The position numbers and the translations under genes are program-made. A stretch of DNA of 64,000 nt from Nonlabens sp. Ci31 (GTDB lineage: Bacteria; Bacteroidota; Bacteroidia; Flavobacteriales; Flavobacteriaceae). The DNA is taken from assembly GCF_012974865.1 (NCBI RefSeq), contig NZ_CP043633.1, positions 2,365,001 through 2,429,000 on the forward strand, written 5' to 3'. Position 1 is the first letter of the stretch, and every line of letters starts with the position of its first letter. The notes beneath the pieces are model-generated. The model was not told the DNA's origin. It saw nothing but the letters and a program-made list of their open reading frames with translations, and did no database searches. Shown here piece after piece: positions 1-64,000 of this stretch.

Positions 1-30
1 AGTATTTACTTATTGAAATATTTTACGATA

Positions 31-74
31 TAAATTTAAGCTATATTAATGGTTTTTACAGTAACATAGGTTAC
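31..74 (-). promoter_or_regulatory. Crp/Fnr-type box with -7 element, reading leftward off the window
   Basis: The palindrome GTAAC-ATAG-GTTAC lies at 61-74. On the minus strand a TAAATTTA (TAnnTTTA) box lies at 38-31, and the palindrome centre is 29.5 bp from its first base. The same geometry recurs at three other promoters in this window (4.9, 5.8 and 6.9 kb). I infer an activator-dependent promoter for a gene left of position 1; that gene is not visible. Confidence 0.6.
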
Positions 75-103
75 AAAACAAAGTTCTAAAAAACAACATA
101 GAT

Positions 104-117
104 GCTTTCGCGAAAGC
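104..117. repeat. GCTTTCGCGAAAGC dispersed palindrome, exact, intergenic
   Basis: Exact copy of the 14-bp palindrome that recurs through the window. It lies between the window edge and the 3' end of a degraded gene. Confidence 0.9.
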
Positions 118-142
118 CTAATCAGTCATAAATAGATCTATT

Positions 143-580
143 TCACAAAAGTTTGGGAAAGAACTTGCCTGTAGTTTTTGTATAGTTTTTATAATCGTGA
201 AACTTAGCACTCCACTTTTTCTCTTTAAAAGCGGGACTTATTTATAAAAGCACTGACAACAATAGTGTTACGAGTATTTTAAACGTATAATAGCTGTATA
301 AAGCATAACCACTACAAGCTAATAGAATGCCTGTGTAAACAGGAGGGGTTATGTGTTTATAAAGTCCGCTTTGAATGAGTTGACTTTTTGACTTAGGCGT
401 TGGGAACGCTGATAGGTTTTTATTAAGTTGTAGCATTGAAAGTATTAATATGGAGATGCCTAAAATAGAAATAAATAATCCTTGTGTTTTTAAATATTTT
501 GGCATATTTATTTCAATAAGTTGCACATTACATAGATATGCTATAAAAGAGCAGCTTGTCAACCAACTAGTATGTAATCT
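143..580 (-). pseudogene. Isoprenylcysteine/phospholipid methyltransferase-like protein, interrupted
   Basis: The open part (562 to 242) reads as a small membrane protein with two hydrophobic segments, the LNKNLS stretch and an SGLYKHITPPVYTG motif typical of ICMT/PEMT-like methyltransferases, which use S-adenosylmethionine at the membrane. An in-frame TAA at 244-242 ends it early. The same frame then continues for 33 codons with the family's usual charged C-terminus (EKKWSAKFHDYKNYTK...FFP) to a stop at 143. Upstream, the frame closes at a stop just beyond 580 and the usual N-terminal membrane segment is missing. The gene therefore looks degraded at both ends. The family call is by motif and length and is moderately secure; the pseudogene call is stronger. 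Confidence 0.6.
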
Positions 581-790
581 TTAGAATCTAATGTCATACA
601 TATATGTTTGAAACAGGAGGGAAAATTAATAGTTTCGTCTTCTAGATCAGCTTTAAATATGGAACTTTAGTTTAGTAATCGCCCCCTTTTATTACTTATT
701 TGCTTCTAGAGATTTATATCTTAAAGAGCTATTTTAATATAGTGTTAGGTTGATAGCTAACCGCATGGTGAAGAAAGTAAATCAATCTTT

Positions 791-1480
791 CTAATGTGTA
801 CCGTCGATAACAAAATCCACAGCCATTTGAGCATGTAAATTGGTTGTAGCGAGCGCAGGGATCTTTACCTCTTTTTGTTTTAATAAAAGTGGTAGCTCTG
901 TACATCCCAGAATAATTCCTTGAGCTCCTCGCTTTACCAACAAATCTATTTGATCCATAAAGAATTGTTTTGCCTCGCTCGTGAAGAGACCTTTTGTCAA
1001 CTCTTTAGATACATAATTGTGAGCTGGCACAATGTAATCGGACTCAGGAATGATAGTCTCTATATCATAATTAGACCTTAAGACACTAGAGATGAAATCT
1101 CCTGTCATAGTAGGTTTATTTCCTAATAATCCAAGCTTTTTTAAGCCTTTTCTTTTAGCTTCTTTACCAGTTGCATTTGCAATGTGTAAAATAGGGATGT
1201 TAATTTGTGGCTGTACAAAATCATAAACCATATGAGGCGTATTTGCACAAATAATAATGGCTTCTGCTCCAGCCTGTTCTAGTTTTAGAGATACATCGAG
1301 GTATTTAGCATTGATCTCATCCTTATTCTGTTTCCGCATTAACTCAATATTTATACTATGTATAATTAGTGGTGGATTGCCTTGGGTTCCAATTTTCTCA
1401 CCTACTAATTCATTAATTAGTCGATAGTATTCAATAGTTGAATGCCAAGATGTTCCGCCAATCATTCCTAATGTTTTCAT
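791..1480 (-). CDS. Aspartate/glutamate racemase family protein
   Basis: A 229-residue cytoplasmic protein that opens with MKTLGMIGGTSWHSTIEYY, the signature start of the YgeA/RacX amino-acid racemase family. Two catalytic cysteines fit the family: one in IIICANTPHM near residue 79 and one in IILGCTELPLL near residue 190. These enzymes epimerise amino acids without cofactor by a two-base mechanism; the substrate cannot be told from sequence. It stands alone, with about 150 bp to the cytochrome gene and over 200 bp without a gene downstream. Length is normal for the family. Confidence 0.88.
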   Translation of the reverse strand: MKTLGMIGGTSWHSTIEYYRLINELVGEKIGTQGNPPLIIHSINIELMRKQNKDEINAKYLDVSLKLEQAGAEAIIICANTPHMVYDFVQPQINIPILHIANATGKEAKRKGLKKLGLLGNKPTMTGDFISSVLRSNYDIETIIPESDYIVPAHNYVSKELTKGLFTSEAKQFFMDQIDLLVKRGAQGIILGCTELPLLLKQKEVKIPALATTNLHAQMAVDFVIDGTH

Positions 1481-1633
1481 CGTAAAGTAGTTTTTAGAAG
1501 CCTCTTTTTATGGAAGTCATTTATAGTATTTAATAGTTCCTAACTGATATAATGCGGTTTCTTATTTTGTGATTGAATATTGTAAACGAGGCCTATGGTG
1601 TAAAACATTAGGAGTTGATGCTTTATTTTAATG

Positions 1634-2653
1634 CTATTCAAAGCTAATACTCCATATGCCGCGTACTTCGTTAACATCATAACCCAAGGCTTTATCTTCT
1701 GGATACAATAGGGAAATACTTGCAAGCACTTCAGGCTGTATATCTTTACTAGTTGTGCCATGACATTGTAGACACAGCGAGTTTGTCATAATAGGATAGT
1801 AAAAATGAGAACGCCCATTTTTTACTTCAGTTACAGGCTGGTAGGTATCATTAAGGGCTACCGCTTTTTTAAATTTATCTATGATCTCCAATTCTCTTGA
1901 ATTGGCTTGATTTATAGAATTTCTAGGTTGATCGCTCACTCTTTTTATGGTTGCATTTTGCGCGGTCGCCATACTGTCTGTAATAGGATAGGCTTGTTTA
2001 TTACAAAAGGATACGGCTTCTTTAACACCTTTCTTTTGGATAGTTCCCATCAAGTTTTTGCCTAGTTCTTTCTTAGTGTTTAATGCATATTCAAGTCCGC
2101 GTTCAGCAGGTGTGTTTTCTAAATCAGAAGCGGTACTTTTCACCTCTTTTCCATCATTGCGGTATGGCATTTTGCCGTTACTTTCTTCTTCTATATGCTC
2201 TTGGAACCATTCGGGTTCATCGATTTTAAAATCGTAAATATAGTCGGCAATTTGTCTGATTTCTTCTTCTACAAAAGGTCGATAGGGCATTAAGTTAAAA
2301 CGACGTATCGCACCTCGCATCTTAGACTTTTCCTTAGAAGGTTTTTCCACAAAATTCCACATGGCGTTAGCAAAGGCTTCTTTGGTAATATCACTAGTCA
2401 TGTAATGTGACTTTACTGCTACCATAGGTGGTGCAATACGGCCTTTGTTTTCAGTAGTAGGATGGTGACATACATAGCACTTGTTCACCATCAGTTTTTT
2501 ACCGGGATGTTGGTCAGAGGTATAGTTAGTTGTTTTCTGTTTTACTTTATCGGGGTTAGTATACTCCGCTTTTTCTAGCTCTTTACAGCTGCTTATGCTT
2601 AGTGATATTAATAAAATCATAAGCATTAGAATGGTAGGCTGGTTTATTTTCAT
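1634..2653 (-). CDS. Lipoprotein c-type cytochrome with DUF3365 (Tll0287-like) domain
   Basis: A 339-residue exported lipoprotein with lipobox cysteine near residue 23 (SISSCK). It carries two haem c sites: CYVCH near residue 59, followed by an NLMPY segment that could supply the distal Met, and CLQCH near residue 297 in a C-terminal DUF3365 domain. The first half resembles a mono-haem cytochrome c, the second the Tll0287-like sensor/redox domain. It lies 18 bp downstream of the DUF202 gene and near the rhodanese genes. I infer a periplasmic electron-transfer role linked to sulfur oxidation; the electron partner is unknown. Confidence 0.82.
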   Translation of the reverse strand: MKINQPTILMLMILLISLSISSCKELEKAEYTNPDKVKQKTTNYTSDQHPGKKLMVNKCYVCHHPTTENKGRIAPPMVAVKSHYMTSDITKEAFANAMWNFVEKPSKEKSKMRGAIRRFNLMPYRPFVEEEIRQIADYIYDFKIDEPEWFQEHIEEESNGKMPYRNDGKEVKSTASDLENTPAERGLEYALNTKKELGKNLMGTIQKKGVKEAVSFCNKQAYPITDSMATAQNATIKRVSDQPRNSINQANSRELEIIDKFKKAVALNDTYQPVTEVKNGRSHFYYPIMTNSLCLQCHGTTSKDIQPEVLASISLLYPEDKALGYDVNEVRGIWSISFE

Positions 2654-2671
2654 GTTTTAGAATTGATGTAA

Positions 2672-2926
2672 TTAATAATATTTATTAATTCCTTTTTTTA
2701 CATATAGAAACCTAAACAATCCTATTAAAAATAATAGAGGAGCTATACTGATAAGCATAAAACCTACCCATCTGATATCTGTTAAAATATCTAGTTTAAT
2801 AATAGCAAAACCAGAACTTAAGAATACTATAAACGTTCTGAAATAGGCTAGAAATGTACGTTCGTTAGCTAGATTTGTTCTATCAATAGCTAATTTATCT
2901 GTAAGAGATAGGTCTGACTTTTCCAT
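2672..2926 (-). CDS. DUF202 (YidH-like) membrane protein
   Basis: An 84-residue protein with the family signature LAIDRTNLANERTFLAYFRT at residues 12-31 and two hydrophobic helices after it. DUF202 proteins are small inner-membrane proteins of unknown biochemistry. It sits between the rhodanese and the cytochrome gene in the same direction, with gaps of 38 and 18 bp, and is probably cotranscribed with them. Confidence 0.87.
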   Translation of the reverse strand: MEKSDLSLTDKLAIDRTNLANERTFLAYFRTFIVFLSSGFAIIKLDILTDIRWVGFMLISIAPLLFLIGLFRFLYVKKGINKYY

Positions 2927-2964
2927 AACTTATTTCGTTTTTTATGAGGCACAACTTCATACCT

Positions 2965-3336
2965 TTATTTCCAGCCTAGGTATCCACCTTGTAAATCATA
3001 GATTTCTTTGAATCCAAGACTTATTAGTTGTCGAGCTGCTTTATTGCTGCGACCTCCAGAACGGCAATACAGGTATATAGGGATTTCTTTATCCAATTTA
3101 TGGACGTCTTCTAAAAATTGGTTAGATTTTAAAAAGTCAATATTTAAAGCTCCTTTGATATGACCGCTTTGAAATTCAAGGGCAGTTCTAACATCTACCA
3201 GTTGAACACTATCTTTAGAAATACCTTGTTTAAATTCGGTGGTAGAAAGTATCTTAATAGCACTGGTATCTTGAGCTGTTGCGCCAAAAAGGCTGCTTAA
3301 AAAAGACATAATTACTAGCGTTTTAGTTATAGACAT
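2965..3336 (-). CDS. Exported single-domain rhodanese
   Basis: A 123-residue protein with a signal peptide (residues 1-21, ending GATAQ) and one rhodanese domain. The active-site loop reads YCRSGGRSNKAA, with the catalytic Cys that carries a persulfide in sulfur transfer. A periplasmic sulfurtransferase fits with the persulfide dioxygenase and cytochrome genes around it. There is a 120-bp gap to the upstream double-rhodanese gene in which I see no Crp/Fnr-type box. Confidence 0.9.
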   Translation of the reverse strand: MSITKTLVIMSFLSSLFGATAQDTSAIKILSTTEFKQGISKDSVQLVDVRTALEFQSGHIKGALNIDFLKSNQFLEDVHKLDKEIPIYLYCRSGGRSNKAARQLISLGFKEIYDLQGGYLGWK

Positions 3337-3455
3337 AGGATTGTTTTTAAAAAAATTAAGTAAGCAATTAATATCGCAGCATCACAGATATTACTACAGT
3401 AAAAAACGATCTGTTTTCTACTCATTTTACCGAAGATACAAAATCAAGAAGCCGT

Positions 3456-4289
3456 TTAAAGTGTTGAGGGGCATACATAATTTGTTGTTTTTATTCCGGT
3501 TCCTTTAATGGCTTCAAAGCCCCCGTTAACATCTATCAAATTGTGTATACCGCGACTCTTTAAAATAGAGGCAGCTATCATACTTCTATACCCACCTGCG
3601 CAATGCACAAAAAAGCTTTGCTCTGGAAAGGAAGCTAAATGATCATTGAGAAATTCTAAAGGTGTATTTTGAGCATCTACAACATGTTCAGAAAGGTATT
3701 CACTCTCTTTACGCACGTCAAAGACTTCCAAGTGTCTTTCTTTTTCTTCTTTTTCAAATTGGCTAGCCGTGATAGAAGCTACGGTATCGTATTCCATCGC
3801 AGCTTTTTTCCAGGATTCAAAACCACCATCTAAATAGCCTATACTATGGTCAAAGCCTACTCGAGAAAGTCGTGTGAGGGTTTCTTTCTCACGGCCTGGT
3901 GCAGTAACTAGGAGTAGGGGTTGTTTTACATCGGCAATGAGCGTGCCTACCCAAGGGGCAAAACTACCGTCAAGACCTATAAAAATAGACCTAGGGATAT
4001 GTCCTTTAGCAAACTCATCTTGAGAGCGTACGTCTAAAACAACAGCACCAGTTTCTATAGCAACAGCTTTAAAGGCTTTGACTGAAAGGGCTTGTGTGCC
4101 TCTTTTGAGTATTTCATCAAGGTCTTCATAACCCTCCTTATTCATTTGGACGTTGAGCGGGAAATAGGGTGGAGGTGGTACTAATCCATGCGTGACTTCG
4201 TCGATGAATTCTTCTTTGGTCATGTCTGCTCGTAAGGCATAGTTCATTTGTTTCTGATTGCCCAAAGTGTCTACAGTTTCTTTCATCAT
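3456..4289 (-). CDS. Rhodanese half of a split persulfide dioxygenase-rhodanese protein
   Basis: This 277-residue ORF holds two rhodanese domains. The first (about residues 60-165) lacks the catalytic Cys (LLVTAPGREKE), and the second has it in FVHCAGGYRSM. In flavobacteria this sequence is normally the C-terminal part of one protein of about 470 residues that starts with a metallo-beta-lactamase domain; from memory of the family the junction reads GSACGKN-MMKETVDTLGNQ. Here the upstream ORF ends GSACGKT-stop at 4286 and this ORF begins MMKETV at 4289, so a missing A in the run at 4291-4294 explains the split. The ATGATG overlap could still allow coupled translation. It ends with the family's usual CPSTL. 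Confidence 0.85.
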   Translation of the reverse strand: MMKETVDTLGNQKQMNYALRADMTKEEFIDEVTHGLVPPPPYFPLNVQMNKEGYEDLDEILKRGTQALSVKAFKAVAIETGAVVLDVRSQDEFAKGHIPRSIFIGLDGSFAPWVGTLIADVKQPLLLVTAPGREKETLTRLSRVGFDHSIGYLDGGFESWKKAAMEYDTVASITASQFEKEEKERHLEVFDVRKESEYLSEHVVDAQNTPLEFLNDHLASFPEQSFFVHCAGGYRSMIAASILKSRGIHNLIDVNGGFEAIKGTGIKTTNYVCPSTL

Positions 4290-4861
4290 GTTTTACCGCA
4301 AGCAGATCCAGCACCGTGGGCTGGATATACAATAACATCATCTGAAAGAGGCATTATTTTATTGCGCAAGCTGTCATAAAGAAAGCCTGCCAAATCTTTT
4401 TCGGATAGAACACCTATTTTCTGAGCTAAATCTGGTCTGCCCACGTCACCTAAAAATAAGGTATCACCACTAAAAATAGCATGGTCTTTACCATGCTCAT
4501 CTCTCCATAAATAAGTGGTGCTTTCCATGGTATGACCAGGTGTGTGAAGGGCTATAATAGTTACATCGCCTAGTGGGAACTCTTGTCCATCTTTTGCAAT
4601 AATCGCATCAAAAGTTGGGTTTGCATTTGGGCCAAAAACTATAGGAGCACCAGTCTTTTTGGAAAGGGTCACGTGACCACTAACAAAATCGGCATGGAAA
4701 TGGGTTTCAAAGATATATTTGATTTGTGCAGCGTCTTTTTTTGCCCTATCGAGATAGGAAGCCACCTCTCTTAATGGGTCAATAATAGCAACCTCGCCCT
4801 TACTTTCTATGTAATAAGCACCTTGTGCTAGACAACCCGTATAGATTTGTTCTATTTTCAT
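4286..4861 (-). CDS. Persulfide dioxygenase-like metallo-beta-lactamase domain (N-terminal half of split protein)
   Basis: A 191-residue ETHE1/Blh-like MBL-fold domain. Visible metal ligands are THFHADF near residues 52-58, HTPGHT near 107, SGDTLF near 130 and VYPAHG near 179. The family oxidises glutathione persulfide or related low-molecular-weight persulfides with one Fe(II); bacillithiol persulfide is a plausible substrate here because bshB1 is present at 15.7 kb (inference). The ORF ends in the linker that normally continues into the rhodanese domains and overlaps the next ORF by 4 nt. Its promoter region carries a Crp/Fnr-type box at 4969-4982. Confidence 0.88.
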   Translation of the reverse strand: MKIEQIYTGCLAQGAYYIESKGEVAIIDPLREVASYLDRAKKDAAQIKYIFETHFHADFVSGHVTLSKKTGAPIVFGPNANPTFDAIIAKDGQEFPLGDVTIIALHTPGHTMESTTYLWRDEHGKDHAIFSGDTLFLGDVGRPDLAQKIGVLSEKDLAGFLYDSLRNKIMPLSDDVIVYPAHGAGSACGKT

Positions 4862-4893
4862 TTTTGTTTATTTTATGCCCTCGCAATGTGAAC

Positions 4894-4919
4894 TGTTTCG
4901 CTTTCGCGAAAGCGAAACA
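4894..4919. repeat. GCTTTCGCGAAAGC palindrome within a 26-bp perfect palindrome
   Basis: The exact 14-mer is at 4900-4913. Symmetry extends to 26 bp (TGTTTCGC...GCGAAACA). It falls in the predicted 5' leader of the persulfide dioxygenase gene, where the RNA could fold into a strong hairpin. Confidence 0.9.
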
Positions 4920-4938
4920 CAAAACGAGATGAACCATA

Positions 4939-4982
4939 TAAAAATAGTACCTATAAGCCTCTTTGTCAGTAACTAATGTTAC
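4939..4982 (-). promoter_or_regulatory. Crp/Fnr-dependent promoter of the persulfide dioxygenase gene
   Basis: GTAAC-TAAT-GTTAC at 4969-4982 and, on the minus strand, TATTTTTA at 4946-4939 as the -7 box. The centre is 29.5 bp from the -7 box, which puts it about 42 bp upstream of the expected start of transcription, the class II activator position. The leader would be about 70 nt. The box overlaps the stop codon of the exporter gene. Confidence 0.65.
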
Positions 4983-5779
4983 ATAATGAGCTCTTTATAA
5001 ATAATATAGAAGCCCATGATGAGGACAAACCAGCCAAAAGCTTTCTTTAGCTTTTTACCGTCAATAAATTTATTGAGCCATATACCAATAAATATTCCAA
5101 CGATAGAAACTGCTGTAAAGGATAGTAAAAATGTCCAGTCTATTTCTAGGTTTTTTACATCACCTAAAAAGCCTATAAGTGATTTAATAGCGATGATAAA
5201 TAGAGAAGTGGCTACTGCTTTTTTCATAGGCAATTTAGCAAGTAACACTAAGGCAGGGATGATTAAAAAGCCTCCTCCAGCACCCACAATTCCTGTAATG
5301 AAACCCACTACAAGACCTTCTATAATGATAAGTGGATAATTATAGGTAATAATGCTTTCTGCTTCAGGTTCTTTGCTTTTGTTGCGTATCATCGATACAG
5401 ATGCCAGTAGCATGATGAGTGCAAAAAAGAGCATTATGGCTATATTTTTTGTAATCAAAAAGCCTCCTAGTGTAAAAAGTTCTTCAGGAATCGCCGGTAT
5501 TAAATATGCTCTAGTGAGGTATACAGCTATAAATGCAGGAACTGCAAAAATAATAGCTGTTTTAAAGTCTACCATTCCTTTCATCATATTTTTAACAGCG
5601 CCTACTAGTGATGTAGCACCTACGACAAAAAGAGAATAAGCGGTGGCTAGCACAGGATTAAATGCAAGAGCGTATACTAAAATAGGAACGGTAAGTATGG
5701 AACCACCACCACCTATAAGTCCCAAAACAAGTCCTATTAAAAGTGCTCCTACATATCCAAGTATTTCTATGCTTTCCAT
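4979..5779 (-). CDS. TauE/SafE family sulfite/sulfur-compound exporter
   Basis: A polytopic membrane protein of 266 residues from the ATG at 5779 (MESIEILGYVGALL). It has two glycine-rich repeats typical of TauE/SafE: GLVLGLIGGGGSILTVP near residue 18 and GFITGIVGAGGGFLIIPAL near residue 160. These proteins move sulfite, sulfoacetate or other organosulfur anions. I prefer 5779 over a start at 5851 because the longer form would run through the promoter at 5798-5841. It sits between the regulator gene and the persulfide dioxygenase gene, fitting export of sulfite made by persulfide oxidation. Confidence 0.87.
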   Translation of the reverse strand: MESIEILGYVGALLIGLVLGLIGGGGSILTVPILVYALAFNPVLATAYSLFVVGATSLVGAVKNMMKGMVDFKTAIIFAVPAFIAVYLTRAYLIPAIPEELFTLGGFLITKNIAIMLFFALIMLLASVSMIRNKSKEPEAESIITYNYPLIIIEGLVVGFITGIVGAGGGFLIIPALVLLAKLPMKKAVATSLFIIAIKSLIGFLGDVKNLEIDWTFLLSFTAVSIVGIFIGIWLNKFIDGKKLKKAFGWFVLIMGFYIIYKELIM

Positions 5780-5797
5780 TGAAGAAGTTTGCTGGTA

Positions 5798-5841
5798 TAA
5801 AGGTAATCTGTTAAGAATCGATGTTTTGTAACAAAAGTTAC
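5798..5841 (-). promoter_or_regulatory. Crp/Fnr-dependent promoter of the TauE-family gene
   Basis: The palindrome GTAAC-AAAA-GTTAC at 5828-5841 extends to perfect 7-bp arms (TTGTAAC/GTTACAA). On the minus strand TACCTTTA at 5805-5798 is the -7 box, 29.5 bp from the centre. The box overlaps the last codons of the regulator gene, so the exporter seems to have its own promoter controlled by that regulator (inference). Confidence 0.68.
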
Positions 5842-6464
5842 AAGACCTCAATAAAACTGCGATGTAGTTCTATCTTACCTATATTTTCCATCTTTTTAAG
5901 TAATCTGGATATCACTACACGACTGGTGTGCAAGTCTGCTGCAATTTCTTTATGAGTAGTGTAAATATGCTTACTATTTAATATTTTAATTTTATCGTTG
6001 AGGTAGTTTTCCAGGCGCTCATCCATATTATTAAAAGCTATATTATCGATACTTTCAAGGAGTTCCATCATGCGAGTGTGGTAGCTAGCAAAAACAAAGT
6101 TGCGCCAAGTTTTGTACTTGCTCGACCATTCTTCCATTTTAGCTACAGGAATCAGGAGTAGTTTTACAGGAGTCTCTGTTACTGCGTGTATTTCACTTTT
6201 AGTATTTCCTACACAACAGGTCATGGTCATGGCGCAAGTATTACCACGTTCTAGATGGTAAAGTAATAGCTCATTGCCTTCACTATCGGGTCGCATGATC
6301 TTGATACTTCCAGAAAGTAGTAGGGGCATTGATTTAATATACTGACCCGGTTTCATTAAATCTTGTCCAGCGGGAACTTCCATAAAGGTAGCTACATTGT
6401 TAATTTCTTCTATAAGTGGCAGTTCAAACTGTGAACCGTAATATTCTTTAAGTTCTTGTATCAT
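5838..6464 (-). CDS. Crp/Fnr family transcriptional regulator with a Cys triad
   Basis: A 208-residue regulator with an N-terminal cyclic-nucleotide-type beta barrel (about residues 20-110), a dimerisation helix and a C-terminal winged HTH (IAADLHTSRVVISRLLKKM). Three cysteines (about 77, 83 and 84, in CAMTMTCC) occupy the loop where CRP binds the cAMP phosphate, so a thiol or persulfide signal is more likely than cAMP (inference). The recognition helix keeps the Ser-Arg of FNR, but Val stands where CRP/FNR have the conserved Glu, consistent with a half-site lacking the usual TGA core. GTAAC-N4-GTTAC palindromes lie at the flanking promoters; none is seen at its own. Confidence 0.88.
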   Translation of the reverse strand: MIQELKEYYGSQFELPLIEEINNVATFMEVPAGQDLMKPGQYIKSMPLLLSGSIKIMRPDSEGNELLLYHLERGNTCAMTMTCCVGNTKSEIHAVTETPVKLLLIPVAKMEEWSSKYKTWRNFVFASYHTRMMELLESIDNIAFNNMDERLENYLNDKIKILNSKHIYTTHKEIAADLHTSRVVISRLLKKMENIGKIELHRSFIEVL

Positions 6465-6895
6465 TAGTGATTTTTTTTAGCGATCTGCGGGTTGTACATA
6501 AAAAAGAGGTGTGACCATATGGCTCTGGCAACAGCTCTTATTATAGATCTAAGTAAATGTAAGTACAGCTATTATCGCTATAAAGATAATCAAAGGATGA
6601 TTTGCCCTCCCTAAAAGAAGTAAAATAACATAAGTAGCTACTGCAAATGCCATACGAATACCCTAATAAATATATGGATCAGGAACACAAACCAGTGGTT
6701 ATACTGTATTTTAATTCACTCTTTGGGCGTCACTCTGCTCGCTTATTTCTCTTGGAAATTTTATATGGTTGGGACTCTAGAAAGTTCCCTCTGCGGCAAT
6801 ACTGGGATTGTAAAAAAAAGAATGCTATAACCAACTGACTTTTGGAACATTACTTCTATTTTTAGTCCATCCAAAAGGTTTAATAATCACTTAAA
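6465..6895. other. Divergent intergenic region, no gene seen
   Basis: About 430 bp between the regulator (minus) and the efflux operon (plus). The only longer frame in it (6647-6838, plus) has no recognisable family or credible composition. No Crp/Fnr-type box is seen near the regulator's start. Confidence 0.5.
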
Positions 6896-6940
6896 GTAAC
6901 ATTGGTTACTGATTAGGACATTTTAAATTTCTTATCTTTA
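6896..6940 (+). promoter_or_regulatory. Crp/Fnr-dependent promoter of the metal-efflux operon
   Basis: GTAAC-ATTG-GTTAC at 6896-6909 is followed by TATCTTTA at 6933-6940 as the -7 box, 30.5 bp from the palindrome centre. Transcription would start at about 6946, at the GTG start codon of the first gene, so the message may be leaderless or the true start codon lies further in. Confidence 0.62.
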
Positions 6941-6944
6941 CCGA

Positions 6945-7343
6945 GTGATAAAGTTATTTTCCTTATCTGTTTCTTTAATCATCCTGATGCAAAGCTTTGG
7001 GATGCATGTTAATGATATATCTCAGATGGATGAATTTATAGAGCACGCTCAATTTCATAACGAGCAATATGGCGATAGCATAATCGTATTTATTGCAAAG
7101 CATTACGGAGAATTAAAGGCAGACCATGCTAAAGATCACCAAGAAGAAAAAGAAGATCACGAGCAATTGCCATTCCAGCATCAGTCCCACCTTTCTTCCA
7201 GTTCTAGTTTTATTTTAAATTCTATTAGAGAAGAATTTAAAACTATGGAACTTCCAGAGTGTAAAGAACATAATTTCCATTACCAAGAGCCTTCCTCATC
7301 CCTACACTTAGAAGGACTTTTCCAGCCACCGAGGCTTTCATAA
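6945..7343 (+). CDS. Small exported His/Glu-rich protein heading the metal-efflux operon
   Basis: A 132-residue protein starting with GTG, with a hydrophobic N-terminus (IKLFSLSVSLIILMQSFG) that looks like a signal peptide. The middle is rich in His, Asp and Glu (DHAKDHQEEKEDHEQ), a composition suited to loose metal binding. I do not recognise a named domain. It is the first gene of the plus-strand efflux operon, 76 bp before the RND gene. A periplasmic metal-buffering or sensing role is inference from composition and position. Confidence 0.7.
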   Translation: MIKLFSLSVSLIILMQSFGMHVNDISQMDEFIEHAQFHNEQYGDSIIVFIAKHYGELKADHAKDHQEEKEDHEQLPFQHQSHLSSSSSFILNSIREEFKTMELPECKEHNFHYQEPSSSLHLEGLFQPPRLS

Positions 7344-7419
7344 ATAGATCAGGATTATTTTTAAGTTCCCTAGCACCATTGTGTTATGGTTTTATTCATG
7401 TATATTATTTTATGACAAA

Positions 7420-10400
7420 ATGCTTTCACAAATTATTAATTTCAGTATAAAGAACAAGTTTGTTGTTCTTTTATTTACCGCCTTTATGGTAGGGTTTGGG
7501 CTGTATTCTTTATCACAAATTCCTATAGGTGCCGTGCCAGATATTACAAACAATCAGGTACAAGTCATCACCACATCTCGCAATCTTTCTACTCAGGATA
7601 TGGAGCAATTCATTACCTATCCCGTAGAACTAGAAATGGCAAATTTACCTGGAGTAAAGGAAATTCGTTCGGTTTCTAAGTTTGGATTATCTGTCGTTAC
7701 CATTGTTTTTGAAGACGATATGGGAACTTATTTACCCAGACAACTTATTGCCGAAAAAATCAAATCGGCTTCAGATAAAATACCTGAAGGATTTGGAACA
7801 CCAGAAATGGGACCTATCACCACAGGCTTAGGCGAGATATATCAATATATTCTTGATGTACAACCAGAATTTAAAGATCAATACACCGCCGAAGATTTGA
7901 GGACTATTCAGGATTGGATTGTAAAACGCCAACTCTCTGGGATACCCGGCGTGGTAGAGGTGAACACTTGGGGAGGACTCTTAAAACAGTATGAAGTCGC
8001 CATAGATACCGAAAAGTTAAATGCGATGAACATCTCAGCACGCGATGTTTTTACGGCATTAGAAATGAACAACAGTGTTTCTGGTGGAGGTTATATTGAA
8101 AAGGTAAATCAAGCTTTTTTTATTCGCGGTGAAGGACTTGTTTCTTCCTTAGAAGACATAAGGAACATTGTTGTAATCAATAAAAAAGGCATTCCTATTT
8201 ATATTAAAGACGTGGCAACTGTAGGTTTTGGAAATGCCATACGTTTTGGAGCGATTACAGGAAATGGCGAAGGGGAGAAAGTCCTTGGTCAAGTAATGAT
8301 GCTTAAGGATGCCAATTCTAAAAAGGTTATCGACGCTGTAAAAGAACGGGTGGCTTCTATTTCAAAATCATTACCAGAAGGTGTTTATATCAATCCCTTT
8401 CTTGACCGAAGCGAGCTTATTGCAAAGACCACTTTTACGGTTAGTGAAAACCTAATTTTAGGCTGTCTGATCGTAATTTTTGTGGTGGTATTGCTCCTAG
8501 GTAACTTCCGTTCGGGACTGGTGGTGGCATCGGTTATTCCGTTGTGTTTGCTTTTTGCTTTGTCCTTAATGTATATTTTTGGGGTAGATGCCAACTTGAT
8601 GAGCCTGGGAGCCATTGACTTTGGGATCATTATAGACGGCGCGGTGATTATTGTTGAGTTTATAGCTTTTGAAATCACTAGAAAGAAGGGGGAGATTAAT
8701 GCTCTCGCTAAAGCGGGGCGACAAGAATTAAAAGATAAAATCACCTTTAATGGAGCCTCAAAAATGATGAACTCTGCCATTTTTGGGCAGCTGATCATTC
8801 TGATTGTATTCATTCCTATTTTATCATTGAGTGGCGTAGAAGGAAAAATGTTCAAACCTATGGCGTTGACTTTTAGTTTTGCTCTTATAGGAGCGATGAT
8901 TCTTTGTTTTACTTATGTGCCTGTTGCAGCGTCTATATTCTTAAAACCATCTACGGCAACAGATAAAAATATCTCCGTTAGACTAATGAAGTGGCTCAAT
9001 AAAATGTATGAACCTGTCATTCATTGGGCGTTACAGAGTAAAAAAATAGTAATGGGCATTGCTGTCGGTTTATTAGCCTTCTCCATCTTTCTGTTTACAA
9101 CTATGGGAGCCGAGTTCGTACCTACATTAGATGAAGGGGATTTTGTGATTCAGCCCATATTGAAAACGGGGACATCATTGAGTAATACCATAGAAATAAC
9201 TACAGAAATAGAAGAGATTCTCTTAAAGCAATTTCCTGAGGTCAATCAAGTAGTCACACGTATAGGGGCTGCTGAGGTTCCTACAGATCCTATGTCTATG
9301 GAAGAAAGTGATGTGATTATTGTATTAAAACCTAAATCAGAATGGACCTCTGCTTCCTCAAAAGATGAGTTGGCCGATAAGTTTAAAGAGGCACTTGCAG
9401 TGATTCCAGGAATGAAAGTAGAATTTACACAACCTATTGAGATGCGCTTCAATGAATTGATTACAGGAGTGCGAGCAGATATTGCAGTAAAGATTTTTGG
9501 TGAAGACCTAGAAGTGCTAGCAAAAAAAGGAAGTGAAATAGGCGCTTTAATTGAAAACGTGCCAGGTGCAGCAGATGTTTCTGTGGAGAAAGTAGCTGGG
9601 TTACCAGAGATGAGCGTGCAATACGACCGTGCTAAAATTGCCAGATACGGTCTAAATATTCAAGAGCTGAATGACATGATATCTATGGGCTTTGCAGGAA
9701 AAATAGCAGGAAGTGTTTTTGAAGGTGAAAAGCGATTTGATCTTGTAGTACGACTTGATAAGCAAAAACGTCAAGATATTGATAATCTTAAAAATCTGTA
9801 CATAGATGTACCGGCTGGCGGGAAAATTCCGTTGAGTGAGCTGGCAGATATCAGTTACCAAAAAGGAGCTGCCAAAATATCTAGAGATAATACCAGACGT
9901 AGAATAGTAGTAGGTATCAATGTGCGCAATCGGGACCTCCAGTCTGTAGTTGATGACATACAAAAACTTATCGATGAAAATATAAAGTTGCCAGTGGGGT
10001 ATTCTATCACTTACGGTGGCCAATTTGAAAACCTTCAAAGTGCTAAATCACGATTGATGGTTGCTGTACCTATAGCGCTTATCTTAATATTTGTTCTTTT
10101 ATACTTTGCGTTCCAATCGGTGCAGGAGGCTTTGATGATCTACTCGGCAATACCACTTGCTGCTGTAGGAGGTGTTTTATTGTTATGGATAAGAGATTTG
10201 CCATTTAGTATCTCGGCCGGAGTTGGTTTTATCGCATTATTTGGTATTGCGGTATTAAATGGAATTGTACTGATAGAGCATTTTAAAGAATTACAAAAAG
10301 AAGGATTTGAGAGTATGGAAGCTTTAATAAAACAAGGAACTAAAGACAGGCTTAGAGCTGTATTGTTAACCGCTTCTGCAGCCGCATTAGGATTTTTGCC

Positions 10401-11754
10401 AATGGCAATTTCTACAAATGTAGGTGCTGAGGTACAACGTCCACTTGCTACGGTAGTTATAGGCGGTTTAATAACAGCTACCTTACTCACCTTAGTAGTG
10501 CTTCCAGTATTGTATGCCTATCTCTATACACCATCTAAAGAAAAGAAGAAAGGCTCCTCTAAAAAGGCTATCGCTGGTGCAAGTGTGCTGGTCTTACTAT
10601 TTTCTCTGAATGTACGGGCGCAGCAACAACCTAAAACCTTGGAGGATTTGATCCCGCTAGCAATTCAAAATAATGAAGGATTAAAAGCGAGTGCCTTGCA
10701 AGTAGAGCAATCTGATGCGTTGATCAACAGTGCTTTTAGTTTTGATAAAACAGAGGTTTATTATCATTTTGATGAGAACAACTTAGCTTTTAATAATGAG
10801 CCTTTACAAGTTTTTGGAATTCAGCAGAATTTCAGTTTTCCAACGGTTTATTTTTCTGAAAAGAAACGGAATCAAGCTAATTCTGCCCTTGCTTTAAACG
10901 CATATGATATTAAGGAAAAGGGAATGAAACGTCAAGTAACTGCGGCTTATTATGATTATCAAATCTCTAGAGAAAAGGAAGAGACGTATAAGCAATTAGA
11001 TAGTTTATACACTAATTTCTCTAAGATAGCAACCAGACGATTTGAACTGGGAGAGACCAATTATCTGGAAAAAATCACTGCTGCCTCTAAACAAAAGCAA
11101 ATCAATCTGGCCTACATGCAAGTACAAAAAGAGGTCATGCTTGCTTACCGTACTTTACTAAAAGTAATTCAAGTAGATCAAGCTATTACTATCGCTAGAG
11201 AACCTTCTCTTAAGGTAAGTATGCGCAGCCTAGAAATAGGGAAGAGTCCAGAAATCAGTTTTTATGAGAGTAGAATAGCCTTGTTAGAAGCAGAACGCCG
11301 TTTTGAAAAGCAAAAATTATTACCTGATATCAGTCTGAACTACTTTCAAGGTTCCAATTCTCAATGGAATGGCAACCTCTATGGTTATCAATTCGGATTA
11401 AAAATACCCCTGCTTTTTGGAGGACAATCTTCTCGAATCAAAGCAGCAAAAATAGCAGAAGATATCGCTGCAGCAGAATCTAGCGAATATGAAATCCAAT
11501 TAAGTGCAAAGTTAGACGCGTTACAAGTGAATCTCACCCAGCTTCAAGAGGCGTTAGATTATTATGAGAACGAAGGCAACAAGCTTTCTGAAGAAATATT
11601 AAAAACAGCCGATGGTAGTTTTAGAAATGGTGAAATAGATTTTTACCAGTACATCTTAAGTCTAGAAAGCGCTTATGATATCAAGCTAGGCCATCTCGAT
11701 AAACTCAAGGAATACAATCAAACCATTATTGCCATTAATTACCTAACCCTATAA
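7420..11754 (+). CDS. CusA/CzcA-type heavy-metal RND pump fused to a TolC-like outer-membrane factor
   Basis: A 1444-residue protein. Residues 1 to about 1045 are a complete HME-RND transporter: the N-terminal membrane helix, IPIGAVPDITNNQVQV, two large periplasmic loops, and the proton-relay segment SLGAIDFGIIIDGAVIIVE in the fourth membrane helix. After a Lys-rich stretch a second hydrophobic segment ends in VRAQQ (about 1047-1068), like an internal signal peptide. The remaining 380 residues are a TolC-type outer-membrane factor (TLEDLIPLAIQNNEGLKA...). Such fusions are familiar in Bacteroidota. The start at 7420 (MLSQIINFSIK) matches family N-termini better than the frame start at 7381. 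The adaptor gene follows 10 bp downstream. The metal (Co, Zn, Cd, Cu or Ni) cannot be assigned. Confidence 0.92.
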   Translation: MLSQIINFSIKNKFVVLLFTAFMVGFGLYSLSQIPIGAVPDITNNQVQVITTSRNLSTQDMEQFITYPVELEMANLPGVKEIRSVSKFGLSVVTIVFEDDMGTYLPRQLIAEKIKSASDKIPEGFGTPEMGPITTGLGEIYQYILDVQPEFKDQYTAEDLRTIQDWIVKRQLSGIPGVVEVNTWGGLLKQYEVAIDTEKLNAMNISARDVFTALEMNNSVSGGGYIEKVNQAFFIRGEGLVSSLEDIRNIVVINKKGIPIYIKDVATVGFGNAIRFGAITGNGEGEKVLGQVMMLKDANSKKVIDAVKERVASISKSLPEGVYINPFLDRSELIAKTTFTVSENLILGCLIVIFVVVLLLGNFRSGLVVASVIPLCLLFALSLMYIFGVDANLMSLGAIDFGIIIDGAVIIVEFIAFEITRKKGEINALAKAGRQELKDKITFNGASKMMNSAIFGQLIILIVFIPILSLSGVEGKMFKPMALTFSFALIGAMILCFTYVPVAASIFLKPSTATDKNISVRLMKWLNKMYEPVIHWALQSKKIVMGIAVGLLAFSIFLFTTMGAEFVPTLDEGDFVIQPILKTGTSLSNTIEITTEIEEILLKQFPEVNQVVTRIGAAEVPTDPMSMEESDVIIVLKPKSEWTSASSKDELADKFKEALAVIPGMKVEFTQPIEMRFNELITGVRADIAVKIFGEDLEVLAKKGSEIGALIENVPGAADVSVEKVAGLPEMSVQYDRAKIARYGLNIQELNDMISMGFAGKIAGSVFEGEKRFDLVVRLDKQKRQDIDNLKNLYIDVPAGGKIPLSELADISYQKGAAKISRDNTRRRIVVGINVRNRDLQSVVDDIQKLIDENIKLPVGYSITYGGQFENLQSAKSRLMVAVPIALILIFVLLYFAFQSVQEALMIYSAIPLAAVGGVLLLWIRDLPFSISAGVGFIALFGIAVLNGIVLIEHFKELQKEGFESMEALIKQGTKDRLRAVLLTASAAALGFLPMAISTNVGAEVQRPLATVVIGGLITATLLTLVVLPVLYAYLYTPSKEKKKGSSKKAIAGASVLVLLFSLNVRAQQQPKTLEDLIPLAIQNNEGLKASALQVEQSDALINSAFSFDKTEVYYHFDENNLAFNNEPLQVFGIQQNFSFPTVYFSEKKRNQANSALALNAYDIKEKGMKRQVTAAYYDYQISREKEETYKQLDSLYTNFSKIATRRFELGETNYLEKITAASKQKQINLAYMQVQKEVMLAYRTLLKVIQVDQAITIAREPSLKVSMRSLEIGKSPEISFYESRIALLEAERRFEKQKLLPDISLNYFQGSNSQWNGNLYGYQFGLKIPLLFGGQSSRIKAAKIAEDIAAAESSEYEIQLSAKLDALQVNLTQLQEALDYYENEGNKLSEEILKTADGSFRNGEIDFYQYILSLESAYDIKLGHLDKLKEYNQTIIAINYLTL

Positions 11755-11764
11755 ATAACACGTT

Positions 11765-12910
11765 ATGAAACGTCATATATATAACATAATAACTTTAAGT
11801 CTAATACTTGCCCTATACAGTTGTGGGGAACAAAGTAATACATCTGATCAAATAGAAGCCGAAAGTACCGCTGCTATGGATAATCGTATTCAGGTCACGC
11901 AAGCCCAATTGGAACATAGCAATATGATTTTAGGAACCTTAGAAGAAAAATCATTTCCGAGCATTGTTTCTGTCAACGGTATCATAGATGTGCCACCAGA
12001 AAATAGGGCAGTAGTCAACGCTTTTATGGGAGGATATATTAAAACTACTTCCTTATTAGTAGGTGATGTAGTGCGCAAGGGTCAAGTCCTCGTGACCCTA
12101 GAAAATCCTGAATTTATAAAATTACAGCAAGAGTACCTGGAAGTAAATGAGCAACTATCCTATCTCAAATCGGAGTACAATAGACAAGTAAGTATGAAGG
12201 CTGAAAATATTACCTCTCAAAAAAGCTTTTTAAAAGCAGAAAGCGATTATAAAACTGCCGTAGCAAAGCATACAGGTCTAGATAAACAATTGAGAATGCT
12301 CCACATCTCACCATCGATTGTGCGCTCTGGAACTATCAGTTCGGTTGTGAGTATTTATGCACCTATCTCAGGAAGTATTACCAAAGTGAATATTTCAAAG
12401 GGCAGCTATCTTTCACCAGCCACTGAAATTTTAGAAATCATCGATACAGACCATATTCACTTGGAACTTTCTGTTTTTGAGAAGGATATTATGAAGATAA
12501 AAAAAGGACAAGAAATCGACTTTAAAATTCCTGAAGCATCATCAGATAGGTACAAAGCTGAAGTGCATTTGGTAGGTACATCCATTGAAGAAAACAGAAC
12601 GATTAAAGTACACGGGCATCTAGAAAATGAAGAGAAAACCCACTTTTTAACAGGAATGTTTATAAATGCAAGTATTATTACAGATTCCGCTTTCGCAAAA
12701 GCGGTACCTAATGAAGCAGTAGTAGAAGTAGATGGCGTGTTTTATGTATTAGTCTTAGACCAAAAGGAAGGCGATACCTATTATTTCAATCAAGAAGAAG
12801 TAAAAGTGAAAAGCAGTTATAATGGTTTTACTGTAATAGAAAATAAGAGTAGTTTTGATTCAGAGACAAAGTTCTTGACCCAAGGCGCTTTTAATTTAAT
12901 AGGAGATTAA
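11765..12910 (+). CDS. Efflux RND periplasmic adaptor (membrane fusion) lipoprotein
   Basis: A 381-residue adaptor with a lipobox (LYSCG, Cys near residue 20), a split lipoyl/barrel-sandwich domain (GGYIKTTSLLVGDVVRKGQVLVTLENPEF and SVVSIYAPISGSITKVNISKG), a helical hairpin between them and a C-terminal beta barrel. It links the inner-membrane RND pump to the outer-membrane factor. It starts 10 bp after the pump gene and ends 2 bp before the VIT gene. Near residue 310 the SAFAKA peptide is encoded by a near-copy of the dispersed 14-bp palindrome. Confidence 0.92.
   Translation: MKRHIYNIITLSLILALYSCGEQSNTSDQIEAESTAAMDNRIQVTQAQLEHSNMILGTLEEKSFPSIVSVNGIIDVPPENRAVVNAFMGGYIKTTSLLVGDVVRKGQVLVTLENPEFIKLQQEYLEVNEQLSYLKSEYNRQVSMKAENITSQKSFLKAESDYKTAVAKHTGLDKQLRMLHISPSIVRSGTISSVVSIYAPISGSITKVNISKGSYLSPATEILEIIDTDHIHLELSVFEKDIMKIKKGQEIDFKIPEASSDRYKAEVHLVGTSIEENRTIKVHGHLENEEKTHFLTGMFINASIITDSAFAKAVPNEAVVEVDGVFYVLVLDQKEGDTYYFNQEEVKVKSSYNGFTVIENKSSFDSETKFLTQGAFNLIGD
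12689..12702. repeat. Dispersed palindrome, 1 mismatch, inside adaptor gene
   Basis: GCTTTCGCAAAAGC encodes AFAKA in frame. Confidence 0.85.
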
Positions 12911-12912
12911 TC

Positions 12913-13611
12913 ATGCATAAGCAATCAACAGAAAAGCATTACATGAATCGCAGCGGCTGGCTCAGAGCGGGAGTTTTAGGAGCTAATGATGGTATACTTT
13001 CTACCGCCAGTATCATTATAGGAGTTGCGGCAGCGAGCAGTACACGAGATCCTGTTTTACTGGCAGGTGTAGCAGGTTTGGTGGCTGGTGCCTTATCTAT
13101 GGCAGCAGGAGAATATGTGTCAGTTAGTTCTCAGACTGACGTAGAAAAATCTGACTTGGCGCGAGAAAAACAAGAGCTTATAGACACGCCTCAGGAAGAA
13201 CTCATAGAATTGGCAAAAATCTACGAAGGAAGAGGCTTAACGACCGAAACAGCTCTGGAAGTAGCTCGACAGTTAACAGCTCATAATGCACTAGAAGCGC
13301 ATGCAAGAGATGAACTTGGGATACATGAAATGACAGAAGCAAAACCTTTGCAAGCAGCACTTTCTTCTGGAGTGGCTTTTACCGTAGGCGGATTTTTACC
13401 TGTGGTAGTAGCTTTTCTAGCGCCTTTAAACGGTATGGAATACATACAGTACGCCTTTGCTATTTTATTTTTAGCGGTGCTGGGTATCGTAGCTGCAAGA
13501 GCCGGTGGTTCTAACCCTTTAAAAGCAGTACTCAGAATTACCTTTTGGGGAACGCTTGCTATGGGGTTAACGGCACTTATAGGATACATGTTTCAAGTAA
13601 ATCTCGCTTAA
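12913..13611 (+). CDS. VIT1/CCC1 family divalent metal transporter
   Basis: A 232-residue membrane protein with the VIT/CCC1 signature (WLRAGVLGANDGILSTASIIIGVA near residues 15-38, then SMAAGEYVSVSSQTD) and further hydrophobic helices. Relatives move Fe2+ or Mn2+ out of the cytosol. It starts 2 bp after the adaptor gene, so it is probably the last gene of the metal-efflux operon, which ends at the hairpin at 13706. Confidence 0.9.
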   Translation: MHKQSTEKHYMNRSGWLRAGVLGANDGILSTASIIIGVAAASSTRDPVLLAGVAGLVAGALSMAAGEYVSVSSQTDVEKSDLAREKQELIDTPQEELIELAKIYEGRGLTTETALEVARQLTAHNALEAHARDELGIHEMTEAKPLQAALSSGVAFTVGGFLPVVVAFLAPLNGMEYIQYAFAILFLAVLGIVAARAGGSNPLKAVLRITFWGTLAMGLTALIGYMFQVNLA

Positions 13612-13705
13612 AAAGTTGGAAGGAACATGGTTTGTTTAGAAGGGCTTTATCAGATGCAGTCTGTTGGAATTTCCCTAGATTAAATTAGAAGTTTAAAAAT
13701 AAAAA

Positions 13706-13735
13706 AAAAGCGCTATCATCATTGATAGCGCTTTT
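13706..13735. terminator. Bidirectional intrinsic terminator
   Basis: A 13-bp perfect stem (AAAAGCGCTATCA / TGATAGCGCTTTT) with a 4-nt loop, and A/T runs on both sides. It separates the convergent VIT gene and M57 protease gene. Confidence 0.9.
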
Positions 13736-13758
13736 GATTTTAAGAGGTAATTAAAAAA

Positions 13759-14601
13759 TTAATACATGTTTTGCAATGCAGTAACGTCATTGTTATTGAA
13801 CTCTCCGTCAGTACTCCCAGAAAAACAAGCATTCATTAAACTAGATGGATCCCATCCAGTTGCAGTTCCAGGAATATATACAGCACCTGCCGTACCAGCA
13901 GCTTCTCCACTTTGTCCACAAGACTGACGTGAAAAATAATCACTATGACGGAAACCTATAGAGTGTCCTATTTCATGAGTAATAACGTGCTCATTTACAT
14001 TAGTAGAAAAGCCTTCTAAATTATAAATTTGCACAAATTTATTTGGCACTCCAGAGTTACTAGGGAAACCGGCAACACCACCACTACTAGAATTACTGCT
14101 AGAAGTATCATATACCACCATATCTGCTGCTTGGAAATTGGTTCCAAAAGTAAGCCTGAGGTCCAATGAAACACCGCTTAGTCTATTGTAATTAGCTACC
14201 GCCCATCTCAGACCAGATTGCGCTTTACTGGATAATCCATTGGCGTTATTTGCCGTATATCCAAGGATATCAATAGTTCTATTAGTTCCTGTAACTAAGT
14301 TAAATGTGCGGTATTGCTTTTCTAAAGTTTGAATTTGTTCCAAACCAAAGAATTGCTCTTCTGTTAACGCAATATCGTCTTCAATAAAAATGCGTTCTCC
14401 AGTTTTTCCATCGGGAAAATAGAAATCGCGAATTTCAATATCGTCTGGATTGTATCCGATTTTTTTTGCGTGTTCTTTAGCAAGTTCTAAGGTGCTTTTA
14501 GTCTGATCAACTGTAATTTCTTGATCTTGCTCACAAGAGGTAAGAACCATTGCAATTGATGCAAATCCTAGTAAAGAGACTTTGAAAAATGATTTTTTCA
14601 T
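13759..14601 (-). CDS. M57-type (HEIGH) metalloprotease lipoprotein
   Basis: A 280-residue exported lipoprotein (lipobox VLTSCEQ, Cys near residue 23). The zinc site reads THEIGHSIGFRHSDY near residue 210, the HExxHxxxxxH arrangement of the dual-action HEIGH family M57. A Ser/Asn-rich segment and a Cys pair near the C-terminus could be structural. It probably degrades protein outside the inner membrane; substrate unknown. It is monocistronic, with a strong terminator downstream and a long AT-rich region upstream. Confidence 0.87.
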   Translation of the reverse strand: MKKSFFKVSLLGFASIAMVLTSCEQDQEITVDQTKSTLELAKEHAKKIGYNPDDIEIRDFYFPDGKTGERIFIEDDIALTEEQFFGLEQIQTLEKQYRTFNLVTGTNRTIDILGYTANNANGLSSKAQSGLRWAVANYNRLSGVSLDLRLTFGTNFQAADMVVYDTSSSNSSSGGVAGFPSNSGVPNKFVQIYNLEGFSTNVNEHVITHEIGHSIGFRHSDYFSRQSCGQSGEAAGTAGAVYIPGTATGWDPSSLMNACFSGSTDGEFNNNDVTALQNMY

Positions 14602-15072
14602 AATAAAAGATTTAGGGATTAATTATTTAACGATCTAAAACTAGAACTATTTTTCATAATTTTTAATAAATAAAAATGTATCGTTCATCTATAAAATAAG
14701 CGAATTAAAGTATTTTACCCAGTTATAGCAGCTGTTTATTAAACATTAGTTACTTATATAGTATTTTTATTATTCGATGAAATACGTTATCAATAGGCGT
14801 TTTAGGATGTATTTCATAGAATGGTTTGAACAAATGATAATTAAATAAAGTGTAAACCCTATCTTTTTAATAGAGTAAAAGCTCTAGTATGTTGGTAAAA
14901 AGGCAAATGAGATACCTATCGACAATTATTTACTCATAATTTACATAGCGATACTACCTATTTTATCGAAGCATTTGCTGTTTCTAGTACAGCAGGTATA
15001 TAATTATTTAGTACGCACATAAAGAGTACCGTGAAGAGTAAAAGCATAAAATAAAAGACTTTTACATAACTA
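14602..15072. other. AT-rich intergenic region, nothing recognised
   Basis: About 470 bp between the M57 protease gene and the tRNA-derived repeat array. No ORF, hairpin with a T-run, or repeat of note is seen. Confidence 0.5.
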
Positions 15073-15532
15073 GGGTGAAGGACGGGACTTAGGGAACTAA
15101 ATTCAGCATAAACTTCTCGTCCCTAGTTCTTTGTTTTCAACAATTTATGAGAATAAAAAAAGTCCTAGATTTCTCTAGGACTCTTAAGGGTGAAGGACGG
15201 GACTTAGGGAACTAAATTCAGCATAAACTTCTCGTCCCTAGTTCTTTGTTTTCAACAATTTATGAGAATAAAAAAAGTCCTAGATTTCTCTAGGACTCTT
15301 AAGGGTGAAGGACGGGACTTACGGAACTAAATTCAGCATAAACTTCTCGTCCCTAGTTCTTTGTTTTCAACAACTTATGAGAATAAAAAAAGTCCTAGAT
15401 TTCTCTAGGACTCTTAAGGGTGAAGGACGGGACTTACGGAACTAAATTCAGCATAAACTTCTCGTCCCTAGTTCTTTGTTTTCAACAATTTATGAGAATA
15501 AAAAAAGTCCTAGATTTCTCTAGGACTCTTAA
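15073..15532 (-). repeat. Four 115-bp tandem units, each with the tRNA-His 3' end and a terminator (rtT-like)
   Basis: Units start at 15073, 15188, 15303 and 15418, with a spacing of exactly 115 bp; a fifth start at 15533 is the real tRNA-His 3' end. Each unit has, in plus orientation, a 17-nt copy of the tRNA 3' end (GGGTGAAGGACGGGACT), a 60-nt spacer that can pair TAGGGA with TCCCTA, and a hairpin AGTCCTAGA/TCTAGGACT preceded by A7. On the minus strand that is terminator, spacer, tRNA 3' end. Units differ by only one to three bases (for example TTAGGG versus TTACGG). This is the layout of the rtT repeats behind E. coli tyrT. Confidence 0.93.
15500..15527 (-). terminator. Intrinsic terminator directly behind tRNA-His
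   Basis: A 9-bp perfect stem with a 4-nt loop and a run of seven U on the minus strand, 6 nt after the tRNA. Identical hairpins occur in each of the other three 115-bp units to the left. Confidence 0.9.
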
Positions 15533-15533
15533 G

Positions 15534-15608
15534 GGTGAAGGACGGGACTCGAACCCGCGACTTCCGGCACCACAAACCAGCGCTCTAACCAACTGAGCTA
15601 CAATCACC
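15534..15608 (-). tRNA. tRNA-His (anticodon GTG)
   Basis: A cloverleaf reads on the minus strand: an acceptor beginning GGTGATTG with the His-specific extra G(-1) opposite C73, D-arm GCTC...GAGC, anticodon loop TTGTGGT with GTG, and a T-arm with TTCGAGT. No CCA is encoded. The acceptor stem has two adjacent mispairs (T5-T68 and T6-C67). The 17 nt at the 3' end are repeated four times downstream. The mispairs could reflect conversion of the 3' end by the repeats or relaxed pairing. Confidence 0.9.
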
Positions 15609-15727
15609 ATATCGATGTGAGTTTTATTTAAGTGGATCTCAAGAATTCAACCACTCGCCTTTAGCGGATGCAAATTTAATATAATTCTGAAAACTGGGTG
15701 TAAAATATTAGTTTTTTTTCAATTTAT

Positions 15728-16444
15728 TTAAATCAAATCAAAAATACTCTTTACAGCCGGATGTCGCTCGCTCGTAAAGCCCTCAGCATGTTCCGTTCCT
15801 ATAAGTCTGCCGTAGTTGGCACTGCGGTATTTTATAGATTCTAAAAAGTTTTTTGAGTTGATAGGTGTTTGAGGACCTTTATCTCCAGGCTGATAGAATT
15901 GGGTTCCGTAAGCTTGTACTGCTGCCATTTTATCATCTATAAAACCAGTAATGTCCACCACAAAATCAGGCGCTATATCCAGCCATTGTATGTAATGATA
16001 CACCTGTTTGGGTTTCCAAGGTTCTTGAATTTCCCCGTCTAAACTAGTTTCTATACGTTTCAGACCAGAGAGAAAACAGCTGACACTTGTCAACTCAGAT
16101 GCCTTTGCATGATCTGGGTGTCGGTCTTTAATAGCGTTGCACAAAACTATTTCTGGGCGGTACTTCCTGATCATTTTGACAACTTCTAGTTGATGCACCT
16201 CATCATTTACTAGAAAACCATCTTTAAAGGCTAGATTTTCTCTAACAGAAAGTTTAAGGATTTTTGCCGCCGCAGCTGCTTCTTGATCTCTTATTTCTGC
16301 ACTGCCTCTGGAGCCCAACTCGCCTCTAGTTAAATCTAGAACACCAGTTGTTTTACCTAAAGACTGTTCTTTCAGTAAAACTCCTGCACAACTCAATTCT
16401 ATATCGTCTGGATGCGCTCCTACGGCAAGTATGTCTAATTTCAT
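15728..16444 (-). CDS. bshB1: Bacillithiol biosynthesis deacetylase BshB1
   Basis: A 238-residue LmbE-like zinc deacetylase beginning MKLDILAVGAHPDDIELSCAG, with the AHPDD metal motif at residues 9-13, RGELGSRGS near 46 and RHPDHAKAS near 113. BshB1 removes the acetyl group from GlcNAc-malate to give GlcN-malate, the second step of bacillithiol synthesis. The start at 16444 matches family N-termini better than the upstream start at 16477. It follows the transsulfuration gene with 1 bp between them, tying thiol cofactor synthesis to cysteine/methionine metabolism. Confidence 0.9.
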   Translation of the reverse strand: MKLDILAVGAHPDDIELSCAGVLLKEQSLGKTTGVLDLTRGELGSRGSAEIRDQEAAAAAKILKLSVRENLAFKDGFLVNDEVHQLEVVKMIRKYRPEIVLCNAIKDRHPDHAKASELTSVSCFLSGLKRIETSLDGEIQEPWKPKQVYHYIQWLDIAPDFVVDITGFIDDKMAAVQAYGTQFYQPGDKGPQTPINSKNFLESIKYRSANYGRLIGTEHAEGFTSERHPAVKSIFDLI

Positions 16445-16445
16445 A

Positions 16446-17603
16446 TTAGTTTTTTTTACGACTTTTTCCAATCGCATTTTCTAAATCAGCGATAAGAATT
16501 TCTGGTTCTTCAATACCTACAGAAAACCTTAATAAGCCATCAGAAATACCTTGTTCTTCTCTTTCTTCAGGAGTCAGCAGGCTGTGTGAAGTGGTACTAG
16601 GTGCTAGAATAGTACTTTCTACACCTGCAAGACTTAAGGCAGGCATAATCACTTCTAGTTCTTCTAAGAAAGTGGTGTAATTGATGTGTTTTTTAAGTTC
16701 AAAGGACATCATACCACCGTAGGCATTCATTTGCTTTTTAGCGAGTTGGTGTTGTGGATGCGATTTTAACCCCGGATAATTTACTTTTTTAATGTCTGGA
16801 TGTTGATCTAAAAATTTAGCTAGTTTTTTAGCGTTTTTAGATTGTGCCTTTACTCTTAAAGCTAGAGTCTTGATACTTCTTTCTAACAGCCATACCGTTT
16901 GATCACTTAAGCTACCGCCATAATTCTTGGCAGTTTTCCAGAGTCTATCCATATGCACTTGGCTACAACTTACCGTACCTGCACAAATATCGCTGTGACC
17001 GCCTAAATATTTAGTCGCACTGTGTATGACGATATCAATTCCAAAATCGGCAGGAGTCTGGTTGATAGGGGAGGCAAATGTGTTATCTATTGCGGTTGTT
17101 AAGGAATTCGCTTTCGCGAAAGCGGAAACCAAAGCCATATCTGTAACCTCTAACAATGGGTTGCTAGGTGTTTCTATGTACACCATCTTAGTATTAGGCT
17201 TCAAACTTGCTTCCAGACTTTCTTGATCCACATGCTCGATCATGGTGTATTGAATACCTACATTTTCAAACTCTGCCGCTGCAAAATGAGCAGTACCACC
17301 GTAAATAGCCCGCTGCATGATGACGTGATCTCCAGTTTTAAGAAAAGCCATAAATACGGCACTAATAGCTGCCATCCCACTACCGAATATCATTCCAGCT
17401 TCCGTATGTTCTAATGCCGCCATCTTTTTACCAAGAGCCACTTGATTAGGAGTATTAAAATAACGCGGATATAAATTGGTTCCTTCGCCTCTGTAATCAT
17501 AAGCAGTGGATGTGTAAATAGGGGCCGTTGCACCGCCATAAACTTCATCTTTTAACTGTCCTGCATGCACACAAACGTAGTTGGGATTTCTATTTTCTTT
17601 CAT
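16446..17603 (-). CDS. PLP-dependent transsulfuration enzyme (cystathionine gamma-synthase/lyase family)
   Basis: A 385-residue Cys/Met metabolism PLP enzyme. The PLP lysine is in SATKYLGGHSDICAG near residue 200, with YxxRxxNP-like PRYFNTPN near residue 48, FGSGMAAISA near 73 and the C-terminal SLAGVESTILAPSTTSHS. The family includes cystathionine gamma-synthase, beta- and gamma-lyase and methionine gamma-lyase; sequence alone does not settle which. It probably forms an operon with bshB1. One exact dispersed palindrome lies in frame (SAFAKA). Confidence 0.9.
   Translation of the reverse strand: MKENRNPNYVCVHAGQLKDEVYGGATAPIYTSTAYDYRGEGTNLYPRYFNTPNQVALGKKMAALEHTEAGMIFGSGMAAISAVFMAFLKTGDHVIMQRAIYGGTAHFAAAEFENVGIQYTMIEHVDQESLEASLKPNTKMVYIETPSNPLLEVTDMALVSAFAKANSLTTAIDNTFASPINQTPADFGIDIVIHSATKYLGGHSDICAGTVSCSQVHMDRLWKTAKNYGGSLSDQTVWLLERSIKTLALRVKAQSKNAKKLAKFLDQHPDIKKVNYPGLKSHPQHQLAKKQMNAYGGMMSFELKKHINYTTFLEELEVIMPALSLAGVESTILAPSTTSHSLLTPEEREEQGISDGLLRFSVGIEEPEILIADLENAIGKSRKKN
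17110..17123. repeat. GCTTTCGCGAAAGC palindrome, exact, inside transsulfuration gene
   Basis: Encodes AFAKA in frame on the minus strand. Confidence 0.9.
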
Positions 17604-17731
17604 ATTGCCGAAATTAGTAAGATTGTAAGGATTAAAAGTAAATTAAATGTGAAATAAAACAGGTGCCACCCTCCATCAAATGCTCGTCTTAAATTTCCGT
17701 TTATTGTTCAGGAGTTAATTATCTTCACGGT

Positions 17732-18982
17732 ATGAGCAAGCTTTTTACAAATATTAGGGAATTAGTTCAAGTCAGGGAACAAACAGATCAACCATTACGT
17801 GGCCGTCAAATGGATGAACTGCCATCGATTAAAAACGCCTATTTGTGGTTGGAAGATGGTCTGATTAAAGATTACGGCAGTATGGATAATTACCATCCTC
17901 ATCCTGCCGAGGAGGTCTATGATTGTACCGGTCAGATCATCACGCCAGGTTATGTCGATAGTCATACGCATCTGGTTTTTGCAAGTACTCGTGAGAAGGA
18001 GTTTGAGGATAGGATTCACGGACTTTCCTATGAAGAAATTGCCGCTAGAGGTGGAGGTATATTAAATAGTGCCGCTGCTTTAGAAAAAATGACCGAAGAG
18101 GAGCTGTTTGAACAAGCGCGATCGCGACTGGACCAAGTGGTTGCCCAAGGTACTACAGCCATAGAAATAAAGAGTGGCTATGGACTAAATCTAGAAAGCG
18201 AATTAAAAATACTAAGAGTGGTATCTCGCTTGCGCGAAAGCGGAACAAATAACCATCATAAAATCCCAATAAAGTCAACTTTTCTAGGAGCACATGCTTT
18301 TCCATTGAAATACAAGGAGGATCGGGAAGCTTATATCAAACTCATTATAGAGGAGATGTTACCTAAAATAGCAGAAGAACATCTTGCCGATTATATAGAT
18401 GTTTTTTGTGAGCAAAATTATTTTACAGTTAAGGAGATGCTGCGTATTATAGAAGCAGGAAGTGCTTATGGGCTTAAAACAAAAGTACATGTGAATCAGT
18501 TCAACTCTATAGGAGCGGTAGAAGCAGCGGTAACAGCTGGAGCGGTAAGTGTAGATCATCTCGAAGTTATGGACGCCTCAGATTTTACTGCCTTATCAAG
18601 TTCAAAAACCATTGCAACTGCCTTACCTAGTTGTTCTTTCTTTCTGGGACTTGATTATGCGCCAGTGAATGAAATGATAGATCGGGATATCGCCGTGTCT
18701 TTGGCAAGTGACTACAATCCGGGAAGTACGCCTTCAGGTAATTTAAACTTTGTTTTTTCTTTGGCTTGTATAAAAATGAAGATGACACCACAACGTGCTT
18801 TTAATGCGCTTACGGTAAATGCTGCTCATGCATTAGAACTTCAAGAAGAACTAGGAAGTATCACTAAAGGTAAAAAAGCTAATCTTATGATTTTTAAAAA
18901 TATAGAGAGTATTGCTGCTATACCCTATAATTTCGGACGGGTTATTATCGATCAAGTTGTTGTTGATGGTCAATTTATTTAG
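17732..18982 (+). CDS. hutI: Imidazolonepropionase
   Basis: A 416-residue amidohydrolase of histidine degradation: it hydrolyses 4-imidazolone-5-propionate to N-formimidoyl-glutamate. The metal motif is in DSHTHLVFASTRE near residue 76, with EIKSGYGLN near 150, HVNQFN near 254 and SDYNPGSTPSGNL near 330. It overlaps nothing and is followed after 6 bp by hutG. hutH and hutU are not in this window, so the pathway is completed elsewhere. Confidence 0.95.
   Translation: MSKLFTNIRELVQVREQTDQPLRGRQMDELPSIKNAYLWLEDGLIKDYGSMDNYHPHPAEEVYDCTGQIITPGYVDSHTHLVFASTREKEFEDRIHGLSYEEIAARGGGILNSAAALEKMTEEELFEQARSRLDQVVAQGTTAIEIKSGYGLNLESELKILRVVSRLRESGTNNHHKIPIKSTFLGAHAFPLKYKEDREAYIKLIIEEMLPKIAEEHLADYIDVFCEQNYFTVKEMLRIIEAGSAYGLKTKVHVNQFNSIGAVEAAVTAGAVSVDHLEVMDASDFTALSSSKTIATALPSCSFFLGLDYAPVNEMIDRDIAVSLASDYNPGSTPSGNLNFVFSLACIKMKMTPQRAFNALTVNAAHALELQEELGSITKGKKANLMIFKNIESIAAIPYNFGRVIIDQVVVDGQFI
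18228..18241. repeat. Dispersed palindrome, 1 mismatch, inside hutI
   Basis: GCTTGCGCGAAAGC; read in the second frame it encodes RLRES. Confidence 0.8.
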
Positions 18983-18988
18983 AAAGAT

Positions 18989-20008
18989 ATGAAGGAGCAT
19001 TTTAAACTATTTACAAACCAAAAACGAGAGCATTACGTTTCTCATCGGTATGATTTAAATAAAGAAGGCCTTTCAACATTGGAAGATGAGGCAGTTTGCT
19101 TTGCGCAGTCCATGGAAGTTTGTGAAGATTTAAAGAAACTTTCTAAATTAAAGGCAAAATACCTTATTCTAGGTATTCCTGAAGATATTGGGGTACGTGC
19201 TAATCTGGGTAGGGCAGGAGCGAGTGAAGCTTGGGAGTCCTTTTTAAAATCTTTTTTAAGTTTACAACAGACTTCTTTAAATGATGGAAGGCGATTTTGT
19301 GTTTTGGGAACGGTTTATACAGAAGATTTAATGCTGCAGGCTCAAAATTTAGCAGCATCTTCTCATAAGGATAGAAAGCAATTAAGTGATCTAGTAATAT
19401 TGCTGGATCAACGGGTAAGTGAAATCGCCTCTTTAATTATAGCAGCAGGAAAAACACCTATAGTCATAGGCGGTGGTCATAATAACAGTTATCCGCTATT
19501 GAGAGCTAGTGGTTATTCTGTTCCAGTAGATTGTATCAATATAGATGCACATACTGATTTAAGAGCTGCAAAAGCAAGACATAGTGGCAATGGTTTTCGC
19601 TATGCGATTCAAGAAGGGTACTTGAAAAACTATTATATGATAGGAATACAAAAAAATTACTTGAGTCAACCGATGATTGATCTGATCGCGCAAAGTGATG
19701 CGATAGATTACAGTTCCTATGATTTTGAAGATTTTAAACTTCAACAAGAAGTTCTAAAAGCTATAAAGCATGTCGATACCACCAATTTTGCGCTAGAAAT
19801 AGATATGGATGTGGTGGCTCATTTTCCTTCTAGTGCGCAAGCGCCATTGGGTTACTCCTTTCAAGAACTGAGGCGTATGATGAATGAAATTCTCAAAAAA
19901 GCGCGTCAATTCCCTAAATACATTCATATTTGTGAGGCAGCACCTCGTTATGGGTATGAAAATCAAGTAGGTAAAGCACTGGCAACTTTAGTTAATGGTC
20001 TTCCTTAA
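18989..20008 (+). CDS. hutG: Formimidoylglutamase (arginase/agmatinase family)
   Basis: A 339-residue ureohydrolase-fold enzyme. Mn ligands appear in GGGHNNSYPL near residue 160, NIDAHTDLR near 183 and EIDMDVVAHFPSSAQAP near 268. In the hut context it splits N-formimidoyl-glutamate to glutamate and formamide. The family signature is clear and the HutG role follows from its position 6 bp behind hutI. Confidence 0.9.
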   Translation: MKEHFKLFTNQKREHYVSHRYDLNKEGLSTLEDEAVCFAQSMEVCEDLKKLSKLKAKYLILGIPEDIGVRANLGRAGASEAWESFLKSFLSLQQTSLNDGRRFCVLGTVYTEDLMLQAQNLAASSHKDRKQLSDLVILLDQRVSEIASLIIAAGKTPIVIGGGHNNSYPLLRASGYSVPVDCINIDAHTDLRAAKARHSGNGFRYAIQEGYLKNYYMIGIQKNYLSQPMIDLIAQSDAIDYSSYDFEDFKLQQEVLKAIKHVDTTNFALEIDMDVVAHFPSSAQAPLGYSFQELRRMMNEILKKARQFPKYIHICEAAPRYGYENQVGKALATLVNGLP

Positions 20009-20011
20009 TTT

Positions 20012-20245
20012 ATGAGCTGGCAGTTTACTTTTCTTCCTGTTTTTCTGATTATTTTTTGGTTGCTGTTTGCGCTTAAGAACTTATCCTCTTTTAGAAAGGA
20101 ATTTCAAAAGAGGGACAGAAAAGAGCGCTCCTCAGAATTAGGTAAGCTATTTATCAAAGACGTACAAAAGAAATATATGTGGCGATCTGTTATTGCTTTG
20201 ATCGTTTGTCTGGGCTTTTATTTGGCTTTTTATCATACGCAATAA
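20012..20245 (+). CDS. Small two-helix membrane protein
   Basis: A 77-residue protein with a hydrophobic helix at residues 5-22, a charged middle (FQKRDRKERSSE) and a second helix at residues 57-73. No domain recognised. It starts 3 bp after hutG and is probably cotranscribed. Confidence 0.65.
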   Translation: MSWQFTFLPVFLIIFWLLFALKNLSSFRKEFQKRDRKERSSELGKLFIKDVQKKYMWRSVIALIVCLGFYLAFYHTQ

Positions 20246-20526
20246 ATGTAGATTTTCTATGATTTTGAGAATTTTAAGGTTGAGAAAAGTCAAAAGAAAG
20301 ACTAAATAAAACCAATTTAGTTTGTGAATAGCTTAGAAGTAAAATGATTTTTTTTATGTTTATGGAGGCGAAAAATAATTGCTTAGCTTGTGTCATGGAA
20401 TTATTTTTTAACGAATAAGAAAGGTAAAAAGAAACGATTTATACGCAACATTTGAATGCTAAAATGGTATCAATCTAAGAGCTATATGTCTGGAGGCTAT
20501 ATCCTAGAAATATACAAGAAAGTAAA
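20246..20526. other. Intergenic region between convergent genes, no gene seen
   Basis: Together with the adjoining terminator this is a 328-bp gene-free gap. No ORF above about 20 codons looks real. Confidence 0.5.
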
Positions 20527-20553
20527 AAAGCGCACTGGTAAAAGATGCGCTTT
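20527..20553 (-). terminator. Intrinsic terminator of the peroxidase/PhoX-like operon
   Basis: An 8-bp stem (AAAGCGCA/TGCGCTTT) with an 11-nt loop and a T-run on the minus strand. Confidence 0.75.
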
Positions 20554-20573
20554 AAGAGGAGCTAAATACACCT

Positions 20574-22406
20574 CTAATTTTCAGTATATTCCTTTTTTAA
20601 AAACGCTTCATCTGTAAGTGTTTTCATAAAGTTGATAAGGTCTGTTTTTTCTGGAGTTGTTAAGTGTAAGGAATCTGGTGGTAATGTCTGGAACTCTTGA
20701 TCTGTTATTCCTATACCGTAACCACCACCTAAGTTATAAAACTCTATGACTTCTTCCAGCGTTTTATAGGCTCCGTTATGCATATAAGGAGCGGTAAGCG
20801 CTATATTTCTTATGCTAGGTGTTTTAAAGAAGTGTTTTCTATTATCTGTTTTAAAAAGTTCAAACCTTCCTAAATCAGGATCGATGGTCGCATTTTCTGT
20901 CGTGGCTATTTGGGGTACTCCTATATGTTCCATTTCTGTTTCCATGAAATCTGGTGGTACAGTACCATTAAAAACAGGTGCAAAATGGCAGGTAGCACAT
21001 TTTGCTTTACCATTGAAAAGATTAAATCCGTTAATTTCTGAAGCCGTTAACGTGTTGATCTCATTTCTAATATTGCGATCCCATTTTGAATTCCAATAAT
21101 TAAGACTGCGCACATAATCTGCAATGGCAGTTCTTATCGTATGCTGATTGATAGGAGTAGCATAGGCTTTTTTAAAGTCCTTGATGTAGGTAACATCTGT
21201 ATCAATATGTGCTGAAAATCTTTTAAGATCAGAATGGAATTCCTGTGAGTTATTAATAACCGAAACGATCTGACCTTCTAAACTACCAGCTCTTTTGTCA
21301 TAAAAAAAACCTTGTTGGTAAGCACTATAAGTAAGACTTGGACTGTTGCGATTTAATCCAGAAGAGGTAACAAGTCCATCGGTAAATGCCAGCTCGCTTT
21401 TATGACAGGTAGAGCAACTAATCGTTTGAGAAGTGGAAAGTTGCGGGTCATTAAACAAGCGTTTTCCTAAGGCAATTTTTTCTTCTGTAAGCGGTGTTAC
21501 TTTTTGGTCTGCAAAAAAATCTAGTGATAATGCTTCTTTAGAAAACAAGCTGGAAGCATTATTATCCATGGCCATCTGTAAAGGGAATGCTACGTTCCAG
21601 TCTTTTGCAGTGTCGTTCCACAAAACAAGCATTGGATCGATATGAGACTTAATAAACTCATACCTATTGAAATCTTCAAAGTTGCTATTCTTTAAAAACT
21701 GTTTTGATTGTCTAAATTTTTCTTTCCAAGATAATTGGAGCTGGCTATTCGTAAACTTATGGTCGTAGAGCTCTAGTATTTGCTCCGCTTTCGCGAAAGC
21801 AGTAACCGCATCCATCAAACTACTTTCTAAAACAGGAGAATCAAAACCGGTAACTCCTGCAGTGGCGGTGCGTATGAATTGCTTGCGAACCAGCCAAAGA
21901 ACATGGTAGGGCTTAAAAAATGCTAAGTCTGTATTTCTTAAAAGAACCAGCAATCTCGAATGAATTTTACCAGCTATTTTCTGCACAGATGCAATTTCTG
22001 GTGTATCGCTGAAAAGGTTTTCTTCTAAGGTCTGAAAGCTACAGGGTTCATTTATTTTAATATCTGTAAGATCTTCTTCCTCTACTTTGAGAATATTAGG
22101 TGCATTCAGAAAGTTGTAGTTGTTTAGATCATTAAAAGACAGTACAGGCTCTATTTTTTTAAACGCTGTGCGTGCTTTTTTGAAATAATCCCTCAGGCTG
22201 TCGATATGGGAAGTTAGGGTTAAAGAATCTATATAATTGGCACAATTTTGCAGATCATTTAGATACATATTCTGGAGTGCAGAAGACGGTTGTAGATCTA
22301 TTTGTTCAACATATTCTTTCTGTTCCTGTTTACAAGAGATCAGTAGCAAAAGAAGACCTGTAATCAAACAGGTCTTCTTTAATAAAGTGGAGGTCAGTAA
22401 ACCCAT
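20574..22406 (-). CDS. Di-haem cytochrome c peroxidase-like lipoprotein with N-terminal helical domain
   Basis: A 610-residue exported lipoprotein (lipobox LLISCK, Cys near 25). The C-terminal half is a MauG/CcpA-type di-haem peroxidase with CSTCH near residue 330 and CATCH near residue 468, followed by FKTPSIRNIALTAPYMHNGAYKTLEEVI. The N-terminal 280 residues are all-helical with no recognised cofactor site and could be imelysin-like, a guess from predicted structure only. It follows the PhoX-like gene by 1 bp on the same strand, so the two products probably act together in the periplasm. One exact dispersed palindrome encodes TAFAKAE. Confidence 0.88.
   Translation of the reverse strand: MGLLTSTLLKKTCLITGLLLLLISCKQEQKEYVEQIDLQPSSALQNMYLNDLQNCANYIDSLTLTSHIDSLRDYFKKARTAFKKIEPVLSFNDLNNYNFLNAPNILKVEEEDLTDIKINEPCSFQTLEENLFSDTPEIASVQKIAGKIHSRLLVLLRNTDLAFFKPYHVLWLVRKQFIRTATAGVTGFDSPVLESSLMDAVTAFAKAEQILELYDHKFTNSQLQLSWKEKFRQSKQFLKNSNFEDFNRYEFIKSHIDPMLVLWNDTAKDWNVAFPLQMAMDNNASSLFSKEALSLDFFADQKVTPLTEEKIALGKRLFNDPQLSTSQTISCSTCHKSELAFTDGLVTSSGLNRNSPSLTYSAYQQGFFYDKRAGSLEGQIVSVINNSQEFHSDLKRFSAHIDTDVTYIKDFKKAYATPINQHTIRTAIADYVRSLNYWNSKWDRNIRNEINTLTASEINGFNLFNGKAKCATCHFAPVFNGTVPPDFMETEMEHIGVPQIATTENATIDPDLGRFELFKTDNRKHFFKTPSIRNIALTAPYMHNGAYKTLEEVIEFYNLGGGYGIGITDQEFQTLPPDSLHLTTPEKTDLINFMKTLTDEAFLKKEYTEN
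21787..21800. repeat. GCTTTCGCGAAAGC palindrome, exact, inside peroxidase gene
   Basis: Encodes AFAKA in frame on the minus strand. Confidence 0.9.
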
Positions 22407-22407
22407 C

Positions 22408-23874
22408 TTATCGGTCTAGCCCGGTTAAAACGTACATCATACTTCCTTCTTTACGGCTACTTGTAACATCACCTACGGCGTTAGGATCAGAGAATGCACT
22501 ACCGTCTGCAGGTTCCCAACCGTGATTTTGTGTTATAACCATAAATGTCCCGTCTATTCCTACTTGATCAGAAACGTCTATCATTCCTGTGATTTCCCAA
22601 ATGCTGGTCTCACTTCCTATTCCAGCGGCAGCCGCACTTACTTGGTCGCATTCTAGAACGGTTTTCAATACGCCAGTATTTAGGTTGTATTGATACAATC
22701 TTGCATAATGAGTTCTAACAGCATCATCAAAATAGCCATTGGGATCCTCTTGAATGTAAGCATAGTTGGTAGTGACTAGAATATTATCAGGACTGTGAAA
22801 TCCCCATGCTTTGCCACCTATTTTATCGCCGTCAAGAACACAAGTGATTTTAGCAGGTCCAGTAGGGTCTGTTTCATTTAATTCTACTTTGTAAATGCGA
22901 CCATATTGAGAACCTTTACCGACTAATGCAGCTCTCTGACGGCCAGTTACTGCAAAGTAAACTTCTCTTTGGTTATTATCGTCTCCACGTCTCCAGTCGA
23001 TATCTTCCAGCCTAGAGAATCCCATGACACCTTTAGTTTTAGCCTCTGCATCCAGTAAGTCTATATTCCTCTCATTAAGCTGTACAAACTCTGCATCATA
23101 AGATTGTCCTTCTTGCATATCCATTTCAAAGTTAATCCCAGCCGCTGTTACCTTAAGTCCATAAAGATTACCATTGTAAAGATCTCCACGATCTCCAACG
23201 TACATTCCTAGCTGTCCAGAAGGAATACTATTATCAGAATCATCATCTCCTATAAATACAACTGTTTTATCATCATAGGCATTTTTTCCTATGGCGACTG
23301 CGTTCTCTGTACTCCATTGTCCCATTGCGGTAAGCATTTCTGGAAACATTCTTGAGGAGCTATGTTTGGTAACTTCTGTTGCAAAAACTCCTTTTGAAGC
23401 GCCGCCCCATTCTCCACCTGAGAGGTATAAGGGTCCGAAGCCGTGCTCTTCTGGAGTAATTAAAGAACCAGAACATTGTGCGGTAGATCCTGTAGCTTGT
23501 GCATTAAGGATGTATTCACCTGCAACTGGTTTGAAGGTTTTATCTAGTGTAATGCGTGCGATAGAATAATCTGCCTCGATGTTATTGATAAGCGTGTAGT
23601 TTTCCTGATCCGTATTGTAGATCAATCCACATCCATCTGCCATGGAGCCATAAACGAATTCAGGTGTTTCTATCAGCTGGTCTGCACTCGAAAGAATAGG
23701 GTACACATTTACAGAAGAAAATTCAGCTGTTGTTTTTAAAAAGTTAGGGGTTGTAGAGTGTGCTCTAAGAACAACTTCATCAGCTTGTGGATTTGTTCTT
23801 AGGGACTCTTCATCATTACAAGCAGTTATAGCTAGCATTCCAGCTGCTGCAAAAAGGAGGTAATTTGATTTCAT
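22408..23874 (-). CDS. PhoX-like (DUF839) exported lipoprotein
   Basis: A 488-residue lipoprotein (lipobox AITACN, Cys near 19). Segments such as GYGSMADGCGLIYN-type loops, EHGFGPLYLSGGEWGG, GFSRLEDIDWRRGD and GFHSPDNILVTTNYAYIQEDPNG resemble the DUF839/PhoX beta-propeller family, whose members are Ca/Fe-dependent alkaline phosphatases. I cannot confirm every metal ligand, so phosphatase activity is inference. It is the first gene of a two-gene operon with the di-haem peroxidase. Confidence 0.7.
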   Translation of the reverse strand: MKSNYLLFAAAGMLAITACNDEESLRTNPQADEVVLRAHSTTPNFLKTTAEFSSVNVYPILSSADQLIETPEFVYGSMADGCGLIYNTDQENYTLINNIEADYSIARITLDKTFKPVAGEYILNAQATGSTAQCSGSLITPEEHGFGPLYLSGGEWGGASKGVFATEVTKHSSSRMFPEMLTAMGQWSTENAVAIGKNAYDDKTVVFIGDDDSDNSIPSGQLGMYVGDRGDLYNGNLYGLKVTAAGINFEMDMQEGQSYDAEFVQLNERNIDLLDAEAKTKGVMGFSRLEDIDWRRGDDNNQREVYFAVTGRQRAALVGKGSQYGRIYKVELNETDPTGPAKITCVLDGDKIGGKAWGFHSPDNILVTTNYAYIQEDPNGYFDDAVRTHYARLYQYNLNTGVLKTVLECDQVSAAAAGIGSETSIWEITGMIDVSDQVGIDGTFMVITQNHGWEPADGSAFSDPNAVGDVTSSRKEGSMMYVLTGLDR

Positions 23875-24136
23875 TTTTATGTTTTTTAGTTGTTACAAAG
23901 CTATTTCTAAGACGCTGTAATTTTGGAAATTTAATATGATGCTTGTTTTACAATTGTGTTAGCTGTCAGACAAAATGGTGTTAGGAGAAGGTTGTCTATT
24001 TAAACTTAAAGTTTTTGAAGTGTATTTAACATTTTGCTATTCAGGGTTTTATTTCTTAATTACGTAACTTTAATTTTATTTTGTACGAAATGAAAGTAGT
24101 AGAATGTAAATTTGAACACACCTAAAATGAAATGAA

Positions 24137-24931
24137 ATGAAAAAAGTATTTATTGCCTTATTTGCTATTTCTATGATGACTATTTCTTGTAAAGACAACA
24201 AGGGGGAGACTGTAGAAGAAGAACTATCCACTACCGAAACAATAGAAGAGCAAACATTGCCAGAGCCTAACAATATAAAAGTAACGCCTCTATCTCACGC
24301 GACATTTGTAATGGACTGGAACGGTCAGATTATTTATGTAGATCCTACAGGCGGAGTTGCTGCTTTTGAAGGTATGCCTGCAGCTGATCTAACTTTGATT
24401 ACAGATGTACATTATGATCACTTAGATGAGGAAACGCTTGCTGCCGTAAAAGGAGATAGTAAGATAATTACTCCACAAGCTGTAGCTGATAAGATGGTAG
24501 GTTTTAAACCTTCTAACATTATTAATAACGGCGAAACTAAAACTATTTTAGGAATAGATATAACAGCTATCCCTATGTACAACCTTACCGAAGGTAGATT
24601 AGAGATGCATGTTAAAGGAAGAGGAAATGGATATGTATTAGAGAAAAATGGTTATCGTGTTTACATCTCTGGAGATACAGAGGATATTCCTGAGATGAGA
24701 GCCTTAAAGAATATAGACAAAGCATTTTTATGTATGAACTTACCTTACACGATGGATATCGACCAAGCGGCAAATGCTGTTCTTGAGTTTCAGCCTAAGC
24801 AGGTAATCCCGTATCACTACAGGGGTACAGAAGGGTTTCAAGATGTAGAAAAATTCAAGCAAATGATTGACGATACCAATAGTGATATTAAGGTAACCCT
24901 TATGGACTGGTATCCTGTTAAGGCAGAATAA
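24137..24931 (+). CDS. Metallo-beta-lactamase-fold (UlaG-like) lipoprotein
   Basis: A 264-residue exported lipoprotein (lipobox TISCK, Cys near 19). The metal-binding loop reads ITDVHYDHLDEETL near residue 98 in place of HxHxDH, as in UlaG/UPF0173 MBL proteins, and YISGDTEDIPEM and IPYHYRGTEG supply later ligands. Substrate unknown. A -7 box TAAATTTG lies at 24107-24114 and gives a short leader. The gene is monocistronic, ending at the terminator at 24952. Confidence 0.85.
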   Translation: MKKVFIALFAISMMTISCKDNKGETVEEELSTTETIEEQTLPEPNNIKVTPLSHATFVMDWNGQIIYVDPTGGVAAFEGMPAADLTLITDVHYDHLDEETLAAVKGDSKIITPQAVADKMVGFKPSNIINNGETKTILGIDITAIPMYNLTEGRLEMHVKGRGNGYVLEKNGYRVYISGDTEDIPEMRALKNIDKAFLCMNLPYTMDIDQAANAVLEFQPKQVIPYHYRGTEGFQDVEKFKQMIDDTNSDIKVTLMDWYPVKAE

Positions 24932-24951
24932 CCATTCTAGAATCCATATTT

Positions 24952-24986
24952 AAAAAGGGAATACTGCCAAAGTTTTCCCTTTTTTT
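24952..24986 (+). terminator. Intrinsic terminator
   Basis: AAAAAGGGAA pairs with TTCCCTTTTT around a loop, followed by a T-run, directly after the MBL-fold lipoprotein gene. Confidence 0.85.
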
Positions 24987-25080
24987 ATGTGTTAAATTGT
25001 TGGTGTGATCTCTTTAGTACAGAATCAAGTACGGCATCAACTTCTGTTTTAAAATACCACAGAAAGCGAGAATAAAAAAC

Positions 25081-25482
25081 CTATCCAAAAAATACTTCAT
25101 ACATATAACGTCCTGGAACGAAGGTAAAGCCGCCAGCAATCATTAATGCACCAATGTAGAGCAGTATCATTTTAATTTTGTGTTTTTTTACTTGGCCTTT
25201 TTTAATCGCTATATAAGCTGTAGGAACTGACCAAAGTGTCAAAAAACTAAACAAATGAATCCACCCGAAATGTCCTAGAACCTGAGGTCCTACCATCGCA
25301 GGCATAAATAGAGAAACAGTAGCGGTAATGAGCATGGAAACCATATAATACTTACCTAATGATCTGTGCCATTTAGTTCCCTTACTGAATAATAGCAGGT
25401 ATCCTCCTACGAAAACACATGGTATTACCGTGATCAGATGCGTATACATCAATGATCTGTACAGGAAAGAGTAATTTTCCAT
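25081..25482 (-). CDS. DUF2306-like small membrane protein
   Basis: A 133-residue protein with four hydrophobic helices. The loop FSKGTKWHRSLGKYYMVSML near residues 33-52 and conserved histidines resemble DUF2306 proteins, of unknown function. Monocistronic by spacing. Confidence 0.72.
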   Translation of the reverse strand: MENYSFLYRSLMYTHLITVIPCVFVGGYLLLFSKGTKWHRSLGKYYMVSMLITATVSLFMPAMVGPQVLGHFGWIHLFSFLTLWSVPTAYIAIKKGQVKKHKIKMILLYIGALMIAGGFTFVPGRYMYEVFFG

Positions 25483-25579
25483 GATTCTAAATTTGAATAC
25501 AATATAACTGGATTTATTTTAAGAGCTACCATAATTTAACCGTAGCTATGTACTTTGATTGGTAAACTGTCTGTAATCA

Positions 25580-25610
25580 AAAAACCCTCGAGCGCAGCTG
25601 GAGGGTTTTT
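25580..25610. terminator. Bidirectional terminator-like hairpin
   Basis: AAAAACCCTC pairs with GAGGGTTTTT around an 11-nt loop. It lies just left of the insertion element. Confidence 0.8.
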
Positions 25611-25664
25611 AAAATGTTAATCAGGTCACGTCCTAAAATAGCGATACACTAAAACCTCAGTGTA

Positions 25665-26098
25665 ATGAAAACCTCAGAAAAAGCGGGTTACGTGAAGCGT
25701 ACCCAAAAAGATTACTCCGTTTCTTTTAAACTCCAAGTGGTTCAAGAAATGGAACTTGGTGAATTAAGTAGAACTGAAGCTTGTCTTAAATATGGAATAC
25801 AAGCAAAATCTACTATTAGAGAATGGCTCAGAAAATATGGTAACTTTGATTGGGAAAATCAATTACCAATTACTATGGTAAAGACTCCAGAACAAAAATA
25901 CTTGAGTTAGAGGCTAAGGTCAAGCTTCTTGAGAAACAAAAGGCGAGAGCAGAGCATCTGGCAGAGCGAGCCGATAAAAAAGTCATCACCTTCGATATGT
26001 TGGTTGATATGGCTGAGAAGGAATATGATATTCAGATAAGAAAAAACTACACGCCCGAGTTATCCAAGACTATAAAGAAGAACACAAAGAAACGTTAG
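25665..26098 (+). pseudogene. IS3-family OrfA (HTH), frameshifted
   Basis: The reading frame begins MKTSEKAGYVKRTQKDYSVSF with the HTH of IS3 OrfA proteins and stops at 25910 (TPEQKYLS). The frame shifted by -1 at the A5 run 25894-25898 continues as ILELEAKVKLLEKQKARAEHL...IRKNYTPEL to 26098, the usual leucine-zipper half. One missing A explains the break. Without it OrfA would be about 144 residues. It could also be a sequencing undercall. Confidence 0.8.
26041..26047 (+). promoter_or_regulatory. Programmed -1 frameshift heptamer A-AAA-AAC
   Basis: The heptamer is in the zero frame of OrfA as A AAA AAC. Slipping back one base moves reading exactly into the orfB frame. This is the standard IS3-family arrangement. 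Confidence 0.75.
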
Positions 26099-26964
26099 TT
26101 TCTACCTGTGATTTACTCGGGCTGAACAGACAAGTCTACTATAGAGCACTGAAATCAAAAGCCGATAAACAGTCCATTACACAACAAGTCATAACCTTGG
26201 TGCGTGGAGTTCGTAATATCATGCCCAAGCTGGGTACAAGAAAATTATATCATATGCTCAAAATGGAATTATCAATGTTGAAGGTGGGAAGGGACAAGCT
26301 CTTTAGAATACTTAAAGCCAATCATCTGCTTATAAAACCTAAAAGAAGCTATCATGTAACCACTGATTCACACCATAGATTTAGAAAACATAAGAATATA
26401 GTTAGTAACCTTGATATAAACAGACCAGAACAAATATGGGTAAGCGATATTACCTATGTAGGAACAAGAACAAATCCATCCTATCTAGCACTGATTACAG
26501 ATGCGTACTCTAAAAAAGTAATGGGTTACAATGTTTGTGAAAGTCTAGCTGTTGACGGCTCGTTACAAGCTTTGGAAATGGCCTTGAATAATAGGGATAG
26601 CGAAGAAGAACCCTTAATCCATCATTCAGATAGAGGATTACAATACTGCTCAAATGACTACCAGGCCTTGCTAGGAAACAACAACATAAAAGCTAGTATG
26701 ACAGAAAAGTATGACCCTTATGAAAATGCTATTGCAGAAAGGATTAATGGTATACTAAAGCAAGAGTTCCACATTGCCCGAAATATTAAAAATCTTGATT
26801 TAAAGAAAAAACTAATCAAAAATGCAATCGGAATCTATAATAATTTAAGACCACATTTATCTAACCACATGCTAACACCAAGAGAAATGCACAAGCAAAA
26901 TAAACTGAAAAGAAAACAGTACAAATCAAAAAAGCTTAACGATGCTAGCATCGTTAAGCTTTAA
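26041..26964 (+). CDS. IS3-family transposase OrfB (DDE), probably made by -1 frameshifting
   Basis: The orfB frame opens upstream of the slippery heptamer A-AAA-AAC at 26041-26047 and reads ...ARVIQDYKEEHKETLVSTCDLLG... without an ATG, so an OrfAB fusion by programmed -1 frameshift is expected, as in other IS3 elements. The rve integrase core is intact: first Asp in WVSDITYVG, second in HHSDRGLQY, Glu in ENAIAERINGILK. The TTG at 26197 would be too late to include the HTH_21 region. Transposition needs the broken orfA to be read through. Confidence 0.85.
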   Translation, partial: KKLHARVIQDYKEEHKETLVSTCDLLGLNRQVYYRALKSKADKQSITQQVITLVRGVRNIMPKLGTRKLYHMLKMELSMLKVGRDKLFRILKANHLLIKPKRSYHVTTDSHHRFRKHKNIVSNLDINRPEQIWVSDITYVGTRTNPSYLALITDAYSKKVMGYNVCESLAVDGSLQALEMALNNRDSEEEPLIHHSDRGLQYCSNDYQALLGNNNIKASMTEKYDPYENAIAERINGILKQEFHIARNIKNLDLKKKLIKNAIGIYNNLRPHLSNHMLTPREMHKQNKLKRKQYKSKKLNDASIVKL

Positions 26965-27037
26965 ATCATAAATTTAATCCTTATAATAATCTGTATCGTT
27001 TATTTAGGACTAGACATCAGGTTTCTAAAGAATTATA

Positions 27038-29308
<2,271 letters not shown>

Positions 29309-29447
29309 TTACGATCTATTTGATCAGCCTGCAAATATAAAGAAATGAGGCTATTTTTGAAAGATTTTCACTCAGGCTTAGCACTTAAAGTGTCAATTTT
29401 TGAAAGAAACATCTCCTATCAATAAATAAGTCTATAAAACCTTATCG

Positions 29448-29487
29448 CATAAAAAAAGCTGCCCGATTTGGACAGCTTTTTTTATGC
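29448..29487 (-). terminator. Intrinsic terminator of the trmD-rplS region
   Basis: A 15-bp perfect stem (GCATAAAAAAAGCTG / CAGCTTTTTTTATGC) with a 10-nt loop, 12 bp after rplS. Confidence 0.88.
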
Positions 29488-29499
29488 AATTGAAAAGGA

Positions 29500-29853
29500 T
29501 TACTTTCTGCGCGCTTCTTTGATACGTGCTTTCTTTCCAGTAAGTTCTCTGAAGTAGAAAATACGTTTTCTACGTACAGCTCCTTGTTTGTTTATTTCTA
29601 TTTTTTGAAGAGCTGGAAGGTTGATAGGGAAGATACGCTCAACACCTATGCCACCAGACATTTTTCTTATAGTAAATGTTTTTGATAAACCAGTACCTCT
29701 TAATTGAAGAACAACTCCACGGAAGAACTGTATACGGCTTTTTTCCCCTTCTTTGATCTCATAAAATACAGTAATAGTATCTCCAGCTGAGAATTTAGGA
29801 AAATCTTTTTTTTCTATGAATTCGTCTTGTACGAATTTTACTAATTGTTCCAT
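29500..29853 (-). CDS. rplS: 50S ribosomal protein L19
   Basis: A 117-residue protein with the bL19 signature FSAGDTITVFYEIKEGEKSRIQ near residue 22, GVERIFPINLP near 69 and the basic C-terminal tail (LTGKKARIKEARRK). It sits at the 30S-50S interface of the ribosome. trmD lies upstream on the same strand, as in many bacteria, but separated here by a T9SS-type gene. Confidence 0.97.
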   Translation of the reverse strand: MEQLVKFVQDEFIEKKDFPKFSAGDTITVFYEIKEGEKSRIQFFRGVVLQLRGTGLSKTFTIRKMSGGIGVERIFPINLPALQKIEINKQGAVRRKRIFYFRELTGKKARIKEARRK

Positions 29854-29984
29854 GTTACTAGGAATTAATTTATTTAAGTAATTTACTAACGTTCACGATT
29901 ATCGTCAGAGGTTAATTTTTACGAGTTGCAAAAATACAACCTTGTAGTAAACTGACAAATAAAATAAGAAGTTTTTAAAAGGGC

Positions 29985-30347
29985 TTACCTGATAATCAGT
30001 TTTTTCACAAAATTGGAGGAGTTAGTACTTACTCTGAGAAAATACATTCCAGTACTGAGCTTAGAAACATCAAAGGTTTGTACATCACTGTTAATGCTTC
30101 TTTTTGCATTATACACTTGTTTACCCAAGGAGTTGATGATGGTTAGATTCAAATCGTTACTTGTAGAGCTGGAGAAGGTAAGTTTTAAATAACCGTCTTT
30201 TACTGGATTTGTAAGGATCGTGAGTTTTTCCTTTTCTTTTTGAATAGGTGTGGTAACAACGGTATTATTAACACTATCTTGAAAGATAGCAGTACTGAAG
30301 GAAAACGTAAAAACGCTTAGTAATAAAAAGAGTAAAGTTTTTCTCAT
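29985..30347 (-). CDS. Tiny secreted protein made almost only of a T9SS sorting domain
   Basis: A 120-residue protein: signal peptide (about 1-20), a short linker, then a type A T9SS C-terminal sorting domain from about residue 44 (LTNPVKDGYLKLTF...LGKQV...FDVSKLSTGMYFLRV...FVKKLIIR). The cargo would be only about 25 residues. It lies between trmD and rplS on the same strand. It could be a relic of a larger protein or a real minimal surface protein; the clean start and stop favour a real gene. Confidence 0.8.
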   Translation of the reverse strand: MRKTLLFLLLSVFTFSFSTAIFQDSVNNTVVTTPIQKEKEKLTILTNPVKDGYLKLTFSSSTSNDLNLTIINSLGKQVYNAKRSINSDVQTFDVSKLSTGMYFLRVSTNSSNFVKKLIIR

Positions 30348-30394
30348 AATAATATTGTCTTGTAAAGTTAAAACTTTTTAACCAATTATCAGTG

Positions 30395-31075
30395 TTAATC
30401 TTCGCTTAAAAGGTCAGGCCTTCTTTCTTGTGTTCTTTCAAAGGCTTTTTCTTCTCTCCATAACTCTATGGCGCCAAGGTTACCACTCAATAATATCTCA
30501 GGAACTTTATGTCCTTTATAGTCTGCCGGACGGGTGTAAACAGGTGGAGCCAGTAATCCGTCTTGGAAACTATCGGTCAATGCACTAGTCTCATCACTAA
30601 TCACGCCAGGAATTAATCTGATCAAGGCATCACATAAAACAGCAGCTCCTAGCTCGCCTCCTGACAGTACATAATCACCTATGGAGATTTCTTTAGTAAT
30701 ATAAAGGTCACGCACCCGTTGGTCGATTCCCTTATAATGCCCACATATAATCATGATGTTTTCTTTAAGGGATAAATGGTTAGCCATTCCTTGATTTAAG
30801 GTTACACCGTCTGGAGTCATATAAATCACCTCGTCGTAATCTCGTTCTCCCTTCAGTTCGTGGATCATCTTATCCAATGGCTCAATCATCATGACCATTC
30901 CTGCGCCACCACCGTACTGATAATCGTCTACTTGATTGTATTTATTAAGTCCGAACTTTCTTAAATTATGCATGTGCACTTCTACAAGACCTTTTTCAAT
31001 GCTTCGTTTTAAAATGGAAGCTTCAAAAGGACTTCTTATCAATTCGGGTAATAAGGTGATGATATCTATGCGCAC
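30395..31075 (-). CDS. trmD: tRNA (guanine-37 N1)-methyltransferase
   Basis: A 226-residue SPOUT methyltransferase beginning [22 protein letters not shown]. The trefoil-knot motifs are [11 protein letters not shown] near residue 110 and [16 protein letters not shown] near 130. It methylates G37 of tRNAs reading CNN codons and prevents +1 frameshifting. Confidence 0.96.
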
Positions 31076-31437
31076 GGTACTTGTTTTATAGCAAAGTTAA
31101 GCCAATTGATAGAGGTATAGGTTAGAAATTAAAAGTTGTTAACGATCAATAACTGATGTTTTATAAATACGAAGCGCCAAATTCTAAAATTGCCAATTAG
31201 TCGCTCGACGCCGCGCTTTTAGATTCTTGATTGTCTATTTGAGAAAAATCCCTTATCTCTATATCACAAAATTGCCGATTCTCATGGAAGGCTGCGCCTA
31301 TGAATTTTTGACAGACGTTTTTTAAGCGCTAAACGCTATTATCCAAATCTCAAATTCTAAATATCTTTTTAAACCTTGCACTTTCTTTTTGCGTAATACT
31401 TCATAAGTGACACTAAATTTTCAAATCTAACAAACGA
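31076..31437. other. Intergenic region, nothing recognised
   Basis: About 360 bp. It contains short GC-rich patches (around 31200 and 31285) in an AT-rich background but no ORF, terminator or repeat I can support. Confidence 0.4.
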
Positions 31438-31644
31438 TCAGCTCCAGTCACTTTCTTCAATCTCAAATATCTCTAATACGTTTACTTGAAAAACGCTAGC
31501 CATTTTTAAAGCAAGTAGTGTAGATGGTACATACTTTCCTTTTTCTATCGTATTGATGGTCTGGCGGCTTACTTGAATTTTATCAGCGAGATCTTGTTGT
31601 GTTAGATCATTCATAGCACGCAATACTTTTAATTTATTCTTCAT
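31438..31644 (-). CDS. XRE-type HTH regulator (YozG-like)
   Basis: A 68-residue protein that is one HTH domain: MKNKLKVLRAMNDLTQQDLADKIQVSRQTINTIEKGKYVPS, then a short C-terminal helix. The start at 31644 overlaps the end of the upstream membrane-protein gene by 11 bp, so the two are translationally linked. Small HTH proteins of this kind often control the membrane protein they are paired with. Confidence 0.87.
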   Translation of the reverse strand: MKNKLKVLRAMNDLTQQDLADKIQVSRQTINTIEKGKYVPSTLLALKMASVFQVNVLEIFEIEESDWS

Positions 31645-32110
31645 GACTCGCCGTTTTAAGTTGGTGTTTTTTCCATTCAAACCGAATAATGAAAAATAAC
31701 AATAAGGTAAATACATTAAAAACAGTCATCATAAGCATATCAAAATCGGCCAAAAAGAATAAGGATAATATCAATATGGAATAATTAAAGTAAATAGCCC
31801 ATATCAAAGAGCTTTTTCTGATATCGCTTATCAATTCATCTTCAATACGTTCTTTAGAGAACCCAAACATCAATCCGCCGATAATGATAGATAAAATGAT
31901 AAGGTGTATACTAATATTTGTTTCTACCATCTGAAAATACTGTCGCTCAGAAAAAAGAGGATTAGTCATAATTACAGGCATTCTGATGTCTAGAAAAGAT
32001 AATTCCACATCAACATTAAAAAACAACCCCATTATAAAAAGGGTAAAACCAACTATAAATAAGAGCAGACCTGCTTTTTTATACTTGTTCGGAAATAAAT
32101 AATTTTTCAT
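31634..32110 (-). CDS. Four-helix membrane protein paired with the HTH regulator
   Basis: A 158-residue protein with about four hydrophobic helices (near 12-30, 60-80, 98-118 and 122-140) and charged loops (GFSKERIEDELISDIRKSS). It resembles DUF2178-type proteins found next to YozG-like regulators; function unknown. The start at 32110 is preferred to 32122. Confidence 0.7.
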   Translation of the reverse strand: MKNYLFPNKYKKAGLLLFIVGFTLFIMGLFFNVDVELSFLDIRMPVIMTNPLFSERQYFQMVETNISIHLIILSIIIGGLMFGFSKERIEDELISDIRKSSLIWAIYFNYSILILSLFFLADFDMLMMTVFNVFTLLLFFIIRFEWKKHQLKTASHEE

Positions 32111-32242
32111 AATACGTAGCATTTAGGAATTTAAATGTACAATAAATTTGATTATAAGTAAATTAAACCATACAAAAAGTAAAATAAGATTTACAATACA
32201 AGGTTTTAAAAAATCACTAATTAACTATGTCACTAGTTTAAC

Positions 32243-32287
32243 AACTATTAAAATAGTTTGATAACTATAATAATAGTTATATATTTG
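32243..32287 (+). promoter_or_regulatory. Bacteroidota promoter with two perfect palindromic operators
   Basis: -33 box TTTG at 32257-32260, 19-bp spacer, -7 box TATATTTG at 32280-32287. Operator 1 is AACTAT-TAAA-ATAGTT (32243-32258), overlapping the -33 box. Operator 2 is ATAACTAT-AATA-ATAGTTAT (32261-32280), filling the whole spacer. The centres are exactly 20 bp apart, two helix turns, which suggests cooperative binding of a dimeric repressor. Candidates nearby are the XRE protein and BlaI-like protein; which one binds is unknown. Confidence 0.75.
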
Positions 32288-32314
32288 GAATGGTACCAAG
32301 CAAACTTAAAAATC

Positions 32315-32704
32315 ATGAAAACAAAAAATATTTCATTCAGCATTATATTTTTTATGGCTTTAGCCTCATGCATTCAATTTGAAAAAGAGGGATTAATAGA
32401 ATCTGAAACTGCTGTAACGGCATTTAAGGTGAAAGCCGAAAATTTAGATGAATTGAAAAATTTTGATTGGCAAACTGTAAAAGAAATGTTTAAAGAAAAT
32501 GATGAGGATCAAGAAATTACTTTGGAATTTGAATTTGTCAATAATTCTCAAATCGTTACATCAAAAAAGAGACTAGATAATTTCACTTTTAAATTAACTG
32601 GAAAAACATCTCATATAGATAACATGACTTCTAAGCTTAAAAGGATGATTGATAAAATTGCCGATATAGAAGTGGAAGAAGTACAGATAACCATCAAAGT
32701 GTAG
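32315..32704 (+). CDS. Small lipoprotein of unknown function
   Basis: A 129-residue protein with a lipobox (MALASC, Cys near residue 18), then a mixed alpha/beta sequence rich in Lys and Glu. No family recognised. It has a clear promoter with two operators about 30 bp upstream and lies 77 bp before the blaI-like gene in the same direction. The start at 32315 gives the signal peptide; the longer frame start at 32258 lies inside the promoter and is rejected. Confidence 0.72.
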   Translation: MKTKNISFSIIFFMALASCIQFEKEGLIESETAVTAFKVKAENLDELKNFDWQTVKEMFKENDEDQEITLEFEFVNNSQIVTSKKRLDNFTFKLTGKTSHIDNMTSKLKRMIDKIADIEVEEVQITIKV

Positions 32705-32781
32705 GTCTTTAAAAAGATAATTGCTCTAGAAAAGCACTTTTAACTTCAAATAATAAGTAATAAATAATAATACATACCATC

Positions 32782-33141
32782 ATGGACAAATTAACGCAAA
32801 AAGAAGAAGAGGTAATGCAGGCACTGTGGAGCCTGGAGAAAGCCTTTGTTAAAGAAATCGTTCCCCAATTAGAGGGTGCTAATCATTACAATACTGTTTC
32901 TACTATTGTTCGTAAGCTGGAAGAGAAGGGGTATGCAGCTCATGAAGCATTTGGAAAGACGCATCGTTATTTCCCTGTGGTCGAAAAAGAAGCCTATCGC
33001 AACAAGTTTGTCAATAATGCGATGACCAGTTACTTTAATGATTCTTATAAGAACATGGTTTCCTTTTTTGCCAAAGAAGAGAAAATAAGCGCGACCGACT
33101 TACGCGAGATTTTAGAAATGATAGAATCTAAAGAGAAATAA
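32782..33141 (+). CDS. BlaI/MecI/CopY family repressor
   Basis: A 119-residue winged-helix protein beginning MDKLTQKEEEVMQALWSLEKAFVKEIV, with YNTVSTIVRKLEEKGY as recognition helix. In the family the repressor is cleaved after signalling by an M56 membrane peptidase, encoded here 1 bp downstream. Targets in flavobacteria are not limited to beta-lactamases. Confidence 0.93.
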   Translation: MDKLTQKEEEVMQALWSLEKAFVKEIVPQLEGANHYNTVSTIVRKLEEKGYAAHEAFGKTHRYFPVVEKEAYRNKFVNNAMTSYFNDSYKNMVSFFAKEEKISATDLREILEMIESKEK

Positions 33142-33142
33142 G

Positions 33143-35770
33143 ATGGAAACAGCTCTAGAATACCTTTTAAAAAGCGCCGGAGTACTTAGTATCTTCGTAC
33201 TTATCTATCATTTTCTGTTGCGCAGACTGACCTTTTTCAATACTAACCGCTGGTTTTTACTATCAGGAATTGTGGCAAGTATCCTTTTCCCTTTTGTAGA
33301 AATTACTCAAACCGTTTACCTAGAGCAGCCAGAGCAACTCACCTATTTACCGCAACAACTGTCAACTTCCATGGCCATGATATTGCAGCAAACTCCAGTG
33401 GAGTCCACACATCCATACGATTATGCTTTGTTAGCCTTTTACATTTACGCAGCTATTTCTCTATTTTTTCTTGGTAAAATGCTTGTAGAACTGAGCTCGC
33501 TAAGAAGTTTAATTAAAGCTGGAAACAAGACTCGATCTGGTAAATTTATGATGGTGACGCTTTCGCGAAAGCTGACACCTTTCAGTTTCTTTAACTATAT
33601 ATGTTATTCTCAAGAAGATCAAAATACACCAGAATTAGATTTAATTCTCGATCATGAGAAAGTCCATGCAAGAGAATGGCATTCTATAGACCTACTGCTA
33701 TCGCATGTTTTTAAAGCTCTATTCTGGATCAATCCGCTGGTGTGGGTATTAAAAAGGCAAATAGGAGAAAATCTAGAATTTATAGCCGACTCAAAGGCCG
33801 CAACTCAAAATACCACAGGAATGAGCTATGAGCGTACTTTATTAAGCGCCGTTGCCAGCTATAAACAGCCAGCACTGGCAAATAATTTCTTTACTCCTTT
33901 TATTAAAAAGCGAATTCTTATGTTACAAAAAGAAGCCTCAGCAACATGGAATGTCTATAAATATGCCTTGATATTGCCCGTAATCGTGATTTTCCTTTAC
34001 AGTTTTAATGTGGTGGAAGAGATTGAATATGTGGAAAATACCAAAACACGAATGGTCCATCAAAAGGATTCTAAATTTGAGGAATTAGTTTTTGATATTA
34101 CTAGTAAAACTGATGATAAACAGTTAGAAAAGTATAGAAAGCTCATAGAGTCTAAGATGGATTACCAATTGAGGTTTGATGACTTAGATAGAGATGTAAA
34201 CGATCTTTTGAAAAAAATGAGTGTGTCTGCAAAGTTTCCTGATAGAGAATGGGAAAAAGGTTTTACCGTGTTGCTTACCGATAAGGATTTGATTCTATTA
34301 ATGGCTTACCCTGATAAGATTTCCTTGCATATTCCAAAAGATAAAATCACACTATCAATAGATCAAAATGGAAGTAAAGTACTCGTGCCGGAAACGGATC
34401 TTTATGGAGATGCACCGGAGGTTACAGAAGAAGCTACAAAACCAATCGTAGATTTTGATCATAGCATTACTTTTAAAATAGATGCAACATCTACAAAAGA
34501 ATATCTCGATGAAAAGAAGGCGTATTTAAAAAAGGAATATAAGGTAGATTTTGACTACAGTAGATTGAAAATAAAAAATGCAAAGGTCGTAAGAATTAAA
34601 ATTACGCTAGACGATAATGATGGCTATACCAGTTCCCAATCCTATTCTAATGATGACGGAATACCTGAAATATGTGTGACAGGAGTTATTAAAGAAGATT
34701 CTCAGTCATGGAGTATGGGTGCTTGTAAGGCTAATACTCCTCGTGAATCTTATTCCTTACCTAGTAGGGTAAGTTATTCGGTATCCAAAAACGCTTCTTC
34801 CATTGATATGGATAGTTTAATGAAGCAGGTGAAGGAGCAAATTAAGAACATCAATCTAGAGGAACTACATCTAGATTTGCAAAATATCCAGATGGATATT
34901 ATTCTTAAAGAGGCATCTATTCAAATGAAAAATCTCGACATAGATTCTTTACAAAATGAATTGCAAATTCAATTTAAGAAGATGAACATGGATTCGTTGA
35001 CGAATACGTTAAAGATGTTCCATTTTAAAAATCCACAAACAGCGCATGCTTTTGAAAATGGTATTTCTACTAGACCCACTACAGCCGCTCAAATCAAACA
35101 AGGTTTAGGAAAAAACCCACCTCTTACGATTGTTGATGGAAAAGAAATGGAGGAGGAAGAATGGAAGTTAATACATCCAAATTTTATTGAAAGCATAACC
35201 GTTTTAGAAGATAGTGCCGCCACTATAAAATATGGAGAGAAAGGAAAAAATGGGGTTATGCTTATAAAAACGGCCTCAGGAAAACAGAAAGAACTAGAAG
35301 AAAGAAGGTTTTATGTTCAGGGCAAAAGAAAATCTTTGGATTCTGTAAAACAAAAAATGTATATAACAAGAGATTCTCTTCTAGTAAACAGATCTGAGGA
35401 AATGGAGGAGCGACGAGCGCAAGCCTTATTGAAAAGAGAAGAGACTATGGCTGACAGATTTGAAAATGTCACAATTGACTTTCTAACTGATCATAAAGGT
35501 CATGGTCGCCTTGCTACAGATAAAAAGGAAACTTTTTACATCACAGACATGTCTAAAGAAAGTTTTGAAAAGTTTCAGAAACAGCTAGAAAAAGCAGGAC
35601 ATACTTTTAAATTAATTACCCACCACATGAAAAGTGATCGATTGGTGAAATTGAAATATAAAATAAACGGTTCTCAGCATACCTATGAAACTAATAAAGG
35701 AATAAAGGAACTTCAGATTAAATTTATGAAAGGTGAAAAAACCCCCACAATAACTACTATTCCTTATTAG
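33143..35770 (+). CDS. BlaR1-like M56 membrane metallopeptidase with long C-terminal region
   Basis: An 875-residue protein. The N-terminal 300 residues have several membrane helices and the M56 zinc motif HEKVH near residue 170, with NLEFIADSKA downstream. The long extracytoplasmic part lacks a penicillin-binding domain and instead has repeated short amphipathic segments (IDMDSLMKQVKEQIKNIN, LDIDSLQNELQIQFKK) and a TonB-plug-like stretch ending YGEKGKNGVMLIKT near residue 700. Such plug-like tails are usual in Bacteroidota M56 proteins. It probably senses an envelope signal and inactivates the BlaI partner. One exact palindrome encodes TLSRKL. Confidence 0.88.
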   Translation: METALEYLLKSAGVLSIFVLIYHFLLRRLTFFNTNRWFLLSGIVASILFPFVEITQTVYLEQPEQLTYLPQQLSTSMAMILQQTPVESTHPYDYALLAFYIYAAISLFFLGKMLVELSSLRSLIKAGNKTRSGKFMMVTLSRKLTPFSFFNYICYSQEDQNTPELDLILDHEKVHAREWHSIDLLLSHVFKALFWINPLVWVLKRQIGENLEFIADSKAATQNTTGMSYERTLLSAVASYKQPALANNFFTPFIKKRILMLQKEASATWNVYKYALILPVIVIFLYSFNVVEEIEYVENTKTRMVHQKDSKFEELVFDITSKTDDKQLEKYRKLIESKMDYQLRFDDLDRDVNDLLKKMSVSAKFPDREWEKGFTVLLTDKDLILLMAYPDKISLHIPKDKITLSIDQNGSKVLVPETDLYGDAPEVTEEATKPIVDFDHSITFKIDATSTKEYLDEKKAYLKKEYKVDFDYSRLKIKNAKVVRIKITLDDNDGYTSSQSYSNDDGIPEICVTGVIKEDSQSWSMGACKANTPRESYSLPSRVSYSVSKNASSIDMDSLMKQVKEQIKNINLEELHLDLQNIQMDIILKEASIQMKNLDIDSLQNELQIQFKKMNMDSLTNTLKMFHFKNPQTAHAFENGISTRPTTAAQIKQGLGKNPPLTIVDGKEMEEEEWKLIHPNFIESITVLEDSAATIKYGEKGKNGVMLIKTASGKQKELEERRFYVQGKRKSLDSVKQKMYITRDSLLVNRSEEMEERRAQALLKREETMADRFENVTIDFLTDHKGHGRLATDKKETFYITDMSKESFEKFQKQLEKAGHTFKLITHHMKSDRLVKLKYKINGSQHTYETNKGIKELQIKFMKGEKTPTITTIPY
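33559..33572. repeat. GCTTTCGCGAAAGC palindrome, exact, inside M56 gene
   Basis: Read in the third frame it encodes LSRK. Confidence 0.9.
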
Positions 35771-35800
35771 AAAATATAGATTTTTACTAGGATTATCCAC

Positions 35801-35832
35801 AAAACCCATTCTAAATATTCAGAATGGGTTTT
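35801..35832 (+). terminator. Intrinsic terminator
   Basis: A 12-bp perfect stem (AAAACCCATTCT / AGAATGGGTTTT) with an 8-nt loop, after the M56 gene. Confidence 0.85.
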
Positions 35833-35879
35833 GCGTTTTATTAATACAGTTCGAGCTTTCAAAACCTTACATTTGAGCT

Positions 35880-36032
35880 ATGAAGAAAGAAGTATTCAAA
35901 ATCCTGTCTAAAATCAATAAAGCAGTTTTACCCAGCTTTACAAAAAGAAGACTAGACCTTGCAAAAGCAAGTAGATTGCAAATGGCAGTTTTTGGGTACA
36001 AATTATGGGTAACTAAAAACTCGCTAGACTAA
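35880..36032 (+). CDS. Small conserved basic protein (50 residues)
   Basis: ATG at 35880 and TAA at 36030-36032. The product begins MKKEVFKILSKINKAVLPSF and ends GYKLWVTKNSLD. It resembles a conserved flavobacterial small protein that is sometimes named SsrA-binding protein in databases, a label I do not trust, since SmpB is about three times longer. The stop overlaps the start of the metal-receptor gene (TAATG), so the two are coupled. It is strongly basic and may bind nucleic acid or membrane (inference). Confidence 0.75.
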   Translation: MKKEVFKILSKINKAVLPSFTKRRLDLAKASRLQMAVFGYKLWVTKNSLD

Positions 36033-36868
36033 TGTTTTGTAATATACCAGATCAATTAGGTAGAATGATCTCGCTTGATCAACTACCAGAACGCATCATA
36101 TCTTTAGTACCCTCTCAAACAGAATTATTAATAGACTTAGGTCTGGAAGATAGGCTTGTGGGACTTACCCGTTATTGTATACATCCAGCTGGATTGATAG
36201 ATAAAAAAAAGGTTGTAGGAGGTACTAAAAAAATAGTAGAATCTCGTATTTTAGAATTACAGCCAGATCTTATTATTTGTAATCGAGAAGAAAATACACC
36301 TGCCATCGTTTCCTTTTGTGATCATATTGCACCTACTTATGTTTCTGATATCGATAACTTAGAACAAGCACTAGAAATGATAGCTGATCTAGGCGAGATC
36401 ACAGGATCCAAATTCAAAGCAAAATCATTGATCAGAAATATTTCCAGTTCTTTTAAGACCTTAAAAAAACCAGAGCTAGATCATAAAGCCTTGTATCTTA
36501 TTTGGAAAAAACCTTATATGAGTGTTGGAAAAGGTACTTTTATCAATGACATGCTTGAGAAAGCGGGATTTATAAATGCTGCTCAAGACTTTGTCAGATA
36601 TCCAGAACTAGATGTGGATGCCATGATCAAGCTTCAACCAGAAGCTGTATTTTTATCCTCAGAACCTTACCCTTTTACTGCTGATGATATCGCCGAGTTG
36701 AAACTAGCATTTCTTACAGCTCCATCGCAAAGCCCGATTAAACCAAACGTCATTCCAGACTTTAAGGTAGTTGACGGTGAGTTGTTTTCTTGGTATGGAT
36801 CAAGGTTATTAAAGACTCCAGAGTATTTACAAAGCTTACAGCCTAAGAAAAGCGATTTGACTTTTTAA
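36032..36868 (+). CDS. BtuF-like helical-backbone metal receptor
   Basis: A 278-residue protein with a cobalamin/haem-type substrate-binding fold: PERIISLVPSQTELLIDLGLEDRLVGLTRYC near residue 18, VVGGTKK near 62 and LQPDLIICN near 76. No signal peptide is seen, unlike true periplasmic receptors, so the location is uncertain. No ABC transporter genes adjoin it. The ligand could be a corrinoid or an iron chelate. Confidence 0.82.
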   Translation: MFCNIPDQLGRMISLDQLPERIISLVPSQTELLIDLGLEDRLVGLTRYCIHPAGLIDKKKVVGGTKKIVESRILELQPDLIICNREENTPAIVSFCDHIAPTYVSDIDNLEQALEMIADLGEITGSKFKAKSLIRNISSSFKTLKKPELDHKALYLIWKKPYMSVGKGTFINDMLEKAGFINAAQDFVRYPELDVDAMIKLQPEAVFLSSEPYPFTADDIAELKLAFLTAPSQSPIKPNVIPDFKVVDGELFSWYGSRLLKTPEYLQSLQPKKSDLTF

Positions 36869-36938
36869 GACAACACTTTTCTATATTTCCTGTAACTTTG
36901 AGTTTATAACTGATACAAATCAATTAAAGAATTATAAA

Positions 36939-37541
36939 ATGAAAAAAATAAGCGGATTAGGTATTGCAGCAATTATAGCAGGATTGTTAGTTATTTACGG
37001 CATCTATTGGTACAACAGTACTATAGGGACTAATGAAGGAGTAACGAGTTCCTGGGCAAATGTAGAAACTACCTATCAAAGGCGTAATGACTTGATTCCT
37101 AATATTGTTGCGACGGCTAAGAAGTATGCTGAGTTTGAACAAGAAACTTTGATAGGAGTGATAGAAGCACGCTCTAATGCTACGTCTATCAAAGTGGATG
37201 CCTCTAAACTCACAGCAGAAAATATAGCGGCTTACTCTAAAGCGCAAAGTGCGGTCAGCACAGGATTGGGGAGACTGCTAGCCACCTATGAAAACTACCC
37301 TGATCTCAAAGCAAACGAAAATTTCAAGGAATTAATCAATGAGTTAAGCCGTTCTGAAAACAGAATTAGTGTTGCCAGAACACGATATAACGATGCTGTA
37401 AAAGTTTATAATGTAAAGATCAAACGCTTTCCAGGAAATTTAATGGCAGGTGTTTTTGGTTTTGATGAAGCGGCATTTTATAAGGCAGATGAAGGTGCAG
37501 AAAAAGCACCAGATGTAGACAACTTATTAGGAAATAATTAA
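36939..37541 (+). CDS. LemA family protein
   Basis: A 200-residue protein with an N-terminal membrane helix (GLGIAAIIAGLLVIYGIYWYN) and the LemA signature (NEGVTSSWANVETTYQRRNDLIPNIVATAKKYAEFE near residues 31-66), then RYNDAVKVYNVKIKRFPGNL. LemA proteins are helical bundles facing the periplasm, of unclear biochemistry, often followed by TPM-domain genes exactly as here. Confidence 0.95.
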   Translation: MKKISGLGIAAIIAGLLVIYGIYWYNSTIGTNEGVTSSWANVETTYQRRNDLIPNIVATAKKYAEFEQETLIGVIEARSNATSIKVDASKLTAENIAAYSKAQSAVSTGLGRLLATYENYPDLKANENFKELINELSRSENRISVARTRYNDAVKVYNVKIKRFPGNLMAGVFGFDEAAFYKADEGAEKAPDVDNLLGNN

Positions 37542-37543
37542 GG

Positions 37544-37981
37544 ATGGCAGTTAAAGTAGAGGACTTTCTCACCGCTTCACAAGAGCATGCTATTATAGAA
37601 GCCATACGTCAAGCAGAATTGCTTACGAGTGGAGAAATACGCGTGCATCTGGAATCCCAATGCAAAGAGCCTGTGAAACGTGCCCAAGAATTATTTCATT
37701 TGCTTAAAATGGATAATACTAAAGAAGAAAACGGAATTCTCTTTTACGTGTCTGTAGATGATAAAAAGTTTGCTTTGATAGGTGATCGCGGTATTCACGC
37801 TCGAGTAGGAGATGATTTTTGGAGTGCTGTTAGAGATGAGGTTTTGTCTCGTTTTCGTGAAAGCGAGTTTCAAAACGGACTCATCGCAGGAATAGAACTA
37901 GTAGGTGAAAAACTCGCTGCCTATTTCCCATGGGATACGGATGATACCAATGAACTTTCTGACGAAATATCTGTAAGCTGA
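37544..37981 (+). CDS. TPM domain protein without signal peptide
   Basis: A 145-residue protein with one TPM_phosphatase domain (EAIRQAELLTSGEIRVHLE near residue 18, NGILFYVSVDDKKFALIGDRGIHARVGDDFW near 64). No signal peptide or membrane helix. It starts 2 bp after lemA and overlaps the next TPM gene by 1 bp. Confidence 0.92.
   Translation: MAVKVEDFLTASQEHAIIEAIRQAELLTSGEIRVHLESQCKEPVKRAQELFHLLKMDNTKEENGILFYVSVDDKKFALIGDRGIHARVGDDFWSAVRDEVLSRFRESEFQNGLIAGIELVGEKLAAYFPWDTDDTNELSDEISVS
37851..37864. repeat. Dispersed palindrome, 2 mismatches, inside TPM gene
   Basis: GTTTTCGTGAAAGC; read in the second frame it encodes RFRES. Confidence 0.65.
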
Positions 37982-38748
37982 TGAGGTATTTTTTATACAT
38001 ATTTGTAGTTTTTATAAGCTGTTTTAACTTTGCTCAAGCACAGTTTGACATTCCTAGTCGTCCTTCAGATAGGAAACAAGTTTTTGTTTACGATTATGTA
38101 GATATATTGCCTAAGGCACAAAAGGAAGCGCTTAACCTCAAATTAAAACGATATGCTGATACGACCTCTACACAAATTGTATTTGCCATTATAGATAGTG
38201 CTAACGGGGAAGAACTGGATGCACTAGGAGCAAAGTGGGGAGAATCATGGGGTATAGGTCAGAAAGATGCAGATAATGGTATTTTACTAATTCTCGCAGT
38301 TAAAGATCGCAAAGTAGATATCAATACAGGTTACGGTATTGAATCTAGGTTATCTGATTCTGATGCAGAACGTATCGTCAACCGAGTACTGGTTCCCAAT
38401 TTTAGGAGTAAAAATTACTATGCAGGTCTGGATCAAGGAGCAGATGCTATTTTTCAGGGCCTACAAGGTGAGTTTAAAGGCTCTGCTGCTGCTAGTGATC
38501 GCATTCCTTGGTCTTTTTTATTGATCATTGGGGTGTTTCTTTTGGTTGTTATTCTCAATTTGCGCAATAAAAATAAAGGTGGTGGTGACTCTGGCGGTAG
38601 AAATTCCAATAGCTCTCTACTAGATATTATCGTTTTAAGCAGCTTGGGACGAGGCGGTTTTGGCGGCGGCGGTAGTTCTGGTGGTGGTTTTGGCGGCGGC
38701 TTCGGCGGTGGCGGCTTCGGTGGTGGTGGCGCTGGTGGCAGCTGGTAG
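37981..38748 (+). CDS. Exported TPM domain protein with membrane anchor and Gly-rich tail
   Basis: A 255-residue protein: signal peptide (1-20), TPM domain (VFVYDYVDILPKAQ..., residues 30-150), a hydrophobic helix (IPWSFLLIIGVFLLVVILNL near 178) and a C-terminal tail of Gly/Ser/Phe repeats (GFGGGGSSGGGFGGGF). The domain faces the periplasm. It closes a lemA-TPM-TPM operon that is widespread and linked to envelope stress (family knowledge; function not proven). Confidence 0.93.
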   Translation: MRYFLYIFVVFISCFNFAQAQFDIPSRPSDRKQVFVYDYVDILPKAQKEALNLKLKRYADTTSTQIVFAIIDSANGEELDALGAKWGESWGIGQKDADNGILLILAVKDRKVDINTGYGIESRLSDSDAERIVNRVLVPNFRSKNYYAGLDQGADAIFQGLQGEFKGSAAASDRIPWSFLLIIGVFLLVVILNLRNKNKGGGDSGGRNSNSSLLDIIVLSSLGRGGFGGGGSSGGGFGGGFGGGGFGGGGAGGSW

Positions 38749-39118
38749 TAGAAAGTATCATTTGCCTAAACGCAACATATCCATCAATGAGAAGATGATA
38801 AATAGAAGAGCTATTTTTAAATAACACGATTAAAGATCCACCTATATTAAGTAGCGTTTTAGTTCCATGCGTCACTGGATTAAAATGACTTTCAGAAATG
38901 AATTAATACAACAAACACAGGTCATGTATGTTTTGCTGTATTCCAATAAGTATGAGGGGAAGCGCTTATTCATTAGAAATAAGATGCGAACTCTTTTAAG
39001 TATCATAGAAGCTGCTTTTTAAATCAAAAAAACGACGCAGCTTATTGGCGTTAGTCGGTAGTCTAAAAGGCGATAAACATGGTTTAACTATGTATCTTTG
39101 CAAATAATTTTGAGAACT
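38749..39118. other. Intergenic region with one doubtful small ORF
   Basis: A 370-bp gap. A frame at 38885-39022 (plus, 45 codons, MTFRNELIQQTQVMYVLLYS...) is open but matches no family I know. Nothing else is supported. Confidence 0.35.
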
Positions 39119-39298
39119 ATGGCATTGAATAAGAATGGAGTATTAGGATGGGCAACTTTGATCATGATCATTATAGGAATTGGCTTGATCGCATTAGGAG
39201 CTTATAGATATACAGATGTAGGATTTGGTTTTGCAGCAATAGGTGTAGGTTTCTTTGCGATTGCTTGGGTGTTTAATGCGCTTAAAGGAAGGGTATAA
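39119..39298 (+). CDS. Small two-helix membrane protein (CAL67264-like)
   Basis: A 59-residue protein from the ATG at 39119, MALNKNGVLGWATLIMIIIGIGLIALGAYRY..., with two hydrophobic helices. It resembles the CAL67264 family of small flavobacterial membrane proteins found near the ABC-F gene ettA. Function unknown. Confidence 0.78.
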   Translation: MALNKNGVLGWATLIMIIIGIGLIALGAYRYTDVGFGFAAIGVGFFAIAWVFNALKGRV

Positions 39299-39709
39299 GT
39301 GAAAGAAGTGATCCACTTTAAAGATATGAATACACAGCGCTACAAGATCATACTTGGGCTGGCAGTTTTCATGTTGGTCATGGCTGGAGTTTTCTTTTTA
39401 AACAATTTAACACTTTATAGTTCGATCGCTGCTCTTACGGCAGTAACATTATTCTACTTTAATAGTTACGAGGGGTTTTCAACACGCAACTCTGCTTCTT
39501 ACAGCCGTACCTCAATAACGGTTAAATTAGTAGGTAGAAAAACATTCGGTTTTAGTTTTAAAGAATTAGAAAAACTAGACCTTTCTGATAAAGGTCTTTA
39601 TATAAAATCAAAGGGGATGGATGCGGTGACGCTTTCGCGAAAGCGATATGAAGACAATTCCCTAACCCAATTACATAATATTTTACAAGAAAAAAAGTAC
39701 ATCAAATGA
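39299..39709 (+). CDS. Membrane protein of unknown function upstream of ettA
   Basis: A 136-residue frame starting GTG immediately after the previous stop; an alternative ATG is at 39326 (MNTQRYKII). It has two hydrophobic helices (about 15-55) and a cytoplasmic C-terminal domain. It overlaps ettA by 4 bp (ATGA), so it is cotranscribed and coupled. An exact dispersed palindrome encodes TLSRKR near the C-terminus. Confidence 0.72.
   Translation: MKEVIHFKDMNTQRYKIILGLAVFMLVMAGVFFLNNLTLYSSIAALTAVTLFYFNSYEGFSTRNSASYSRTSITVKLVGRKTFGFSFKELEKLDLSDKGLYIKSKGMDAVTLSRKRYEDNSLTQLHNILQEKKYIK
39631..39644. repeat. GCTTTCGCGAAAGC palindrome, exact, inside membrane-protein gene
   Basis: Read in the third frame it encodes LSRK. 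Confidence 0.9.
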
Positions 39710-41397
39710 GCGACGATAAACAAGTTATTTTTTCCATGTCGGGTCTTTCGAAGACCTATCAAAGTACTGGAAAACAAGTATTAAAAAACATTCATCTTAG
39801 TTTTTTCTACGGTGCAAAAATTGGTATTCTAGGTCTTAACGGTTCTGGTAAATCTACTTTACTGAAGATTATTGCAGGGATTGAAAAGAACTATCAAGGA
39901 GATATTGATTTCTTACCGGGTTATAACGTAGGTTATCTCGAGCAAGAACCACTACTAGACGAGACAAAGACTGTTATGGAAATTGTACGTGAAGGTGTGG
40001 CAGAAACGGTTGCTGTTCTTGATGAATACAATAAAATAAATGATGATTTTGGCCTAGAAGAAGTATACACAGATGCTGATAAAATGGAGAAATTGATGAA
40101 TCGTCAAGCGGTTCTTCAAGATAAAATCGATGCATTAAATGCTTGGGAGCTGGATACCAAACTAGAAATAGCAATGGATGCATTGCGCACGCCACCTGGG
40201 GATGCTGAAATTAAGAACCTATCTGGTGGAGAACGTCGTAGGGTAGCGCTATGTAGATTGTTATTACAACAGCCAGAAATACTGTTGTTAGATGAACCAA
40301 CCAACCACTTGGACGCAGAGTCTGTATTATGGTTAGAACAACACCTTGCTCAATACAAAGGAACGGTCATCGCTGTAACTCACGACAGGTACTTTCTAGA
40401 TAATGTTGCTGGATGGATCTTAGAATTAGATCGAGGTGAAGGAATTCCATGGAAAGGGAATTACTCCAGTTGGTTAGAGCAAAAAGGAAACCGACTTGCA
40501 AAAGAAGAAAAAACCGAATCTAAAAGACAGAAAACCCTTCAACGAGAGCTGGACTGGGTACGTCAGGGAGCAAAAGGGAGACAGACCAAACAAAAAGCGC
40601 GTTTGAATAATTACGACAAGCTTTTAAATGAAGATCAAAAAGCCAAAGAAGAAAAGCTGGAGATCTATATTCCTAACGGCCCACGTCTAGGAACTAATGT
40701 GATTGAAGCTTCTGGAGTGAGTAAAGCATTTGGTGACAAGCTGCTTTATGAAGATTTGAATTTTGTATTACCTCAAAATGGAATTGTAGGGATTATAGGT
40801 CCTAACGGTGCTGGTAAAACCACTATCTTTAAAATGATCATGGATCAAGAAAAGCCAGATAAAGGTTCTTTTACAGTAGGTGAAACAGTACAGCTAGCTT
40901 ATGTAGACCAAGATCACTCTAATATAGATCCAGAGAAGTCCATCTGGGAAAACTTTGCAGATAGTCAGGACATGATCATGATGGGAGGGAAAATGGTGAA
41001 TTCTAGAGCTTATCTAAGTCGTTTTAATTTTTCAGGTAGTGAGCAAAATAAGAAGGTATCGGCTCTTTCTGGTGGAGAGCGTAACCGTTTGCACCTTGCC
41101 ATGACACTTAAGGAAGAAGGAAACGTATTATTGCTGGATGAGCCTACTAACGACCTTGATGTAAACACATTAAGAGCACTTGAAGAAGGACTGGATAACT
41201 TTGCAGGTTGTGCCGTGATTATCTCGCATGACAGGTGGTTTTTAGATAGAGTTTGTACGCATATTATTGCGTTTGAAGGTGATTCTCAAATCTACTCTTT
41301 TGAAGGTAGTTTTACGGAGTACGAAGAAAATAAGAGAAAACGACTAGGTGATCATGCTCCTAAGAGAATCCGTTATAAGAAATTGACGAGAGACTAG
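39706..41397 (+). CDS. ettA: Energy-dependent translational throttle protein (ABC-F)
   Basis: A 563-residue ABC-F ATPase with two nucleotide-binding domains: Walker A GLNGSGKST near residue 45 and GPNGAGKTT near 364, signature motifs LSGGERRRVALCR and LSGGERNRLHLAM, and Walker B LLLDEPTNHLDAES and LLLDEPTNDLDVNT. The length and the EttA-type linker with basic residues (RQGAKGRQTKQKARLNNYDKL) support EttA rather than Uup. It binds the ribosomal E site and gates the first peptide bond according to the ADP/ATP ratio. Confidence 0.94.
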   Translation: MSDDKQVIFSMSGLSKTYQSTGKQVLKNIHLSFFYGAKIGILGLNGSGKSTLLKIIAGIEKNYQGDIDFLPGYNVGYLEQEPLLDETKTVMEIVREGVAETVAVLDEYNKINDDFGLEEVYTDADKMEKLMNRQAVLQDKIDALNAWELDTKLEIAMDALRTPPGDAEIKNLSGGERRRVALCRLLLQQPEILLLDEPTNHLDAESVLWLEQHLAQYKGTVIAVTHDRYFLDNVAGWILELDRGEGIPWKGNYSSWLEQKGNRLAKEEKTESKRQKTLQRELDWVRQGAKGRQTKQKARLNNYDKLLNEDQKAKEEKLEIYIPNGPRLGTNVIEASGVSKAFGDKLLYEDLNFVLPQNGIVGIIGPNGAGKTTIFKMIMDQEKPDKGSFTVGETVQLAYVDQDHSNIDPEKSIWENFADSQDMIMMGGKMVNSRAYLSRFNFSGSEQNKKVSALSGGERNRLHLAMTLKEEGNVLLLDEPTNDLDVNTLRALEEGLDNFAGCAVIISHDRWFLDRVCTHIIAFEGDSQIYSFEGSFTEYEENKRKRLGDHAPKRIRYKKLTRD

Positions 41398-41420
41398 AAG
41401 ATTGCTTTTTAAATGATACC

Positions 41421-41455
41421 ATCCCAAAGATTTTCAAAATCTTTGGGATTTTTTG
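41421..41455 (+). terminator. Strong intrinsic terminator of the ettA operon
   Basis: A 14-bp perfect stem (ATCCCAAAGATTTT / AAAATCTTTGGGAT) with a 1-nt centre, then T6. Confidence 0.92.
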
Positions 41456-41668
41456 TAGGCGTTATCTCAGAGATCTGATAGAGTTATCCTAAGCTTTGAA
41501 AACAGCGAGAAGACAAGCTGAAATTTATATACTTTGATTTTGTCTTATTAGAAAATTGGCGTGAATAAGTGCTAACTGAACTAAAGAGCTAGATCACAAG
41601 GTTGTCCAGTATTTATTATGTAATGGGATTTTTAATTAAAAAGAAATCCTAAATCTCAAAAACAACAC

Positions 41669-42469
41669 CTACCTCAAGATCCATTCTTCCTTATAAAGCA
41701 ATGCTTTAATAAGATGCCCATATATTATTGGAAATGCTTTTTTAAAATCAGCATTTGATTCAAAGAAGTATTCTGAAAGTACCGCCATAAATTCATATTG
41801 GTTGATAAAGGCGTAAGCTCTAAAGAATTGTGTTTGATCCAGTTTGCTGCGCACTTCCGGTTTCATCAATTCTCGCAGGATTTTATTGGTATATTTTTTG
41901 AATCGAACGGCATCTATATCATTGCTGCGGTCACTTTCAAAATGCATGACATGAGTAAATTCATGCAGGCCTAAGTGAAGATTATCATTAGTTATATCCA
42001 TTCCTTCCTTAAAATCTTTCCATGAGATCGCTAGCACTTTAGCCAGCGGATTAAATTCGCCTTTATGCAAGGCTTTATTAGCAGGGCTCATAAAGGCTTC
42101 AGGAAATAATAAAACCGTATTCAGCATTGGGTACAAATAGCTGCGGCGTCCAAAACTCAATCGGCAAGCAACGCACGAAATCAATACCACTTGTTGGTCA
42201 GTAACAGCACCTTCATATCTATTTCTAAAATCTTTGTCTACAATAAACGCAGCTACTCGATGTTCAAACTGCTTTTTATACTTATAGGAAAGCTGCTTGT
42301 AAAAGGGGTATGTTTCTAGAACTCGCTTTCGCGAAATCGGTAACCTGCGATAACTTAAGGCTTGTCTGTACCATAGAAAGTCACGTTTTCTTTGAAGACC
42401 GCGCAATATGAGGTGGGCAAAAATGGATAAAAATCCAAATCCTACCACAGCAAAGGCGTATGGTGCCAT
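41669..42469 (-). CDS. MtfA-like zinc peptidase (M90)
   Basis: A 266-residue protein with an N-terminal hydrophobic helix and the zinc motif HEFTHVMHFES near residue 167, followed by the family's C-terminal helices (YEFMAVLSEYFFESNADFKKAFP). MtfA peptidases titrate the repressor Mlc in enterobacteria; in Bacteroidota the target is unknown. A dispersed palindrome copy encodes ISRKR. Confidence 0.87.
   Translation of the reverse strand: MAPYAFAVVGFGFLSIFAHLILRGLQRKRDFLWYRQALSYRRLPISRKRVLETYPFYKQLSYKYKKQFEHRVAAFIVDKDFRNRYEGAVTDQQVVLISCVACRLSFGRRSYLYPMLNTVLLFPEAFMSPANKALHKGEFNPLAKVLAISWKDFKEGMDITNDNLHLGLHEFTHVMHFESDRSNDIDAVRFKKYTNKILRELMKPEVRSKLDQTQFFRAYAFINQYEFMAVLSEYFFESNADFKKAFPIIYGHLIKALLYKEEWILR
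42325..42338. repeat. Dispersed palindrome, 1 mismatch, inside MtfA-like gene
   Basis: GCTTTCGCGAAATC; on the minus strand it encodes ISRK. Confidence 0.8.
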
Positions 42470-42509
42470 CCATTGTGCCTTGTTTTCTATTAATATGGAA
42501 GTGATTGTA

Positions 42510-43244
42510 TTAATCGCGTGACATAAATATGCTTAAAATATACCAGAATAAAAGCATTAAAGAGGAGAATAAACCTAGTGCTGCTCCTACATACTGATCG
42601 GTATGGTATTTATGTACCAAATTTGAAGTTTGATATAAAATGGTCCCTGCCGCTAGAACGACCATGGCACCACTAAAGAAAAGACCTAAGTCAAAACCGA
42701 AAATCATCCCTGCGATGATCAAACCTATTGCAATTATAAAACCTACCGCAAGAATACTCTTGAGAAAGGAAAAATCCTTTTTAGTAATTAAAACTACAGC
42801 GCTTAAGGCAGTAAATAAGGACAAGGTGACTATCGCAGCTTGACTTAATAAATTACTTTCCTCACCAGCCATAGCTTGATATTGTAATGCCATTGCAATA
42901 AGAGGAAGGAATATAACAGCTTCAGCGAGTACAAAAAGAAACAAGCCTAAATATTGCTGGTTGCGATCATGAGAGGTATGCGCCATCTTCTCAGCATAAG
43001 AAGTGGCCCACATAAAAGCGCCTAGAACTAACAACCATGACCAGCCTTGTGCAAGACTAAACATAAAGTTGACCAATGGCTCTACTTGTAGTAAAAGTGT
43101 TTCTACTATTATAAATAAAAGTACCGCTATAGCAACGTGTCCGTAAGTCTTTTTATAAAAAAGAGCTCTAGTCTCATCGTTTACTATTGAAAGGGCTTCA
43201 AAAGAGCGATTGTATGGTGGAAAGTTATCCTGATTCATAGTCAT
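42510..43244 (-). CDS. Bax inhibitor-1/YccA family membrane protein
   Basis: A 244-residue protein with about seven membrane helices and the BI-1 features FYKKTYGHVAIAVLLFIIVE near residue 28 and ASLFSS-type C-terminal helices. Members act as pH-sensitive Ca2+ leak channels or FtsH partners. It stands 40 bp upstream of the MtfA-like gene, a possible two-gene operon. Confidence 0.88.
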   Translation of the reverse strand: MTMNQDNFPPYNRSFEALSIVNDETRALFYKKTYGHVAIAVLLFIIVETLLLQVEPLVNFMFSLAQGWSWLLVLGAFMWATSYAEKMAHTSHDRNQQYLGLFLFVLAEAVIFLPLIAMALQYQAMAGEESNLLSQAAIVTLSLFTALSAVVLITKKDFSFLKSILAVGFIIAIGLIIAGMIFGFDLGLFFSGAMVVLAAGTILYQTSNLVHKYHTDQYVGAALGLFSSLMLLFWYILSIFMSRD

Positions 43245-43355
43245 ATAAATAAAACGTGAATATAATTATTATGTAGATTCCTAAACGTTAATGAAAGATT
43301 TAAATTATTTTTAAAATGATTAAACTTTTCTTGTTTAGTAGAGTCCTAGAAAAAC

Positions 43356-43904
43356 ATGAGTACAACACCAGATAAAGAACTAATTTCTTTGATCCTTGAT
43401 AAGTCTACGACCAACCAAGGGTTTAGAGCACTGCTAGCTCAATACCAAGAACAACTTTACTGGCAAATTAGAAAAATGGTTATCGTTCATGATGATGCAG
43501 ACGATGTGTTGCAAAACGTTTTTATCAAGATATTCAAAGGAGTGAAAAACTTTAAAGGCGATAGTAAACTGTCTACATGGATGTTTAGAATTGCATATAA
43601 TGAAAGTGTCACCTTTCTCAATAATAAAGCTAAAAGACTGCAGCTATCCTCTCAAGAATTACAAGATCATTTAACTGATAAGTTAGAAGCTGATGTGTAT
43701 TTTACTAGTGATGAAATTCAGCTTGCTTTGAAAAAGGCATTAGCACAATTACCAGAAAGACAGCGAGAGGTTTTTAACCTTAGATACTACGACGATCTTA
43801 AATTCAAGATCATTGCACAACTATTAGACTTAAGTGAAGGAGCTGTAAAAAGCACCTATCACATAGCAGCAAAAAAAGTAGAGCAATTTATTAAAGAAGA
43901 TTAA
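43356..43904 (+). CDS. ECF-type RNA polymerase sigma factor
   Basis: A 182-residue sigma-70 family factor with region 2 (IVHDDADDVLQNVFIKIFKGVKNFKGDSKLSTWMFRIAYN near 45-85) and region 4 (LPERQREVFNLRYYDDLKFKIIAQLLDLSEGAVKSTYHIAAKKVEQF). No region 3, as expected for ECF factors. The next two genes encode a membrane protein placed like an anti-sigma factor and an exported protein. Confidence 0.94.
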   Translation: MSTTPDKELISLILDKSTTNQGFRALLAQYQEQLYWQIRKMVIVHDDADDVLQNVFIKIFKGVKNFKGDSKLSTWMFRIAYNESVTFLNNKAKRLQLSSQELQDHLTDKLEADVYFTSDEIQLALKKALAQLPERQREVFNLRYYDDLKFKIIAQLLDLSEGAVKSTYHIAAKKVEQFIKED

Positions 43905-43934
43905 ACTAAGTGACTTTATAAGAGTCATAACAAT

Positions 43935-44441
43935 ATGAAAAAGAATAGCATACATACTCAAGCAGGTTTTAAAGTTCCCTGCGGTTACTTTGATCAACTT
44001 ACTGATCGTGTGTTGGAAAATACCCAGGATCAAGAATTACAAGATCATGCTGGTTTTAAAATGCCAGAGGATTATCTCGTGTCTTTAGAAGATCGAGTAA
44101 TGAGTAGGTTAGGACAGGAAACAAGAGTGATACCGTTGCCAGTTTCTAAGACAAAACAATGGCTTTATCCAGCTCTTGCCATGGCAGCTTTATTTATTGG
44201 TTTTATAACTATAAATGGATTATTTACCCAGGACAAGGTTACTTTTGCAGATCTAGAAGACCAAGAAATTACCGACTTCTTAGTAGATGTTGATTTTATG
44301 CAAGACGAGGAGTCTGTCGCATTACTTTTTGCTGACAATACTATTTTGAAGGAAATAGAAATGGAAGAGAATATAACAGATAAGGAGCTTTTTGACTACC
44401 TCATGGAAGACGCTTCTTTGAATCAAATAATCATAGAATGA
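43935..44441 (+). CDS. Probable membrane partner (anti-sigma-like) of the ECF factor
   Basis: A 168-residue protein with one membrane helix (LYPALAMAALFIGFITI near 85). The cytoplasmic N-terminus contains a duplicated motif: AGFKVPCGYFDQLTDRVLE near residue 8 and AGFKMPEDYLVSLEDRVMS near residue 40. This fits a sigma-binding segment, but it lacks a recognisable ZAS zinc motif. It begins 30 bp after the sigma gene and overlaps the next gene by 4 bp. The anti-sigma role is inference from position and topology. Confidence 0.72.
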   Translation: MKKNSIHTQAGFKVPCGYFDQLTDRVLENTQDQELQDHAGFKMPEDYLVSLEDRVMSRLGQETRVIPLPVSKTKQWLYPALAMAALFIGFITINGLFTQDKVTFADLEDQEITDFLVDVDFMQDEESVALLFADNTILKEIEMEENITDKELFDYLMEDASLNQIIIE

Positions 44442-44911
44442 AATATATATATATAATCTTATTTACCACATTGTGCTCGATAGGCATGAATGCGCAAAAT
44501 TCAGATAATACAGACCGTCAGGATCGTAAAGAAGAGATGAGAGACCGCATTAAAGCGCTCTCCATTGCTCATATAACTAAGGAATTAAACCTTAGCTCTC
44601 AAGAAGCTGAAAAATTTTGGCCATTATACAATAAGGTAAAAGAGGAGCACCATAGACTAGAGAAGGATAAGAAAAGGCTTATGAAGAAGCTAGAAAGTGA
44701 ATTTGAGACCATGAGCGAGAGTCAGGCGCTATCCTATGTGGATCAAATGGTAGCTCTAGATCAGAAAATAGTGGCAACTAATCTCGATTATAAACACGAG
44801 GAAATAATTAAAGTCATAGGTGCAAAGCGATTTCTTAAATTGAAAAAAGCCGAATTAGATTTCAGACGTAAGATGATTAAAGAATACCGAGACCGTAAAC
44901 GTAGAAATTAG
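44438..44911 (+). CDS. Exported Spy/CpxP-like helical protein
   Basis: A 157-residue protein with a signal peptide (ending GMNAQN near 20) and a charged all-helical body (MRDRIKALSIAHITKELNLSSQEAEKFWPLYNKV...). The layout resembles periplasmic Spy/CpxP-like sensors found behind ECF sigma/anti-sigma pairs in Bacteroidota. No LTxxQ motif is clear. The 4-bp overlap with the anti-sigma-like gene indicates coupling. Confidence 0.8.
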   Translation: MKYIYIILFTTLCSIGMNAQNSDNTDRQDRKEEMRDRIKALSIAHITKELNLSSQEAEKFWPLYNKVKEEHHRLEKDKKRLMKKLESEFETMSESQALSYVDQMVALDQKIVATNLDYKHEEIIKVIGAKRFLKLKKAELDFRRKMIKEYRDRKRRN

Positions 44912-44936
44912 CCAGGTTTTATCGAATAGGTCTATT

Positions 44937-44966
44937 CCCTTTCTGTTATTTCAGAAAGGGTTTTTT
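44937..44966 (+). terminator. Intrinsic terminator of the sigma operon
   Basis: CCCTTTCTG pairs with CAGAAAGGG around a 6-nt loop, followed by T6. Confidence 0.9.
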
Positions 44967-45032
44967 ATTTTATCACTTCTAGTTTTGATTAAAAACTACA
45001 AGTGCCTATTTTTAACCCATAAAATTACTATC

Positions 45033-45371
45033 ATGAAAAAAATACTGCTTATCCTTTCTATCGTATTGTTTGCGTGTTGCAAACAAACTCCTTCAGAAGC
45101 TACAACAGCTGCTGGTGATCCCATAACGAGTAGTGACATCTACAAAAAGTATGTGATCGCATATAATGACTATGCATCATGTAAGATGGAGCGTCCACAG
45201 CTTACTACAGATTTTATGGACCAAAAAATCACTCAAGAAGAATTTGCGGCTGCTTTAGAGCGCAACAATAAAACCTGTAATGTCAAAAAGGAAATCTTTA
45301 ATAAATACTATCAATTACTAGAAGCCGAATTTGAGAAAGCTGCGGTAGCTCATAAAATTATGGAAGAATAG
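45033..45371 (+). CDS. Small lipoprotein of unknown function
   Basis: A 112-residue protein with lipobox LFACCK (Cys near residue 14) and two further cysteines (ASCKMERP and KTCNVKKE) that could form a disulfide. No family recognised. The start at 45033 fits the signal peptide; 45 residues of upstream frame do not. Confidence 0.72.
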   Translation: MKKILLILSIVLFACCKQTPSEATTAAGDPITSSDIYKKYVIAYNDYASCKMERPQLTTDFMDQKITQEEFAAALERNNKTCNVKKEIFNKYYQLLEAEFEKAAVAHKIMEE

Positions 45372-45995
45372 TTAGAACAAGATGCTGTCCATCTCTTTGG
45401 TGCTGTTGATCTCTGCCTTTTTATAGTTGAGTTTCCAGCCCAAAGAATTACTGATTATATAAAGACTGCTCAATTCAGATAGTAACCTGTTTTGAGCATT
45501 TTTCATAACAGCATCTTTTTCAATCTCTTGTTTAAGATCTGTCTTTACCTTTCTTGTTATAGTATTATAGTCTTTACCTTCAAACCTGTTGAGCAAGCCG
45601 TTATCCATTTGATAGAAGGTGAGATTGGGATCTATAATCATTTCTGGTTTTGGAATATACTTGATGATGATTGTTTTGTCAGGCGCATTGATTTCATATT
45701 TCAATTTTTTCAAATCATAGGATATTTGAGCTCTTGCATTGGAAATAATTAAGGCTGTTTTTTGACTCTGGAAAAAATCCCAGCCGTAGGATTTTGTATT
45801 CTCATAATTGTAAACTTTAGCATACTTCATCTCTGTCACCACAAGCTTGCTCACGTTGTTGATCTCTTTTTCAATCAGTGCAGTTTCAGCAATAAGCTGC
45901 TCTTTATCTCTATTTCTTTCTAATAAACTAGAAACAAAATAAAAAACACTAACGGCTATAAATCCGCTAATAACGTATTTAAAAATAGTTTTCAT
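45372..45995 (-). CDS. DUF4230 membrane-anchored protein
   Basis: A 207-residue protein with one N-terminal membrane helix (YVISGFIAVSVFYFVSSLL) and a DUF4230 domain (VTEMKYAKVYNYEN..., then KYEINAPDKTIIIKYIPKPEMIIDPN). Function unknown. It starts at the stop of the GSCFA gene, so the two form an operon. Confidence 0.85.
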   Translation of the reverse strand: MKTIFKYVISGFIAVSVFYFVSSLLERNRDKEQLIAETALIEKEINNVSKLVVTEMKYAKVYNYENTKSYGWDFFQSQKTALIISNARAQISYDLKKLKYEINAPDKTIIIKYIPKPEMIIDPNLTFYQMDNGLLNRFEGKDYNTITRKVKTDLKQEIEKDAVMKNAQNRLLSELSSLYIISNSLGWKLNYKKAEINSTKEMDSILF

Positions 45996-46913
45996 TTAGA
46001 GTTTTATTTGAGGATATTGAGAATTTAATTGTTCTTTCATTTTTGCTAACTGCTGTTGGTGAAGTTCCAGATCGGTTGCTTTGTGTTGCGACAGTTTTCG
46101 ATACTTCTCTACTGCTTTTTGTGGAGTTAAGGTGTTGGTGTTGATACCGCTTTCGCAAAAGCGAGACCATATAAAATCAATACCCAATTCATTGAGATGT
46201 ACCATGTCACGAGCATAGAATCGATAATCTCTCAACTCATCCATCGCAATTTCGTATGCAGGAAAATAACTGGCAAAAGTGCTCTCCACATGTATTTGAA
46301 TAGCTTCATGAAGTCTAGCTTTGCTGCGTTGATTTTCCATAAACCCATCCTTTAAATGACGCACAGGCGATAGGGTATAGGTAATGGCAATTTCCTTATT
46401 CCAGGTGGTGACCAATTCATAGATACGTTTCAAATCATTCTGGATGACATCAATAGAAAGCAACTCTTTGCGGAATAATTGCTGAGGTTGTTTATGACAG
46501 TTGGCCACGATCATGTCTTTCTCCACATGCCTATAAATCCAAGAAGTCCCTAAGGTAATAAATAAATGAGTAGCTTTTTTCAATGATTCTCTTAGGTTTT
46601 GTAAAGCAGTATTGAGGTTAAATACTAACTTTTCAGGATCTATAGAATTCAAATCAGAATGTACCAGATAGGAAAAATGATCGGTACAATCGGCCAAAGT
46701 AAAAGATTGATTTTTAATGGCGCGTTCCACAAGAATTCTCAGACTAGTAGAATTAAACACGATTCCAAACGGATTCACTGCTACATCAAAACCGTAGTAA
46801 GCTAACTTAGAACCTATATTTTCTGTAAAACAGCTGCCTAGTAAAACTACTTTAGAATGGTGATCTATAGGAACTGGCAAATTAGAAATAGGAACAGGTG
46901 TGGAGAGTTTCAT
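45996..46913 (-). CDS. GSCFA domain protein
   Basis: A 305-residue protein with the naming motif VVLLGSCFTENIGSKLAYYGFDVAVNPFGIVFN near residue 23, and further SGNH-hydrolase-like blocks (LFITLGTSWIY near 117; VHLNELGIDFIW near 248, whose His may be catalytic). Probably an SGNH-like esterase acting on polysaccharide; the substrate is unknown. Confidence 0.9.
   Translation of the reverse strand: MKLSTPVPISNLPVPIDHHSKVVLLGSCFTENIGSKLAYYGFDVAVNPFGIVFNSTSLRILVERAIKNQSFTLADCTDHFSYLVHSDLNSIDPEKLVFNLNTALQNLRESLKKATHLFITLGTSWIYRHVEKDMIVANCHKQPQQLFRKELLSIDVIQNDLKRIYELVTTWNKEIAITYTLSPVRHLKDGFMENQRSKARLHEAIQIHVESTFASYFPAYEIAMDELRDYRFYARDMVHLNELGIDFIWSRFCESGINTNTLTPQKAVEKYRKLSQHKATDLELHQQQLAKMKEQLNSQYPQIKL
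46149..46162. repeat. Dispersed palindrome, 1 mismatch, inside GSCFA gene
   Basis: GCTTTCGCAAAAGC; on the minus strand it encodes RFCES. Confidence 0.82.
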
Positions 46914-47157
46914 TTTAGACAGTGTTGTTAGATTTCAAAGGTACGATCTTACTTTTTTAAACTTAAAAGTAAATGAAATTCCAGAACGAGTTATCACTGC
47001 ATTGGCTATCAAGAATAATTGTTATAAATAATTCCTAATAAATACCTAGCTTGTTCTAAACTTATTATCTTGAGCTAGATACAGTTCAATTCAATTGAGC
47101 CGTTGTTTGACAATAATATTGAAAAAATAAAAAGTAACGACTTAATTTTAGCCGTAA

Positions 47158-47991
47158 ATGGAAAATAAAGAAGTAGACGAAGCTATAGAGCATAAGTCTC
47201 AAAAGGAAGTGATAGAAGACCAAGACGATATTCTTGTAAAACAAATGTGCGAGGGACTTGATACCTATCGTAAAAACAGATTTTCTACATTTCTAAGTAG
47301 TTTTATGGCAGGTCTAGAAATTGGTTTCACTTTTTTGTTGGTAGCTATTGTCTATACCTTGTTTGAAGGTCAAATAGAAAATAGGTATATACCCTATGTC
47401 GCTTCATTTGTTTATCCTTTTGGTTTTATTTTAGTGGTTTTAGGGAAATCAGTATTGTTCACGGAGCAAACCTCTTTGTTATCCTTGCCTGTAATAAGTG
47501 GTAAAAAAACAATAGGTGAATTAATGTCTCTATGGGGAATTGTTATCTTGGGTAATCTGGTAGGGGGGTATCTTATAGGAGCTTCCGTAGTTTGGATCGG
47601 CCCCAAATTGGGAGTTATATCTTATCAAGGAATTGAGAACTTAGCTGCTCATGTAAACCATTACTCAAGAGATATTATTTTTGTAAGTTCTGTTTTAGCA
47701 GGGTGGTTGATGGCACTTTTATCATGGATCATCACCTCTACGGAAAGGGCGTCAGGTAAGATCATGATTATCTATATGATCACCTTTATTATAGCGATAG
47801 CCGGCCTTCATCACAGTATAGTTGGAAACATTGAAGTCTTTGCTGGCTTTTTAACATCTGATAAAATTAGCTTTGTGGATTACCTCACTTTTCAATTCAC
47901 TTCATTAGTTGGTAACGCGGTCGGTGGTGTTGTATTTGTTGCAATTCTTAAATATGGAGCTTTTCTTGCTAATAATAGCACAGTGAAGTAA
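47158..47991 (+). CDS. Formate/nitrite transporter (FNT) family channel
   Basis: A 277-residue membrane protein with six helices and a charged N-terminal tail of about 45 residues. FNT features include SSFMAGLEIGFTFLL near residue 48, FTEQTSLLSLPV near 102 and HHSIVGNIEVFAG near 220, with the central pore His. The family conducts formate, nitrite or hydrosulfide; the substrate here is open. The long acidic N-terminus is typical of the YfdC-like branch. Confidence 0.87.
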   Translation: MENKEVDEAIEHKSQKEVIEDQDDILVKQMCEGLDTYRKNRFSTFLSSFMAGLEIGFTFLLVAIVYTLFEGQIENRYIPYVASFVYPFGFILVVLGKSVLFTEQTSLLSLPVISGKKTIGELMSLWGIVILGNLVGGYLIGASVVWIGPKLGVISYQGIENLAAHVNHYSRDIIFVSSVLAGWLMALLSWIITSTERASGKIMIIYMITFIIAIAGLHHSIVGNIEVFAGFLTSDKISFVDYLTFQFTSLVGNAVGGVVFVAILKYGAFLANNSTVK

Positions 47992-48067
47992 TCTACTTTT
48001 AATAAAGTGGAGCTAGGTAAATATTAGGAAGCAAAAAGTACGTCAATAGATTGATCCCAAAACTTTT

Positions 48068-48142
48068 GTCATTCCAGAAAATTTCAGAGAATGAGATTTG
48101 AATTAAAAAAAAGAGTGAGAACTGACATTTATCTGGAATCCA
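48068..48142. repeat. 75-bp intergenic repeat, copy 1, with terminal inverted repeats
   Basis: Identical over 75 bp to the copy at 48291. It is bounded by ATTCCAGA (48071-48078) and TCTGGAAT (48132-48139), which pair as a hairpin stem. Mostly A/T-rich inside. It resembles a short palindromic or MITE-like unit without coding capacity. Confidence 0.9.
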
Positions 48143-48290
48143 TTACAGATCGAAATCAATAAAATAACTGAGAATACTTATTGGATACTGAACAAATTTG
48201 CGTTTCAACATTTTCGATCATTTTAAATTTGAATCACGCCAATTTTCCAACACGACAGATCACATGAGCAGATTCTTTCCACAACTTTTT
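48143..48290. other. Spacer between the two 75-bp repeats
   Basis: Part of the 423-bp gap between the FNT gene and alaS. No gene seen. Confidence 0.4.
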
Positions 48291-48365
48291 GTCATTCCAG
48301 AAAATTTCAGAGAATGAGATTTGAATTAAAAAAAAGAGTGAGAACTGACATTTATCTGGAATCCA
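48291..48365. repeat. 75-bp intergenic repeat, copy 2
   Basis: Same orientation as copy 1, 223 bp away, with identical terminal inverted repeats (48294-48301 and 48355-48362). Weaker similarity continues a few bases past both ends. Confidence 0.9.
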
Positions 48366-48414
48366 CAATGTATCGAGATTTTTAAATAAACTGATACTAC
48401 GTAACCAAATCAAA

Positions 48415-51036
48415 TTAAATCATTTCTTTCGCTGCCACTAGCGCCGTATCAATTCCAGCAGGATTCTTACCACCAGCAGTAGCAAAATGTGCTTGGCCAC
48501 CGCCACCTCCTTGAATGTGTTTTCCTAATTCTTGCACTATTTTACCAGCATCGAGACCCTTGTCTTCAATAATATCTTTACTTAGAATGACGGTAAGGGT
48601 TGCTTTATCACCATTATCTGCTCCTATGATTAAGAAAAGGTTCTCCATTTCTTTTTCAATGTCAAAGGCAAGTTCCTTTACTGATTTAGCATCAAGATCG
48701 GTTTTTGTAGCGATAAAGTTGACTCCGTTAATACTTGTTGCACTGGCTATTAAATCGCCTTTTAAGTTTCCAGCTTTAGCTTTAAGTAATTGCTCGATTT
48801 CTTTTTTCAAAGAAGCATTTTCATCTTGAAGCACAGCAATAGATTCTGCTGGATTTTTTGTTGGGTTCTTTAAGATGCTTTTGATCTCTTCAAATTTTTT
48901 CGATTGTTCTGTAAAGAAATCTTTAACTGCATCGCTAGAAATAGCTTCTATACGGCGTATTCCAGAGGCAACGGCACTTTCACTAGTGATTTTAAAATGC
49001 CAGATGTCTGCGGTGTTGTTTACATGAGTACCGCCACAAAGTTCCTGACTTTCACCAAATTTGATCGTACGCACCACATCGCCATATTTCTCACCAAACA
49101 ATCCTATCGCCCCTTCTTCCATAGCTTGGTCATAGGTGTTGCTGCGATTCTCTTCTAAGGGTAATTGTTCTCTAATACGGGCGTTTACAAAGTTTTCTAT
49201 TTCGGCCAATTCTTCAGCACTTACTTTAGAAAAATGCGAAAAGTCAAAACGTAAGCTAGCACTGCGTACCATAGAACCTTTTTGCTCTACGTGAGTTCCT
49301 AAAATCTTACGCAAGGCCTGATGAAGCAAGTGAGTAGCCGTGTGATTTGAGGCAGTACGCGCACGCTGATTCACATCCACAGTAACTTTAAACGCGCCGT
49401 TTATTTCATTAGGCAAGTTTTTAGTCAGGTGAACGGTTTGGCCGTTTTCTTTTTTGGTATCGATGATGTAAACCGTATCGCCACTTGTATTTTCTAGGTA
49501 TCCTTTATCACCTGTCTGTCCACCACTTTCTCCATAAAAAGGCGTCATGTTAAAAACTAATTGGTATAACTCGCCATCTTTTTTACTTATGACTTTGCGG
49601 TATTTAGAAATACGCACATTTGCTGTAAGTCTATCGTAGCCTATAAATTCCTGTGTATCATCTTCTTTTAAAACGGTCCAGTCGCTTGTTTCTGTAGCAC
49701 TTGCCTCACGAGATCCGTCCTGCTGTTTTTTAAGCGCTAAAGCAAATCCTTCTTCATCCATTTCCAGACCTTGCTCACTTAAAATTAATCGAGTCAGTTC
49801 TTTTGGAAAACCATACGTATCATTAAGTTCAAAAGCTTTTTTACCATCCAGAGTTTTAGAACTTTCTTTTTTCATGCTGCCTATCATAGAGTCGAGTAGT
49901 GCCAGCCCATTTTCTAAAGTTCGCAAGAAAGAAGCTTCTTCTTCTTTGATGACATTAAGAATCAGGTTCTTTTGAGCTTTAAGCTCGGGAAAGGCATCTC
50001 CCATTTGCTTAGAAAGGGTGTTCACTAATTGGTAGATAAACGGCTCTTTTTTATTCAAATAAGTAAATCCATAACGTATCGCACGACGCAAGATCATACG
50101 TATCACATAACCAGCGCCAGTATTAGACGGCAGCTGACCATCGGCAATGGAGAAAGAAACTGCTCTTACGTGATCTGCAATAACTCTAATGGCTATGTCT
50201 TCTTGGGTAGTTTTACCATAAGAATGACCCGTTATGGTTTCTATTTCTCTAATTAAAGGAGTAAAAACATCTGTATCGTAGTTGGATTGTACGTTTTGTA
50301 ATACCATAGCAAGGCGTTCAAAACCCATTCCTGTATCCACGTGTTGATTAGGCAGGTTTTTTAAAGAACCGTTTGCCATGCGGTTGTATTGTATAAAGAC
50401 CAGGTTCCAGATTTCTACTACTTGTGGATGGTCCATATTGACAAGAGAAGCACCATCTACTTTTGCCTTTTCTTCTTCGCTTCTTATATCTACATGAATT
50501 TCAGAACAGGGTCCACAAGGTCCTTGTGCGCCCATTTCCCAGAAATTATCTGCTTTGTTACCATTGAGGATGCGGTCCTCTGCAATGAACCCTTTCCACA
50601 AGTCGTAGGCTTCTGAATCCCGATCGAGGTTTTCACTTTTGTCACCTTCAAAAATAGTTACATAAAGACAGTCCTTATCAATGTTGTACACTTCGGTGAG
50701 TAATTCCCAGGCCCATGAAATAGCTTCTTTCTTAAAATAATCCCCAAAACTCCAATTCCCCAACATTTCAAACATGGTATGGTGGTAGGTATCTACACCT
50801 ACTTCTTCCAGGTCATTGTGTTTACCGCTTACCCGTAAACATTTCTGAGAATCGGTAACACGGTTGTTTTTAGGATCAGAATTCCCTAAAAAATATTCCT
50901 TAAACTGGTTCATTCCTGCATTAGTGAACATCAGGGTAGGATCATTTTTGATCACCATAGGGGCACTAGGAACAATTTGGTGTTTTTTATTTTCAAAAAA
51001 CTCAAGGAAGGTTTGGCGTATTTGTTTTGACTTCAT
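48415..51036 (-). CDS. alaS: Alanine-tRNA ligase
   Basis: An 873-residue class II synthetase beginning [28 protein letters not shown]. It has the complete catalytic core, the editing domain with [11 protein letters not shown] near residue 560 and CGGTHVNN near 665, and a C-terminal oligomerisation domain ending with the Gly-rich [19 protein letters not shown]. Length normal for the family. Confidence 0.97.
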
Positions 51037-51105
51037 TCTAGCTGTAATAGCGGTTAATTCAATTTTCTTATTTTTGCTCTAGGTGATAAAATAGGTTAGA
51101 AGTTC

Positions 51106-51119
51106 GTTTTCGCGAAAGC
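51106..51119. repeat. Dispersed palindrome, 1 mismatch, between alaS and M23 gene
   Basis: GTTTTCGCGAAAGC, within TTCGTTTTCGCGAAAGCGAA, in the divergent promoter region. Confidence 0.8.
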
Positions 51120-51190
51120 GAAACAAACACTAACTTTTTTCTACTTATTTTTATATCCTAAGAGCGCACAAAAATAGCATAATAAAACAT

Positions 51191-52171
51191 ATGTCAAAGG
51201 TCAAGTATTACTACGATTCTGAAACTCTTTCTTACCGAAAGGTAGAGACCAAAAAAAGGAGGCTCTTTTTTAGGAGTTTACTGTTTTTGACAGTAAGTTT
51301 TTGTTTTGGATTGGTCTGTTTCTTTTTTGCAGACATGTTTTTAGTCTCGCCACAATTAAAGAAATCTCGTAGTAAAGCAGAGTATCTAGAGTTACAACTC
51401 GACGAAATGCGAGAAGATGTGACTCAATTATCCTCAGTGATTGAAAATGTTGAAGATCGCGATAACAACATCTATCGTATTTATTTTGATGCCAACCCTA
51501 TCCCTTCAGAGCAACGCCAGGCAGGTTTTGGTGGTGTGAACAGGTATATAGATTATGAAGGTGGCTATAGTGCAAAAAAGATTATTGAACTTAAGGAAGC
51601 CATCGATAAGCTTAAGAAAAGAACTGCGATACAATCAAAATCTCTAGATGAAATAGCTGCTCTTGCAGAAGATAAAGAGAAACTCCTTACTTCTATACCT
51701 GCGATACAGCCGGTACGTAATCAAGACCTTACACGTATGGCGAGTGGTTATGGTTACCGAACAGATCCTTTTAATAAAACCAGGAAATTTCATTACGGTA
51801 TGGACTTTACAGCCCCTCGCGGCACACCGGTATTTGCAACTGGTGATGGAGTTATCCTTCGTGCAGATGCTAATAGCTCGGGTTATGGAAATCATATAAG
51901 AATAGATCACGGATTTGGTTATATATCGTTATATGCTCATTTAAGATCAAGTAAACCTTATAATGTACGTCGAGGACAAAAGGTGAAACGAGGGGACATT
52001 ATAGGTTATGTAGGTAGTACAGGGAGGTCTCAGGGGCCGCATTTGCACTATGAAGTATTTAAAGATGAGGATCGCATCAATCCTATTAATTTCTATTACG
52101 GTAATTTAACACCACAAGAGTTTAATGCGCTATTAAAGAAATCTCAAATAGAAAATATTTCTTTAGATTAA
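51191..52171 (+). CDS. M23 family metallopeptidase
   Basis: A 326-residue protein with an N-terminal membrane helix (LLFLTVSFCFGLVCFFFADMF near 30), a coiled-coil region, and a C-terminal LytM domain with zinc ligands in HYGMDFTAPRGTP near 203 and HLHYEVFKDEDRINP near 284. It is probably a periplasmic DD-endopeptidase that opens peptidoglycan cross-links during growth. It is divergent from alaS, an arrangement common in flavobacteria. Confidence 0.93.
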   Translation: MSKVKYYYDSETLSYRKVETKKRRLFFRSLLFLTVSFCFGLVCFFFADMFLVSPQLKKSRSKAEYLELQLDEMREDVTQLSSVIENVEDRDNNIYRIYFDANPIPSEQRQAGFGGVNRYIDYEGGYSAKKIIELKEAIDKLKKRTAIQSKSLDEIAALAEDKEKLLTSIPAIQPVRNQDLTRMASGYGYRTDPFNKTRKFHYGMDFTAPRGTPVFATGDGVILRADANSSGYGNHIRIDHGFGYISLYAHLRSSKPYNVRRGQKVKRGDIIGYVGSTGRSQGPHLHYEVFKDEDRINPINFYYGNLTPQEFNALLKKSQIENISLD

Positions 52172-52206
52172 TTTTAAAAATTAACTTTAAGGGCCATTTA
52201 ATTATT

Positions 52207-52455
52207 ATGAAAAATTTAATCGTTTATTATTGCTACATTTTAGTTCCCTTTGGAATACTGATTTGGTTGAGTAAAATGGAATGGATCAATCCTACTTTGT
52301 TTGTGGGATGTCTTTTGTTTTATGCTTTAGTCTATAGAACTTATACAGATGGTAAGAGGCTAGCTGCTAAAAAAGTTATTCCAGAAACAAAAATCTGGAA
52401 ACTGGTAATTCCAGGTACTCGCATCTATTACTTTAAGGAACTTTACCTCAAATAA
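52207..52455 (+). CDS. Small membrane protein of unknown function
   Basis: An 82-residue protein with two hydrophobic helices (5-22 and 28-46) and a basic C-terminal tail. It lies between the M23 and MerR genes with short gaps and is probably cotranscribed. No family recognised. Confidence 0.7.
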   Translation: MKNLIVYYCYILVPFGILIWLSKMEWINPTLFVGCLLFYALVYRTYTDGKRLAAKKVIPETKIWKLVIPGTRIYYFKELYLK

Positions 52456-52473
52456 CTTCACCTGTATCATATT

Positions 52474-52800
52474 ATGAACATAGAACTTCCAGAAAAACTA
52501 TATTACTCCATGGGAGAAGTAACTAAAGCCTTTCAAGTGAATGCCTCTTTGGTTCGTTTTTGGGAAAAAGAATTTGATGTATTGCAACCGAAGAAGAATT
52601 CGCGTGGTAACCGTAAATTCTCTAAGGATGATATTGAGAACCTAAAAACCATTTATCACTTGGTAAAAGAAAAAGGTTTTACACTAGACGGTGCTCAAGA
52701 TTATATGAAAAATCATAAAAGCGAGCTCCACACTTTTGATATCATTAGCAAGCTGGAGCATGTAAAGGCAGAGTTGCTTAAAATTAAAGCACAATTATAA
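52474..52800 (+). CDS. MerR family regulator
   Basis: A 108-residue protein with the MerR winged-helix (YYSMGEVTKAFQVNASLVRFWEKEFDVLQPKKNSRGNRKFSKDDIENLKTIY) and a short coiled-coil tail. It lacks an effector-binding domain. The SRGNRKFS wing and the M23 neighbour match a conserved flavobacterial gene pair. Targets unknown. Confidence 0.92.
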   Translation: MNIELPEKLYYSMGEVTKAFQVNASLVRFWEKEFDVLQPKKNSRGNRKFSKDDIENLKTIYHLVKEKGFTLDGAQDYMKNHKSELHTFDIISKLEHVKAELLKIKAQL

Positions 52801-52892
52801 TTTTTCTAATACCAACTTAACTGCAGTGGCTTCTTTCTTAAATCAGTAGATTTGCATTCATAAAAATGACCGATTAAATACATTTGCTTTTA

Positions 52893-54266
52893 ATGATCAA
52901 GTTTGAAAAACTGCCTTATCCCATACTAATCGCTGGACATATTGTGATCACTATTTTTATGATCGCACTTCCATTGCTGGTAAAGGTGTTTTTTTACGCT
53001 GCCATTATTTATTTTGTGTTGCGACTTTTTACAAGCGCCGATAAGAATCAAGAGGTGATTCTTGCTTGTGCCTATATCACCTGTTTGGAGGTGTTTTTAA
53101 AAATGAATGGCGGCTTGTTATTCTATGAGATGATTAAGTATATGGTCATCGTTTTTATGCTGGCAGGTATCCTTTTACGGGGCTTTTCTCTCAAGTCCAT
53201 ACCATTTGTGTTTTACTTGCTTTTACTAGTCCCCAGTATCGTCATAGCTTCTCAGAATATCCCGATTTCAGAATCACTAAGGAAAGCGGTAGCTTTTAAT
53301 TTAAGTGGTCCTGTGACATTAGGAGTGGTAGCTATGTACTGTTTTCAACGCAGGATTACGACTACGCGATTGGATGAGATCTTAAAGTTATGTGTAGGTC
53401 CCATAGTCATGCTGGCTTTTTATTTATTTGTAGTCACGCCAGATATTAGAGATGTAGTGACTAATACAGCTTCTAACTTTGCAGCATCTGGGGGATATGG
53501 ACCTAATCAAGTAGCAACAGCCTTAGGGATAGGGATGTTTATTTGTTTTATACGTTTCTTGCGTATTAAAAATACATGGATCAATGTATTAGATATTGTC
53601 TTGTTCTTAGGAATGACTTATCGGGGTTGGATCACCTTTTCACGTGGTGGGGTGTTAACTGCTTTTTTAATGATAGGAGCTGTGATATTCACCTTATTTT
53701 TCTTAAAACGGTCTGAGTTTAGATTTTCTTTTTTACCTAAGTTAGGGGTGATAGGTTTAGGATTAGTAATGGCATGGGGTTATACCTCTTTAGCAACGAG
53801 CGGTCTAATTGATAAAAGGTATGCAAATGAAGATGCTGCTGGTCGTGCAAAGGAGGACCTTTCCACGGGTAGAGCAGAACTTATATCAATCGAACTAGAG
53901 GCATTTCTTGAAAATCCCATTGCGGGAATAGGAGCAGGTCAAGTAAAACATTACCGAGCAAAAAAAGACGGTATAGTCGCTGCTTCTCATAATGAGACCA
54001 GTAGGTTGCTTTCTGAACACGGTAGCATTGGGATTCTTTCATTGCTTGTACTCATATTTACTCCGCTTATATTTAGGCTCAGTCATAAAGGGAACGTGTA
54101 TTTTTACGCATTTTTAATTTTCTGGATTGCCACTATAAATCACAGTGCCATGCGTATTGCTGCACCAGCGTTCTTTTACGGAATGGCATTACTTTATGTC
54201 GTAAAACCTAAGGTAAAAAAGAAAGGTATTCCAATCGAAAAAACACCAGATTTTGCTCCAGCTTAA
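52893..54266 (+). CDS. O-antigen ligase/Wzy-like membrane protein
   Basis: A membrane protein of 457 residues with about ten hydrophobic helices. A long periplasmic loop (DKRYANEDAAGRAKEDLSTGRAELISIELEAFLENPIAGIGAGQV near 310-350) and the preceding YRGWITFSRGGVLTAF resemble the Wzy_C (O-antigen ligase/polymerase) family. It starts a polysaccharide operon and overlaps the next gene at TAATGA. ATG at 52893 is preferred over TTG at 52884. Confidence 0.82.
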   Translation: MIKFEKLPYPILIAGHIVITIFMIALPLLVKVFFYAAIIYFVLRLFTSADKNQEVILACAYITCLEVFLKMNGGLLFYEMIKYMVIVFMLAGILLRGFSLKSIPFVFYLLLLVPSIVIASQNIPISESLRKAVAFNLSGPVTLGVVAMYCFQRRITTTRLDEILKLCVGPIVMLAFYLFVVTPDIRDVVTNTASNFAASGGYGPNQVATALGIGMFICFIRFLRIKNTWINVLDIVLFLGMTYRGWITFSRGGVLTAFLMIGAVIFTLFFLKRSEFRFSFLPKLGVIGLGLVMAWGYTSLATSGLIDKRYANEDAAGRAKEDLSTGRAELISIELEAFLENPIAGIGAGQVKHYRAKKDGIVAASHNETSRLLSEHGSIGILSLLVLIFTPLIFRLSHKGNVYFYAFLIFWIATINHSAMRIAAPAFFYGMALLYVVKPKVKKKGIPIEKTPDFAPA

Positions 54267-55279
54267 TGAAGAATATTCTCTACATAGGTAATCAACTAGG
54301 ACAAAAAGGTAAGACGGCAACTAGCATAGATACTTTAGGTCCTTTATTGGAAAAAGAAGGGTATCAATTGCGTTATGCTTCTTCTGTTCCAAACATCAGC
54401 AGGCGTATGCTAGACATGATGTACACGACTTTCAAGAGTAAAAAATGGGCAGACGTAGTTTTGATAGACACTTACAGCACTAAAAACTTTTGGTTTGCGA
54501 TTCTTATCTCCCGTTTATGTACATCATTTAGTATAAAGTACATTCCCATTCTTCACGGCGGAAATTTACCGATTCGATTATCTAAAAACCCAAGGGTTAT
54601 GGGAGGTTTTCTTAATAACGCTCATGCTGTTGTAAGCCCTAGTGATTATTTGCGTTCCGCTTTCGCGAAAGCGGGTTACCACAACGTCACTAAGATCAAT
54701 AACTTTATAGAGATAGAAAACTATGCGTTTCTAGAACGATCTGTCCTTGAGCCAAAACTTCTTTGGGTACGATCATTTGCAGGTATTTACAATCCGCAAA
54801 TGGCGGTTCGTGTTCTTCACTTACTCCGGGAGAATTATCCTAAAGCTAGTCTGACCATGGTAGGTCCAGAAAAAGATGGGGCACTAGAAGCCTGTAAGTT
54901 GCTGGCTCAAGAATTACAAGTAGAAGTAAATTTTACCGGGTTGCTTTCTAAAAAGCAATGGATAGAAAAAAGTAAAGATCATTCTATTTTTATCAATACC
55001 ACCCATTTTGATAACCTTCCAGTAAGTTTAATCGAAGCGATGGCATTAGGATTACCAGTCGTGTCTACTGACGTAGGAGGTATCCCATACTTAATACATC
55101 CTAACGTCCACGGTAAGTTAGTTCCAGATAACGATGTAGGAGCAATGGTAGAAAATATTGAGCATCTAATAAGCCATCCTAAAGATGTTATGACTATAAT
55201 TACAAAAGCTAGGAAAAGGTCATTAGATTATTCTTGGAAAGAAGTAAGCCAGTTATGGAACTCATTACTGGAGTCATAA
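54266..55279 (+). CDS. Glycosyltransferase family 4-like protein
   Basis: A 337-residue GT-B glycosyltransferase. Sugar-nucleotide-binding signatures include VSPSDYLRSAFAKAGY near 125, FINTTHFDNLPVSLIEAMALGLPVVSTDVGGIPYLI near 240-275 (with the E-x7-E-like motif) and GKLVPDND near 285. It adds a sugar to a lipid-linked polysaccharide precursor; the donor is unknown. The gene overlaps the upstream ligase-like gene by 1 bp. Confidence 0.9.
   Translation: MKNILYIGNQLGQKGKTATSIDTLGPLLEKEGYQLRYASSVPNISRRMLDMMYTTFKSKKWADVVLIDTYSTKNFWFAILISRLCTSFSIKYIPILHGGNLPIRLSKNPRVMGGFLNNAHAVVSPSDYLRSAFAKAGYHNVTKINNFIEIENYAFLERSVLEPKLLWVRSFAGIYNPQMAVRVLHLLRENYPKASLTMVGPEKDGALEACKLLAQELQVEVNFTGLLSKKQWIEKSKDHSIFINTTHFDNLPVSLIEAMALGLPVVSTDVGGIPYLIHPNVHGKLVPDNDVGAMVENIEHLISHPKDVMTIITKARKRSLDYSWKEVSQLWNSLLES
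54659..54672. repeat. GCTTTCGCGAAAGC palindrome, exact, inside glycosyltransferase gene
   Basis: Encodes AFAKA in frame. Confidence 0.9.
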
Positions 55280-55337
55280 CTTGTATATTTACATTTTTTA
55301 AAGCCTGTTTATAGTGTTATCTCCCATACATTTTGAA

Positions 55338-56699
55338 ATGTCTGAACGCAAAATCTTATTGCGTATCATCGATGTGGTTGTCGTCTTGGGTGCCTTGCAT
55401 TTGCTGGGAGTTATATTTCATTTTAATTACTTTCTTATCAATGAGGAGCAATGGATGTGGTCTGTTATACTCGCTGCCTATTTATTATTTTTTGCAACCG
55501 TTTTTGAATTGTATAATTTACAACGAGCGAGTCGTATTACAGGGACATTGAGAAGTGCCGTTACTACAGGTTCAGTTACCTCGTTAATTTATTTGCTTAC
55601 TCCATTTTTCACTCCAGTATTACCAGAAAATAGAATTCAGATTTTATATTTTTATCTAGCGATAACTTTACCATTATTGCTTTGGAGATCTATTTATATC
55701 AAGTTTTTTGCGAGTTCTAGATTTAATAAAAATATTATCCTAATAGCAGATGCCAGTGACGCGGCTATGATTGCACAATCCTTGCAAGACGTTGATCCTA
55801 ATTATAAAATAAGCGGTTTTATAAACACTGGACCAGCGGTAGCATCAGGGCATTTTGTTGGTTTAAAAGTCATAGGAATTAAAGAAGCACATCGTTTATT
55901 TGAGGATAGATCTGTTACTGAAGTTGTGGTTGCTAGTAATGAAGCCGAAGGAATTACTTCTAATTTATACAGATGGCTCATTGAATTGGTAGAAAACGGC
56001 TATTCAGTTAGAGAGTATACTCAGGTCTATGAAGAAATGACAGACCGAGTTCCAGTACAATACGTAGGTAAGGATTTCTACAAGTATTTTCCTTTTGCTA
56101 GAAACAACCAAAACCGACTCTATTTAGTATACCACAGGCTTTTTGATATAGTGGCTTCTTTATGTGGCTTGATCATATTTGCAGCGATCATACCCTTTGT
56201 ACTTATTGGAAACTTATTCGGCAATCGAGGGCCTTTATTTTATGCCCAAGAACGAGTAGGTATCAATAGAAAATTATTTAAAATAGTTAAGTTCAGAACT
56301 ATGGAAAGGGATGCTGAGAAATCGGGAGCTCAATTTGCCGTTAAGAATGATGTGAGAATAACAAAATTTGGTAAGTTTTTAAGAGCGACACGTATAGATG
56401 AGTTTCCTCAATTTTGGAATATTCTAAAAGGAGAAATGAGTGTGATCGGTCCACGTCCAGAACGTCAGGTTTTTGTAGAACAACTTTCTGAGAAGATTCC
56501 ATTTTATGAAACTCGTCATGTGGTAAAACCAGGTTTAACAGGTTGGGCGCAAGTAAAAACAAAATACGGTGTTACGGATGGAGACCATCTGAGAAAACTT
56601 CAATACGATTTGTATTATATCAAAAAGCGCAGTGTTTTTCTTGATATCAGAATCATTGTTAAAACCTTAAGTACCATCATTTTCTTTAAAGGGCAGTGA
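55338..56699 (+). CDS. Polyprenyl glycosylphosphotransferase (WbaP/WcaJ-like)
   Basis: A protein of 453 residues from the ATG at 55338 (MSERKILLRII). It has four N-terminal helices, a CoA-binding-like middle domain (NIILIADASDAAMIAQSLQ...), a fifth hydrophobic segment, and the catalytic phosphosugar transferase domain (KFRTMERDAEKSG..., RATRIDEFPQFWNILKGEMSVIGPRPERQVF, KPGLTGWAQV). It transfers a sugar phosphate to undecaprenyl phosphate, the first step in making an extracellular polysaccharide repeat. It ends the operon, just before the 13-bp tandem array. Confidence 0.93.
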   Translation: MSERKILLRIIDVVVVLGALHLLGVIFHFNYFLINEEQWMWSVILAAYLLFFATVFELYNLQRASRITGTLRSAVTTGSVTSLIYLLTPFFTPVLPENRIQILYFYLAITLPLLLWRSIYIKFFASSRFNKNIILIADASDAAMIAQSLQDVDPNYKISGFINTGPAVASGHFVGLKVIGIKEAHRLFEDRSVTEVVVASNEAEGITSNLYRWLIELVENGYSVREYTQVYEEMTDRVPVQYVGKDFYKYFPFARNNQNRLYLVYHRLFDIVASLCGLIIFAAIIPFVLIGNLFGNRGPLFYAQERVGINRKLFKIVKFRTMERDAEKSGAQFAVKNDVRITKFGKFLRATRIDEFPQFWNILKGEMSVIGPRPERQVFVEQLSEKIPFYETRHVVKPGLTGWAQVKTKYGVTDGDHLRKLQYDLYYIKKRSVFLDIRIIVKTLSTIIFFKGQ

Positions 56700-56768
56700 T
56701 TGCAGTAATGCGTTAACAGTCGAAGCTTCGGTCAACATTGGGAAGTGAGTTTTTAGCTTTGCTAAAAA
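56700..56768. other. Gene end to tandem array junction
   Basis: Short non-coding lead-in containing TTTAGC-TTTGCTAAAAACTG, a weak inverted repeat directly before the array. Confidence 0.4.
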
Positions 56769-57127
56769 CTGAAAACTCCGTCTGAAAACTCCGTCTGAAA
56801 ACTCCGTCTGAAAACTCCGTCTGAAAACTCCGTCTGAAAACTCCGTCTGAAAACTCCGTCTGAAAACTCCGTCTGAAAACTCCGTCTGAAAACTCCGTCT
56901 GAAAACTCCGTCTGAAAACTCCGTCTGAAAACTCCGTCTGAAAACTCCGTCTGAAAACTCCGTCTGAAAACTCCGTCTGAAAACTCCGTCTGAAAACTCC
57001 GTCTGAAAACTCCGTCTGAAAACTCCGTCTGAAAACTCCGTCTGAAAACTCCGTCTGAAAACTCCGTCTGAAAACTCCGTCTGAAAACTCCGTCTGAAAA
57101 CTCCGTCTGAAAACTCCGTCTGAAAAC
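56769..57127. repeat. 13-bp perfect tandem repeat, 27.6 copies
   Basis: Unit CTGAAAACTCCGT repeats without a visible substitution over 359 bp. It lies between the convergent 3' ends of the glycosylphosphotransferase gene and lnt, starting 8 bp past the lnt stop. On the minus strand the array has no stop codon in any frame (cycle TEFSDGVFRRSFQ) but also no start codon. The last codons of lnt resemble the unit (CTTTTCAGCGTTTTTAGACG against GTTTTCAGACGGAGTTTTCAGACG), so the array may have grown from the gene's end. Confidence 0.97.
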
Positions 57128-57134
57128 GCTCTAC

Positions 57135-58799
57135 TTATTTCCGCTTTATTTTCCCACGTCTAAAAACGCTGAAAAGCAATACAAACAATCCCATAAGACT
57201 AGCTATTCTTGCAATATAGTCCCCATGTGTGGTGTAAAAAGTGACTTTAGTTTTAGGATATACAATTCCTTTAATAACTCCTTCTGTACCGTATTCTAAG
57301 GATTCTAAGATGTTCCCACGCTCATCTATGACAGCACTTATTCCAGTATTGGCACTTCGCGCAATCCATCTCCTGTTTTCTATAGCTCGCAGTCTGGCAA
57401 GGCTTAAATGTTGTTGATGACCCTGGGTATTTCCCCACCAGGCATCATTAGTAATAATAGCCAGAAATTGCGCTCCATTTTTAACATAATCGGTGACATA
57501 TTCTCCGTAAACTGATTCATAGCAAATGATAGGTGCTACTTTAATACCGTTTTTAATTTGAAAAACAGAACGTTCTTTTTGAGTCGTTTTAGTAGCTACC
57601 GTGCCGCCTAAATCCAGCATCGCATCTCCTAAAATAGGCTGTAGGATATTTTTATAAGGAAAATTCTCAACCCCTACTACCAATTTAGACTTGTGATAAA
57701 CTTGTAAAGAGTCAGTAGCAGCTAAAAACATAGCGCTATTATAATCATTGTAAAGAGTTCTACCGTCGCGAGCTACATTAGTTTGCGTGGTAATTCTAGT
57801 GGTGTCTGTAAAGATTTCTGCAATGGAAATACCTCCTAAATAATACATATTTGGATACTCGTACAACGCTGCTCTAATTTGATTCACAGAGCGATCGTAT
57901 TCTAATTTGTCTAGTTGAGACAGTCGTACATTATCTGCAAGAACTGTTTCTGGTGTAATCATAAGATCTGTGAATGCATCCATTTCAGGTTGCGCCAAGT
58001 TCATGATCACCTTTACCACACTGTCGTTTGTGGTGTAATATTTCTGGCTATAAGGATCTATATTGGGCTGTACGATAACCACATTTGTTCCACCGCCTTT
58101 TTGAAAGGATAAAATATCAAAAACTAATATTTGGGAAATAACAATGGGTATGATGATCAAACCTAGAAGTACAGAAAATCGTTTGATAATGAATTTGCGC
58201 TTTGAAATAAGTCCGCTTTTTATTTTTTTAAATAAAAGTTTATCCTGAAGTTTCTCAGGACGAAAGGCTAACACACTTAAAAAGGCAAATATATTTACCA
58301 GCCATATCCATAAAGAACCACCAAAGGTCCCTGTGTATTCATACCACTGAATCCAAGAAGTCATCTCGCTGAATCCATTCCCCAAATTGAGCCACGGCCA
58401 AGAAAAATCCCATTCCAAATGCATGCGCTCAAAGCTGATCCACAAACAAGCGAGAAATGTCAAAGCGGCTCCTTGTGTAGCTCTACGAGCCAGTAAATGA
58501 TACCCTAAAAACACCAAGCTCATCAATGCAGCATTTGCTAAAACAGCAAACCACATTCCAAAAGGGGTTGAAAAATACAACCAGTAAGTAGTGGCTATAT
58601 TCCATATAAAAAAAGTGAGATAGGAGTGAAGGAATACTTTTCCTGCTTTGCGTTTTGTGGAAGAACTTCTGATGCGTTTTTCAGAAAGAAGTAGCGGTAC
58701 AAAAGCTATAAGTAATAGACCAGCAAAGCCGTAAGTAGGCCAGCCCAGCCACAATAGAATTCCTGATAATAAGGCTAGTAAAATACTGGTGAATTTCAT
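57135..58799 (-). CDS. lnt: Apolipoprotein N-acyltransferase
   Basis: A 554-residue protein with several N-terminal membrane helices and a nitrilase-like periplasmic domain. The catalytic triad is visible: Glu in ITPETVLADN, Lys in YHKSKLVVGVENFPY, Cys in APIICYESVYGEYV. It adds the third acyl chain to lipoproteins, in keeping with the many lipoproteins in this window. The C-terminal membrane helix is followed by a basic tail, and the stop codon lies 8 bp from the 13-bp tandem array. Confidence 0.94.
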   Translation of the reverse strand: MKFTSILLALLSGILLWLGWPTYGFAGLLLIAFVPLLLSEKRIRSSSTKRKAGKVFLHSYLTFFIWNIATTYWLYFSTPFGMWFAVLANAALMSLVFLGYHLLARRATQGAALTFLACLWISFERMHLEWDFSWPWLNLGNGFSEMTSWIQWYEYTGTFGGSLWIWLVNIFAFLSVLAFRPEKLQDKLLFKKIKSGLISKRKFIIKRFSVLLGLIIIPIVISQILVFDILSFQKGGGTNVVIVQPNIDPYSQKYYTTNDSVVKVIMNLAQPEMDAFTDLMITPETVLADNVRLSQLDKLEYDRSVNQIRAALYEYPNMYYLGGISIAEIFTDTTRITTQTNVARDGRTLYNDYNSAMFLAATDSLQVYHKSKLVVGVENFPYKNILQPILGDAMLDLGGTVATKTTQKERSVFQIKNGIKVAPIICYESVYGEYVTDYVKNGAQFLAIITNDAWWGNTQGHQQHLSLARLRAIENRRWIARSANTGISAVIDERGNILESLEYGTEGVIKGIVYPKTKVTFYTTHGDYIARIASLMGLFVLLFSVFRRGKIKRK

Positions 58800-58874
58800 G
58801 TAGAAGTAATGAAGTGCTAATTTAAGTTCTTTGGAATCAATTACGAATTCTGAGTTCGGAATTCTGAATTCATT

Positions 58875-59945
58875 TTACCTATTAAAAACAGAAAGATCAA
58901 TGTTAACAGAGAATACATTAGAATACAAGGCCTCGCTAGAGTCTCCTATATCTGTAAGTGCATAATCTACGGAAATGCCCTTGTATTTAAAGCCTATACC
59001 TATATTAGGTTGGAAGGTGGTGCTGTCATTACCATCCAGTTGCTGGATGTTTTGAAAATTACCGACTCCTGCACGAACAAATACCAGGTCGGTAAAACCA
59101 TATTCCAATCCTAAAGCAGGAGTAGCGCTTACTGCACTGCTTGAAATAATGTCATTGGTCTGTATAAAACGCATGTTGAGATCCACCTCTGCGGTGAGTT
59201 TATGATCGTAGTGAAAGGTAAAAGTTCTTGCGAGTCCTAATTGAAGTTTAGGTAACGTAATCTCTGTTGTTTCTGGTAATTCCTGATTTTGATTTTCAAC
59301 GGCACCGCTTATTTCGGCAAATTTCTCTTCGTTTATAGTCCAGGTGTTGTAAGTAGTGGTGATATCACGAGCCATCAATCCCACTTGCCAGTCGCCACGT
59401 TTAAATTGCAAGCCTACATCAAACCCAAAACCCCAAGAGTTAGCAAACTCGCCTATGACTCTGCGTATGACTTTGGCATTGACACCATAGGAGAAACCGT
59501 CTAGTTTTGCTTCACGTGCATAGGAGAAGGTAAAAGCCCAGTCTGCAGTGGAAAAAGTAGAAATACGATCGTAATTGATGTTTCCTTGATCGTCTATTAA
59601 TTGAGTGGTATTTAAGATGTCATCTACAGAAAAACGGATCACGGAGAAACCAAAAGCACTGACATCATCTATAGGCATAGCAAAGGCACCATAATTGTAT
59701 TGAGCAATATTTGCAAAGTAACTCGAGTGCATCAAAGAAACTTCTTGTTCTTCCATTTTCATTAATCCGGCCGGATTCCAGTATACGGAGTTGACATTAT
59801 TACTGCTTGCCACTACCGCATTGCTCATTCCCAAAGCCGCTGCATCGACTCCTATGTTTAGGAATTCGTTAGAGTATGCTCTAGAGGTTTGCGCTTTCGC
59901 GAAAGCGGAACAAACAACAATCAATAAATAAAAGTAATTTTTCAA
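58875..59945 (-). CDS. PorV/PorQ-family outer-membrane beta-barrel protein
   Basis: A 356-residue protein with a signal peptide ending AFAKAQ near residue 19 and the family opening SNEFLNIGVDAAALGMSNAVVASSNNVNSVYWNPAGLM. FadL-like barrel strands follow, ending in an aromatic-poor terminal strand (VFSVNIDLSVFNR). PorV proteins shuttle T9SS cargo at the outer membrane; whether this is PorV, PorQ or another paralogue is not settled. Its signal peptide is partly encoded by an exact copy of the dispersed palindrome. Confidence 0.85.
   Translation of the reverse strand: MKNYFYLLIVVCSAFAKAQTSRAYSNEFLNIGVDAAALGMSNAVVASSNNVNSVYWNPAGLMKMEEQEVSLMHSSYFANIAQYNYGAFAMPIDDVSAFGFSVIRFSVDDILNTTQLIDDQGNINYDRISTFSTADWAFTFSYAREAKLDGFSYGVNAKVIRRVIGEFANSWGFGFDVGLQFKRGDWQVGLMARDITTTYNTWTINEEKFAEISGAVENQNQELPETTEITLPKLQLGLARTFTFHYDHKLTAEVDLNMRFIQTNDIISSSAVSATPALGLEYGFTDLVFVRAGVGNFQNIQQLDGNDSTTFQPNIGIGFKYKGISVDYALTDIGDSSEALYSNVFSVNIDLSVFNR
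59893..59906. repeat. GCTTTCGCGAAAGC palindrome, exact, inside signal-peptide codons
   Basis: Encodes AFAKA next to the predicted signal peptidase site of the PorV-like protein. Confidence 0.9.
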
Positions 59946-60062
59946 GCAGGATTTTTAATAAGTAGCAAATATCTTAGTTTCTGAGTTAATAACTATGAAA
60001 ATCTATTGATATTGCCTAAAAAGATAGCAAAACACATCACTAAAAAACTGCATATTTGTAAG

Positions 60063-60824
60063 ATGAAGAATTGGATACCTAATATCATCACTTTACTGAA
60101 TCTACTTTGTGGATGTATTGCAGCTATTTATGCGTTTAACGACCAGCTTGTTCTCGCAGGTGTTTTTGTAGCCGCGGGAATATTTTTTGACTTTTTTGAC
60201 GGTCTTGCTGCCAGATTTTTACATGTTTCTAGTGAGCTGGGAACCCAACTCGACTCCCTGGCAGATATGGTCACTAGCGGTCTCGTGCCAGGAATTGTGA
60301 TGTACCAACTCTTGAGCGATGCGATCGGTTTTAATTTGATAGATCAAGAACAAAGCTTCACATCAGGATCTCAAGATTATTGGATCAGTCATCCCTATCT
60401 GCCTATCCTAGGTTTCCTTATCACCTTAGGAAGTTGCTACCGACTGGCAAAATTCAATATAGACAACAGACAGACCGATTCTTTTATAGGAGTGCCTACT
60501 CCAGCAAATGCCATTCTGATCATCTCCTTAGGCCTTATAGCTCAAGACACCGACTTAAGCTGGTTGTATTACGGATTGACTAATCCCTATATTCTTATAG
60601 CAATAACCTTATTCAGCGTTTACATTCTCAATGCAGAACTACCTTTATTTGCTTTAAAGTTTAAAAGCTTTGGGTGGAAAGGAAATGAGATGCGCTGGGT
60701 TTTTATAGCGATTTGTATCGCACTGATGATCACTTTACAAATTTATGCTGTGCCTTGTATCATTATTATTTATATATTGATGAGTGTGGTGAATAATTTA
60801 AGAGCTGAAAGGAATAGTGTTTAA
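60063..60824 (+). CDS. pssA: CDP-diacylglycerol-serine O-phosphatidyltransferase
   Basis: A protein of 253 residues from ATG 60063 (MKNWIPNIITLLNLLCGC). The CDP-alcohol phosphotransferase motif is complete (FDGLAARFLHVSSELGTQLDSLAD near 43), with about seven membrane helices. It makes phosphatidylserine, precursor of phosphatidylethanolamine. The frame start at 60006 adds a non-conserved leader and is rejected. The Rhs fragment begins at its stop codon, so an accessory element joined the chromosome exactly at this gene's end. Confidence 0.93.
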   Translation: MKNWIPNIITLLNLLCGCIAAIYAFNDQLVLAGVFVAAGIFFDFFDGLAARFLHVSSELGTQLDSLADMVTSGLVPGIVMYQLLSDAIGFNLIDQEQSFTSGSQDYWISHPYLPILGFLITLGSCYRLAKFNIDNRQTDSFIGVPTPANAILIISLGLIAQDTDLSWLYYGLTNPYILIAITLFSVYILNAELPLFALKFKSFGWKGNEMRWVFIAICIALMITLQIYAVPCIIIIYILMSVVNNLRAERNSV

Positions 60825-61908
60825 CTATGTATATCCATATAAAGACCACTTAGGAAACGTTAGACTCTCCTATAAAAACACCAGCAATACTGGCGTTAAC
60901 CTACAAATACAGGAAGAGAATAATTATTATCCTTTTGGACTTAAACACAAAGGGTATAATAACGTGATTACTGGACGTGACCATAAATACGGCTTTGGTG
61001 GTAAAGAAGAACAAGATGAACTTGGATTAGACTGGATAGATATTACTGCTCGTAATTACGATCCTGCTCTTGGACGTTGGATGAACATTGATCCACATGC
61101 AGAGAGCTATCATAGTTTTTCTCCTTTTAACTATACGGCAAATAATCCAGTAGTTTTTACAGATCCAGACGGTAAAGATATCAGGATCGGTATAAGTGAA
61201 GGCAATGCGGCTTATTATAAAGATGGAAAGTTATATACTGATAATACATAGGAGACAGAATATACTTCTGGTGAAGGTTTTGATGATGATGGTAATATGA
61301 CTGGATTTCTAGAAACAGCATTTAATGCGCTAAAGTCTATTCAAGATTCGAATATTACAGTTAAAGGAAAGGAAATAATATCAATTCTTCAAGAGAGTTC
61401 TATGCAAGAAGGTGGAATGACAACCAATATACGTAAAGGGTCTAGATCAAAAATAACTGATCCAGTAAAAATGGGTAAAGGTATGGCTCAAGTTATTACT
61501 ATTGGGAAGGATGTATTTGATGAGTTAATGACTGATGACCCATATAAAGAGAGACAAAGATCAAATGTCAATCTTGCTCTGTCTCACGAAGTAGGTCATG
61601 GAGTAATGAACGCACTAAATATTAAATCTCCATTATCTCCCGGTAAAATAGGCAGGAGAGTTGTCGATGGATCTGAATTTTTCGCCTCATACATAGAAAA
61701 TAGATATCGCCATGCGAATAATATATCACTTAGCACTCACTACGGTTTCTATCCAAATGCTCCTCATGAATATGGACAACCAACACCAGCAATTAGGCTA
61801 CTAAATTCATCTTATTATCCTACAAAAGGTAGTAGTAGAGAAACGAGGTCAATAAAGAGTGTTGATAATGGTACAATTTCCTACTTTCAATTTAATTTTA
61901 GACAATAA
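60817..61908 (+). pseudogene. Orphan Rhs C-terminal tip with HEVGH metallopeptidase toxin domain, stop-interrupted
   Basis: Recognisable Rhs core begins at about 60826 (YPYKDHLGNVRLSYK, YYPFGLKHKGYN, then ARNYDPALGRWMNIDPHAESYHSFSPFNYTANNPVVFTDPDGKD), the conserved sequence that precedes variable toxin tips. An in-frame TAG at 61249-61251 interrupts it; the same frame then runs on, with ATG at 61297, to 61908. The tip carries LALSHEVGHGVMNAL, a zinc HExxH motif resembling the M91-type effector peptidases. Nothing of the long Rhs N-terminus or a secretion domain is present, so this is a displaced cassette. The 203-residue second part could still be made alone. Confidence 0.82.
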
Positions 61909-62483
61909 TGAGGTGTAAAATTCGCTATTTTATTGCACCACTCTTATTTTTATGTAGTTGCAATTCACTAAAAGAAAATGATTTAGTTAAAAAAAATGTA
62001 TTAGAATATATTTTTGAATCTCAGCTGTTTCAAAATGATAGATTAGGAGATTTATATAGTAATCGGTATCAAAATCCAGAAAACAATAAATATAAACCTA
62101 CATCTGCATTTTATTTAAAGTTATTATATGATTATCGTAAATCACTAAAATTAGAATGTTTAAATAATAATGATCTAAAAGAAAACGAAATTATATTTAT
62201 TGATATTGAAGACTATGACGACCCACAAGTTGTTTACTTGTTCACAAAAGATTCTTTATCAAACTCATCGGTTATTTATAAATGTAAAAACGGAAATTGT
62301 GAAGAAACGGAGGTTTTGCATAATAAAATATCAGAAATTCTTACTTCGATAAAAAATCATTCTTTCAAGCCAGAAATTTTGAGAAATGATTTTAATTTCA
62401 AAAGCGATCATGAGGTTATAGTATTAACGCGTATATCTATAAAAGATATGGAGATTAATGATTTTGATTTTATCATTTTATAA
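61908..62483 (+). CDS. Putative immunity lipoprotein for the Rhs tip
   Basis: A 191-residue protein with a lipoprotein signal (LLFLCSCNS, Cys near residue 18-20). The rest is low-GC and matches no family I recognise. Its ATG overlaps the toxin stop codon (TAATG), the usual toxin-immunity spacing. A membrane-anchored immunity protein would imply that the peptidase toxin acts in the periplasm. The immunity role is inference from position. Confidence 0.6.
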   Translation: MRCKIRYFIAPLLFLCSCNSLKENDLVKKNVLEYIFESQLFQNDRLGDLYSNRYQNPENNKYKPTSAFYLKLLYDYRKSLKLECLNNNDLKENEIIFIDIEDYDDPQVVYLFTKDSLSNSSVIYKCKNGNCEETEVLHNKISEILTSIKNHSFKPEILRNDFNFKSDHEVIVLTRISIKDMEINDFDFIIL

Positions 62484-62490
62484 ATCTCCA

Positions 62491-62544
62491 GCTGGCGCGA
62501 GCGTAATTAGCCAGAACGGCTAGCGCGAGCATCTTGCTCGTGCC
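62491..62544. repeat. REP-like palindromes next to the RAYT gene
   Basis: GGCGCGAGCG near 62494 is a degenerate copy. At 62526-62540 CGAGCA-TCT-TGCTCG is a perfect hairpin in the context AGCGCGAGCATCTTGCTCGTGCC. GC-rich against an AT-rich background. RAYT transposases act on such repeats. Confidence 0.7.
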
Positions 62545-62593
62545 CTCAAAGAAAAGTAAACTGATTTTTATCTATTTTTACTAAAAAGAGTTA

Positions 62594-63120
62594 ATGAGCC
62601 GAAAGTATAAATTTGCAGATAAATTTGGTGCATACTTTATAAGCTTTGCTACTGTGAACTGGATAGATGTATTTACTAGAGACGCTTACTTTTGGTGTAT
62701 GGAGAATCGTTAGATTTTTGCAGAAAAAATAAAGGCATGGAGCTTTATGGTTATTGTATCATGCCAAGCCACGTTCATTTAATTTTTCGGTCAGCATTAA
62801 ACGATCCATCAGGATTAATAAGAGATTTTAAAGGGTTTACTTCAAAGAAAATAGTTAAAATCATTGATGATAATCCACACGAAAGCCGAAAAGAATGGAT
62901 GCTCTGGATGTTTGAACGTGCTGGCAAAAAAAATAGCAATGTTGCCAATAAACAGTTTTGGCAGCAGAATAATAAACCAATAGAGATTTGGTCATTAAAC
63001 GTATTTGAGCAGAAACTAAAATACATACACAACAATCCTGTTGTATCAGGCTTTGTGACCAATCCAATAGATTGGAAATTTAGCAGTGCAAGTTACTGCC
63101 GCAACAGCAACGACTGGTAA
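62594..63120 (+). pseudogene. RAYT (REP-associated Y1 transposase), frameshifted
   Basis: Frame 1 begins MSRKYKFADKFGAYFISFATVNWIDVFTRDAYF and hits a stop at about 62713. A shifted frame continues ESLDFCRKNKGMELYGYCIMPSHVHLIFRS..., which holds the HUH-like His pair (HVH). The tail FEQKLKYIHNNPVVSGFV...WKFSSASYC is typical. One missing T in the T4 run at about 62689-62692 explains the break. The nucleophile Tyr would be in the YIHNNPV segment. Confidence 0.85.
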
Positions 63121-63121
63121 A

Positions 63122-63235
63122 ATGCTAGAGAACGTTCCAGCTGCTTTAAAATGGGGTGCAGGTTTAATTGGTTCTGGATCTGTTATTGTATCTCAATACG
63201 TGCAAAATAGAGAGAATAAAAAACAAGGAAAATAA
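63122..63235 (+). CDS. Short ORF, possible fragment of a membrane peptide
   Basis: A 37-codon frame, MLENVPAALKWGAGLIGSGSVIVSQYVQNRENKKQGK, with a hydrophobic middle. The same frame is open upstream inside the RAYT 3' end (VTAATATTG), so it may be the tail of a lost gene into which the RAYT inserted. No family recognised. Confidence 0.4.
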   Translation: MLENVPAALKWGAGLIGSGSVIVSQYVQNRENKKQGK

Positions 63236-63249
63236 TCAAATGAATATTT

Positions 63250-63734
63250 ATGAATTTAAACAAGATTAAAAAGTACTTAATTAATAGATTTTTATCAAAA
63301 AAAAAACTCCGAATGAATACATCCAACAATTCCTTAATCAAGCTTCAAACACACCTATACAATTAGAATTATATTATAACAAAGAGCCTTTGTTACTTTT
63401 GCAGTCACTTAAATATTCGAATCTGTGGTATGGATGGTGTGATGTGCCACAAGCGGAGTTTCCAGATGGAATAGTATTATCTTATTACTTAAAAAAAGAG
63501 ATGATTAATTTTGAGGAATACTATGCATCTAGCGAAGAGCTATCGGTAAAATTAGGATTGAGAAAATTTGAAGATGTAGAGAATGGAATGATAAATTTTG
63601 TCCTTTTTTTAAAACAAGAAACCTCATTTAATGAATTGATTAACTGTATGCAGAGAATAATTTTTGGACATCGGTCTTTTTCAATTTCTAATCCAAAAAT
63701 CACTTATATATTAAGAGAATTGAATCCAATATAA
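63250..63734 (+). pseudogene. Unknown protein split at an A10 run (possible immunity protein)
   Basis: A first frame starts at ATG 63250 (MNLNKIKKYLINRFLSKKK). At the run of ten A (63297-63306) the frame must shift by -1 to continue as TPNEYIQQFLNQASNTPIQLELYYNKEPLLLLQSLKYSNLWYGW... to the stop at 63734. The joined protein would have about 160 residues. The acidic, Trp/Tyr-rich style recalls immunity proteins of polymorphic toxins, but no family is certain. It is either a frameshifted gene, a phase-variable tract or a sequencing undercall. Confidence 0.55.
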
Positions 63735-63876
63735 CCGTAATCCAAGTCGCGCGCTTTCGCACTAACGGAGCTCTGCTACCAACGAGTCTCTTTTAAAATA
63801 GACGGTCCTTTATAAGGGATGTGATTCAATTAGAGATAGTTATGAAAAGGACTATTTAAAGAGTATTTGAATTTAT
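63735..63876. other. Intergenic end of the accessory island
   Basis: Contains CGCGCTTTCGC at 63750-63760, half of the dispersed palindrome without its second arm. No gene seen. Confidence 0.4.
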
Positions 63877-63906
63877 AAAAGGAAAGTCTAGATAGGCTTT
63901 CCTTTT
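63877..63906 (-). terminator. Intrinsic terminator
   Basis: AAAAGGAAAG pairs with CTTTCCTTTT around a 10-nt loop. It overlaps the stop codon of the minus-strand gene at the window's right edge. Confidence 0.78.
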
Positions 63907-64000
63907 ACTGTTTTTGATCAATAACAGTAATAATCTCATCAAAATTAATTTGATACATTTCTTTAGCTAAAAGTAAAGCTTGTTTAGTACTGGTCTTATT
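63905..64000 (-). CDS. C-terminal end of a gene cut by the window edge
   Basis: The minus strand is open from the window edge to a TAA at 63907-63905 and ends ...AKEMYQINFDEIITVIDQKQ. It is 31 codons of a helical, charged C-terminus with no recognisable family. The terminator directly behind supports a real gene end. Confidence 0.6.
   Translation of the reverse strand, partial: NKTSTKQALLLAKEMYQINFDEIITVIDQKQ

Follow-up and report, generated by a model that had tools for sequence, protein, structure and literature searches.

The palindrome GTAAC-N4-GTTAC is very probably the operator of a class II activator of the Crp/Fnr family, and the dispersed regulon that this activator (encoded at 5838-6464) would control serves the removal of sulfide and sulfane sulfur. 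We infer binding of the regulator and activation from five features that can be read from the sequences: the box, its spacing, the genes behind it, its co-occurrence with the regulator and the covariation of half-site and recognition helix. The window, a stretch of 64,000 nucleotides from Nonlabens sp. Ci31, contains exactly four copies of the pattern (Table 1), all perfect and located where the first-pass annotation had reported them. None of 100 dinucleotide shuffles of the window contained four palindromes, the mean being 0.03. The distances from the palindrome centre to the first base of the -7 box (29.5, 29.5, 29.5 and 30.5 bp for sites 1-4) gave the same values on re-reading. As annotated, boxes 2, 3 and 4 lie upstream of the persulfide dioxygenase, TauE and metal-efflux genes, and the minus-strand site that had been described as pointing off the window precedes a peroxiredoxin operon.

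Table 1. Candidate operators, promoters and genes in the window
Feature	Position	Strand	Evidence or context
-7 box, promoter 1, TAAATTTA	31..38	-	29.5 bp from box 1 centre; exact pattern match; predicted start 26
Activator box 1 (candidate), GTAAC-N4-GTTAC	61..74	-	faces off-window peroxiredoxin / dioxygenase-rhodanese / Dps genes, left
Cytochrome c / Tll0287-like protein	1634..2653	-	PF11845, PF00034
Single-rhodanese protein	2965..3336	-	PF00581; likely signal peptide by eye
Tandem-rhodanese protein, 277 aa	3456..4289	-	PF00581, 2 stretches
Probable persulfide dioxygenase with metallo-beta-lactamase fold, 191 aa	4286..4861	-	PF00753
-7 box, promoter 2, TATTTTTA	4939..4946	-	29.5 bp; exact pattern match; predicted start 4934
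Activator box 2 (candidate)	4969..4982	-	shares bases with the TauE stop codon; persulfide dioxygenase gene lies downstream
TauE/SafE-family exporter, 266 aa	4979..5779	-	PF01925 5.4e-46; frame checked
-7 box, promoter 3, TACCTTTA	5798..5805	-	29.5 bp; start predicted at 5793, with the ATG codon at 5779
Activator box 3 (candidate)	5828..5841	-	overlaps stop codon of regulator; upstream of TauE
Crp/Fnr-family regulator, 208 aa	5838..6464	-	PF00027 8.7e-09, PF13545 1e-05
Decayed DUF983 remnant	6637..6819	-	tblastn 38% over 61 aa, 9e-7
Activator box 4 (candidate)	6896..6909	+	upstream of 132-aa protein and RND efflux genes
-7 box, promoter 4, TATCTTTA	6933..6940	+	30.5 bp; predicted start 6945
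Small protein of 132 aa, upstream of RND gene	6945..7343	+	ORF list; no Pfam match
CusA/CzcA-type heavy-metal RND pump	7381..11754	+	TIGR00914, residues 14-1058

In the whole genome (3.74 Mb) the palindrome occurs 7 times and the reversed control pattern 6 times. The count alone is therefore unremarkable and was dropped as evidence. The cluster of four in 7 kb is remarkable, and so is the joint pattern palindrome-N22-TAnnTTT, with 4 exact copies in the genome and 0 for the control. In the genome scan proposed in the first-pass annotation, the palindrome by itself did not stand out but the joint pattern did. An exact -7 box was absent from two of the seven palindromes. The palindrome at 2719685 was rejected as a regulon member because no -7 box stands at the required spacing from it. 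That at 2282952 was rejected as well. Its -7 box, at 29.5 bp, deviates by one letter, but the site is oriented towards the last part of a transposase-like gene, and within about 0.6 kb in its direction no frame of at least 60 aa starts except antisense to that gene. In this genome cydAB is a further likely target; its palindrome lies about 75 kb away, unlinked, and the -7 box of cydA ends in G.

The pattern was then counted in 80 named loci around regulator orthologues of the family (1,497,415 bases). These contained 244 perfect palindromes, against 0-10 for each of ten control palindromes. TAnnTTTR was found at exactly 29.5 bp 188 times, and at any other distance between 10.5 and 59.5 bp at most 10 times. 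When the range was widened to -60 to +100 bp, 29.5 bp was followed by -5.5 bp (18), a position within the palindrome, by -24.5 bp (12) and by 30.5 bp (10). The 30.5 bp peak was not adopted as a second spacing class because it may stem in part from coding sequence on the strand opposite to the regulator gene. The counterpart of box 3 near the end of the regulator gene was conserved in a sample of 30 loci, which were the best matches of the orthologue search and not a random draw. That the four palindromes arose by chance or belong to a non-regulatory repeat element, as the closeness of the genome total to that of the control might suggest, is hardly conceivable, since their conservation and the single dominant spacing across relatives contradict it.

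Among 228 site/box pairs of the relatives the last position of the -7 box (the 8th), which the search pattern left free, was A or G in 98% (G 61%, A 37%). The TAnnTTTA box of the earlier annotation is thus present and spaced as claimed, but should be written TAnnTTTR. In F. psychrophilum this -7 box was mapped to -12..-5 (PMC9723704, in excerpt). With this anchor, a spacing of 29.5 bp would place the palindrome centre at -41.5, which agrees with the class II geometry proposed before. The starts given earlier as 4932, 5791 and 6946 are corrected to predicted positions 4934, 5793 and 6945, because the first base of the box is placed at -12. Position 6945 is the first base of a GTG start codon (leaderless), and the predicted centre-to-start distance of this RND promoter is 42.5 bp, 1 bp longer than the 41.5 bp of promoters 1-3. 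TTTG at the -33 spacing was found in 1 of the 228 pairs and in 12 of 228 for a shifted control, a difference largely forced because the fixed letters of the palindrome cover that place.

The arrangement resembles the NtcA class II promoters of cyanobacteria, which have a GTAN8TAC box centred at -41.5 and a -10 box TAN3T (excerpt of PMC3898017). The GTAAC-N4-GTTAC sites conform to this box at the class II position; the Crp-family dimer, the 22 nt between the box and the -10/-7 element and, in the alignment, a recognition helix with V after SR/TR are likewise shared. NtcA differs in controlling nitrogen genes via 2-oxoglutarate, whereas here most targets are sulfur genes, the promoter belongs to the Bacteroidota TAnnTTTG type and the ligand loop contains cysteines.

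A regulator bound to the box could also repress at some sites, for example by occluding the promoter until sulfur arrives. Palindromes can serve activation or repression, and among known regulators that respond to sulfur SqrR/BigR and CstR act as repressors (PMC9774590, in excerpt). Repression, however, does not require the class II activator position and invariant spacing found here, and the box sits in place of the -33 element; we consider this alternative unlikely. In the activation mechanism that we favour, a regulator dimer would bind the palindrome with its centre at -41.5 and cover the position of the -33 element; it would recruit the housekeeping sigma-A RNA polymerase to the TAnnTTTR box.

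Palindrome and regulator co-occur across genomes. Of the 95 family genomes that have an orthologue at E<=1e-50 (a cut-off chosen after viewing the match list), 85 contained the exact pattern, as did 2 of 25 others (Fisher 8e-15); at the search's own cut-off of 1e-30 the corresponding numbers were 86 of 102 and 1 of 18 (9e-11). Ten family genomes had an orthologue without the exact pattern: eight contained near misses (one mismatch, GTGAC half-sites, or a spacing of 28.5 or 30.5 bp), and L188 and L190 had none. Class-wide, only 41 of 146 regulator genomes carried the exact pattern, as did 7 of 101 others. The cross-tables at both levels were tallied by hand. By its spacing and its co-occurrence with the regulator, the box appears to mark the regulon in relatives as first suggested, and with box and fixed spacing in hand the regulon should be predictable from sequence alone.

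Downstream frames were assigned to 233 of the 244 palindromes. In these regulator-chosen loci about 156 of the 233, summed from clusters whose names rest on one representative each, were sulfur genes: dioxygenase/rhodanese (the representative of this cluster is a dioxygenase fused to rhodanese domains, 469 aa), TauE, SQR, SorA-like, SulP and YeeE. The others included TolC/RND efflux, cytochrome bd and the regulator itself. In loci chosen by the box alone, TolC genes stood behind 6 of 32 boxes. In the window, the single-rhodanese and cytochrome c / Tll0287-like genes probably belong to the same operon; single-rhodanese homologues stand directly behind a box in L156 and L161, and a protein with PF11845 and PF00034 domains does so in 2 of 80 loci. 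The off-window genes behind box 1, read in L044, encode a peroxiredoxin, a second dioxygenase-rhodanese and Dps.

The metal-pump promoter was found in 3 of 4 loci having the 132-aa leader gene, whose homologues occur in L063, L054 and L107. Its equivalents are in L063 (29.5 bp) and L107 (one mismatch, 28.5 bp); no equivalent of the box was found at the metal-pump locus of L054, and there was no box upstream of the RND-like matches in L052, L054 and L057. The approximately 400 extra C-terminal residues of the pump look by eye like an outer-membrane efflux domain. Sulfur and metal-efflux genes, which the first-pass annotation had joined in one regulon, both recur in relatives, but sulfur oxidation is the main content and efflux a second branch. 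Relatives retain a DUF983 gene between the counterpart of box 4 and the regulator; in Nonlabens sp. Ci31 a further DUF983 fragment lies at 6476-6541, and the fragments are in different frames.

The regulon would remove sulfide and sulfane sulfur by means of persulfide dioxygenases, rhodaneses, SQR, sulfite dehydrogenase and sulfur-anion transporters (for example TauE), with efflux pumps, peroxiredoxin/Dps and cytochrome bd as side branches. In many relatives the regulator would also activate its own gene.

The gene in the middle of the cluster had been annotated as a Crp/Fnr regulator, and its domain and fold matches bear this out. PF00027 scored above its cut-off and PF13545 reached 25.9 bits (cut-off 27). 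The structure model, used for overall fold only, matched CRP, NtcA and FNR in Foldseek (E 1e-11 to 3e-13, TM-scores about 0.45-0.67, mostly high rmsd). The protein has the cNMP-binding-like beta-roll and the Crp-type HTH of the family. It failed the equivalog tests for CRP (NF008732, 40.6 bits, cut-off 266) and NtcA (NCBIfam, 38 bits, cut-off 245). FNR is defined by an N-terminal cysteine cluster for [4Fe-4S]; the regulator has no such cluster and no cysteine before residue 77. FisR, SqrR or CstR domains were not found in it, the Pfam/NCBIfam matches being Crp/Fnr-type or cNMP-domain only.

The only cysteines, Cys77, Cys83 and Cys84, were invariant in 22 aligned orthologues. The loop TCAMTMTCC aligns with the cAMP phosphate-cassette region, where the model is unreliable (residues 78-85, pLDDT <50). 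The inducer is probably reactive sulfur species, which would be sensed through Cys77/Cys83 at the place where CRP has its cyclic-nucleotide cassette. In 3dv8, a Crp/Fnr protein of Eubacterium rectale and the best solved-structure sequence match (1.5e-19), two cysteines align with Cys77 and Cys83, but the aligned recognition helix is Arg-Glu. FisR, SqrR/BigR and CstR also control sulfide/persulfide genes, and sense through two or three cysteines (PMC9774590, same excerpt), which resembles the mode of sensing suggested here. They are Fis-type, ArsR and CsoR-like proteins, respectively, unlike the present Crp/Fnr fold, and sigma-A class II activation would be a further difference.

Alternatively, regulator and box could work as described while the signal is oxygen, metals, a small ligand or thiol redox in general, the sulfur genes being only part of a wider redox regulon. 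The targets cydAB, HemN, peroxiredoxin, Dps and RND/TolC pumps are typical of oxygen/redox control, and the CC pair is not universal: among class-level regulators a CxxxxxCC-type motif was present in 54 of 84 and C-x5-C in 80 of 84. Nor does the Cys trio follow sulfur neighbours in the class-level loci (22/54 vs 14/30, p 0.65), and it was rejected as a marker of sulfur-linked regulators for lack of this association. The predominance of sulfur genes behind the boxes and the missing N-terminal Fe-S cluster speak against such a signal. We take it as a serious possibility that we are nevertheless inclined to doubt.

The E. coli CRP site carries GTGA half-sites, and CRP mutants at Glu181 reportedly showed altered DNA specificity in a classic experiment. 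Arg180, Glu181 and Arg185 are the base-contact residues of CRP (excerpt of PMC12531629). The regulator shares the fold and the base-contact positions with CRP; its recognition helix, TSRVVISR, has Val in place of Glu181 and its half-sites are GTAAC, whereas Glu-type relatives carry GTGA half-sites like CRP. Val or Glu in the helix appears to go with A or G in the half-site, as judged from the few independent switches sampled. Half-sites of Val-helix regulators had A in 36, G in 3 and T in 1 case; those of Glu-helix regulators, with the same spacing and often directly 3' of the regulator gene, had G in 13 and A in 5. The switch was seen in 3-4 independent pairs (A/G ties coded as G), never in reverse, and these are too few for a sign test to reach significance. 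The class-level sample consisted of 89 loci, the 29 first returned and the 60 next listed, with the lower-scoring remainder outside it and two contig-end places skipped. Five loci without a regulator by helix motif were dropped, as was one of the 80 family loci; 24 of the remaining 84 had a scorable box and 60 did not.

This covariation ties the box to the Crp/Fnr regulator. If the box belonged to another transcription factor, it would stand near the regulator through operon linkage only, and many palindromes do share a gene cluster with the regulator. Such linkage does not account for the unlinked boxes of cydAB and of the TolC genes at box-chosen sites, nor for the covariation. Moreover, among the six PF00027 loci of the Nonlabens sp. 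Ci31 genome no other SRV or SRE-type helix was found in any frame. A different factor is very unlikely.

A literature search gave, among the matches listed, no description of a regulator of the sulfide-oxidation pathway in Bacteroidota; according to an excerpt of PMC12345210 this is among the phyla whose pdo and sqr transcripts rise in sulfide-fed sediment. It could well be, though we propose it only tentatively and with the balance slightly against it, that a widespread Bacteroidota branch of Crp/Fnr proteins has converted the cyclic-nucleotide pocket into a thiol-based persulfide/polysulfide sensor and governs sulfide oxidation as its master activator, of class II type, repeated Glu181-to-Val type swaps having retuned the operator from GTGAC to GTAAC with its position kept. 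The Val/Glu switch with the matching half-site base is a natural counterpart of the classic protein-DNA specificity experiment. It occurs between close relatives at one promoter position.

The 3.74-Mb genome of Nonlabens sp. Ci31 is a single contig, in which the window spans 2365001-2429000. The four GTAAC-N4-GTTAC palindromes reported in the window by the first-pass annotation, and their distances from palindrome centre to the first base of the -7 box, were confirmed exactly by reading the sequence and counting the pattern. Genome-wide the palindrome occurs seven times, the three copies beyond the window lying at 2282952, 2295823 and 2719685. Because a reversed control pattern reaches six copies, this number alone means little. 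Five of the seven (the four of the window and 2295823), however, have TAnnTTT either 29.5 or 30.5 bp away. The unusual features are the four palindromes within 7 kb and the spaced box at five of seven sites. When up to two mismatches were allowed, the pattern gave 25 matches in the genome as against 18 for its control, therefore weak matches need gene context for credence.

Features of the window and of the genes facing site 61-74
Feature	Position	Strand	Remark
Palindrome	61-74
Palindrome	4969-4982
Palindrome	5828-5841
Palindrome (box 4)	6896-6909
Crp/Fnr-family regulator, 208 aa	5838-6464	-	proposed to bind palindrome
RND pump, 1457 aa	7381-11754	+	CusA/CzcA match over residues 14-1058
Peroxiredoxin	left of window, facing site 61-74		NF009668, 279 bits (cut-off 211)
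Metallo-beta-lactamase/rhodanese fusion, 442 aa	left of window, facing site 61-74
Dps/ferritin-like protein	left of window, facing site 61-74
CTTTCGCGAAAG, eight copies	105-116, 4901-4912, 17111-17122, 21788-21799, 33560-33571, 39632-39643, 54660-54671, 59894-59905

The closest named regulator locus is that of Flavobacteria bacterium BBFL7 (94% identity across the regulator). Thirty loci, this genome and 29 other best matches drawn from 120 family genomes, were inspected for a site with at most one mismatch that is followed, at a distance of exactly 29.5 bp, by a loosely defined -7-like box. Such a pair was present in 28 loci and was not found in L030 and L042; in 25 of the 30 no more than about 120 nt separate the site from the regulator gene end. 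Eighty named regulator loci of up to 20 kb each (1,497,415 bases in total) contained 244 perfect palindromes, at least one in 78 of them, compared with 0-10 for ten control palindromes. In these loci TAnnTTTR occurred 188 times at 29.5 bp, ten times at 30.5 bp and 0-5 times at any other distance from 10.5 to 59.5 bp; beyond this range the maximum was 18, at -5.5, within the palindrome itself. For TAnnTTTG the numbers were 118 at 29.5 bp and at most three elsewhere.

Selection for at most one mismatch in the core gave 228 site/box pairs at 29.5 bp, and the T flanking GTAAC on the 5' side was kept in 92% of them. The eighth base of the -7 box, left free by the search, was G in 61% and A in 37%, so the element annotated earlier as TAnnTTTA retained its spacing but not its fixed final base. 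TTTG at the normal -33 spacing was present in one of the 228 pairs, as against 12 of the 228 for a shifted control, a scarcity largely due to geometry because the palindrome itself covers the same place. Start mapping in F. psychrophilum placed TAnnTTTG at -12 to -5 (PMC9723704), which would put the palindrome centre at -41.5. The median distance from the predicted start to the first plausible start codon was 17 nt (191 perfect sites).

Three lines of evidence, co-occurrence, helix uniqueness and covariation, support the regulator as the predicted binder of the box. An orthologue (E<=1e-50) was found in 95 of the 120 family genomes, and the exact 43-nt pattern (palindrome-N22-TAnnTTT) was present in 85 of these versus two of the 25 others (Fisher 8e-15); at the search's own cut of 1e-30 the figures were 86/102 and 1/18 (9e-11). 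Eight of the ten orthologue genomes without the exact pattern had near-miss boxes. Class-wide co-occurrence was weaker (41/146 regulator genomes versus 7/101 others, p 3e-5). Among the six PF00027 loci of the genome, a [S/T/A/N]R-V/E-xx-[S/T]R helix in any frame was detected in this regulator only.

The residue following the helix Ser-Arg was Val in 41 and Glu in 43 of 84 class-level regulators. At boxes with the same 29.5-bp position the half-site base was A 36, G 3 and T 1 times for Val types, and G 13 and A 5 times for Glu types. Glu181 mutants of CRP have an altered preference at the corresponding base. Counted per locus, Val types gave 14 A, no G and one tie, Glu types no A, four G and five ties (Fisher 3e-4 for untied loci; 26 Val and 34 Glu loci had no scorable box). 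On a tree built with the helix residue masked the Val/Glu label needs five changes. In three to four independent pairs the half-site base follows the helix residue in nearly every pairing and the opposite never occurs, although a sign test on so few cannot reach 0.05. L221 (Glu, GTGAC) and L225 (Val, GTAAC) group together in a small clade, and in each of them the box is located directly at the regulator gene end. In CRP, Glu181 is described as a base contact (PMC12531629). One exact pattern match is present in G010, a congeneric genome, although a close regulator orthologue is absent there (best match 34% identity, 7.9e-36).

As the first-pass annotation had indicated, one site of the window, 61-74, points off it, to genes on the left. 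Site 2295823 has TAACTTTG at 29.5 bp and lies upstream of cydA-like and cydB genes. Of weaker candidates, GTGAC-N4-GTCAC with TACTTTT at 2360930 (at most two mismatches) precedes a TolC-MFP efflux operon, and a two-mismatch site at 2295870 lies upstream of the gene of a 137-aa protein and that of a TonB-dependent receptor. In L046, the cydAB-region locus of this genome, the latter box (5870-5883, genome 2295870+) has TATTTTT, is divergent from the cydAB promoter and has the two genes downstream (5992-8588). Small Lys/Cys-containing proteins likewise lie downstream of boxes in three further loci (L159, L168, L181).

The 80 loci yielded 244 site/box pairs (201 perfect), 233 with a downstream frame. 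About 156 of the 233 were sulfur-related by name, in a sample biased by selection for the regulator and with each cluster named from one representative. The frames were dioxygenase/rhodanese (69, in 53 loci), TauE (47), DUF983 (22), SQR-like (15), the regulator itself (14), peroxiredoxin (9), SulP (8), fatty-acid-hydroxylase family (8), YeeE/YedE (7), YgaP-like membrane domain (6), and SorA-like sulfite dehydrogenase, HMA and cytochrome bd (3 each); DUF2490, the 132-aa pre-RND protein, HemN, TolC, cytochrome c/Tll0287, YeiH-like and others came once or twice. In a second set, 30 loci picked by the box alone, 22 of 32 boxes were assigned by BLAST, nine had other or unassigned products and one no frame. 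The assigned products were TolC (6), TauE (5), rhodanese/dioxygenase (3), proteins whose best match is the single-rhodanese protein of the window (2), SulP (2), and SQR, SorA, YgaP-like and CydA (one each). These contents indicate that the predicted regulon reaches past the regulator's neighbourhood, TolC-type efflux being a recurrent target. Genes without assigned function behind boxes in L171, L177, L182, L155 and L163 are possibly new members.

L048 and similar relatives have an intact DUF983 gene, followed by the regulator and sharing its promoter; the site that faces this gene is some 440 bp upstream of the regulator. In the window only DUF983 fragments in different frames remain (6476-6819, minus strand), between box 4 and the regulator, and box 4, at the equivalent place, has no leftward -7 box. 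Its rightward one, at 30.5 bp, faces the gene of a 132-aa protein followed by the CusA/CzcA-type pump. Since 14 site/box pairs in the 80 loci face the regulator directly, and 20 of the 21 DUF983 pairs that BLAST recovered are located just upstream of it, a self-activation loop kept by relatives has probably been lost in this genome. In L063 (a Kordia MAG) two perfect back-to-back boxes, each at 29.5 bp, point toward the pump genes and toward DUF983-regulator; in L107 one box with one mismatch has -7 boxes on both sides, at 28.5 bp toward the pump. In L054, which has the 132-aa gene and the pump, no such box was found upstream. The proposed control of metal efflux thus has a putative promoter in three of the four loci with both genes. 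The predicted transcription start, 6945, falls on the GTG codon at which the 132-aa protein begins, therefore the transcript may be leaderless. By eye, the remaining approximately 400 residues of the pump resemble a fused outer-membrane efflux (TolC-type) domain.

Cys77, Cys83 and Cys84 are conserved without exception in 22 aligned orthologues. In the alignment with NtcA and 3dv8 their loop falls on the ligand-binding region; the corresponding region in CRP is the nucleotide cassette. A predicted structure supports the overall fold but not the cysteine loop. Of the 84 class-level regulators 80 have the C-x5-C motif and 54 the CC pair; among them the cysteine trio showed no association with sulfur-gene neighbours. 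Our best guess, fitting both targets and cysteines, is that the regulator would be a thiol-based sensor of reactive sulfur. The main rival signal is oxygen or general redox, favoured by cydAB, peroxiredoxin and HemN among the targets. Sensing of reactive sulfur is an interesting but still putative property.

Class II activation by Crp/Fnr proteins and boxes of the GTAN8TAC type have been described (PMC3898017). The reactive-sulfur regulators named in the consulted part of a review (CstR, SqrR/BigR, PigS, FisR, OxyR, LasR, OhrR) are not termed Crp/Fnr there (PMC9774590), and a Crp/Fnr regulator of Bacteroidota sulfide oxidation was absent from the titles and abstract starts of the matches listed (mostly open-access journal literature). 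A predicted Crp/Fnr regulator of sulfur genes, new but of the known class II type, is well supported by these comparisons.

The window also contains eight copies of a 12-bp palindrome, CTTTCGCGAAAG, where shuffles predict none; two copies are near regulon sites.
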